Assembly (NCBI GenBank): GCA_014859305.1
Contig: JACUUM010000028.1
Span: 1-34,378, forward strand
From: Coriobacteriia bacterium
Lineage (GTDB): Bacteria; Actinomycetota; Coriobacteriia; Anaerosomatales; Kmv31
DNA: 34,378 nucleotides
Direction: 5' to 3'
Under the pieces are notes generated by a model, which made no database searches, had not been told where the DNA came from, and saw nothing but the letters and a program-made list of their open reading frames with translations. This document shows, one piece after another, positions 1 to 34,378 of the stretch (position 1 is its first letter; each line of letters opens with the position of its first letter). The translations under genes were made by a program, and so were the position numbers.

Positions 1-1
1 G

Positions 2-319
2 GCGGACTTCGGGCTCGTCGCGCCCGTCGAAGGCGAGGAAGGGCCGGAGCTCAGGCGGGCTGACGTCGTGGTCGCCCACACCTGCTGGGACTTGCGCCGA
101 TTCGGAGTCGAGCCACGGCACCTCCGGATGTACGAGACCTTCGCGGAGCGGGAGGCCGCACTCTTCTCGCAGATCCTCATGCCCGCCTTCCGTCATCGCA
201 CCCCCGAGACGCGTCAGCGCCTGGTCGAGACGTTGGAGGACCTGACGAGGCTGGCCGAGGACCTGAAGCGCCGCCTGCTTCGGCGCTCTCTGGGCAAGGT
301 CTTCGAGGACGTCGTGTAG
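2..319 (+). CDS. ftsR: FtsR-like MerR-family regulator, C-terminal part (5' truncated by window)
   Basis: An open frame runs in from the left edge to TAG at 317-319, so the start and the DNA-binding domain lie outside. The visible 105 residues contain a short variable acidic segment, then a segment reading LRRFGVEPRHLRMYETFAER, then a basic helical tail. The 'EPRHLR-(R/M)Y...A-RE' block followed by a leucine/arginine-rich helix resembles the C-terminal half of the actinobacterial MerR-like regulator FtsR (Mycobacterium Rv1828 family), which activates ftsZ in corynebacteria. Because the MerR HTH cannot be seen, the family call rests on this C-terminal resemblance only. The next gene begins 7 nt downstream on the same strand, so it is probably co-transcribed. 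Confidence 0.68.
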   Translation, partial: ADFGLVAPVEGEEGPELRRADVVVAHTCWDLRRFGVEPRHLRMYETFAEREAALFSQILMPAFRHRTPETRQRLVETLEDLTRLAEDLKRRLLRRSLGKVFEDVV

Positions 320-325
320 GAGCCG

Positions 326-796
326 ATGACGTCAGGCAACCCCGATCGCCAGAACCGGCCCGAGGGAGCGCAACCCGGCGGGGCGCTCCAGGAGCTCCCG
401 TGCTCCGAGCGCGTGGCCGGGACCGCGTTCGCGCACCCGAGCGAGCGCGTCGCGGCGCAGATACTCGACTTCTACCGCATACGCTGGGACTACGAGCCGA
501 GGTCCTTCCCCATAGAGTGGGACCGCAGGGGCAACGTCATCGCCGCCTTCGCCCCGGACTTCTACTTGCCCGACCTCGACCTCTACATAGAGCTCACGAC
601 GATGAGCCAGAAGCTGGTCACAAGGAAGAACCGCAAGGTGAGGCGGCTCAAGGAGCTCTATCCCGAGATCAACATCAAGGTCTTCTACCAGCGGGACTTC
701 CGGAACCTCCTGCTGAAGTACGGTATCCCGGTGCGCGAACGGGCACATGCCGAGGGCGGCGGCCTGATCGCCCCTGCCGAGGACGACCGAGGGTGA
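326..796 (+). CDS. Conserved hypothetical protein, PD-(D/E)XK nuclease-like
   Basis: This is a 156-residue protein of unknown function. The first ~35 residues are low complexity. The core has a conserved-looking Glu in HPSERVAAQIL (E40), a beta hairpin with P77-D78, then E89-L-T91, followed by a lysine-rich helix (K96, K101, K104) and a final strand NIKVFYQRDF. The order Glu-helix, PD, ten residues, E-x-T, Lys matches the PD-(D/E)XK nuclease fold as seen in small T7-endonuclease-I/VRR-NUC-like proteins. That assignment is inference from motif order. An AGGAG sits just before ATG 326. Its TGA overlaps the GTG start of hpt, indicating translational coupling to purine salvage rather than to any recognisable restriction system. 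Confidence 0.7.
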   Translation: MTSGNPDRQNRPEGAQPGGALQELPCSERVAGTAFAHPSERVAAQILDFYRIRWDYEPRSFPIEWDRRGNVIAAFAPDFYLPDLDLYIELTTMSQKLVTRKNRKVRRLKELYPEINIKVFYQRDFRNLLLKYGIPVRERAHAEGGGLIAPAEDDRG

Positions 797-1344
797 CGCC
801 GCGCCGCGTGCTCCCGCCGCAGGTGGCCTCGGTGCTCATCGACGAGGACAGGTTGGCACGGCGCATCGCGGAGTTGGGTGAGAGGATCACGGCGGACTAC
901 GCGACTCGGCCCCCGTTGCTCGTCACCGTGCTGCGCGGGGGACTGTTCTTCCTCGCCGACCTGTGCCGCCACATCGACCTGCCCGTGCGCATCGACTTCA
1001 TGGCCGTCTCCGCGTACGAGCACGGGGCGCCGGGACAGGTGCGGATAACCAAGGACCTCGACGAACCGATCGAAGGCGTGCCCGTGCTCGTGGTCGAGGA
1101 CATCATCGACACGGGCCTCACCCTCAACTACGTCCTTCGGGTGCTGAGGCAGCGTAATCCCTCGAGCCTCGAGGTTTGCGCGCTGCTCGACAAGGACGTG
1201 CGCCGGATCGTCGACCTGCCGGTAGCCTACCGCGGCTTCCGTGTGCCCGACCGCTTCCTCGTGGGCTACGGTCTCGACCTCGACGGGAGGTTGCGGGCCC
1301 TGCCATACGTCGGCACGTTGCGTGAGGAGGCGCTGCGTGGATGA
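793..1344 (+). CDS. hpt: Hypoxanthine phosphoribosyltransferase
   Basis: A 183-residue type I phosphoribosyltransferase that converts hypoxanthine or guanine plus PRPP to IMP or GMP in purine salvage (cytoplasmic). Seen in sequence: an N-terminal 'LVTVLRGGLFFLADL' segment (PPi-binding loop), the flexible-loop region around AVSAYEHG, the PRPP-binding motif VLVVEDIIDTGLTL, and the C-terminal purine-contacting DKDVRR...FRVPDRFLVGYGLD block typical of HPRT. Length matches the family (about 175-185). The start chosen is GTG 793, which overlaps the preceding TGA (GTGA). A longer open frame exists upstream but runs through the preceding gene. apt follows on the same strand, so the two salvage enzymes are clustered. 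Confidence 0.95.
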   Translation: MTPRRVLPPQVASVLIDEDRLARRIAELGERITADYATRPPLLVTVLRGGLFFLADLCRHIDLPVRIDFMAVSAYEHGAPGQVRITKDLDEPIEGVPVLVVEDIIDTGLTLNYVLRVLRQRNPSSLEVCALLDKDVRRIVDLPVAYRGFRVPDRFLVGYGLDLDGRLRALPYVGTLREEALRG

Positions 1345-1461
1345 ACCGGCCACGGAGGCGCGCGAGGACTGGCGGTCGAGTGCCGGGTGCGGGTACCCTG
1401 GCCGAGGGGGACAGAGGGCGAGCAGGGCGGCCGCGGCCGCGACGCGACGATGGAGGTGTCC

Positions 1462-1977
1462 GTGAACCTCGAGGGCTACATCCGGGATATCCCCGACTTC
1501 CCGAAGGAAGGGATCCTCTTCAAGGACATCACCCCGCTGCTCGCCAGCGCGGAGGGTTTCCGGAAGGCCATCGACGTGCTGGCGGAGCACTACCGCGGCC
1601 GGGGGGTGACGAAGATCCTCGGCGCCGAGGCTCGAGGCTTCATCCTCGGCGGCGCGCTCGCCTACAAGATGGACGTCGGGTTCGTCCCCGCGCGCAAGCC
1701 GGGGAAGCTGCCCTTCCAGACCAGCGCGGCGACGTACGAGCTCGAGTACGGCTTCGACGCTCTCGAGATGCACAGCGACGCGCTCGGCCCTGATGACAAG
1801 GTTCTCGTGATCGACGACGTGCTCGCCACCGGCGGCACGGCGGCGGCCAAGGCCCAGCTGGTGCGCTCTTCGGGGGCGGAGGTCGTCGGCTTCGCGTTCC
1901 TCATCGAGCTCGACTCCCTGCACGGCCGGGAGAAGCTCGACGGCGCGGAGGTGCTCTCCCTGATCCACGTGGAGTGA
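1462..1977 (+). CDS. apt: Adenine phosphoribosyltransferase
   Basis: A 171-residue enzyme converting adenine plus PRPP to AMP. Diagnostic features are the N-terminal YIRDIPDFPKEGILFKDITPLL, written here only as a landmark (residues about 6-27), ILGAEARGFILGGALA (base/PPi loop), ARKPGKLPFQT, and the PRPP motif VLVIDDVLATGGTAAA. Start choice: GTG 1462 has a well-placed GGAGG (1452-1456) five bases upstream and gives the family's usual length. ATG 1450 would add four residues but has no Shine-Dalgarno. The 117-bp gap after hpt includes a TAnnnT hexamer (TACCCT, 1394-1399) without a convincing -35, so an independent promoter is possible but unproven. Confidence 0.95.
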   Translation: MNLEGYIRDIPDFPKEGILFKDITPLLASAEGFRKAIDVLAEHYRGRGVTKILGAEARGFILGGALAYKMDVGFVPARKPGKLPFQTSAATYELEYGFDALEMHSDALGPDDKVLVIDDVLATGGTAAAKAQLVRSSGAEVVGFAFLIELDSLHGREKLDGAEVLSLIHVE

Positions 1978-2090
1978 GGGGATTCGGAGCGGGGGCACCC
2001 CTCGCTTCGCTGGTTCCCGGCGCTTCGCTCGGGACGCCGCCGGACCCCGAGCCCTCCACGCGGCTCGCTTCGGGCCGGGACCTCGCGACC

Positions 2091-3200
2091 CTACTCGAGC
2101 GCGGTGACGACCTCCACGTGCACCCGCTCGACGCCGGAGAAGCCCAGCGCGCGGGCCGCCGCACGGGACAGGTCGAGGTCGCGGCCGGCGATGAACGGGC
2201 CGCGGTCGTTCACCACGACGATCACCCCCCGCCCCCCGCGGGTGAGGGCCAGCCTGGTCCCGAAGGCGAGTCCCCGTGACGCGCACGTGAGGTCGTTCTG
2301 GTTGAAGATCTGGCCGGAAGCGGTAGGACGGCCGTCGAACTCGTTGCCGTACCACGAGCAGACCGCCGTGTAGGTCTCGCCGGTGGTCCGGTACCTGCGC
2401 GGCTGGTACGCGGCGACCAGGTACGTGCGGTCCGCGTAAGGTTCCACCACAGCCTGCGCGGTGGGCACTGGCCGGCCTGCCGGGATGGAGCTCTCCCGCC
2501 ACGCCTGGCGCGTCTTGGCACGCTTCGCGCGATACGCGCGCAGTCGCTCACGCTCCTGCGCGGTGAGCTTGGCGACGAGCGCGTTCTGCTCGTCGCGCGC
2601 GCGGACCAGGTCGGCCTCACGCTGCCGCAGCAGGGCACGGAGCGTGACGTCTTGGGCTTTGAGGTCCTCGAGCGCGGCGGCTTGGTAGTCGGCCTCCGCC
2701 GCTGCCACCACGGCGTCGCGCAGTGCGCGGTTGTCGATCTCGGCGATGCGGGCGAGGAAGGCCATGCGCCTGAAGAGGTCACCGAGGCTCTCTGCGGAGA
2801 GCAGCAGCGACACCGGTTCCATCGCCGTGGACTTGTACATCGCGACGAAGCGCTCGGACAGGCCCCGTCGGGCCTCCTGCAGGCGCGCGGCGGCTTCGAC
2901 CAGCACCTCCTGCTGGCGGAAGATGCGCTCGTTCGTGACGCGGATCCGGGTCTCGAGCGCGACGCGGTCGGCGCGGATCTCCTCGACGAGCTCCTCCAGC
3001 TTGAGGGCGCGGTCGGTCGCCTGCTCCAGGGTGGGGGGCACGCTTCCCTCGCCGGAACCTTCCGTCGGCACCGTCGCGCTCAGCGACGAGGGCGGCGGCG
3101 CGGCACTCGCCAGCGGCGACGACGCCGCGGCAGCGACCGAGAGCGCCAGCGTGCAGGCGATCGGACCGAGCGCAGGGAGGACAGGAAGGCGTCGCCGCAT
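2091..3200 (-). CDS. Secreted coiled-coil protein with C-terminal RlpA-like double-psi beta-barrel
   Basis: A 369-residue protein with a basic N-terminus and hydrophobic signal peptide (residues 1-34). It has an Ala/Glu/Arg-rich coiled coil (about 57-235) and an RlpA-type double-psi beta-barrel (about 280-366) with SWYGNEFDGRPTASG, LAFGTRLALT, NDRGPFIAGR and DLSRAAA. RlpA proteins act in the envelope, some as lytic transglycosylases on naked glycan. Residues corresponding to catalytic Glu and His in classical RlpA appear as Gln (TASGQ) and Ser (TCASRG), while the Asp of NDRGP is kept. It may therefore bind or be differently active, an inference from memory of the family. The coiled coil contains a 'MYKS...LL...DL..R...LARI' block also present in the divergent NlpC/P60 gene. 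ATG 3200 is chosen because AGGAGG lies ten bases upstream and the signal peptide follows. Confidence 0.85.
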   Translation of the reverse strand: MRRRLPVLPALGPIACTLALSVAAAASSPLASAAPPPSSLSATVPTEGSGEGSVPPTLEQATDRALKLEELVEEIRADRVALETRIRVTNERIFRQQEVLVEAAARLQEARRGLSERFVAMYKSTAMEPVSLLLSAESLGDLFRRMAFLARIAEIDNRALRDAVVAAAEADYQAAALEDLKAQDVTLRALLRQREADLVRARDEQNALVAKLTAQERERLRAYRAKRAKTRQAWRESSIPAGRPVPTAQAVVEPYADRTYLVAAYQPRRYRTTGETYTAVCSWYGNEFDGRPTASGQIFNQNDLTCASRGLAFGTRLALTRGGRGVIVVVNDRGPFIAGRDLDLSRAAARALGFSGVERVHVEVVTALE

Positions 3201-3373
3201 CCCGTTGGTGCCTCCTCGGTCGCTTCCGTCTACAGCCGTCCGGCCGGATGGTCGATACAGCGGAAGGGCAGGCCGATCACTGGGTATGGTAGCATCTTCC
3301 TGCCCGGTCCCGCGCGGGGTCCCCTCTCGCGCGGCCTCCCGAAGAAGCACGAGACGCAGCCGGAGGTGGGGCG

Positions 3374-4510
3374 GTGGGAAGCAGGCGCGGACGCGCGGCG
3401 TGTTCGGCGTGTGCGCTCGCCTTGGCCGCGCTGCTCACCGCGTCTCCTCCGGCGTCCGCCGCTCCGGGCACCCCGGAGATCCGCGCCAAGCAGGGCGAGG
3501 CGTCCGGCGCACGCCGTGCGCTCGACGAGATGGCCGCGGACCTCGAGGAGCGCGTCGAGGAGTACGTCGCCCTCACCGAGCAGCTCGACGTCACCCGCCG
3601 CGCGATCGAGAGCACCCAGGACGAGCTCGCCGAAGCCGCTTCGGAGCGCGACGCGGCGAGGGGCCGGCTCGGCGAGCGGGCAGCCGGGATCTACAAGTCC
3701 GGCGGGCTGGACTTCGTGCAGGTGTTGCTGGGCACCACCTCGTTCCCCGACCTGATAGCCAGACTCGACCTCCTTGCCCGCGTCGGTAGCCAGGACGCCC
3801 GGCTCCTGCGGACGGTCGAGACGGCGGTCCGCCGGGTCGAGGCCGCCGAGGACGCGCTGCGCTCGCGCGAGGCGGAACAGGTGACGCTGCGCGCCAACGC
3901 GCTCGTCAAGAAGCAGGCGATCGAGGCGGCCGTGAAGCGGCAGGGCGAGTACGTCTCCACCCTCGACACCGAGGTGAGACGTCTGGTGGCCGAGGAGGAG
4001 GAGCGACAGCGCCGGCTGGCCGAGGAGCGGGCTCGAGCCGCGGCGGAGGCCGCCGCCAGGCGGGCGGCCGAGAGGGCGGCGGCAGGCGGTGTCCCGGAAC
4101 CTGCGGCCGACCTCGAGGGTCTGCCCCCGGGGCATCCCGAGGTCGTCGACGTCGCGTTGCGCTATCTCGGCGTGCCCTACCTGTGGGGCGGCTCGACCCC
4201 CGAGGGCTTCGACTGCTCGGGGCTCGTCCAGTACTGCTACGCGCGGATCGGCATCCCCCTGCCCAGGACGAGCCGCTCCCAGTACCTCGCCGGGTCGCAC
4301 ATCCCGAGCGACCGCCTCGACCTGCTCCGACCCGGCGACCTGGTCTTCTTCGGCCGGGACGGTGACCCGTCGCGCGTCCACCACGTCGGCATCTACTCCG
4401 GAGACGGCGGCTTCGTGCACGCGCCGGCGAGGGGCGACGTCGTGAGGGTCTCATCGCTCACGGAGCGGATCGCCGAGCGGGGGGATTACGTCGGCGCCTC
4501 CCGCTTCTGA
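3374..4510 (+). CDS. Secreted NlpC/P60 peptidoglycan peptidase with coiled-coil N-terminus
   Basis: A 378-residue protein with a signal peptide (1-30), long coiled coil (about 38-235, ending in an Ala/Arg/Glu-rich helix) and NlpC/P60 domain (about 253-378). The papain-like triad is visible as Cys281 in FDCSGLVQ, His337 in HHVGIY and His349 in FVHAP. NlpC/P60 enzymes cleave stem peptides (D-Glu-meso-DAP bonds) in the wall, and meso-DAP synthesis genes are present in this window. The architecture parallels PcsB/RipA/CwlO-type hydrolases whose coiled coil holds the enzyme inactive until engaged by a division complex. That regulation is inferred. Start GTG 3374 has GGAGGTG just upstream. The gene is divergent from the RlpA-like gene with a 173-bp gap. 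Confidence 0.93.
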   Translation: MGSRRGRAACSACALALAALLTASPPASAAPGTPEIRAKQGEASGARRALDEMAADLEERVEEYVALTEQLDVTRRAIESTQDELAEAASERDAARGRLGERAAGIYKSGGLDFVQVLLGTTSFPDLIARLDLLARVGSQDARLLRTVETAVRRVEAAEDALRSREAEQVTLRANALVKKQAIEAAVKRQGEYVSTLDTEVRRLVAEEEERQRRLAEERARAAAEAAARRAAERAAAGGVPEPAADLEGLPPGHPEVVDVALRYLGVPYLWGGSTPEGFDCSGLVQYCYARIGIPLPRTSRSQYLAGSHIPSDRLDLLRPGDLVFFGRDGDPSRVHHVGIYSGDGGFVHAPARGDVVRVSSLTERIAERGDYVGASRF

Positions 4511-4613
4511 GAGCCGCCGGCCTCACGCCCACCGGTCCTGCGCCGCCCGCCGCGCCCGCTGCGCCGTCCGACCGTCCTGAGGCCCCCGACCAGGGCCCTG
4601 ACACGGTGCTTCG

Positions 4614-4622
4614 TGGTATCAT
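4614..4622 (+). promoter_or_regulatory. Possible extended -10 element for the ior operon
   Basis: TGGTATCAT reads as an extended -10 (TGn plus TATCAT) about 75 nt before the iorA start. CTGACA at 4598-4603 resembles a -35 but is only 13 bp away, too close for a standard promoter. Only the -10 is credible. Confidence 0.3.
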
Positions 4623-4704
4623 CCGGCCACCACGGATCGCGCTCCTTTCGGGACGGGACGCAGCACGGCGGCGGCCCGCCCGACCCCCCTCGGAAGGAGA
4701 CCTG

Positions 4705-6456
4705 TTGGCCCGATCGCTCCTCTCGGGCAACGAGGCCGTCGCGCGCGGCGCCTGGGAGGCGGGCGCGCTCGTCGGCGTCGGATATCCCGGCACGCCTTCG
4801 ACCGAGGTCCTCGAAGCGTTCGCGTGCATGCCCGGTGTGTACGCCGAGTGGGCGCCCAACGAGAAGGTCGCGCTCGAGGTCGCCGCGGGATCCAGCCTCG
4901 GCGGGGTGCGCACGCTCGTGACGATGAAGCACGTGGGGCTGAACGTGGCCGCCGATCCCTTGCTCACGCTCTCGCACACCGGTGTCGGGGCCGGGCTGGT
5001 GCTGCTCGTGGCCGACGACCCCGGCATGCACTCCTCCCAGAACGAGCAGGACTCGCGCAACTACGCGGCCTTCGCCAAGGTGCCGCTGCTCGAGCCCTCC
5101 GACAGTGCCGAGGCGCTGGCGCACGTCAGGCTCGCGTTCGACTTGTCCGAGCGGTTCGACCTACCGGTGATCCTTCGCTCGACGACTCGCGTGGCGCACT
5201 CGAAGGGGCTCGTCGGCACCGAGGACCGCGAGGAGCGCGAGCGCGTGCCGTACGAGAAGCGGCCCGAGAAGTGGGTGATGATGCCGGGCAACGCGCGGGT
5301 CCGGCGCCTCGAGCTCGACGAGCGCATCGGAAGGGTGCGCGAGTGGGCGGAGGGGTCTGGCGTCCACACGGAGGTTCCCGGCGGGGGTCCCGTCGGCGTC
5401 GTCACGTCGGGAGTGTGCTACCACCACGTCCGCGAAGCGCTGCCCGGGGCGCCGGTGCTGAAGCTCTCGCTCACATGGCCGCTCCCGCTGGCCGTCGTCC
5501 GGGACTTCGCCGAACGCGTCCGCCGCGTGGCGGTGGTCGAGGAGGCCGACGACTTCCTGGCGCGCGGGCTCAGGGCGGCGGGGATCGACGTCGCCGACGT
5601 GCCGCTTCCCGCCGCCGGCGAACTGACCCCGCGAAAGGTGGCCGCCGCGTTCGGCGCGACGGTCGTCCCGGCGCGCGCGGCCCTCGACGACCTGCCCCCG
5701 AGACCTCCGCTGATGTGCCCCGGCTGCCCGCACCGCGGCGTGTTCCATGCGCTGCGCAGGATGCGTGCCGTCGTGACCGGCGACATCGGATGCTACACCC
5801 TGGGCGCGCTGCCGCCGCTCGCCGCGATGGACACGTGCGTGTGCATGGGGGCCAGCATCGGCATGGCCCACGGCCTGTCGCTGGCCGGAGAGGCCTCGCG
5901 ACCCGTCGTCGCGGTGATCGGCGACTCGACCTTCGCCCACAGCGGCGTCACCGGCTTGATGGACCTCTCGTACAACCGAGGGAACGCCACCGTCGTGGTG
6001 CTGGACAACCGGGTAACGGCCATGACCGGGCAGCAGGACAACCCGCTCACGGGCCGGACCCTGATGGGCGAGAGCACCGTGGAGGTCGACGTGCCGGCGC
6101 TGGCGCGGGCCTTGGGCATCGCGGACGTGACCCGGGTGGACCCGTTCGACCTTCCCGCTACCGAGAGCGCGCTGCGTGCGGCCGTGGAGTCTCCGGGACC
6201 ATCCGTGATCGTCGTCAAGGGCGAGTGCGCCCTGCTGGCGCGCGAGCACGCGGAGCCCTTCGGGGTCGACGAGGAGCTCTGTACGGCATGCGCCGTCTGC
6301 ATCCGCCTCGGGTGTCCCGCCATCTCCAAGGAGTCCTCCGGCAAGGCGGCCATCGACGCCGAGCTGTGCGTGGGGTGCGCCCAGTGCGTGCAGGTCTGCA
6401 AGTACGAGGCGATCGTGGCGACCGGCCCGGCGTGCGACGTCGGAGAGCTCCGATGA
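4705..6456 (+). CDS. iorA: Indolepyruvate ferredoxin oxidoreductase, alpha subunit
   Basis: A 583-residue thiamine-diphosphate enzyme subunit that oxidatively decarboxylates aryl-pyruvates (from Trp, Phe, Tyr) to aryl-acetyl-CoA, passing electrons to ferredoxin. Seen: N-terminal pyrimidine-domain start LLSGNEAVARGAWEAG and GYPGTPSTEVLE; MCPGCPHRG; the TPP motif GDST(F) with a downstream Asn in LDNRVTAMTG; and two C-terminal [4Fe-4S] sites, C-x2-C-x2-C-x4-CP (CTACAVCIRLGCP) and C-x2-C-x2-C-x3-C (CVGCAQCVQVCK). Start TTG 4705 is preferred: GGAAGGAG lies five bases upstream and the protein then begins at the family's usual position. Further upstream codons lack family similarity. The 3' end overlaps iorB by ATGA. 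The complex is oxygen-sensitive, pointing to anaerobic metabolism. Confidence 0.95.
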   Translation: MARSLLSGNEAVARGAWEAGALVGVGYPGTPSTEVLEAFACMPGVYAEWAPNEKVALEVAAGSSLGGVRTLVTMKHVGLNVAADPLLTLSHTGVGAGLVLLVADDPGMHSSQNEQDSRNYAAFAKVPLLEPSDSAEALAHVRLAFDLSERFDLPVILRSTTRVAHSKGLVGTEDREERERVPYEKRPEKWVMMPGNARVRRLELDERIGRVREWAEGSGVHTEVPGGGPVGVVTSGVCYHHVREALPGAPVLKLSLTWPLPLAVVRDFAERVRRVAVVEEADDFLARGLRAAGIDVADVPLPAAGELTPRKVAAAFGATVVPARAALDDLPPRPPLMCPGCPHRGVFHALRRMRAVVTGDIGCYTLGALPPLAAMDTCVCMGASIGMAHGLSLAGEASRPVVAVIGDSTFAHSGVTGLMDLSYNRGNATVVVLDNRVTAMTGQQDNPLTGRTLMGESTVEVDVPALARALGIADVTRVDPFDLPATESALRAAVESPGPSVIVVKGECALLAREHAEPFGVDEELCTACAVCIRLGCPAISKESSGKAAIDAELCVGCAQCVQVCKYEAIVATGPACDVGELR

Positions 6457-7040
6457 GCGTCACGACCGTCGTGCTCGCCGGCGTCGGTGGGCAGGGGACG
6501 ATACTGGCGGGCGACGTGCTCGCCAAGGTCGCGGCGGCCGCGGGGTTGGACGTGAAGCTCTCCGAGGTCCACGGGATGGCGCAGCGAGGCGGGTCCGTGG
6601 ACACGGTCGTCCGCTTCGGCGAGGAGGTCTTCTCGCCGGTGACGGATGCCGGCGGCGCCGACCATCTCGTCGCCTTCGAGCTCATCGAGGCGGCACGCCG
6701 CCTGCCCCTGCTCAAACCCGGAGGGCGGCTCTTCGTCAACCCGAGGACGATCGAGCCGCTGCCGGTGCTCATCGGCGAGCTGCCGCCGCCGGAGGGCCTG
6801 GAGGCGGTGCTGGCCGGCGAGGGCGCCGTCTTCATCGACGCGGACGTGCTCGCGTGCCAGGCCGGGAGTCCGAAGTCGGCCAACATCGTGCTGCTCGGCG
6901 CGGTTTCCACCGGCCTGGGTTTCGCCGAGGAGCTGTGGCGAGAGGTCATCGCCGCCCGCGTCCCGTCGAGCACGCTGCAGGCGAACCTGCGGGCGTTCGC
7001 GCTGGGCCGGGAGGCATGCATGAGGGGGGAGTGCGCGTGA
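6453..7040 (+). CDS. iorB: Indolepyruvate ferredoxin oxidoreductase, beta subunit
   Basis: A 195-residue gamma-type pyruvate:ferredoxin oxidoreductase domain, the partner of IorA. The N-terminal glycine-rich VVLAGVGGQGTILAGDVLAK and the HGMAQRGGSVDTVVRFG segment are hallmarks of this family. It completes the cytoplasmic heterodimer unit that uses TPP, CoA and ferredoxin. Start ATG 6453 overlaps the TGA of iorA, and its own TGA overlaps the GTG of the ACT gene, so translation of all three is likely coupled. Length is normal for the family (about 190-200). Confidence 0.95.
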   Translation: MSVTTVVLAGVGGQGTILAGDVLAKVAAAAGLDVKLSEVHGMAQRGGSVDTVVRFGEEVFSPVTDAGGADHLVAFELIEAARRLPLLKPGGRLFVNPRTIEPLPVLIGELPPPEGLEAVLAGEGAVFIDADVLACQAGSPKSANIVLLGAVSTGLGFAEELWREVIAARVPSSTLQANLRAFALGREACMRGECA

Positions 7041-7453
7041 AGGTCAGGCAGCTGTCGGTGTTCATCGAGAACAAGGCGGGGCGGGTGAGCGAGGTCACGG
7101 GGCTGCTCGGAGAAGCGGGCGTGAACATCCGTGGCTTCTCGGTCTCCGACACGGCCGACTACGGGATCCTGCGCCTCGTCGTGGACAAGCCCGACGAGGC
7201 CGTCGGGAAGCTGCGCGGCAGCGGCTTCACGGTCAAGGAGAGCGACGTCATCTGCATCGACGTGCCCGACCGGCCGGGCGGCCTGGCGGAGGTGCTGCGC
7301 GTCGTGTCGGAGGCGGGTGTCAACATCGAGTACGTCTACTCGCTGGTCTCGACGTACGTGGTCCTCAACGTCGCGGACCCCGACAGGGCCCTGGGCCTGC
7401 TGGAGGACCGGCCCGTGCGGCTGATCTCGCAGGAGGAGATCGCGCGGGTCTGA
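7037..7453 (+). CDS. Tandem ACT-domain protein
   Basis: A 138-residue protein made of two ACT domains, each starting with a beta strand followed by a 'GRVSEVTGLLGEAGVNIRGF' type helix: residues about 4-66 (LSVFIENKAGRVSEV) and 71-136 (ICIDVPDRPGGLAEVL...AGVNIEYVYS). ACT domains bind amino acids. Stand-alone tandem ACT proteins are commonly encoded beside iorAB and phenylacetate-CoA ligase genes, where they probably sense an aromatic or branched-chain amino acid. No catalytic or DNA-binding domain is attached, so its output is unknown. Start GTG 7037 overlaps the iorB stop. A 97-bp gap separates it from the binding-protein gene. Confidence 0.92.
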   Translation: MKVRQLSVFIENKAGRVSEVTGLLGEAGVNIRGFSVSDTADYGILRLVVDKPDEAVGKLRGSGFTVKESDVICIDVPDRPGGLAEVLRVVSEAGVNIEYVYSLVSTYVVLNVADPDRALGLLEDRPVRLISQEEIARV

Positions 7454-7550
7454 GCGTAGGTGGTTCGTTCGGTATGAGGGCGCGGTCCTCGCCGGACGCC
7501 GCGGTTGCAGGAAGTGTAAGAAGCACGGTGACAAGGACAGGGGTGAAGAG

Positions 7551-8732
7551 ATGGGCAGGAAGAGGTGGCTGCGGGCGACCGTGGCCGCACTGTTGGCCGC
7601 GTCGCTCCTCGGCGGATGCGCCGGGAGCGGAGGCGGGAGCCAGACCGAGGAGGAGGCTGAGCCCTACGTCATCGGGGTGGTCGTCTCGCTGACGGGGCCG
7701 TACGCCGGGCTCGGCGATCCCGAGAAGAAGACCATCGAGATGGAGGTCGAGCGCATCAACGCCGACGGCGGCGTGAGGGGCCGCGACATCAAGGTGCTCT
7801 TCGAGGACGACGCCACCGAGGAGGCCAAGGCCGTAGACGCCGCGACCAAGCTGATCGAGCAGGACAAGGTGATCGCTCTCATCGGCGCTACCGGCACGGG
7901 CCAGACGATGGCGATGCGCAACGCGGTGGACGCTGCGGGCATCCCGCAGGTCTCCATGGCCGGAGGCAACGTGATCACCGCCCAGTTCGACCCGCTCGTC
8001 TTCGCGACGCCTTGGTCGAACACGATCGTGGTGCCCTTCACGCTGAAGCGGCTGAAGGACGCCGGTATCACCAAGGTGGGACTCATCTCGGACTCCGGCG
8101 GCTTCGGCAAGGACGGCGTGGCGGTGCTCGAGGCCGAGATGCCGAAGTTCGGCATCACGGCGGTGGTCAGCGAGACGTTCAACCCCGGGGACACCGACCT
8201 GAGCGGACAGCTCACCAAGATCAAGGGCTCCGACGCCGAGGCGGTCCTCATGTGGTCCGCCGGCAAGGAAGCCGCCCTCGTGGCGACGGGGATGAAGCAG
8301 CTCGGCATGACGATCCCGCTGTACGGCTGCCACGGCAACGCGCGCAAGGAGTTCATCGCCGGCGCCGGTGAGGCGGCCGAGGACTTCATGTTCGCCGCGG
8401 GCAAGGTGCTGATCCCCGAGGCCTACGGCACCGGCAGTGAAGGGTATGCGGTCGCCACGGACTTCATCGAGCGCTACACCGAGCGCTACGGAGACGCGCC
8501 GAGCACGTTCGCGGGTCACGCGTACGACGCCCTGTACCTGACCGTCGAGGCGATGCGCCGCCTCGACGAGGGCTTCACGCCCGCGGACCTGCGTGACGAG
8601 ATCGAGGCCACGAGCGGGTTCGTCGGCATCGGCGGGACGTTCACGTTCTCCCCGACGGACCACAACGGCATGACCGAGGACGACCTCGTCATGTACCGCG
8701 TGGAGAACGGCGAGTGGAAGCTGGCGGAGTAG
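7551..8732 (+). CDS. LivK-type ABC transporter substrate-binding lipoprotein (copy 1)
   Basis: A 393-residue periplasmic-binding-fold protein anchored as a lipoprotein: basic start MGRKRW, hydrophobic stretch, lipobox L-G-G-C with Cys23, then a Gly/Ser/Glu linker. The mature part begins YVIGVVVSLTGPYAGLG, typical of branched-chain-amino-acid/amide-binding proteins (type 1 PBP, peripla_BP_6). It should deliver substrate to the LivHMGF complex encoded downstream. The ligand cannot be read from sequence. The context (iorAB, paaK) suggests aromatic or branched amino acids or aryl acids. It is a paralogue of the next gene and shares a 74-bp identical stretch near the 3' end. A strong GC hairpin follows its stop. 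Confidence 0.93.
   Translation: MGRKRWLRATVAALLAASLLGGCAGSGGGSQTEEEAEPYVIGVVVSLTGPYAGLGDPEKKTIEMEVERINADGGVRGRDIKVLFEDDATEEAKAVDAATKLIEQDKVIALIGATGTGQTMAMRNAVDAAGIPQVSMAGGNVITAQFDPLVFATPWSNTIVVPFTLKRLKDAGITKVGLISDSGGFGKDGVAVLEAEMPKFGITAVVSETFNPGDTDLSGQLTKIKGSDAEAVLMWSAGKEAALVATGMKQLGMTIPLYGCHGNARKEFIAGAGEAAEDFMFAAGKVLIPEAYGTGSEGYAVATDFIERYTERYGDAPSTFAGHAYDALYLTVEAMRRLDEGFTPADLRDEIEATSGFVGIGGTFTFSPTDHNGMTEDDLVMYRVENGEWKLAE
8595..8668 (+). repeat. 74-bp exact repeat, copy 1 (inside binding-protein gene 1)
   Basis: The 74 bases are identical to 9917-9990 and begin at codon 349. They encode a segment that includes EATSGFVGIGGTFTFSPTD. Flanking DNA has diverged at synonymous and non-synonymous positions, so the identity stands out against the surroundings. 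Confidence 0.9.
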
Positions 8733-8739
8733 CCCCCGG

Positions 8740-8768
8740 GGCGGAGGCCGGCGCCGCCGGCCTCCGCC
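8740..8768 (+). terminator. Strong GC hairpin after binding-protein gene 1
   Basis: Perfect 13-bp stem (8740-8752 with 8756-8768) and a 3-base loop, starting 8 nt after the stop codon. There is no T-run. It would act as a terminator, attenuator or mRNA-stabilising 3' structure that boosts the binding protein relative to the downstream permease genes. Confidence 0.6.
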
Positions 8769-8770
8769 GC

Positions 8771-8800
8771 TCGCCACGAGGACGGCCGCACCGCTAGAAT
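8771..8800 (+). promoter_or_regulatory. Putative promoter for binding-protein gene 2
   Basis: -35 TCGCCA (8771-8776), 18-bp spacer, -10 TAGAAT (8795-8800, five of six consensus). It lies just after the hairpin and about 80 nt before the preferred start at 8882, and could restart transcription of livK2-HMGF. Confidence 0.5.
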
Positions 8801-8830
8801 CTCCTCTGGAGCGCGTCGCGCTCCGCCGGG

Positions 8831-8850
8831 GCCCTCCCGACGGGGAGGGC
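8831..8850 (+). other. Leader hairpin before binding-protein gene 2
   Basis: An 8-bp inverted repeat (GCCCTCCC, 8831-8838, with GGGAGGGC, 8843-8850) lies between the putative promoter and the start codon. A second short inverted repeat (GGAGCGCG / CGCGCTCC, 8808-8824) precedes it. Function unknown; no riboswitch class recognised. Confidence 0.4.
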
Positions 8851-8881
8851 GGCCATCCGCGTCCTCATGGAGGTAGTGCCC

Positions 8882-10054
8882 GTGCCACGTCTCACGCCCA
8901 GGGGAGTCCTCGTCGCCGCCGTCGCGGCCGCCGCGATCGCCGCGATCCTCGGCGGGTGTGGCCGCTCGGCCGCCTCGGCCGAGCCGCACCGCATCGGCGT
9001 GATCGTCTCGCTCACTGGGAGCTATGCCGGCCTGGGGGACCCCGAGAAGAACGCGCTGATCATGGAACAGGAGCGCGTCAACGACGAGGGCGGCGTGAAC
9101 GGACGCAGCATCGAGCTGGTCTTCGCCGACGACGGGACCGACGAGGCGCGCGCGGTCACGGCGGCGAGCAAGCTGATCGAGCAGGACCGAGTGGTGGCTC
9201 TCATCGGCGCCACCGGGACGGGCCAGTCGATGGCCATACGCGGTGACATCCGCCGATCCGCCGTGCCGCAGGTCTCCATGGCCGGCGGCACTGTGATCAC
9301 GGACGAGTTCGACGAGAACGTCTTCCAGACGCCGTGGTCGAACACGATCGTGGTGCCCTTCGTGCTGGACTATCTGAGAGAGCGCGGACTGACCAGGGTC
9401 GCGCTGCTCACCGACGCGGGAGGCTACGGTAAGGACGGCCACGCGATCGTCACCGCGGAGGCGCCGAAGGCCGGCCTCGAGATCGTCGAGGACCAGACGT
9501 TCAAGCCCGGCGACACGGACATGACGGCCCAGCTCACCAGGATCAAGGGCTCCGACGCCGAGGTGATCCTCATGTGGGCCGCCGGCAAGGAGGCCGTCAC
9601 GGTGGCGAACAACCGCGAGCAGCTCGGGATCGACCTGCCGCTCGTAGGGGGGCCCGGCAACGCGCGCCGCGAGTTCATCCAGGGCGCCGAGGAGGCCGCC
9701 GAGGGCTTCGTCCTGTGCGCAGGCAGGATCCTCGTGCCGGGCGCCTACGGCGAGGACACCGAGGAGTACCGCGTCGCCGCGGACTTCATCGAGCGCTACC
9801 GCGAGAAGTTCGGCAAGGACCCGGACATCTTCGCCGGGCACGCGTACGACGCTTTCCACATCGTCGTGGAAGCGCTGCGGCGGCTTCCCAGGGAATACGC
9901 GCCGGTGCACCTCCGCGACGAGATCGAGGCCACGAGCGGGTTCGTCGGCATCGGCGGGACGTTCACGTTCTCCCCGACGGACCACAACGGGCTCTCCGCC
10001 GACGAGCTGGTCATGTACCGCGTCGAGAACGGTGAGTGGGTGCTCGAGGAGTGA
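8882..10054 (+). CDS. LivK-type ABC transporter substrate-binding lipoprotein (copy 2)
   Basis: A 390-residue paralogue of the preceding gene with signal sequence, lipobox L-G-G-C and the same mature start (HRIGVIVSLTGSYAGLGDPEK). Conserved matching segments include ALIGATGTGQ, PWSNTIVVPF, IKGSDAEVILMW and the C-terminal block encoded by the 74-bp repeat. Ligand residues cannot be assigned, but the two copies differ enough through the middle (e.g. NNREQLGIDLPLVGGPGN versus the first copy's CHGN segment) to suggest different ligands. Start: GTG 8882 has GGAGG (8869-8873) eight bases upstream. ATG 8867 would place that Shine-Dalgarno inside the coding region. It is followed 18 nt later by livH. 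Confidence 0.9.
   Translation: MPRLTPRGVLVAAVAAAAIAAILGGCGRSAASAEPHRIGVIVSLTGSYAGLGDPEKNALIMEQERVNDEGGVNGRSIELVFADDGTDEARAVTAASKLIEQDRVVALIGATGTGQSMAIRGDIRRSAVPQVSMAGGTVITDEFDENVFQTPWSNTIVVPFVLDYLRERGLTRVALLTDAGGYGKDGHAIVTAEAPKAGLEIVEDQTFKPGDTDMTAQLTRIKGSDAEVILMWAAGKEAVTVANNREQLGIDLPLVGGPGNARREFIQGAEEAAEGFVLCAGRILVPGAYGEDTEEYRVAADFIERYREKFGKDPDIFAGHAYDAFHIVVEALRRLPREYAPVHLRDEIEATSGFVGIGGTFTFSPTDHNGLSADELVMYRVENGEWVLEE
9917..9990 (+). repeat. 74-bp exact repeat, copy 2 (inside binding-protein gene 2)
   Basis: Identical to 8595-8668, in the same reading frame and the same relative position near the 3' end of the paralogue (from codon 346). Confidence 0.9.
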
Positions 10055-10072
10055 TCGCGCCGCGCCGCCGTC

Positions 10073-10972
10073 GTGCAGGGGCCGACTGAAGTGGGCTTCC
10101 CCGAGCTGTTGCAGTTCACCTTCGCCGGGCTCAAGAACGGCGCGGTCTACGCGTTGCTCGCGCTGGGCTTCACGATCGTGTACGCCTCCACCGGGGTGAT
10201 CAACTTCGCCCAGGGCGAGTTCTACATGCTCGGCGGGATGCTCGCCGCGTTCCTGTTCGCCGCATACGGGCTGCCGTTGCCGTTCGCCGCGGTGGGCGCC
10301 GTGGCCGTGGCGGCGGGGGTGGGCGTCGTGTTCGAGCTGCTCGCGATCAGGCCGCGCAAGGACGGGGACCCGTTGGCGCTCATCATCATCACGGTGGGCG
10401 GCTCGATACTCATCAAGGCGCTCTCGCGTCACGTCTTCGGCCCCGACGAGGTCTCGATGCCCGTCTTCACCCGCGGCGCATCCCTGGAGGTGGCGGGCGC
10501 GCGCCTCGAGCTGCAGACGCTGTGGATCTGGGGACTCACGGCGACGACCGTCGCGGCGCTGACCTTCCTGTACCGGCGTACCGCTTTCGGCCGGGCGATG
10601 CGGGCCTGCGCGGTGAACCGGCGGGCGGCGCGGATCGTCGGCGTCGACACCAGGACGATGGTGATGGCCAGCTTCGGTCTCGCCGCGGCGCTGGGCGCGC
10701 TCGGGGGGCTGGCGGTCACCCCCCTGACGCAGATGCGGTTCGACGCCGGGTCGTCGGTCGCGCTCAAGGGCTTCGCCGCCGCGATCCTCGGCGGTCTCGG
10801 GAGTCCCGTGGCGGCCGTCGTGGGGGGCGTGGTGCTGGGGCTGCTCGAGAGCATGTCGATCGCGTTCCTGTCCTCGACGTACAAGGACGCCGTGGCCCTC
10901 GTGGTCCTGCTCGCCGTGCTGTTCATGCGGCCGCAGGGCCTGCTCGGCAGGGCGCGGAGGGAGAAGCTGTGA
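10073..10972 (+). CDS. livH: Branched-chain amino acid ABC transporter permease LivH-type
   Basis: A 299-residue polytopic membrane protein with about eight hydrophobic segments. The N-terminal motif GAVYALLALGFTIVYASTGVINFAQGEFYMLG is summarised here by its key blocks ALLALGFT and NFAQGEF, which identify the LivH family. A GLGSPVAAVVGG motif near residue 240 is the cytoplasmic coupling region that contacts the ATPases. It forms the membrane channel with LivM. Start uncertain: GTG 10073 has no clear Shine-Dalgarno, while in-frame GTG 10091 has AGGGG (10076-10080) ten bases upstream and removes six residues. The TGA overlaps the livM GTG. Confidence 0.92.
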   Translation: MQGPTEVGFPELLQFTFAGLKNGAVYALLALGFTIVYASTGVINFAQGEFYMLGGMLAAFLFAAYGLPLPFAAVGAVAVAAGVGVVFELLAIRPRKDGDPLALIIITVGGSILIKALSRHVFGPDEVSMPVFTRGASLEVAGARLELQTLWIWGLTATTVAALTFLYRRTAFGRAMRACAVNRRAARIVGVDTRTMVMASFGLAAALGALGGLAVTPLTQMRFDAGSSVALKGFAAAILGGLGSPVAAVVGGVVLGLLESMSIAFLSSTYKDAVALVVLLAVLFMRPQGLLGRARREKL

Positions 10973-12021
10973 CCCCGGCGGGACTGCGCGCCTTCGGCTC
11001 CCGATGGGGCTGGGTGCTCGCCGTCGCCGTCGCCGTGTCCACGGTGCCGTTCCTGACGTCGAACACGTTCCTGGTCAAGATCCTCACTCTGGCCGCGGTA
11101 AACGTCATCGTCGTCGGCGGCTTGGCGCTGCTCTTCGGCTACGCCGGGCAGGTGTCGCTGGGACACGCCGCCTTCGTGGGGATCGGCGCGTACGCGGCGA
11201 CGTATCTCACGTCCGTCGCCGGCTGGCCCTGGCCGGCCGCCGCCGCCGCCGCCGTGGCGCTCTCGGTCGCGGGCGGGCTGCTGCTCGCCCTGCCCAGCCT
11301 GAGGCTGCGCGGCCACTACCTCGCGATGGCCACGCTGGGCTTCGGCGAGATCGTGCACCTGGGGTTCGTGGAGGCCGAGCCGCTCACCGGAGGTGTCGAC
11401 GGCATGCGGGTGCCGCCGGCGGTGGTGGCCGGCCTCGACCTGTCCACGCCGGCGGCCAGCTACCTGCTGACATGGGGTTGCGCGCTGCTGGCGATGGTGG
11501 TCCTGCGCAACGTCGTGACGCGGCGGCCCGGGCGGGCGATGCTTGCGATGCACGGCTCCGAGGAGGGGGCGGTGGCGTGCGGGATCGACCTGACCGGCTG
11601 GAAGGTGGCGGCCTTCGGCGTGTCGGCCGCGCTCGCCGGGCTGGCCGGCGTGCTGTACGCCCAGCGGACGGGGTTCGTCTCGCCCTCGCAGTTCGGGCTC
11701 ACCGCGTCCATCCTCTTCGTCGCCATGGCGGTCCTCGGAGGCGCGCGCTCGCTGCTGGGTCCGGCGGTGGCCGCCGTGCTGCTCACGCTGCTGCCCTACA
11801 TCGACGCGCTGGTGCCCGGCCTGCCCAGGGCGGCCGCCGAGTTCGTGCAGGCGTGGGTGGAGGTGCTCGTCGGTTTCGTGATCATCGCGGTGATGCTGTT
11901 CGCTCCCTCCGGGCTCGCCGGTCTCATGCGCGGTGCCGCCGCTCGGCTGCGCCCCGCCTCCGGCCCTGCCGACACCGGCGCCGAAGAGGACGCCGCGGCC
12001 GGGGGAGGGGAGGCCGCGTGA
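10969..12021 (+). CDS. livM: Branched-chain amino acid ABC transporter permease LivM-type
   Basis: A 350-residue permease and partner of LivH. Family marks are LLFGYAGQVSLGHAAFVGIGAY, of which GQVSLGHAAF is the signature, then LRLRGHYLAMATLGFGEI and the coupling segment GLAGVLYAQRTGFVSPSQF...AVLGGARSLLGP. Around nine hydrophobic segments are seen. The last ~25 residues are a hydrophilic Ala/Glu/Gly tail unlike typical LivM, probably disordered. Start GTG 10969 overlaps the livH stop (GTGA) with GGGAG upstream. Its stop overlaps the livG start in the same way. Confidence 0.93.
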   Translation: MTPAGLRAFGSRWGWVLAVAVAVSTVPFLTSNTFLVKILTLAAVNVIVVGGLALLFGYAGQVSLGHAAFVGIGAYAATYLTSVAGWPWPAAAAAAVALSVAGGLLLALPSLRLRGHYLAMATLGFGEIVHLGFVEAEPLTGGVDGMRVPPAVVAGLDLSTPAASYLLTWGCALLAMVVLRNVVTRRPGRAMLAMHGSEEGAVACGIDLTGWKVAAFGVSAALAGLAGVLYAQRTGFVSPSQFGLTASILFVAMAVLGGARSLLGPAVAAVLLTLLPYIDALVPGLPRAAAEFVQAWVEVLVGFVIIAVMLFAPSGLAGLMRGAAARLRPASGPADTGAEEDAAAGGGEAA

Positions 12022-12857
12022 GCCTGCTGTCCGTGCGGAGGGTGACCAAGCGCTTCGGCGGCCTCGTGGCGCTGGACGAGGTCTCGTTCGAGGTCCACGA
12101 GGGCAGCATCAAGGCGCTCATCGGGCCCAACGGGGCGGGCAAGAGCACGCTGTTCAACGTGCTGACCGGGTTCGACCGGCCCGACGGCGGGACGGCGTCC
12201 TTCGCCGGCATCGACGTCGCCAAGGCCAAGCCGCATCGTCTCGTGAGGGCGGGTCTGGCGCGTACGTTCCAGAACACCCGCCTGTTCGAGGAGATGACGG
12301 CCGTGGACAACGTCGTCGTAGGCTCGCACACGCGGACGCGCTCGGGCCTGTTCGCGTCGGCGGCGGCCCTGCCCTCGACGGGGCGGGAGGACCGCGACGG
12401 TGCGGAGGAGGCCCTGCGGCTGCTGCGCCTCGTCGGACTGGACGGACGGGAGCACGTCCGGGCGGCGGACCTGCCCCACGGCCTCCGGCGCTTGCTCGAG
12501 ATCGCCCGCGCGCTGGCGAGCCGCCCGACGCTGCTGCTGCTCGACGAGCCCGCGGCGGGGCTGAACGGACGGGAGACGGCGGCGCTGGCCGAGGCGCTGT
12601 ACCGCGTGCGCGACCGGGGGACGACGATCGTCGTGGTGGAGCACGACATGGGCCTGGTCATGGAGGTCAGCGACGAGGTCGTCGTGCTCGACCAGGGCCG
12701 GAAGATCGCCGAGGGCCCGCCGCTGCTCATCCAGAAGGACCCGGCGGTGATCGAGGCGTACCTGGGCGAGAGCGTGGAGGACCCCCTTTCCGTGAGCGCG
12801 CCCGGTGACGCCGCCGGGAGGCTGCGCCCGACCGGCGAGGGGAGCCCCGATGCCTGA
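12018..12857 (+). CDS. livG: Branched-chain amino acid ABC transporter ATP-binding protein LivG-type
   Basis: A 279-residue cytoplasmic ATPase powering LivHM. Walker A GPNGAGKST, Q-loop in ARTFQNTRLF, Walker B LLLLDEPAAGLN and switch His in VVVEHDM are all present. The ABC signature reads LPHGLRR rather than LSGGQ. LivG proteins normally have a degenerate signature (LxYGxQRRLEIARAL), but the loss of the usual Gln here is noteworthy. The C-terminus extends about 25 residues past the usual end (after EAYLGE), partly through a region overlapping livF by 8 nt. Start GTG 12018 overlaps the livM stop. Confidence 0.93.
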   Translation: MSLLSVRRVTKRFGGLVALDEVSFEVHEGSIKALIGPNGAGKSTLFNVLTGFDRPDGGTASFAGIDVAKAKPHRLVRAGLARTFQNTRLFEEMTAVDNVVVGSHTRTRSGLFASAAALPSTGREDRDGAEEALRLLRLVGLDGREHVRAADLPHGLRRLLEIARALASRPTLLLLDEPAAGLNGRETAALAEALYRVRDRGTTIVVVEHDMGLVMEVSDEVVVLDQGRKIAEGPPLLIQKDPAVIEAYLGESVEDPLSVSAPGDAAGRLRPTGEGSPDA

Positions 12858-13593
12858 ACCGGCGCTTCGCATCGAGGCGGTGACGTCGGGCTACGGGCGG
12901 GTGCAGGTCCTGCGCGACGTGAGCCTGAAGGTCGCTCCGGGCGAGCTGGTCGCGCTCATCGGCGGGAACGGCGCCGGCAAGTCGACGCTGCTGCAGACCG
13001 TCGCCGGACTGCTGCCGGCATGGTCGGGCCGGGTCACGTTGTTCGACGAGGACGTCACGCGCGTGCCGGCGGACCGCCTCGTGGGGCGCGGCCTCGCGCT
13101 CGTCCCGGAGGGCAGGCTGCTCTTCGGGCCGATGAGCGTCGAGGAGAACCTGCGGCTGGGCGCGTACTCGCGCGGGAGAGAGGGACGCAGGACGTTCGCC
13201 GAGGACGTCGAGCGCGTCACGACGCTGTTCCCGGTGCTCGGGCATCGGCTGGAGCAGCACGCCGCCACCCTGTCGGGCGGCGAGCAGCAGATGCTCGCGG
13301 TGGGGCGCGCGCTGATGTCGCGACCGCGGGTGCTGCTGCTCGACGAGCCCTCCCTCGGCCTGGCGCCGAAGGTCATCGCCGAGATCTTCGCCGCGCTGAC
13401 CGCCCTTCGCGCGGACGGTCTGACGGTCCTGCTCGTGGAGCAGGACGCCAAGCTCGCGCTCGAGCACGCCGACCGCGGGCACGTCATGCGAACGGGCCAG
13501 ATCGTGCTCTCGGGCCCGGCCGAGGAGCTGCTGGCCGACGACGACGTGAGGCTGATCTACCTGGGCGCCTGGCAGCGCCCGGTCCCTGGCTAG
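12850..13593 (+). CDS. livF: Branched-chain amino acid ABC transporter ATP-binding protein LivF-type
   Basis: A 247-residue second ATPase of the Liv complex. Walker A GGNGAGKST, Q-loop region ALVPEGRLLF, intact signature LSGGEQQMLAVGRALM, Walker B LLLDEPSLGLAP and switch His replaced by Gln in LLVEQDAKLAL are seen, the Gln being normal for LivF. It begins with ATG 12850, eight bases inside the livG 3' end, with GAGGGGAG just upstream. It ends 27 nt before the phenylacetate-CoA ligase gene, so the transporter and ligase are probably one transcript. Confidence 0.94.
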   Translation: MPEPALRIEAVTSGYGRVQVLRDVSLKVAPGELVALIGGNGAGKSTLLQTVAGLLPAWSGRVTLFDEDVTRVPADRLVGRGLALVPEGRLLFGPMSVEENLRLGAYSRGREGRRTFAEDVERVTTLFPVLGHRLEQHAATLSGGEQQMLAVGRALMSRPRVLLLDEPSLGLAPKVIAEIFAALTALRADGLTVLLVEQDAKLALEHADRGHVMRTGQIVLSGPAEELLADDDVRLIYLGAWQRPVPG

Positions 13594-13620
13594 CGACGGC
13601 GACGCCGAGGAGGTCCGAGG

Positions 13621-14925
13621 ATGCCTATCTGGAACCCGGAGTACGAGACGATGCCGCGCGAGCGCCTGGAGGAGTTGCAGCTCAGGCGTCTCCAGTCGGT
13701 CGTCGAGTGGGTCTACGAGCGCGTTCCGCACTATCGGGCCGAGATGGAGGAACGCGGCGTGCGCCCGCGGGACATCCGGACACCGGCCGACGTCGCGCTG
13801 CTGCCCTTCACCGACAAGACGGTGCTGCGCGACACGTACCCGTTCGGGCTGTTCGCCGTCCCGCTCGACCACGTGGTCCGGGTGCACTCCTCCTCGGGCA
13901 CGACCGGCAAGCCGATCGTCGTGGGGTACACGCGAGGCGACCTCAACACCTGGACCGAGTGCACGGCACGAGTGGCTTCCTCAGCGGGCCTGACGAGCGC
14001 GGACCTCGTTCAGATCGCGTTCCTCTACGGCATGTTCACCGGCGGCTGGGGCATGCACTACGGGATCGAGCGCGTGGGCGCCACCGTCATCCCGGCGGGT
14101 TCGGGCAACACCGAGCGCCACCTGATGATGATGCAGGACTTCGGGACCACGGCACTGGTCTGCACCCCCAGCTACGCGCTGTACATCGCCGAGGTGGGGG
14201 AGGGGATGGGAGTCGACTTCTCCGCCCTGCCGCTGCGCGTGGGTCTCTTCGGCGGGGAGCCGTGCTCCGAGGGGGCCCGGCGGGAGATAGAGACGCGGAT
14301 GGGCGTCGTCGTCACCGACAACTACGGTCTGTCGGAGGTCATAGGGCCCGGCGTGAGCGGCGAGTGCGAGGGGCGCTGCGGCCTGCACGTCCAGGAGGAC
14401 CACTTCCTCGCCGAGGTCGTAGACCCCGTCACCGGCGAGCCGGTGGCGCCGGGAGAGGAGGGAGAGCTGGTGGTCACGACGCTGACCAAGGAGGCGTTCC
14501 CCGTCATCCGGTACCGCACCCACGACCTGACGCGGTTGTCCCACGAGCCCTGCGGGTGCGGACGTACCCTGGCGCGTATGAGCAAGGTGCGCCGGCGGAC
14601 GGACGACATGCTGATCGTGCGCGGCGTCAACGTCTTCCCCAGCCAGGTCGAGGACGTGCTCGGCGCCATCGAGGGGATCTCGCCCCACTATCAGATACAG
14701 CTCGAGCGCAAGCACGGGCTGGACGACATGGAGGTGCGCGTGGAAGTGGCCGAGGAGATCTTCAGCGACTCGATGGCCCAGATGGTCGCTTTCACGCGCG
14801 AGGTGGCCGACCGGCTGCAGTCGGTCATCGGGCTCAAAGTCAAGGTCACGCTGGTCGAACCTGGTACCATAGAGAGGTCGTCGGGCAAGGCGAAGCGCGT
14901 GATCGACCGGCGAGAGGGCTGCTGA
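13621..14925 (+). CDS. paaK: Phenylacetate-CoA ligase
   Basis: A 434-residue AMP-forming adenylate ligase of the PaaK family. It has the start [21 protein letters not shown]-loop-like SSSGTTGKP (residues 90-98), adenylate motif NYGLSE, a Cys-rich segment (CGCGRT) in the linker, the hinge region [18 protein letters not shown] and a C-terminal Lys in SSGKAKR. It activates arylacetates (phenylacetate, indoleacetate or related) to CoA thioesters. With IorAB it handles the same aryl-acetyl-CoA pool, either activating imported acids or, if reversible, recovering energy from the thioester. The second direction is inferred. AGGTCCGAGG precedes ATG 13621. Confidence 0.94.
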
Positions 14926-14978
14926 GGGCGGAGCGCGGAGAGCCCGCCCCGAAGGGCCCGTCGGACTCGGAGGTCCGG

Positions 14979-15527
14979 GTGCAGCAACCCCTTCTCTACG
15001 TCATCCTCGCGGCCGTGGCCGCCGTGGCGCTCGCCGTCGGCGGCGCGCTGCTGGTCCGGTACGGCTGGAAGAGGTTCGTCCGCCGGAGAGTGGTGCGCCT
15101 CATAGGCAGGCGCGAGGCGGTGAGGGCGGGCGAGCGGACGCTGCGCGCGGTCGTCGTGCGGCTCGCCGAGGCGCCCGACGACGAGATCGCCGCGTTCGCG
15201 GCCGACCCCGGGGACGAGGACCGCCGGTCGCTGTCGGACGTGGTCGCGCGCATGGAGGTCCAGGCCGACGACCTTGTCCGGATGCCGCTCCCCAAGGGTC
15301 TGTGGAGCGCCGGCGAGCTGCTCGCCGACGCCGCGTGGCGCCTGGGGACGGAAGCCGGGCGCGTGGCGGGCGCCGGGGGTGCCGAGGAGGTGCTCGAGCG
15401 GCTCGCCGGGATCGACCTGATCGCCGTGCGCGACGCGGTGGCCGCCGCCGAGGCCGAGATCGTGCGTCTGGAGGAGGACCACGGGGTCGAGGAGGAGGCC
15501 GTCTATGGAGGGGGGCTGTACATATGA
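14979..15527 (+). CDS. Hypothetical membrane-anchored protein
   Basis: A 182-residue protein not recognised from any family. It has an N-terminal transmembrane segment (residues about 5-26), a basic stop-transfer region (RYGWKRFVRRR) and a mostly helical, Ala/Glu/Arg-rich cytoplasmic domain with two likely helical pairs (about 50-65 and 95-165). There are no cysteines or catalytic motifs. Start GTG 14979 is chosen for the GGAGG (14969-14973) five bases upstream. It begins 53 nt after paaK and overlaps the next gene by ATGA, making the first of a three-gene block. Confidence 0.75.
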   Translation: MQQPLLYVILAAVAAVALAVGGALLVRYGWKRFVRRRVVRLIGRREAVRAGERTLRAVVVRLAEAPDDEIAAFAADPGDEDRRSLSDVVARMEVQADDLVRMPLPKGLWSAGELLADAAWRLGTEAGRVAGAGGAEEVLERLAGIDLIAVRDAVAAAEAEIVRLEEDHGVEEEAVYGGGLYI

Positions 15528-15970
15528 GGGACGTCCCCACGGACAGGCTGTTGCGAGCCGTAGGGGCGCTGCTGCTGCTCGCGGTCGTGCTCGCCTACGC
15601 GCTGGGCGCCGTCGCCCGCTACCGTTCCTCGGGGGTCGAGCGGCCCTCCGTCCCCGCCGCGGAGACCACTTCGTCGGCCGCTCCCGAGGACGACGCGGGC
15701 GCGGACGAGCCGGATGATGACGAGGATGCCCCGGACGAGGGGGAGGGGTCCGAGGAGGGCGAGGAGAGCGGACCCACCGTGGTCGTGAAGGTGGACGGGC
15801 TGAACTTCAGGCGCGAGCCCGACAAGAACGCCTCGGTCATCCGCGGGCTGAGCTCGGGAGAGCGGCTCGAGCTGCTCAAGACCGAGGGGGGCTGGCACTA
15901 CGCCGAGGACTCCGACGGGGAGAAGGGGTGGCTGTACGCCAGCGAGCAGTACAGCACGGTGGAGGAATGA
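15524..15970 (+). CDS. Membrane-anchored SH3b-domain protein
   Basis: A 148-residue protein with an N-terminal transmembrane anchor (about 9-31), an acidic Asp/Glu-rich linker (about 52-82) and a C-terminal bacterial SH3 domain (about 86-144; VDGLNFRREPDKNASVIRGL, then GWHYAEDSDGEKGWLYA). The topology places the SH3b domain outside the cell, where these domains usually bind peptidoglycan stems or metal. No enzymatic domain is attached. Its ATG overlaps the preceding TGA and its TGA overlaps the next ATG, so the trio is translationally coupled. The specific role is unknown. Confidence 0.85.
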   Translation: MRDVPTDRLLRAVGALLLLAVVLAYALGAVARYRSSGVERPSVPAAETTSSAAPEDDAGADEPDDDEDAPDEGEGSEEGEESGPTVVVKVDGLNFRREPDKNASVIRGLSSGERLELLKTEGGWHYAEDSDGEKGWLYASEQYSTVEE

Positions 15971-16302
15971 GCGCGGGCAGGGCCATAGGTGCGGCCGAGG
16001 ACTTCTACCGCTTGCGCATCGTTCGTGTGGACGAGGGCGAGGAGCCGCAGCTCGAGTGGCGTGAGGACGTCCTGTACCGGCGGCCCGCGGCCGAGGAGCC
16101 CGAGCAGCGTGTCCTCTACGTCGTGCAGGCCGTGAGTCTCGATGACGACGAGGCGTGCTGGAGCGTCGGCGAGTTCGAAGACCCCCGGGAGGCGCACCTG
16201 TTCCTGGACGGCGCCGAAGAGGACCTGCGCGGGCTCACGCGGTCGAGGTTCGACGAGCGCTACGGCATCGCACCCTCGGTCGAGCACCCCGAGGCCGACT
16301 AG
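15967..16302 (+). CDS. Hypothetical small acidic protein
   Basis: A 111-residue soluble acidic protein, not recognised. It alternates predicted strands and turns (FYRLRIVRVDEG, QRVLYVVQAVSLDDDEACWSVGEF) with a C-terminal helix (REAHLFLDGAEEDLRGLTRSRFDERYG). Start ATG 15967 overlaps the SH3b gene stop, with GGAGG directly before it. It is the last + strand gene before the dif-like site, 11 nt upstream of it. Confidence 0.75.
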   Translation: MSAGRAIGAAEDFYRLRIVRVDEGEEPQLEWREDVLYRRPAAEEPEQRVLYVVQAVSLDDDEACWSVGEFEDPREAHLFLDGAEEDLRGLTRSRFDERYGIAPSVEHPEAD

Positions 16303-16307
16303 GTGCT

Positions 16308-16338
16308 GCCCGACTTTACATAAGGTACATTATCGGGC
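16308..16338. terminator. Inverted repeat between convergent genes (possible bidirectional terminator)
   Basis: GCCCGA (16308-16313) and TCGGGC (16333-16338) form a 6-bp stem with a 19-base AT-rich loop. It overlaps the dif-like site, so it may only be a by-product of that site. It is the only stem seen between the two converging transcription units. Confidence 0.25.
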
Positions 16339-16340
16339 GT
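16313..16340 (-). other. dif: Putative chromosomal dif site (XerC/XerD recombination site)
   Basis: A 28-bp site of 11 + 6 + 11 layout. On the + strand: XerD-side arm ACTTTACATAA (16313-16323), central GGTACA (16324-16329), XerC-side arm TTATCGGGCGT (16330-16340). Read on the - strand the XerD arm is TTATGTAAAGT, matching the B. subtilis dif arm (TTATGTAAACT) at 10 of 11 and closely resembling E. coli (TTATGTTAAAT). The XerC arm ends CCCGATAA, like actinobacterial dif (CCGATAAT). By hand, 20 of 28 positions match B. subtilis dif and 18 of 28 match E. coli dif, as I remember those sequences. It lies exactly where gene strand bias flips. Confidence 0.85.
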
Positions 16341-16403
16341 AAGTGACCACGAACGCGGCGGAGACGATCCACATGAGCGGATGCACCTCGCGCCGCTCCG
16401 CGG

Positions 16404-16868
16404 TCAGGGCTCCGTGGTCTCTTCCGTCCACAAGGCTCCCAGGTAGCGCGCCTCCACCTCGAACCCTTCGCGCGCCGCCTCGCGCAACTCCTCGGCGATC
16501 GGCGGACGCAGGTCGTAGTCCCCGAGCCGCTCGGGCTCGGCGAGTACGACTCCGGCCACGCGCGGGTCCTCGGGGCGACGGAGGAGCTGCCCGCCGGCCA
16601 CCTCGCCGAGGAACGTCAGGTTCACGAGGTGGCGAGCCCCGTCCGGGGAGATCGTGTCGCTCACGAACAGCAGCCGGACGAGGCGGCAGTCGAGACCGGT
16701 CTCCTCGCGCACCTCCCGGGTCAGCGCTTCACCCACGGGCTCGCCGCGCTCGACTCCCCCGCCCGGGAGGAGGTGGTACGTCCGCCCCGCCTTGGCGTGC
16801 TGCACCAGGACGATGCGGCCGTCGATCAGGAGCACGGCCGCGACGCGGACTCTCGGGAGGTCAGACAC
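16404..16868 (-). CDS. NUDIX hydrolase
   Basis: A 154-residue cytoplasmic pyrophosphohydrolase. The Nudix box G-x5-E-x7-REUxEExGU is complete at residues 37-59, ending REVREETGL. The short N-terminal strands [18 protein letters not shown] and HLLPGGG are typical. The substrate is not readable. Given the operon (nrdD-nrdG-dut), clean-up of an oxidised or non-canonical nucleotide is plausible, but ADP-ribose or another dinucleotide is equally possible. Start GTG 16868 lies 8 nt inside the dut 3' end, so the gene is coupled to dut and is the last member of the run before the dif-like site. Confidence 0.92.
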
Positions 16869-17292
16869 CGGTGCTGCCGAACCCTCCTTCCCCGCGCGCC
16901 GTGACCTCCAGGGTGGAGACCTCCACCGGTATCGCGCGGACCACGGGCTGGATGACCAGCTGGGCGATCTTGTCTCCGCGGAGGATGTGTATCGCCTGTG
17001 CGGGATCGAGGTTCACGGCGATCACCTTGACCTCACCGCGGTAGTGGCTGTCGATCAGGCCGGGCGTGTTCACCAGGCTGAGGCCGGCGCGCAGCGCGAG
17101 CCCGCTACGGGGCTGCACGAAGCCCGCGTGCCCCTCCGGGATCGCCACGGCGATGCCCGTGGGCACGAGTGCGCGCTCCAGCGGCGCGAGGGTGACGTCC
17201 TCGGCGGCGTAGAGGTCCATCCCCGCGTCGCCGTCGTGCGCGTAGCGCGGCGTCGGGAGCTCGGGGTCCAGCTTCAGGACGGGGAGCTCCAC
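16861..17292 (-). CDS. dut: dUTP diphosphatase (dUTPase)
   Basis: A 143-residue trimeric dUTPase hydrolysing dUTP to dUMP, limiting uracil in DNA and supplying thymidylate synthesis. All five family motifs are visible in order: [10 protein letters not shown] (I), PRSGLA (II), [13 protein letters not shown] (III, with the Tyr/Asp that position the nucleotide), [10 protein letters not shown] (IV) and [10 protein letters not shown] (V). Start GTG 17292 sits 3 nt after the nrdG stop. The tight packing with nrdD/nrdG suggests joint regulation of dNTP supply. Confidence 0.96.
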
Positions 17293-17295
17293 CGG

Positions 17296-18039
17296 CTAGA
17301 GCCCCCTCACGATCGTCGGGATGTGGCTGTTGCATCGACGGGCGACGGGCAGCACCTTGTCGAAGGTGTACGCGGGGGTCTCGGCCGCACGTCGCTGCAA
17401 CGTCCGCTCCGGGCGGAACTGCTGCAGCGCGTACAGCTCGCCCTCGGCGAGGTCCTCGGCGATGCGCGGCAGCTCCTCGAGGTCGACCACGCCGGGGTAC
17501 AGAGTCGTGCGGAACTCGTGGCGGACCTCCGAGAGCAGCAGCACCCCTGCGCTCTCGGCGACAAGGCGCACGATCCCCGGGATGCGCGTGACCTCGTCGT
17601 ACCGCTCCCATGTGGTCTTGACGTCCATCGCGACGTAAGCGACGAGGTCCTCGGCGATGACGTGCGAGAGCACGGCGGGGTTCGCGCCGTTCGTGTCGAC
17701 CTTGACCGGCAGTCCCTCCTCGGCGAGGGCGGCCAGCAGCGACGGCAGGTCGGGGTCCTCGGTCGGCTCCCCTCCGGTGACGACGACGCCGTCGAGCCAG
17801 GCGCGCTTCTCGCGAAGGTGCCGCACGAAGGGCTTCCAGCCGTCCGGGGCGCAGGACCCCAGCCCCCGCAGCGCCGGGTTGTGGCAGTACGGGCACGCGA
17901 ACGTACAGCCCGCGAGGAACATGGTCGCCGTCACCTTGCCGGGCCAGTCGACCATCCCGGCCGGCAACCAGCCTGCGAAGCGCCGCGTCGGGCAGGCCGG
18001 TACCGGCCTGGTCCCCGTGCGTTCGTGGAGGGGCTCCAT
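17296..18039 (-). CDS. nrdG: Anaerobic ribonucleotide reductase activating protein (radical SAM)
   Basis: A 247-residue radical SAM enzyme that generates the glycyl radical on NrdD. The [4Fe-4S] motif is CTFACPYC (Cys45, Cys49, Cys52), followed by a GGEP motif (VVTGGEPTED), a KVDTNG strand and a HEFRTTLYPGVV segment. It is longer than short E. coli-type NrdG (about 155) and matches the longer NrdG2/PflA-like group found with ATP-cone NrdD in anaerobes. Start ATG 18039. It lies between the redoxin gene (9 nt upstream) and dut. Confidence 0.93.
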   Translation of the reverse strand: MEPLHERTGTRPVPACPTRRFAGWLPAGMVDWPGKVTATMFLAGCTFACPYCHNPALRGLGSCAPDGWKPFVRHLREKRAWLDGVVVTGGEPTEDPDLPSLLAALAEEGLPVKVDTNGANPAVLSHVIAEDLVAYVAMDVKTTWERYDEVTRIPGIVRLVAESAGVLLLSEVRHEFRTTLYPGVVDLEELPRIAEDLAEGELYALQQFRPERTLQRRAAETPAYTFDKVLPVARRCNSHIPTIVRGL

Positions 18040-18048
18040 GCCGGCTCC

Positions 18049-18294
18049 CTAGTGCAGGACGAGCCGGCGTACGGCGTCCCTGTCGGGCACCTCGCCGCGC
18101 CAGGAGGCGAGCTCGTTGCCGTCGGCGTCGACGATCACGCACGAAGGCGTCGCGAGCACGCTGTGGAACGCGGCTTCGGTGAGCCCCTCGACGTCACCGA
18201 CGTCGTAGACCTCGAGCCCCTCCATCTCCCCGAGGGCCTGCTTGGCCGCCGGACATCGAGGACAGTCCTCCTTGACGAACAGCTTGATGCGCAC
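18049..18294 (-). CDS. Small glutaredoxin/thioredoxin-like protein
   Basis: An 81-residue thioredoxin-fold protein. It has a beta1 strand RIKLFVKEDC, active site CPRCP (Cys11, Cys14), a cis-Pro in ATPSCVIVD and a C-terminal GEVPDRDAVRRLV helix. The CPxC dithiol and size resemble NrdH/glutaredoxin-like redoxins. Its position between nrdD and nrdG suggests it reduces the class III reductase or its partner, since some class III enzymes use a thiol reductant instead of formate. That role is inference. The spacing is 9 nt to nrdG and 30 nt to nrdD. Confidence 0.88.
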   Translation of the reverse strand: MRIKLFVKEDCPRCPAAKQALGEMEGLEVYDVGDVEGLTEAAFHSVLATPSCVIVDADGNELASWRGEVPDRDAVRRLVLH

Positions 18295-18324
18295 GCGTCC
18301 CTCCTCGCTCCGTCGCGATCGCCC

Positions 18325-20448
18325 CTACACGGTCTCCGCACGCAGGTCGGTCCGCACGCGGTCGTACAGCTCACCGACCTTGCTGCGGTTCCACGTCTGC
18401 ACCTTGCTGAAGTAGCCGACGATCCTCGTGACCCCGTAGACGTCCATCGACCCGCACAAGGGGCACTGCGCCTTCAGGCCGCGGCTCGTTCGCCGGCAGC
18501 TCTCGCAGACGGTGAACTCGGGGCTGAACGCCACCTGGGAGCAGTGCGTGTTCCGGAACGTCCTCTCCACGAAGGAGCGGATCGCTCCCGGGTCCGGCTC
18601 GCTCTCGCCGAGCCACACGTGGACGATGGCTCCGGCCTCGATCAGCGGATGGAACCGTGACTGCTTCTCGACGCGCGTGATGTAGTCGACGCCGGCGTCC
18701 GCGGCTATGTGCACGGAGTTCGTGTAGTAGAAGTCCCCCGTGTCGACGTTGCCCTTGACCACCGAGGCGGCCAGGTCCGGCCAGTACTTCATGTCGAGCT
18801 TGGCCAGCCGGTATCCGGCGGATTCCGCCGGGCTCTCCTCCAGCACGAGGTTGATCCCGTGGCGCTCCGAGAGCTCCCGGCACTTGAGCGACATCGCGGA
18901 GACCACCTTCAGACCGAAACGGAGCGCGTCGTCGGAGTCGTGCAGCTGCGCCCCGGTGTGCGCCTGCACCAGCTCGTTCAGTCCGATGAGACCCGCGAGG
19001 TAGGTCAGCCGGTCCATCTTGAGGTACGGTTCTCCGTCCAGGTCCTGGGTCAGCAGTCCGAGGGGGCCCTCGGCGCCCAGCCCCATCAGCGAGGAGATGA
19101 AATCGCGCTTCTGGACATGCGCGTTAGCGACGAGCTCGAGGGTGCGGTTGAGCTCCATGAACAGCGCTTGATCGCTCCCGGCGGCCTTGTAGGCGATCCT
19201 CGGCAGGTTGACGGTCACGTTCTGCAGCGCCGAGAAGCGCATGACCTCCGGGGTGCGGGTCTCGGCGAGCTGGCGCTGCGAGAGCTTCAGCTTGAGACGG
19301 CAGCACTGCGACACCGTCACCTCGTCGCCCCGGTCGAAGACGAAGTACGTGATGCCCTGCTTGCTCGCGACCCGGCACGCGAGCTCCATGAACCCCTCGT
19401 GGCCGGGGGTGCGGAAGAAGTCCTCGTTGACGTGCAGCAGCGGCTTGGGGAACACGAACGTCTTGCCGGTCGCGTCGCCGCGCAGGTACACGTCGAACAT
19501 CGCCTTGAGGAACGCCTGTGCCTCGGGCTCGTAGTCCTTGTAGGTCTTGCCGGTGTACTCGCCGCCGGGGCCTATCGCCGGTGTGTCGGCGAAGTGCCGC
19601 GGCACGTTGTAGTAGAGGTTGAAGTCGGTGAACGCGACTTGTCCGCCCCGGGTCCCGGCGAGCTGGTTGAACTCGAAGATGAGCATCTGCGCCAGCTGCT
19701 CGATCTCCTCAGCCGTCTTGCCGACGAGGTACGGCGCGAAGAAGAGGTTGACCGCCTCCCAGCCCACCGCCCCGGCGTAGTGAGCCTGCAGGGATACGGC
19801 CATCTTGACCATGTGCCCGATGAGGACCTCGGCGCGCTTCGCGGGCCTGGAGACCGATGTGATGTTGGGCAGGTTCAGCCCGTACCTCTTCACGTACTCG
19901 AGGCTGTGGCCTCCGCAGTACGGCCTGATGATGAACCCCAGGTCGTGGAGATGGATGTCGCCGACGTAGTGGGCCTCTCCGACGTCGGGAGTGAAGACGC
20001 GGCGCAGCGCGAACTCCTTGAGGATGGTCTCGGCCAGCGTGAGGTTCACCGACTCGGGGTTGTGGGTGGTGTTGGAGTTCTCCTTGTTGGCGTTGCCGAT
20101 GATCTGCTCGACGTCCCACATGGGGAGGCCGAGGTGGCTGTGCTTCTTGTGCGCCCAGGTGAGCCCGCGTTCGAGCAGCTCGAGGTCGACCATCTCGCGG
20201 ATGATCGCCGTTGTGACCGTCATGAGGTTCGTACGGTCGACGCGGTCCTCGACGGCGGCGGCGATCTCCTCGGCGAGGGAAGGCTCGACCCCCGCTTCCT
20301 TCACCAGCGAGTCGGCGATCTTGGAGCGGTCCCAGGTGTCGATCTCCTGGCGGGAGTTCGTGGAGACGAGGAGCGCGATGTCGGTGGAGTCCGCGACGGC
20401 GGGAGCGTGCGCGGGCCTGATGACGTTGACGATGCGCTCCATGACCAT
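18325..20448 (-). CDS. nrdD: Anaerobic (class III) ribonucleoside-triphosphate reductase
   Basis: A 707-residue glycyl-radical enzyme making dNTPs without oxygen. N-terminal ATP-cone-like domain (about 20-95; [15 protein letters not shown]), a ten-stranded barrel with HNPESVN and [10 protein letters not shown] motifs, the substrate-site Cys pair in VSQCCRLKL, a zinc site (Cys648, Cys651, Cys662, Cys665) and the glycyl-radical loop TRIVGYFS with Gly678, followed by [12 protein letters not shown]. Start: ATG 20448 is preferred because GGGAGG lies six bases upstream. GTG 20463 and ATG 20442 are in-frame alternatives. It is 71 nt after nrdR, with no separate NrdR box seen in the gap, so nrdR-nrdD is likely one transcript. 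Confidence 0.96.
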
Positions 20449-20519
20449 CCTCGGCCTCCCCACCCTCGCAGCAGTCCCCCCGTCCGCGCGGAGGTCCCGC
20501 TAGCGCATCGCCCTCGACA

Positions 20520-20966
20520 TCAACGCAGGTCCTTGAGCTCGGACGTGAACTCGTCCAGGTCCTGGAAGGACTTGTAGACCGAGGCGAACCTCACGTACGC
20601 GACCTTGTCCACGTCCTTCAGGCGCATCAGCACCATGTCGCCCAACTTCACCGCCGGGATCTCGTAGCGGAACGAGTTGTGGAGCTCGGCCTCGAGGTCG
20701 TCGATCAGCGCCTCCAGACGCTCGCGCGGGACGTCCCGCTTGGCCGTGGCGACGATCAGGCCGCGGAGGAGCTTGCCCCGGTCGAACGGCTCGGTCGTGC
20801 CGTCGCGCTTCACGACCATCAGCGGCGTCTCTTCGCGGCGCTCGTAGGTGGTGAACCGCTTCTCGCACGAGAGGCATTCGCGCCGCCTCCGGATCGCGTC
20901 CTGCGCCTCGGACGTGCGGGAGTCCACGACCTTCGTCTCGCCATGACCGCAGAAGGGACAACGCAT
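20520..20966 (-). CDS. nrdR: Transcriptional repressor NrdR
   Basis: A 148-residue repressor of ribonucleotide reductase genes. It has an N-terminal zinc ribbon (CPFC at 3-6, CLSC at 31-34), the RRRREC...FTTYER DNA-binding segment and an ATP-cone (about 49-139; [20 protein letters not shown]) that senses ATP/dATP. Two NrdR-box-like sites lie immediately upstream of its start, implying autoregulation together with nrdD. Start ATG 20966. The order nrdR - LysM gene - divergent lexA matches that of mycobacteria (Rv2718c-Rv2719c-lexA). Confidence 0.97.
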
Positions 20967-20978
20967 CGTACGAACACC

Positions 20979-20988
20979 CCATATCTAG
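20979..20988. promoter_or_regulatory. NrdR box 1 (proximal to nrdR)
   Basis: CCATATCTAG matches the NrdR core CwAtATaTwG at 8 of 10 positions, 12 nt before the nrdR start codon. Confidence 0.7.
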
Positions 20989-21010
20989 GTTCCGCTCGGA
21001 GCCTAGCATA

Positions 21011-21020
21011 CAAGATATGG
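21011..21020. promoter_or_regulatory. NrdR box 2 (distal)
   Basis: CAAGATATGG matches the NrdR core at 8 of 10 positions. It begins exactly 32 bp after box 1, the three-helical-turn spacing usual for NrdR box pairs. The two boxes are near inverted copies of each other (CCCCATATCT / AGATATGGGG). Confidence 0.7.
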
Positions 21021-21068
21021 GGGCCACAACGGCTTCCCGCCACATCGTCCGTGCGCCCGAGAGCAAGG

Positions 21069-21407
21069 TCAGCGAGCCGCAAGCGACGCCTCGCCCGGTT
21101 CCGGCACCTCGATGACCTGGCCGACGACCAGGTCGCTGCCCCTCATCCCGTTCACCGCGCGTATCGCCGCCACCGTGCGCGCGGTGCTCGCGCCGGGCAG
21201 AGGATGGGCCTTGGCGATGGACCACAGGGTATCCGACGGGGCGACCCTCACGGTCGTCGTCGGCGCCGTTGCGGCGGGCGCGCCGACCGGCCGGACGGCG
21301 GCCGCTCCCACCGCCAGCACCGCCGCGGACAGGATGGCCGCCTCCAGGAAGGACGGCCGGCTGCGCGCGGCACCTCCGCGGCTGGCTCCTCGGGTACGGT
21401 CTCCCAT
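21069..21407 (-). CDS. LysM-domain membrane protein, candidate SOS division inhibitor (YneA/Rv2719c position)
   Basis: A 112-residue protein with a basic cytoplasmic N-terminus, one transmembrane helix (about 21-44), a short Ala/Thr/Pro linker and a LysM domain (about 53-104; [14 protein letters not shown]...[21 protein letters not shown]). LysM binds peptidoglycan N-acetylglucosamine. Genes of this build sit divergent from lexA in Bacillus (YneA) and Mycobacterium (Rv2719c/ChiZ), where they delay division after DNA damage. Here it is also divergent from lexA, with two LexA boxes in its promoter region, so the same role is inferred. ATG 21407 has GGGAGG six bases upstream. Confidence 0.88.
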
Positions 21408-21505
21408 CGCGTCCTCCCCTCTTCCCCGGCCGGTCGCGGCACGGGGATCGCGTTCTCGGTCCCGAGCCTAGCGCGCCGGTCTGACGTCGCGTGGGCCGCG
21501 CTAGG

Positions 21506-21519
21506 CGAACACACGTTCC
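21506..21519. promoter_or_regulatory. LexA (SOS) box 1
   Basis: CGAAC-ACAC-GTTCC, 9 of 10 half-site positions match CGAAC-N4-GTTCG. It lies just downstream of the -10 of the LysM-gene promoter. Confidence 0.85.
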
Positions 21520-21522
21520 CTC

Positions 21523-21551
21523 AGTCTACCAAACACACGTTCGTATCGGAA
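21523..21551 (-). promoter_or_regulatory. Putative promoter of the LysM gene
   Basis: On the - strand: -35 TTCCGA (21546-21551), 17-bp spacer, -10 TAGACT (21523-21528). LexA box 2 lies within the spacer. The -35 is weak. Confidence 0.45.
21530..21543. promoter_or_regulatory. LexA (SOS) box 2
   Basis: CAAAC-ACAC-GTTCG, 9 of 10 half-site positions. It sits between the -35 and -10 of the LysM-gene promoter. Confidence 0.85.
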
Positions 21552-21559
21552 GCGGCAAT

Positions 21560-21573
21560 CGAACGCGTGTTTG
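21560..21573. promoter_or_regulatory. LexA (SOS) box 3
   Basis: CGAAC-GCGT-GTTTG, 9 of 10 half-site positions. It overlaps the -35 of the lexA promoter by three bases. Confidence 0.85.
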
Positions 21574-21600
21574 CCAACGCCGGCGAGGTCGGGATAGACT
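21571..21600 (+). promoter_or_regulatory. Putative lexA promoter
   Basis: -35 TTGCCA (21571-21576), 18-bp spacer, -10 TAGACT (21595-21600). The start codon is 33 nt beyond the -10. Confidence 0.6.
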
Positions 21601-21604
21601 GGGC

Positions 21605-21618
21605 CGAACACGCATTCG
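21605..21618. promoter_or_regulatory. LexA (SOS) box 4
   Basis: CGAAC-ACGC-ATTCG, 9 of 10 half-site positions. It lies at the expected transcription start of lexA. Confidence 0.85.
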
Positions 21619-21632
21619 CGAGGGGGTGCCCT

Positions 21633-22256
21633 GTGGAGTACAAGCGGGAGCTCACCAGGCGGCAGGCGCAGATACTCGACTTCATCCGCGCGGAGATACA
21701 CCGGCGGGGGTTCCCGCCGTCGGTGCGCGAGATCGGCGAGGCCGTGGGTCTGTCCTCCTCCTCGACCGTGCACAGCCATCTCGCGGCCCTCGAGGACAAG
21801 GGCTTCATCCGCAGGGACCCCTCGAAGCCGCGCGCGCTCGAGGTGCTCGACTACCGGGACACCGACCGGGCGGTGGACTACGGGCAGGTGTCCGCCGTGC
21901 CGCTCGTCGGCCAGGTCGCGGCCGGCGTCCCGATCCTGGCGGCCGAGAACATCGAGGCCACCCTCCCCCTGCCCGCCGAGCTGGCCGGCGAGTCGACGTT
22001 CATCCTGCGCGTGCGCGGCGACAGCATGGTCGAGGCGGGGATCCTGGAGGGCGACTACGTGGTCGTGAGGCAGCAGAGCACCGCGTCGAACGGCGACGTG
22101 GTGGTCGCCATGCTGGAGGACGAGGCGACCGTGAAGCGCTTCTTCCGGGAGGCCGACCGGATCCGGCTGCAGCCGGAGAACTCCGCGATGGAGCCGATCT
22201 ACACGCGCGACGCCGCCGTGCTGGGCAAGGTGGTCGCGCTCTTCCGGCGCCTATAG
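21633..22256 (+). CDS. lexA: LexA repressor / SOS regulator
   Basis: A 207-residue LexA with an N-terminal winged HTH (about 1-70; [22 protein letters not shown], then [10 protein letters not shown] recognition helix). The autocleavage site is Ala97-Gly98 in QVAAGVP, with the catalytic dyad Ser131 (RGDSM) and Lys168 (ATVKRF). Upon RecA-ssDNA activation it self-cleaves and derepresses SOS genes. Four LexA boxes upstream indicate autoregulation. GTG 21633 is chosen for AGGGGG five bases upstream and family length. The open frame extends further 5' only through the operator region. It is the only + strand gene right of the dif-like site. Confidence 0.97.
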
Positions 22257-22279
22257 CCTGCCGAGGACCGTCCGCGGCG

Positions 22280-23617
22280 TCACTCGGTGCCGTCTGGCCC
22301 CGCCCCGCCACCCTCCCCGCCGGTCTCGAACTCGGCGAAACGCTCCGACAGCGCCGCCGGGGCCTTCACGACCATCTCCGTGCCGTGTTCGGTGTGCCGC
22401 TCGCTCACCACCTGCGCGCGAGCATGCGCGGCATCGACGATGTCGCCCCGGGTGTACGGCACCACGAGCGACATCGTCCGGCTGTCACGGGCGGCCTCCG
22501 TGGAGACACGCCCGGCGAGAGCGTCGAGTCCCTGCCCGGTCAAGGCGGAGACGAACACGGCGTCCGGCCGCCTGGCGCGCAGGCGCGACAACGCCTCGGT
22601 GTCGGCGACGTCGATCTTGTTGAAGACGGTGACCTGGCGCGTGGCCGCGGCCCCTATCTCGCCGAGGACCTCGCTCACGGCGCGGACCTGCTCGCGCCGC
22701 TGAGGGTGAGCCGTGTCCACGACGTGCAGGAGCAGATCCGCCTCGCGCACCTCGTCCAGCGTGGACTTGAACGCCTCGACCAGCCCGTGGGGCAGCTTGT
22801 TGATGAAGCCGACGGTGTCGCTGAGCGTGACGAGCCGTCCCTCGGGGAGCTCCATGCGCCGCGTCGTCGAGTCCAGCGTCGCGAAGAGCATGTCGGCTTC
22901 CAGCGCACCCGCTCCGGTCAGCGCGTTGAGCAGGCTGGACTTCCCTGCGTTCGTGTATCCGACCAGCGAGACGCGGAAGACGCCGGAGGCGGCGCGAGCC
23001 GCGCGCTGCGTGCGGCGCGCGCGCGCGACCTGGGCCAGATCGCGCTTCAGTTCGCCGATGCGCTTCCTGGCGAGGCGGCGGTCGGTCTCGAGCTGCGACT
23101 CGCCGGCGCCGAACCGCGCGCCGCGCCCGCCGCCGAGGCGTTCGCGCTCGAGGTGCCCCCACATGCCCCTCAACCTCGGCAGGAGGTATTGGAGCTGCGC
23201 GAGCTCGACCTGAAGCTTACCTTCACGGCTGGTCGCGTGCATCGCGAAGATCTCGAGGATGAGCGCCGTGCGGTCCACGAGCTTGACCTGCGGGATGAGC
23301 CCCTCGAGATTGTACTGCTGAGACGGTGTGAGGTCCTCGTCGAAGACGATCTGGGTGGCGCGCAGCGACTCCGCCAGTCGCGCGATCTCCTCTGCCTTGC
23401 CGGCCCCGGTGAACGTCCGCGGGTTCGGTTTGTCCATGCGTTGCGTGACCTTGCCGACGATCCGGATCCCCGCCGTCTCGGCGAGCCTGGCCAGCTCCTC
23501 GAGCGACTCGTCGATGCTCCAGCCGTCGCGCGAACCCCCGCGGTCGACGCCCACCAGGATCGCGCGCCCCAGTGCGTCCTCGCGCAACTCCGGCGGTGTG
23601 TACGGTTCTTCTGCCAT
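22280..23617 (-). CDS. hflX: GTPase HflX (ribosome-splitting)
   Basis: A 445-residue ribosome-associated GTPase that dissociates stalled or stressed ribosomes. N-terminal HflX domain (about 15-200: VGKVTQRMDKPNPRTFTGAGK, FDEDLTPSQQYNLE, LVDRTALILEIFA, GGRGARFGAGESQLETDRR). G domain: G1 GYTNAGKSS (220-228), G3 DTVGF (267-271), G4 NKID (333-336). A C-terminal alpha/beta tail follows. Start ATG 23617. It converges with lexA, leaving a 23-bp gap with no obvious terminator. hflX next to lexA is a common arrangement in Gram-positive bacteria. Confidence 0.95.
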   Translation of the reverse strand: MAEEPYTPPELREDALGRAILVGVDRGGSRDGWSIDESLEELARLAETAGIRIVGKVTQRMDKPNPRTFTGAGKAEEIARLAESLRATQIVFDEDLTPSQQYNLEGLIPQVKLVDRTALILEIFAMHATSREGKLQVELAQLQYLLPRLRGMWGHLERERLGGGRGARFGAGESQLETDRRLARKRIGELKRDLAQVARARRTQRAARAASGVFRVSLVGYTNAGKSSLLNALTGAGALEADMLFATLDSTTRRMELPEGRLVTLSDTVGFINKLPHGLVEAFKSTLDEVREADLLLHVVDTAHPQRREQVRAVSEVLGEIGAAATRQVTVFNKIDVADTEALSRLRARRPDAVFVSALTGQGLDALAGRVSTEAARDSRTMSLVVPYTRGDIVDAAHARAQVVSERHTEHGTEMVVKAPAALSERFAEFETGGEGGGAGPDGTE

Positions 23618-23690
23618 GGGGTGTCCGGTCGGGCTCCTCGTCGGGCGGGGACGTGAGCGAGGGAGCTCCGGGGAGATCCTCGCCCGAGGC

Positions 23691-24848
23691 CTACAGGCAG
23701 GTCTCGATGCGGCGTATCGCCTCTTCGAGCCGGTCGTCGGGGGTAGTGAGGCTGATACGGATGTACCCCTCGCCGCTGGGGCCGTACGCCGAGCCGGCTG
23801 CGACGATGACGTTCGCCTCCTCGAGCACGAGCTCGGCGAAGCTCGTCGAAGTGTGCCCCTCGGGGACGCGAGCCCACACGTAGATGGTGCCCTTCGGGGT
23901 CTGAGCTCGCAGGCCGATCCTGGCGAGCGCGGGCATCACGAGGTCGCGGCGGCGCTGGTAGAGCACGTTAAGCGCGTCGATCGAGTCCTGCGGGCCCAGC
24001 AGCGCCTCTATGGCGGCGTCCTGCACCGCGGTGAAGACGCCGGAGTCAATGTTGGACTTGACCGTGCCGAGCGCCTTGATGGCGGTGGGGTTGCCGGCAG
24101 CGAAGGCCACGCGCCAGCCGGTCATGTTGTACGCCTTCGAGCACGAGAAGAGCTCGATCGCGACGTCCTTGGCGCCCGGGCGCTGAAGGAAGCTGGGCGG
24201 CCGGTAGCCGTCGAAGCCGATCTCGGAGTACGCGTTGTCGTGGATGACCAGCAGGTCGTGCTCGCGCGCGAACGCGATCGCGCGGTCGAAGTACTCGTCC
24301 GGGGCGACCGCCGAGGTAGGGTTGTTCGGGTAGCTCAGGAACATCATCCTCGCGCGTGCGAGGACCTCGGCCGGAGCGTTCTCGAAGTCCGCGAGGAAGC
24401 CGTCGTCCTCGGTCATCGGCATGAACCAGCTCTCCGCGCCGGCGAGGATCCCGCCGGTGTGGTAGACGGGGTAGCCGCAGCCGGGCACGAGACAGACGTC
24501 GCCGGGGTCGGCGAACGCGAGGAAGACGTGCGCGATGCCCTCTTTCGAGCCGATGAGCGCCAGCACCTCTTCTTCAGGGTCCACGTCCACGCCGAAGCGT
24601 GTCCTCATCCACCGCGCGCACGCCTTGCGGTACCTCGGCGCGCCGTAGTAGCTCGGGTACCGGTGGTTGGCCGGGTCCTGCACGGCCTCCACGGCCCGCT
24701 CGACGATGTTGCGTGGCGTGGGCGTGTCCGGATCGCCGATGCCCAGGGAGATGACGTCGATGCCCTGGGCGACCTTGGCCGCCTTCTTCCTGTCGATCTC
24801 GGCGAACAGGTAGGGCGGAAGGTTGGCGATGCGGTTCGCGGTGCGCAC
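23691..24848 (-). CDS. dapL: LL-diaminopimelate aminotransferase
   Basis: A 385-residue fold-type I PLP aminotransferase that converts tetrahydrodipicolinate directly to LL-diaminopimelate, bypassing the succinylase/acetylase routes to lysine and peptidoglycan. Seen: RIANLPPYLFAEIDRKKA, GIGDPDTPTP, SYPNNPTSAVA, NAYSEIGFDGY, the PLP lysine in SCSKAYNMTGWR and C-terminal RISLT. The N-terminus matches the DapL/alanine-aminotransferase-like subgroup. The adjacent dapF strongly supports DapL. Start GTG 24848: the preceding sequence has GAGAGGAG nine bases upstream, while the long open frame beyond it runs antisense-like through dapF. A 6-bp hairpin and a TACCAT -10-like hexamer lie in the 101-bp leader. 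Confidence 0.93.
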   Translation of the reverse strand: MRTANRIANLPPYLFAEIDRKKAAKVAQGIDVISLGIGDPDTPTPRNIVERAVEAVQDPANHRYPSYYGAPRYRKACARWMRTRFGVDVDPEEEVLALIGSKEGIAHVFLAFADPGDVCLVPGCGYPVYHTGGILAGAESWFMPMTEDDGFLADFENAPAEVLARARMMFLSYPNNPTSAVAPDEYFDRAIAFAREHDLLVIHDNAYSEIGFDGYRPPSFLQRPGAKDVAIELFSCSKAYNMTGWRVAFAAGNPTAIKALGTVKSNIDSGVFTAVQDAAIEALLGPQDSIDALNVLYQRRRDLVMPALARIGLRAQTPKGTIYVWARVPEGHTSTSFAELVLEEANVIVAAGSAYGPSGEGYIRISLTTPDDRLEEAIRRIETCL

Positions 24849-24949
24849 GGGTACGGGCTCCTCTCGACCTGCGGGAAGCGGGCGGCGGCCCTGACGGCCG
24901 CTCGCACATGGTAGCAGAAGAGCGGGGCCTCCCCGGGCGTCCGGACCCT

Positions 24950-25822
24950 CTACCCCTCCGGCACCCTCACGACTCCCGAGAAGACCTCCTCGGCGGGGCC
25001 GGTCAGGTAGACGTGCTCGTCCTCGGCCCAGCGGACGACGAGCTCGCCGCCGGGAACCTCCACGACCGACTCCCGGCCGGTGAGGCAGGCGAGCACGGAG
25101 GCCACCAGCGTCGCGCATGCACCGGTGCCGCACGCCATCGTCTCCCCCACCCCCCGCTCCCACACGCGGAGGAGGATGCGCTCGGGGCCCTCCGGTCCCT
25201 CGACGACCTGGGCGAACTCGACGTTCGTGCGCTCCGGGAAGACCTCGTGCGTCTCGATGAGCGGGCCGACGGTCTCCACCGGCGCCTCGTCCACGTCGTC
25301 GACCCACACCACGGCGTGCGGGTTGCCCATGTTCACCGCCGTGACCTCGAACGTCCCCGCGGCCGTCTCGATCGGGCACTCGAAGACCTGCTCCCCGGGC
25401 AGCGTGGACGGGATCTCCTCCGGGTGCAGCCGTGGGACGCCCATGTCGACCGTGGCGCTCTCGACGTCGCCGAGAGCGTCGCGCTGCAGCGTCACCTCGC
25501 GCACCCCGCCGAGGGTCTGGACGCGGATCAGTCGGCTCTCCCGCGCGATGATGTCGCGTTCGGCGGCGTACTTGGCGAAGCAGCGCGCGCCGTTGCCGCA
25601 CATCTCGGCCGTGGTGCCGTCGGCGTTGCGGTAGAGCATGGACAGGTCGGCGTCGGGAACGGTGGGCGGCCGCAGGAGGATGAGGCCGTCGGCGCCGACG
25701 CCGAAGTGGCGGTCGCAGAACCACCGGACCGCCGCCTCGTCCAGCTCGACCTCCCCGCCGAGGTCGGCGATGAGGATGAAGTCGTTGCCCAGGCCGTGCA
25801 TCTTCGTGAAGCCGATGTCCAC
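24950..25822 (-). CDS. dapF: Diaminopimelate epimerase
   Basis: A 290-residue PLP-independent epimerase making meso-diaminopimelate from the LL form, the product of DapL encoded just downstream. Both catalytic cysteines are visible in family context: Cys in EMCGNGARC and Cys in MACGTGACA. Other marks are KMHGLGNDF at the start, VGADGLILL, VNMGNPHAV and RTNVEF. Start GTG 25822 has AGGAGG about eight bases upstream. A 12-nt gap to miaA shows the two are co-transcribed. Confidence 0.97.
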   Translation of the reverse strand: MDIGFTKMHGLGNDFILIADLGGEVELDEAAVRWFCDRHFGVGADGLILLRPPTVPDADLSMLYRNADGTTAEMCGNGARCFAKYAAERDIIARESRLIRVQTLGGVREVTLQRDALGDVESATVDMGVPRLHPEEIPSTLPGEQVFECPIETAAGTFEVTAVNMGNPHAVVWVDDVDEAPVETVGPLIETHEVFPERTNVEFAQVVEGPEGPERILLRVWERGVGETMACGTGACATLVASVLACLTGRESVVEVPGGELVVRWAEDEHVYLTGPAEEVFSGVVRVPEG

Positions 25823-25834
25823 GCGCGCCTCCTC

Positions 25835-26854
25835 CTAGCCTCGCTCGACGGTCCCGCCGCGTCTGCCCGATTCTAGCAGCGCCAGCGCCTGGGCGAGCAC
25901 GCCGCCCGGCGCGAGTCCCGTGGCGTCGACCCAGCGGACGCGCGGGTCGGCGCGGAACCACGTGAGCTGGCGCTTCGCGTAGCGTCGCGTGGCGAGCTTG
26001 ACAGCCTCGACCGCGTCGCCCAGGTCCGCTCGCCCCTCCGCGACCGGAACGAGCTCCTTGTACCCGATCGCCTGCGCGGCTGTGAGCGCCTCCCGGTATC
26101 CGGCGTCCAGCAGGGCGCGCACCTCGTCGAGCAGGCCCGCGGCGACCATGGCTTCCACCCGCTCGCCGATACGGGCGTACAGCGCCTCGCGCTCCATCGT
26201 GAGGCCGAGGAACGTCGCGTCGTAGACCGCGCGCCGCTCGGCGAACCCGCGCGCCTGCTCGGCGTAGGAGACGCCCTCCGCCGCCATCTCGAGAGCGCGG
26301 ACCACGCGGCGGACGTTGTTCGGGTGGATGAGCGCCGCCGACGCGGGGTCGATCCCGCGCAGCCGCTCGTGAAGCGCTTCCGGGCCGATCCGGGCGGCCA
26401 GCGCCTCCAACCGCTCCCGCTCCCGTGAGCCGCTCTCGCCGCGCGGGAACTCCAAGTCGTCGATCGCCGCCCGGACGTAGAGCCCCGTCCCGCCCGCGAG
26501 CACCGGCAGCAGCCCCCGAGCGGAGATGTCGGCGACCGCGGCGCGCGCGCAGTCCTGGTAGAGCGCGGCGGAGAACGGCTCGCCCGGCTCGGCGAGGTCG
26601 ATACAGTGGTACGGCACGGCGCGTTCGTCCGGCCGCGGCTTGGCCGTGCCGACGTCCATCCCACGGTAGACCTGCATGGAGTCGGCGCTCACGATCTCGC
26701 CGCCCAGCCGCAGCGCGAGGCCCTCGGCGAGCGCCGTCTTACCGACGGCGGTGGGACCGACGACCGCCAGTACGCGTGCGCCCGCCCCCGGGACCTCCGA
26801 GGAGCTCTCGTCCCCCCTCGGGTGGGGCCGGGCCGTTCCTTCGTCCCGGCTCAC
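25835..26854 (-). CDS. miaA: tRNA dimethylallyltransferase
   Basis: A 339-residue enzyme adding the dimethylallyl group to N6 of A37 in tRNAs reading UNN codons. Walker A GPTAVGKT (residues 33-40), SADSMQVYRGMDVGTAKP, the PYHCIDLAEP block, the GGTGLYVRAAIDDL segment, and the C-terminal RYAKRQLTWFR motif are all present. The first ~28 residues are a hydrophilic extension before the usual start. GTG 26854 overlaps the stop of the MEMO-AMMECR1 gene (GTGA), which fixes the start by coupling, though an internal start cannot be excluded. MiaB, which acts next on the same base, is encoded two genes upstream. Confidence 0.95.
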   Translation of the reverse strand: MSRDEGTARPHPRGDESSSEVPGAGARVLAVVGPTAVGKTALAEGLALRLGGEIVSADSMQVYRGMDVGTAKPRPDERAVPYHCIDLAEPGEPFSAALYQDCARAAVADISARGLLPVLAGGTGLYVRAAIDDLEFPRGESGSRERERLEALAARIGPEALHERLRGIDPASAALIHPNNVRRVVRALEMAAEGVSYAEQARGFAERRAVYDATFLGLTMEREALYARIGERVEAMVAAGLLDEVRALLDAGYREALTAAQAIGYKELVPVAEGRADLGDAVEAVKLATRRYAKRQLTWFRADPRVRWVDATGLAPGGVLAQALALLESGRRGGTVERG

Positions 26855-28230
26855 TCGTACCGGTCCACCCTGAAGCGCTCCAGCAGGACCTCCTCGTGGT
26901 CGGCGATGCCGGCCTTCCGGCGCGCGATGGCCAGCTGGTCCTCGGTGAGCTCCACACCCTCGAGGTCGGGAAGGAGCAGCCCGCGCCGCCACCCGCAGCT
27001 GACGATCACGCCGTAGCGCTTGGGGTCCAGGTCGTCCACCGTGCAGGACTCCGCGGTGTGCAGCACGTCCACCTTCACCTCGAGCTCCGGCAGCTCCTCG
27101 GGGCTGAGCGGGGGGAACCGCGGGTCGCCGGTGGCGGCCTCCAGGGCGTTGCGGACGACCTCGTGGGCGAGGTCCTCGGTGGTCGGACAGATCGTGCCGA
27201 TGCACCCGCGGAGCTGTCCGGAGATGTGCAGCGACACGAACGCGCCGGCCGGACGCGAGAGCAGCGGGTCGTCCCCGGCCTCCGGTTCGAGCACCCGGCC
27301 GTCGCCGACGTAAGCCTCGATCGCGCGTCGCGCGAGCGAGGGCAGTCCCGCCTCCGGTGCGCCCGGCTTCCCGCCCTTGCGGCCGGACTCCGAGGTCGCG
27401 CGGGACTCGACCGCAGCCAGCGTGGGCGGTGCGGCCGCGAGCGCCGTCAGGTAGCCCACGCCCCAGGGAGCCTCGTACGCGAGCAGCCGGGACGCGGCAC
27501 CGGGTATGGCTCCGGAGAGCGTCACGAACGAGCGCAGTCCGCACTCCCCTGCCTCTTCGGCAAGCTCCGGGTCGAGCCGCTCCAGCGCGCCGAGGTCGCC
27601 GTCGCGCACCGCTCCCGCGACGTGCGCGTCGAAGGCCGCGGCGCGCGGCGAGTAGCCGGCCGGCGCGTCGGGCGTGAGGCGGTGACTCAAGTCACCGCTG
27701 GCCACGAATGAGATGCGGCGGTCGAGGCGCTGCGCCGCGGCTCGGACCGACTCGCCGAGGCTGCGGTGGTCGGCCAGCGGCAGCAGCGACAGCGAGAGCA
27801 CCACGAGCGGACGGCGGGCGGCGGGGTCGAGGAAGGACATCGGGACGAGCACGCCGTGGTCGAGCTCGCCGGGCGCGAGCGGTTCCAGCGCGGCGCGGGC
27901 GAGAGCCGGGAGGCCGCGCGCGTCCGCCTCGTCCAGGATCGCAGCGGCCAGTTCCGTGTCGATGGCGGCGTCTGAGCGCACGTTCACCGCGCCGAACGAG
28001 GCGAGCGACCCGGACGCGCGCGGCGAGGTCTCGACCACGAAGGCGTCGCGCAGCGCCGGCGCGTGCGGGGACATGACGACCACGCTCTCCGGGTCGAACG
28101 CGGCGACGGCCTCCGCGGCCGCGCGCATCGCCTCGATCGACGCCGAGGTCGAGGCCGCTCGCTCGCGGCCGACCTCGGGAACCATGATCGGGGGATGCGG
28201 CGCGATGACCCCGAAGACGTCGAAGGACAC
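26851..28230 (-). CDS. MEMO1/LigB-like domain fused to AMMECR1 domain (AmmeMemoRadiSam proteins B+A)
   Basis: A 459-residue fusion. Residues about 1-265 form a MEMO/LigB-type domain (FGVIAPHPPIMVPEVG, VVMSPHAP, LDHGVLVPMSFL, FVASGDLSH), with His residues at positions that bind metal in extradiol dioxygenases. Residues about 295-459 form an AMMECR1 domain (GAFVSLHISGQLRGCIGT, DLAHEVVRNALEAATGDPRF, ELEVKVDVL). In other genomes these two are encoded with a radical SAM enzyme as the AmmeMemoRadiSam trio, whose biochemical role was unsettled as far as I know. No radical SAM partner of that type is in the window. It lies between miaB and miaA and overlaps miaA, so a link to RNA modification is possible but speculative. 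Start GTG 28230. Confidence 0.9.
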   Translation of the reverse strand: MSFDVFGVIAPHPPIMVPEVGRERAASTSASIEAMRAAAEAVAAFDPESVVVMSPHAPALRDAFVVETSPRASGSLASFGAVNVRSDAAIDTELAAAILDEADARGLPALARAALEPLAPGELDHGVLVPMSFLDPAARRPLVVLSLSLLPLADHRSLGESVRAAAQRLDRRISFVASGDLSHRLTPDAPAGYSPRAAAFDAHVAGAVRDGDLGALERLDPELAEEAGECGLRSFVTLSGAIPGAASRLLAYEAPWGVGYLTALAAAPPTLAAVESRATSESGRKGGKPGAPEAGLPSLARRAIEAYVGDGRVLEPEAGDDPLLSRPAGAFVSLHISGQLRGCIGTICPTTEDLAHEVVRNALEAATGDPRFPPLSPEELPELEVKVDVLHTAESCTVDDLDPKRYGVIVSCGWRRGLLLPDLEGVELTEDQLAIARRKAGIADHEEVLLERFRVDRYE

Positions 28231-28260
28231 CTTCCCCTCGCCTCCCCTCTTCCGGCGGTG

Positions 28261-29625
28261 TCACGCGCGGGCCACGCCGCTCGCCGGCTCGCGCCGGGCC
28301 CTCACGCGGCCCAGCAGGAACCAGGTTTGCGCCTCCTGGACCTCCACGTCAAGGAAGGTGCCGGCGAGCTCCTCGGCTCCGTGTCCCTCGATCGGTGCGT
28401 GCACGACCTTGTTCGTACCCGTGCGGCCGACGAGCATCGACGCGTCGCGCTTGGAGCTCCCCTCCACGAGCACCTCCTGGACGGTGCCGACGTAGGGCAC
28501 GTTCTTCGCCAGCGCCGAGGTCCCGACGGCCTCCACGAGCCGGTCGAAGCGCTCCTGCGCGACCTCCCGCGGAACGCGTCCCTCCAGGCGGGCGGCCGGC
28601 GTTCCCTCCCTCGGCGAGTAGATGAACGTGAAGGCCTGGTCGTATCGCGCCGTATCGACGACGCGCAGCGTGTCGGCGAAGTCGGGCTCGGTCTCCCCGG
28701 GGAAGCCTACGATGACGTCGGTGGAGAGCGCGAGGTCGGGCATCGCGTCGTAGAGGCGCTCCACGAGCGCCAGGTAGTCGCGCCGCGTGTAGCGGCGGTT
28801 CATGGCGGCGAGGATGCGGTCGGAGCCGGACTGAACGGGCAGGTGCAGGTGGCGGCACACCTGCGGCGTCTCGACCATGGCCTCGACCGTTTCCTCGGAG
28901 AGGTCCTTCGGGTGGCTGGTGGTGAACCGTACCCTCGGCACGCCGGTGGCGGCCACCTCCCGCAGCACGCGGGCGAAGGCCGGGTCGCCGTAGAGGTCGC
29001 GGCCGTAGCTGTTGACGTTCTGGCCAAGCAGCGTGATCTCGCGCACGCCGTCGGCGGCGAGGCGCTCGACCTGGGCGACGATCTCCGGGAGCGGCCGGCT
29101 GCGTTCGCGTCCGCGCACGTGGGGCACGATGCAGTAGCTGCAGAAGTTGTCGCAGCCGACGGTGATCGGCACCCACGCGTGCCACACGTGCTCCCGGGCG
29201 TCGGGCAGGTCGCTCGTGAACCCGCCGGGGTCCGGGGCGTCCAGCACCTCGACGACCGGGCCCCGAGCTTCGGCTGCGGAGGCCAGCAGCGCCGGCAGGC
29301 GCGCGACGTTGTGCGTCCCGAAGACCACGTCCACGTGCGGGAGCCGGCCGAGCAGCCGCTCGCCGTCGCGCTGTCCGACACAGCCCCCCACGGCGATCAG
29401 GACGCCGGGCCTCCCGCCGGCCTTGAGCGACTTCAGCGCGGAGACCTGGCCGTGCAGGCGCTCGTCGGCATGCTCCCGCACGCAGCAGGTGTTGAAGACG
29501 ATGACGTCCGCGTCGCGCGGGTCCTCAGCGGGCCGCATGCCCTGCGCCGACAGCAGCCCCGCGATGCGCTCGGAGTCGTGCTTGTTCATCTGGCACCCGA
29601 AGGTGCGGACGTGGAAGGTCCTCAT
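28261..29625 (-). CDS. miaB: tRNA-2-methylthio-N6-dimethylallyladenosine synthase
   Basis: A 454-residue radical SAM methylthiotransferase that adds the 2-methylthio group to i6A37. The N-terminal UPF0004 domain has the auxiliary-cluster cysteines Cys11 (FGCQMN), Cys47 (FNTCCVRE) and Cys82 (VGGCVGQ). The radical SAM site CDNFCSYC has Cys158, Cys162 and Cys165. A C-terminal TRAM domain (about 375-440; VGTVQEVLVEG) binds tRNA. FNTCCVRE has the extra Cys48 often seen in MiaB. Start ATG 29625 gives the canonical MRTFHVRTFGCQMNKHDSE beginning. There is no Shine-Dalgarno, and a TACGAT hexamer ends nine bases upstream, compatible with a nearly leaderless mRNA. Confidence 0.96.
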   Translation of the reverse strand: MRTFHVRTFGCQMNKHDSERIAGLLSAQGMRPAEDPRDADVIVFNTCCVREHADERLHGQVSALKSLKAGGRPGVLIAVGGCVGQRDGERLLGRLPHVDVVFGTHNVARLPALLASAAEARGPVVEVLDAPDPGGFTSDLPDAREHVWHAWVPITVGCDNFCSYCIVPHVRGRERSRPLPEIVAQVERLAADGVREITLLGQNVNSYGRDLYGDPAFARVLREVAATGVPRVRFTTSHPKDLSEETVEAMVETPQVCRHLHLPVQSGSDRILAAMNRRYTRRDYLALVERLYDAMPDLALSTDVIVGFPGETEPDFADTLRVVDTARYDQAFTFIYSPREGTPAARLEGRVPREVAQERFDRLVEAVGTSALAKNVPYVGTVQEVLVEGSSKRDASMLVGRTGTNKVVHAPIEGHGAEELAGTFLDVEVQEAQTWFLLGRVRARREPASGVARA

Positions 29626-29634
29626 GGCGCGCGT

Positions 29635-29640
29635 ATCGTA
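29635..29640 (-). promoter_or_regulatory. Possible -10 for (near-)leaderless miaB transcript
   Basis: TACGAT on the - strand (TAnnnT), nine bases before the ATG. No good -35 was found and the gene lacks a Shine-Dalgarno. Confidence 0.35.
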
Positions 29641-29713
29641 GCATGCGGGATGCCGAGGAGCGGCAGGCACGGGGCGATGAAGGAGCGTGCGCCCGGCGGC
29701 ACTCGGCGCGGGC

Positions 29714-30550
29714 CTACGCCTTCGCGTCACCTCGGCGCCCCGCGGCCTCGCGCAGCTCGTCGAGCACCCAGTCCGGCACGCCCGCCGCGCCCAGGGCGCA
29801 GCCCGGTCCCTGCCCCGGGCCGTGGTAGTCGGAGCCTCCCGTGATCACGAGCCCGAGGTCGCGGGCCAGGCGGGCGTAGCGCTCGCGAGTGGGGGCGTCG
29901 TGCTCGCCGTGGAAGGCCTCCAGTCCCCCGAGCCCGGCTGCCGCGAGCATCTCGATGAGGTCGTCCACCCGCGTCACGCCGGGATGCGCGAGAACGGCCA
30001 CCCCGCCCGCCTCCCTGATGAGCCTCACGGTGTCCTCCGGGGGCGTGGCCGGCTTCGGGACGTAGAAGGGCTTGCCGCGCCCCACGTAGCGCCGGAAGGC
30101 CTCCTCCACGGTATCGGCGTGCCCCGCGTCCACGAGCGCGCGGGCGACGTGCGAGCGGCCTACGGCTCCGCCGTCCGCGAGACGCAGCACGTCGCCGAGC
30201 TCGAGGTCGTGTCCGGCCTCCACGAGGGCTTCCACCATCCGTTCGGCCCTTCGCAGCCGAGCGGCGCGCAGCCGCGTGAGCTCGACGAGGAACGCCTCGC
30301 GGGTGTGTTCGATGAAGTAGCCGAGGACGTGGATGGAGCGGCCCTCATGGCTCGCGGACAGCTCCACCGCCGGCACCAGCGTGATACCGGCGTCGTCGGC
30401 CTCGTCCAGTGCGGCGTCGAGACCGGACACCGAGTCGTGGTCGGCGATGGCGAGGGCGCCGAGGCCGAGGTGCGCGGCATGCCTCACTATGTCGCGCGGC
30501 GCGACGGTGCCGTCGGAAGCGGTGGAGTGCACGTGGAGGTCGAGCGGCAC
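29714..30550 (-). CDS. PHP-domain phosphoesterase (RNase AM-like)
   Basis: A 278-residue PHP-family metal phosphoesterase. Metal ligands are visible as HVHSTASDGT (His6, His8, Asp13), ADHDSVSG, a Glu in PAVELSA, HVLGYF, VLAHPGV and GGSDYHG. The layout matches the YciV/Rnm-type proteins (3',5'-nucleoside bisphosphate phosphatase and 5'-3' exonuclease acting on RNA 5' ends) rather than DNA polymerase PHP domains. Start GTG 30550 gives the typical M-PLDLHVH beginning. It is separated from spoVS by 16 nt, so it is likely in the same transcript. An RNA role fits the neighbouring rny and miaB but is not shown. Confidence 0.9.
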   Translation of the reverse strand: MPLDLHVHSTASDGTVAPRDIVRHAAHLGLGALAIADHDSVSGLDAALDEADDAGITLVPAVELSASHEGRSIHVLGYFIEHTREAFLVELTRLRAARLRRAERMVEALVEAGHDLELGDVLRLADGGAVGRSHVARALVDAGHADTVEEAFRRYVGRGKPFYVPKPATPPEDTVRLIREAGGVAVLAHPGVTRVDDLIEMLAAAGLGGLEAFHGEHDAPTRERYARLARDLGLVITGGSDYHGPGQGPGCALGAAGVPDWVLDELREAAGRRGDAKA

Positions 30551-30566
30551 CTCAGCCGCGCTCCTC

Positions 30567-30848
30567 TCAGGTGCTCGTACGGCGCATGTCCCGCGGTTCG
30601 ACGAGCAATCGGATCGCGGTGCGCTCCTCGCCGTTGATGACGATGTCGGCGAAGGCCGGGACGCAGGTGAGCTCGAGGCCCGAGGGGGCGATGAACCCCC
30701 GGGCGATCGCGATCGCCTTGACCGCCTGGTTGAGCGCGCCGGCGCCAACGGTCTGGATCTCGACCGCGCCCTGTTCCCGGATCACGCCCGCCAGGGCGCC
30801 GGCGACCGAGTTCGGGTTCGACTTGCTGGAGACCTTCAGGACCTCCAC
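30567..30848 (-). CDS. spoVS: Stage V sporulation protein S family (SpoVS)
   Basis: A 93-residue SpoVS, almost entirely conserved-type sequence: EVLKVSSKSNPNSVAGALAG, VEIQTVGAGALNQAVKAIAIARGFIAP (given here only as landmark blocks), then FADIVINGEERTAIRLLVEPR. SpoVS is small, soluble and has an Alba-like nucleic-acid-binding fold. In Bacillus it affects septation and coat assembly, but homologues are common in non-sporulating bacteria, so presence here does not imply sporulation. Start GTG 30848 with GGAGG six bases upstream. Its neighbours PHP, GHKL ATPase and rny are a frequently seen set in Actinomycetota/Bacillota, as I recall. Confidence 0.96.
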   Translation of the reverse strand: MEVLKVSSKSNPNSVAGALAGVIREQGAVEIQTVGAGALNQAVKAIAIARGFIAPSGLELTCVPAFADIVINGEERTAIRLLVEPRDMRRTST

Positions 30849-30991
30849 CCGTTCCTCCCTGCTGCGATGAGCCTGTGACCTGAAGTGCGTGTCTGGTGTG
30901 TACGCGACCGTCGCGCCGACTCGCGCCAGCGCCGCGCTCCTGCACGTATGCGGGTCTCGCTATGGCAGAACCTGGTAGTGTCCCGTGAAGG

Positions 30992-31000
30992 AGTATAGCA
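30992..31000 (-). promoter_or_regulatory. Putative spoVS promoter -10
   Basis: TGC-TATACT on the - strand is a strong extended -10 (30992-31000). No clear -35. It implies a leader of about 135 nt before the spoVS start. Confidence 0.5.
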
Positions 31001-31016
31001 GGTCGCAAGCGCGGGG

Positions 31017-31036
31017 ACGCCTGCGATCGCAGGCGT
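31017..31036. terminator. 20-bp perfect palindrome after the GHKL ATPase gene
   Basis: The half-site ACGCCTGCGA is followed directly by its reverse complement. It lies 20 nt after the ATPase stop on the - strand and just upstream of the spoVS -10. It could form a terminator stem (no T-run) or be an operator. Confidence 0.45.
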
Positions 31037-31056
31037 GACGACGCATGCCGCGGCTC

Positions 31057-32130
31057 TCAATCCTCCTTGTCGACGTCGAAGCGGACGCGTATGGCGTCGC
31101 GTCCGACCGAGATCCTCGGCTCGCCCCGCAGGCTCAGGTAGTACCGCTCGGCGAGACGGTCGAACGCGTCCTCCAGGTCGCGCTTGAACGCGGACAGGTC
31201 GGTGTGATGGAGACGCAGTCCCCTGCGGTCCCGGTAGATGTCGGGCGCCGGCGCCGGTGCCGGCTCGTCCTCCACGAGCGCGTGGTGGACGACCGTGTCC
31301 AGCGGCGCGAGCTCGCCGGCGAACACGCGATGAGCGGTCCGTTCCGAGACCTCCAGCCCGAGGAGCCCCGCGGTGGCGGTGAGCTCGGCGGCGTCCGAGC
31401 ACGCGGCGGGCCGCTGCCATACGGGCAGGCGGGTCAGGTCGTCGCAGAAGAGCAGGTCGGAGGTGTCCAGACGGTCGCGGGCCAGCGCGTGCAGCGTAGC
31501 CAGGACCTCGGCGGGGCTGCCGAGGAAGACGTCCAGTTCGGGGTGCTCGCAGGCGAACTCCAGCACGCGGCGCGTCACGTTGTGCGGTCCCTTGAGCACC
31601 CGCAGCGAGCCCGCCTCGTCGCGCTCGACGACCGGCCACGTCGACTGGTCCGCCCTCTCGCCGAGCGTGGTCACGTCCGAGACGACCGTCAAGGCGGTCC
31701 CTTTGTGGACGGCGGAATCGGACACTCGCGCGCTCACGGTGTTCGACCGCACCGAGAACAGCGCCATCCCCCTGCCGTGCACGCCCCACCGGTCCATCAC
31801 CATCGTCTCGAGCTTGGAGGTCACGCGCGGCTCGAAGACGGCGTCGTGCAGGTGCGGCGGCACGCCGACGCCGTCGTCGATGACCGTGAGCGTCCGCGTG
31901 TCGCCCTCTCGCGAGTTCGCGAGGAAGACCTGCTGGGCGTGGGCGTCGCGAGAGTTGCGCAGCAGTTCCACGACGACGTCCTCGAACGAGCGGATGTCGT
32001 GCTTGGCCTGCCGGCGCTCGGCCTCCGCGGTGCGAAGGCGCACGAACCCGTCGCCGAGGGACTCCTCCACCTTGAGGTAGGCCTCTCCGGAGACTGCGGA
32101 CACGAAGTCGATGAGGTCGTCTGCGGGCAT
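31057..32130 (-). CDS. GHKL-fold ATPase of unknown function
   Basis: A 357-residue protein whose N-terminal ~200 residues carry the GHKL (gyrase/Hsp90/histidine-kinase/MutL) ATP-binding signature: N-box E55-LLRNSRDAHA (Asn59, Asp62), G1 IDDGVGVPP (Asp86-Gly89) and G2 HGRGMALFSVRS (118-129). The remainder (about 205-357) has no recognised domain and ends in an RFDVDKED strand. There is no dimerisation/phosphoacceptor histidine domain, transmembrane segment or receiver, so it is unlikely to be a sensor kinase. It more resembles MutL/Hsp90/MORC-style ATPases. Start ATG 32130 is supported by a TACACT hexamer exactly six bases upstream (leaderless geometry). The frame continues upstream without a ribosome site. 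It lies between rny and spoVS. Confidence 0.85.
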   Translation of the reverse strand: MPADDLIDFVSAVSGEAYLKVEESLGDGFVRLRTAEAERRQAKHDIRSFEDVVVELLRNSRDAHAQQVFLANSREGDTRTLTVIDDGVGVPPHLHDAVFEPRVTSKLETMVMDRWGVHGRGMALFSVRSNTVSARVSDSAVHKGTALTVVSDVTTLGERADQSTWPVVERDEAGSLRVLKGPHNVTRRVLEFACEHPELDVFLGSPAEVLATLHALARDRLDTSDLLFCDDLTRLPVWQRPAACSDAAELTATAGLLGLEVSERTAHRVFAGELAPLDTVVHHALVEDEPAPAPAPDIYRDRRGLRLHHTDLSAFKRDLEDAFDRLAERYYLSLRGEPRISVGRDAIRVRFDVDKED

Positions 32131-32136
32131 GGCCCA

Positions 32137-32142
32137 AGTGTA
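32137..32142 (-). promoter_or_regulatory. -10 element placing transcription start at the ATPase start codon
   Basis: TACACT on the - strand followed by six bases and ATG: the expected start point is the A of ATG, i.e. a leaderless mRNA. No good -35. Confidence 0.45.
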
Positions 32143-32235
32143 GCGGCGAGCCGGGCCGCGCGGTAGCGCGCCGGAGGAGCGCCGGTACGGGCCGCCCGAG
32201 ACGAAGGCGGTGCCGGGAAGGGAGCCGGGCGCGCG

Positions 32236-32259
32236 GAAGGCCGCCCGCAGGCGGCCTTC
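32236..32259 (-). terminator. Hairpin downstream of rny
   Basis: Perfect 10-bp stem GAAGGCCGCC (32236-32245) / GGCGGCCTTC (32250-32259) with a 4-base loop, 100 nt past the rny stop. There is no T-run. It is a likely terminator or 3' processing barrier. Confidence 0.55.
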
Positions 32260-32358
32260 TCGCATGGCTGGTAGCCGAGACCGATGGTACCGCGACCGGC
32301 CGGCTCTGTCACGGGAGGTCGGGTCCGACGACCGCTCCCCGGCGGACCGCCGATACCG

Positions 32359-33888
32359 CTACTTGGCGTACTCGACCGCGCGGCTCTCGCGGATGACCAT
32401 GACCTTGATCTGGCCCGGGTACTCCATCTCCTCCTCGATCTGCTTGGCGATGTCGCGCGCGAGCACGACGGCGTCGGCATCCGAGATGTCGTCGGGTTTG
32501 ACCATGACGCGGATCTCGCGCCCGGCCTGCATGGCGTAGGTCTTCTCGACGCCCTTGTGGCCCTCGGCCAGCGCCTCGAGCTTCTCGAGGCGCTTGATGT
32601 AGCTCTCGAGCGTCTCGCGACGGGCGCCGGGGCGCGCCGCGGAGACCGCGTCGGCGGCCTGAACGAGCACCGCCTCCACCGTGGCGGGCTCCACGTCGCC
32701 GTGGTGCGCCTCGATCGCGTGCAGGATGGGCTTGGACTCCCCGAGACGCTTGGCGAGGTCGGCGCCGATGGTGGCGTGCGGTCCTTCGACCTCGTGGTCG
32801 ATCGCCTTGCCGACGTCGTGCAGCAGCCCGGCCCGCTTGGCGAGCTTCGCGTCGATACCGAGCTCGGCCGCCATGACGCCGGCGAGGTGCGCGACCTCGA
32901 GGCTGTGTTTGAGCACGTTCTGCCCGTAGGAGGTGCGGAACCTGAGCCGTCCCAGCGTGCGGATGAGCTCGGGATGCAGGTTGTGGACGCCGCCCTCGAA
33001 GGCGGCCTGCTCCCCGGCCTCGTGGATCTGGCCGTCGACGAGCGATTCGGCCTTCTTGAACATCTCCTCTATCCGCGCGGGGTGGATCCGGCCGTCGGCT
33101 ATGAGGCTCTCCAGCGTGAGGCGTCCCACCTCTCGGCGCACGGGATCGAAGCTGGAGAGTATGACCGCCTCGGGGGTGTCGTCGATGATGAGGTTGATGC
33201 CCGTGAGCTGCTCGAAGGCCCGGATGTTTCGCCCCTCGCGCCCGATGATCCGGCCCTTCATGTCGTCGGACGGGATATGCACGACCGACACGGTGGATTC
33301 CGCCGTGTGGTCGGCGGCGACGCGCTGGATCGCGATGCCGACGATGTTGCGCGCCTTCTTGTCCGCGTCTTCGCGGGCGCGCATCTCCGCGTCGCGGATG
33401 AACGTCGCGGCCTCTCGCTTCACGTCGTCCGCGATGCGGCCGAGCAGTTCGCTCTTGGCGTCCTCGGCCGTCATGCCGGCCAGCGACTCGAGGCGGTCGC
33501 GCTCCTCGGCGATGAGCTCCTCGAGGTCGGCGGCACGCTTATCGACCTGCCCCTGGATGCTTGCGAGCTGGTGCTCGCGCTTGTCGAGGCTCTCGGCTCG
33601 GCGCTCGATGCTCTCCTCGCGCTGTATCAGCCGGTTCTCGAGGCCCCCGAGTTCCTTGCGGCGCTCCTTGGCTTCCTCCTCCGCGTCGGCTCGCATGCGG
33701 AAGATCTCGTCCTTCGCCTCGAGCAGCGCCTCCTTCCTGAGCGTCTCGGCCTGCTTGTCCGCGTCGGCGACGATGCGCTCGGCTGAGTGCCGGGCGCGAT
33801 CGTACCTGCTGGCGACGGAGAAGCGGTACAGCAGATAGCCGAGGACAGCGCCGACGAGCAGGGCTACGACGATAGGGACGATCTCCAT
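32359..33888 (-). CDS. rny: Ribonuclease Y
   Basis: A 509-residue membrane-anchored endoribonuclease that initiates mRNA decay. Transmembrane anchor (about 4-21), long charged coiled coil (about 25-190), KH domain with [10 protein letters not shown] (212-221), and HD domain with His328, His357-Asp358 ([10 protein letters not shown]), His395-His396 and Asp413 as metal ligands. The C-terminus [21 protein letters not shown] is canonical (landmark: QIKVMVIRE). Start ATG 33888 has AGGAGG six bases upstream and puts the anchor at the N-terminus. The upstream in-frame extension is not needed. A promoter about 290 bp upstream gives a long leader. Confidence 0.97.
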
Positions 33889-34175
33889 GGCGCTCCTCCT
33901 TCCGTGAAACATCCGTATCGCGGTATGGAGCGCCGGCGGCGGCTCGCGGTACCTTCGGACCGCTTCCACCGGCTTCAGCCCGCCGGGGGCCGAAGAACGG
34001 AAAAGCCGGACGCACGGCGCCCGGCAAGTGCGATTCGTTGTGCGCGCGGTCGGCGCAAGGTCTCAACGCGGGTACACGGCGACCCCCCGGTCCTTCCGGG
34101 GGACGTGCCGTACAAGCCTCTCACACGCACACACCGCTCCACTGCGGAGCGGGATGATCACATTTGCCGATGCCA
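33889..34175 (-). other. Long structured 5' leader of rny, no gene seen
   Basis: About 280 nt lie between the predicted transcription start and the rny ATG. It contains two 7-bp hairpins: CCGCTCC (34134-34140) / GGAGCGG (34146-34152), and CCCCCGG (34084-34090) / CCGGGGG (34096-34102). It has no convincing reading frame and no riboswitch class I recognise. Confidence 0.5.
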
Positions 34176-34204
34176 ATGCTATAGCCGAGGAACCCGCCGG
34201 TCAA
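34176..34204 (-). promoter_or_regulatory. Putative rny promoter
   Basis: On the - strand: -35 TTGACC (34199-34204, five of six), 17-bp spacer, -10 TAGCAT (34176-34181). It is among the best sigma70-type matches in the window. It lies just downstream of the probable recX stop. Confidence 0.6.
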
Positions 34205-34284
34205 GGTGGACGGAGCGTAGGCGTTCGCACCGCGAAGGCAGGTGGTGTCCTGCCCGCCGCCCGCTCACGGCTCCTGCCGCCTGC

Positions 34285-34378
34285 TCATCCACCGTCGGCT
34301 TCGGAGCGGCTGCGGCCGTCCTGCCCCAGCGCGGCGGAAGCGGCACGCCACGCCGCGCCGGTGGAGAAGCCGCGCCGG
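34285..34378 (-). CDS. recX: Probable RecX, C-terminal end (5' part beyond window)
   Basis: On the - strand an open frame enters at the right edge and stops at TGA 34287-34285, giving 30 residues beginning RRGFSTGAAWRAASAALG and ending in a polar tail. RecX proteins end with an 'L-x-RRGFS-x(n)-AL' helix like this, and recA-recX-rny is a frequent gene order, so this is probably the end of recX. With only 30 residues the call is tentative. RecX modulates RecA filaments, which would connect with lexA in this window. Confidence 0.5.
   Translation of the reverse strand, partial: RRGFSTGAAWRAASAALGQDGRSRSEADGG

Follow-up and report, generated by a model that had tools for sequence, protein, structure and literature searches.

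A dif site in a Coriobacteriia order marks the gene-strand switch, but probably not the mean point of fork convergence

Leading-strand gene bias is usually attributed to the avoidance of head-on collisions between replication and transcription, and dif, the skew switch and the gene switch usually lie too close together for their causes to be separated. The window analysed here, a whole stretch of 34,378 nucleotides from a Coriobacteriia bacterium (contig JACUUM010000028.1), contains a 28-bp dif-like site at which gene orientation flips. An earlier reading of the letters and open reading frames (the sequence-only reading) took this site for a probable replication terminus, raising the question of whether replication ends at dif in this group, and of what sets gene orientation near ter. 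We accept the 28-mer as dif in this genome, an Anaerosomatales-like member of the Coriobacteriia. The site itself is ordinary, while its uncoupling from the skew switch is unusual and bears on both questions. The site is composed as follows.

16313..16340, minus strand: dif, the XerC/XerD recombination core, 28 bp in an 11-6-11 arrangement (from sequence, uniqueness and conservation)
16330..16340, minus strand: XerC-side arm ACGCCCGATAA (from the alignment of 45 distinct sites)
16324..16329, minus strand: 6-bp central region TGTACC (45 aligned sites; relatives mostly have T[A/G][T/C]ATC)
16313..16323, minus strand: XerD-side arm TTATGTAAAGT (from the 45-site alignment and comparison with Frankia alni)

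Read on the minus strand from 16340 to 16313, the site is ACGCCCGATAA-TGTACC-TTATGTAAAGT, with the 11-bp arms and 6-bp centre that the sequence-only reading had described. Both arms are partly palindromic, as chromosomal dif requires. Across 45 distinct aligned dif sites, positions 7-12 (GATAAT) and the TTATG and terminal T of the XerD arm are invariant or nearly so, and the ACGC of the XerC arm is common or conserved among the sites of relatives. An outer palindromic extension, GCCCGA...TCGGGC, is absent from relatives and was taken as incidental. The predicted dif of Frankia alni, CACGCCGATAATGCACATTATGTCAAGT (PMC3025954), is identical to the site here at 10/11 positions of the XerD arm and 21/28 overall by hand count, and differs from it in the XerC arm. 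The centre and the XerD-side arm conform to the dif pattern. The window holds one match at ≤3 mismatches, and its shuffles none. The 2.13-Mb home genome (98% complete, 76 contigs) likewise holds one match at ≤3 mismatches to CCGATAATNNNNNTTATGTNAAGT and none to a reversed control pattern, bearing out the prediction of a 28-mer unique genome-wide; in window and genome alike the site is far more than chance would give. Of 100 relatives, 82 have roughly one site each by this pattern. The description of the site as the only AT-rich island also holds: any 28-bp segment of the window that has 17 or more A/T overlaps dif, and dif itself, to within two bases, has the highest A/T content of all such segments. 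The home genome encodes two Xer recombinases, XerC and XerD (contigs C9 and C31), both of which pass the broader subfamily model NF001399 and narrowly miss the strict NCBIfam equivalog cut-offs (304.0/335.2 and 328.3/329.6), and one FtsK with a gamma domain. In its 28-bp, 11-6-11, single-copy form, and in being accompanied by these three proteins, the site is like the actinobacterial dif/XerCD-FtsK system. Elsewhere in the home genome, contig C61 carries an integron integrase at ~7.2-7.8 kb (L154:985-2148, plus strand; TIGR02249, 483.7 bits versus a cut-off of 265).

The window's genes were called with our own codon-model caller, to which Pfam-supported open reading frames were added. They form two blocks that point at dif from either side.

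326..16302, plus strand: left, XerD-side block (same order in 12 genomes), with phosphoribosyltransferases, NlpC/P60, iorA/iorB-like genes, a livKHMGF-like ABC transporter, a phenylacetate-CoA-ligase-like gene and an SH3 protein
2091-3350, minus strand: exception to the orientation of the left block
16404..33969, minus strand: right, XerC-side block (synteny; lagging-strand-like fourfold skew), with NUDIX, dUTPase, nrdG, nrdD, nrdR, hflX, aminotransferase, dapF, AMMECR1/LigB, miaB, PHP, a GHKL ATPase (in the mutL position) and rny
18049-18294, minus strand: thioredoxin-like (nrdH-like)
18325-20463, minus strand: nrdD
20520-20966, minus strand: nrdR
22280-23617, minus strand: hflX
796-1344, 11004-12857 and 15302-15970, plus strand, and 23691-24905, minus strand: Pfam-supported open reading frames missed by the caller

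The codon-model calls alone place 12/13 genes on the plus strand to the left of dif and 13/13 on the minus strand to the right; with the added frames the counts become 15/16 and 14/14. These are slightly fewer genes than the 19 per side of the sequence-only reading, in the same pattern, and each of the 12 genomes examined has its strand flip at dif. The synteny and orientation data also support the view that dif is kept between convergent genes in relatives. No RNA families, tRNAs or integrase were found in the window, and no element genes adjoin dif there, in agreement with the claim that no mobile element flanks it. Two other identities for the 28-mer, an attachment site for a mobile element that uses dif and an AT-rich palindrome arisen by chance, are very improbable. 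In their favour is one IMG/VR contig with a matching dif near its end. Against them stand the absence of adjoining element genes, the empty reversed control in the home genome, and a conserved position, with a single copy in each genome that occupies the same intergenic gap throughout the order; for the window, that position refutes them. The IMG/VR contig (25,378 bp; dif matching the group consensus at L263:33-54) could be a prophage using dif, and the window proteins have no match in the 2 kb of it that was examined.

dif closes a deeply conserved gene cluster in the order. In the loci analysed from the Anaerosomatales order, as far as each locus extends, the order kept is rny-miaB-AMMECR1-dapF-aminotransferase-hflX-(nrdR-nrdD-nrdH-like-nrdG)-dUTPase-(NUDIX)-dif-<hyp-<SH3-<PaaK-like-<liv transporter. 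An nrdD of this subfamily occurs on the dif-bearing contig in 25 genomes, and in 25/25 of these the two have the same strand, dif lying downstream of nrdD by 2.0-6.5 kb; in genomes without this nrdD (e.g. G060, G053) the rest of the cluster and dif are still in place. In the 11 relatives whose sequence covers the region, ftsK is found on the side of the nrdD cluster at ~24-29 kb from dif. The NrdD neighbours are Coriobacteriia/Anaerosomatales MAGs, and in other Actinomycetota MAGs (L059-L088) nrdD, often with hflX and dUTPase, also adjoins dif; because these loci were picked by NrdD similarity, they do not give the frequency of the linkage in the phylum. In the dif scan, 37 loci score at least 22, and a reversed-consensus control never rises above 18. 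We found no report of nrdD-dif linkage, and no paper on dif and XerC in Coriobacteriia, in the literature searched, which leaves most subscription journals outside it. Conserved ftsK, rny, hflX and nrdDG beside dif provide a practical handle for ter in the draft genomes of this group. As a separate observation, the genes nearest to dif in the window form a compact dNTP-metabolism cluster (nrdR, nrdD, nrdH-like, nrdG, dUTPase and NUDIX; 16404-20966, minus strand), conserved in that place.

The claim that two forks meet at dif is not supported, and the refuting condition set by the sequence-only reading, a GC skew that does not switch at the site, holds for this order. Skew was evaluated at fourfold-degenerate sites only, with gene strands handled separately, and this strand-controlled skew does not reverse at dif. 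In the window, plus-strand GC skew passes from +0.055 left of dif to 0.000 on the right, without becoming negative. Across 12 genomes of the order, taken in dif orientation, GC skew on either side is negative or close to zero, and ~88-100% of coding DNA (≤~40 kb a side) runs towards dif on both sides. The displacement could be placed on a chromosome in G012, the only relative in the order assembled in one scaffold (1,838,614 bp; ~43% sampled). With dnaA at 1,465,795 and its antipode at 546 kb, dif at 693,101 is ~146 kb (8% of the chromosome) off the antipode, contrary to the expected position opposite dnaA/oriC. The skew change-point is at 555 kb (bootstrap 530-560 kb, i.e. 133-163 kb from dif) and the gene-orientation change-point at 690 kb, and the weighted residual is 1080 with a switch at the skew change-point, 1316 with one at dif and 1454 without a switch. 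In the zone from 546 to 693 kb, where the skew rests on plus-strand genes (minus-strand genes number two), these genes have a fourfold GC skew of -0.110 and AT skew of -0.057, matching the values of lagging genes (GC -0.068 to -0.083, AT -0.044 to -0.060) and not those of leading genes (GC +0.032 to +0.041, AT -0.154 to -0.177), and their fourfold G+C is not raised. The skew switch lies -125 kb from dif in G060 (bootstrap -160 to -102) and -140 kb in G051 (bootstrap -145 to -115), with permutation p = 0.002 in each. Thus the polarity change, which the sequence-only reading would have had at the site, occurs near the dnaA antipode in G012 and 125-140 kb off dif in the other two. In all three it is displaced towards the XerC side by ~100-165 kb, and 97-100% of the coding DNA between skew switch and dif still runs towards dif. 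Near-dif skew asymmetry was found at 30/31 loci with enough sites (Wilcoxon p ~2e-6 for GC and ~5e-7 for AT, over 31 loci that share orthologues and are not fully independent). All families sampled within the order show it, so the asymmetry is old. The uncoupling is not class-wide, since in G071, from another order, the skew switch (840-865 kb) coincides with the gene switch and dif (851.6 kb), with the antipode near 810 kb. G089, another member of the Coriobacteriia (3.38 Mb), has weak skew with a change-point bootstrap of 495-668 kb.

Because skew polarity is unchanged at dif, dif is probably not the mean fork-convergence point; it marks the axis of gene orientation and, probably, that of segregation and dimer resolution. 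dif is defined by XerCD recombination, and a skew shift-point is its usual correlate and not a defining feature. We regard as likely an account in which the site is dif, resolved by XerCD/FtsK and serving as the segregation axis, with the meeting of forks displaced from it. By analogy with the family, XerC would bind the ACGCCCGATAA arm and XerD the TTATGTAAAGT arm, and FtsK, loading on KOPS-like motifs that point at dif, would translocate to dif and activate XerCD recombination there, resolving chromosome dimers. With no fork trap at dif, the forks would meet opposite oriC: the fork travelling along the shorter arm, on the XerD side, would pass dif and enter the XerC-side arm, XerC-side genes would be head-on to it, and gene orientation near ter would track dif and not the meeting of forks. 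The convergence of forks away from dif is suggested by mutational skew, which was found to be a poor guide to it in P. aeruginosa (PMC6199493). In agreement with dif as the segregation axis, though not decisively, copies of the candidate KOPS GGGNAGGG pooled over 12 genomes favour the dif-pointing direction by 50:8 (XerC side) and 68:12 (XerD side), and those in the sampled G012 zone between skew switch and dif by 7:0. Permutations of the same composition show a weaker pooled XerC-side bias (~68% vs 86%), but as these permuted G-rich motifs share the bias towards dif, KOPS polarity counts as no more than supporting evidence. Another candidate, GAGAAGGG, was rejected as unpolarised on the XerC side (6:6 in pooled genomes), and none stood out in an unbiased 8-mer screen.

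On why gene orientation follows dif there are two proposals. That FtsK translocation or segregation towards dif, and not replication direction, selects gene orientation near ter is a tentative proposal and on balance unlikely; if true, ~100-165 kb of genes keep pointing at dif across the order despite an apparently head-on fork. A historical leftover is another candidate, itself doubtful: an old change in the ori-proximal half may have made the XerC-side arm longer and shifted the antipode, after which skew re-equilibrated and orientation stayed frozen in ancient operons. This shares with the main account the identity of dif and the displaced convergence, and differs on why orientation follows dif. 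Gene-by-gene conservation of the near-ter region and the weak strand bias of ori-proximal parts (56-75%) speak for it, but the asymmetry is old, yet hardly any gene of the zone has flipped. It is improbable that dif is the fork-convergence point after all and that XerC-side genes look lagging merely through the C-rich codon usage of housekeeping genes. In favour of this reading, skew and dif coincide in G071, and the near-dif XerC-side cluster (rny, miaB, hflX, nrdD and others) is common to all genomes, so that species are not fully independent. However, the zone spans ~100-165 kb with a sharp end, at the dnaA antipode in G012; GC and AT skew move together without higher fourfold G+C; and the same cluster occurs without skew asymmetry in deeper Actinomycetota lineages (L085, L087, L088), evidence against a codon effect intrinsic to the genes.

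The displaced-convergence account has precedents. Replication and dif can be uncoupled, and replication ending away from dif has been shown experimentally, in P. aeruginosa (PMC6199493) and V. cholerae (PMC6549158). As in P. aeruginosa PAO1-UW (PMC6199493), dif is off the point opposite oriC, KOPS run towards dif, and the axes of replication and segregation are separate; in PAO1-UW, however, GC skew switches near dif, whereas here the switch is at the antipode, and dif is followed by gene orientation and KOPS-like motifs alone. A survey of 2,027 chromosomes put the GC switch at a mean distance of 13 kb from dif, whether the chromosome was symmetric or asymmetric (PMC6199493); the uncoupling in this order, with its site away from the skew shift-point, runs against that average. 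G012 also has a ter-centred domain of high strand bias, where co-orientation is 92-97% over the first 400 kb of the XerD side and 82-100% over the first 700 kb of the XerC side, against 56-75% near the origin. This resembles the ter domain of Gemmatimonadota (PMC11237797), with near-total co-orientation over several hundred kb round ter, a balanced ori-proximal part and a concentration of core genes, but in Gemmatimonadota the strand switch is at the sign change of GC skew, whereas here it is at dif. A term search of the main text of PMC11237797 gave no mention of Coriobacteria or Actinomycetota. The arrangement thus matches neither the survey nor the Gemmatimonadota pattern, and a gene switch and KOPS-like polarity at dif with skew at the antipode were not reported in the literature searched (most subscription journals being outside it). 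With dif and gene switch ~100-165 kb from the skew switch in three genomes, and the near-dif signature order-wide, the order offers a natural experiment on both questions, the cause of gene orientation near ter and the place where replication ends.

Among the relatives, seven genomes (G001, G014, G016, G024, G032, G063 and G072) carry a second type of NrdD, whose Pfam match is broken in two: the last ~30 glycyl-radical positions are separated from the rest by 100-230 bp and are sometimes in another open frame. We read this as an insertion in, or a split of, the glycyl-radical domain.
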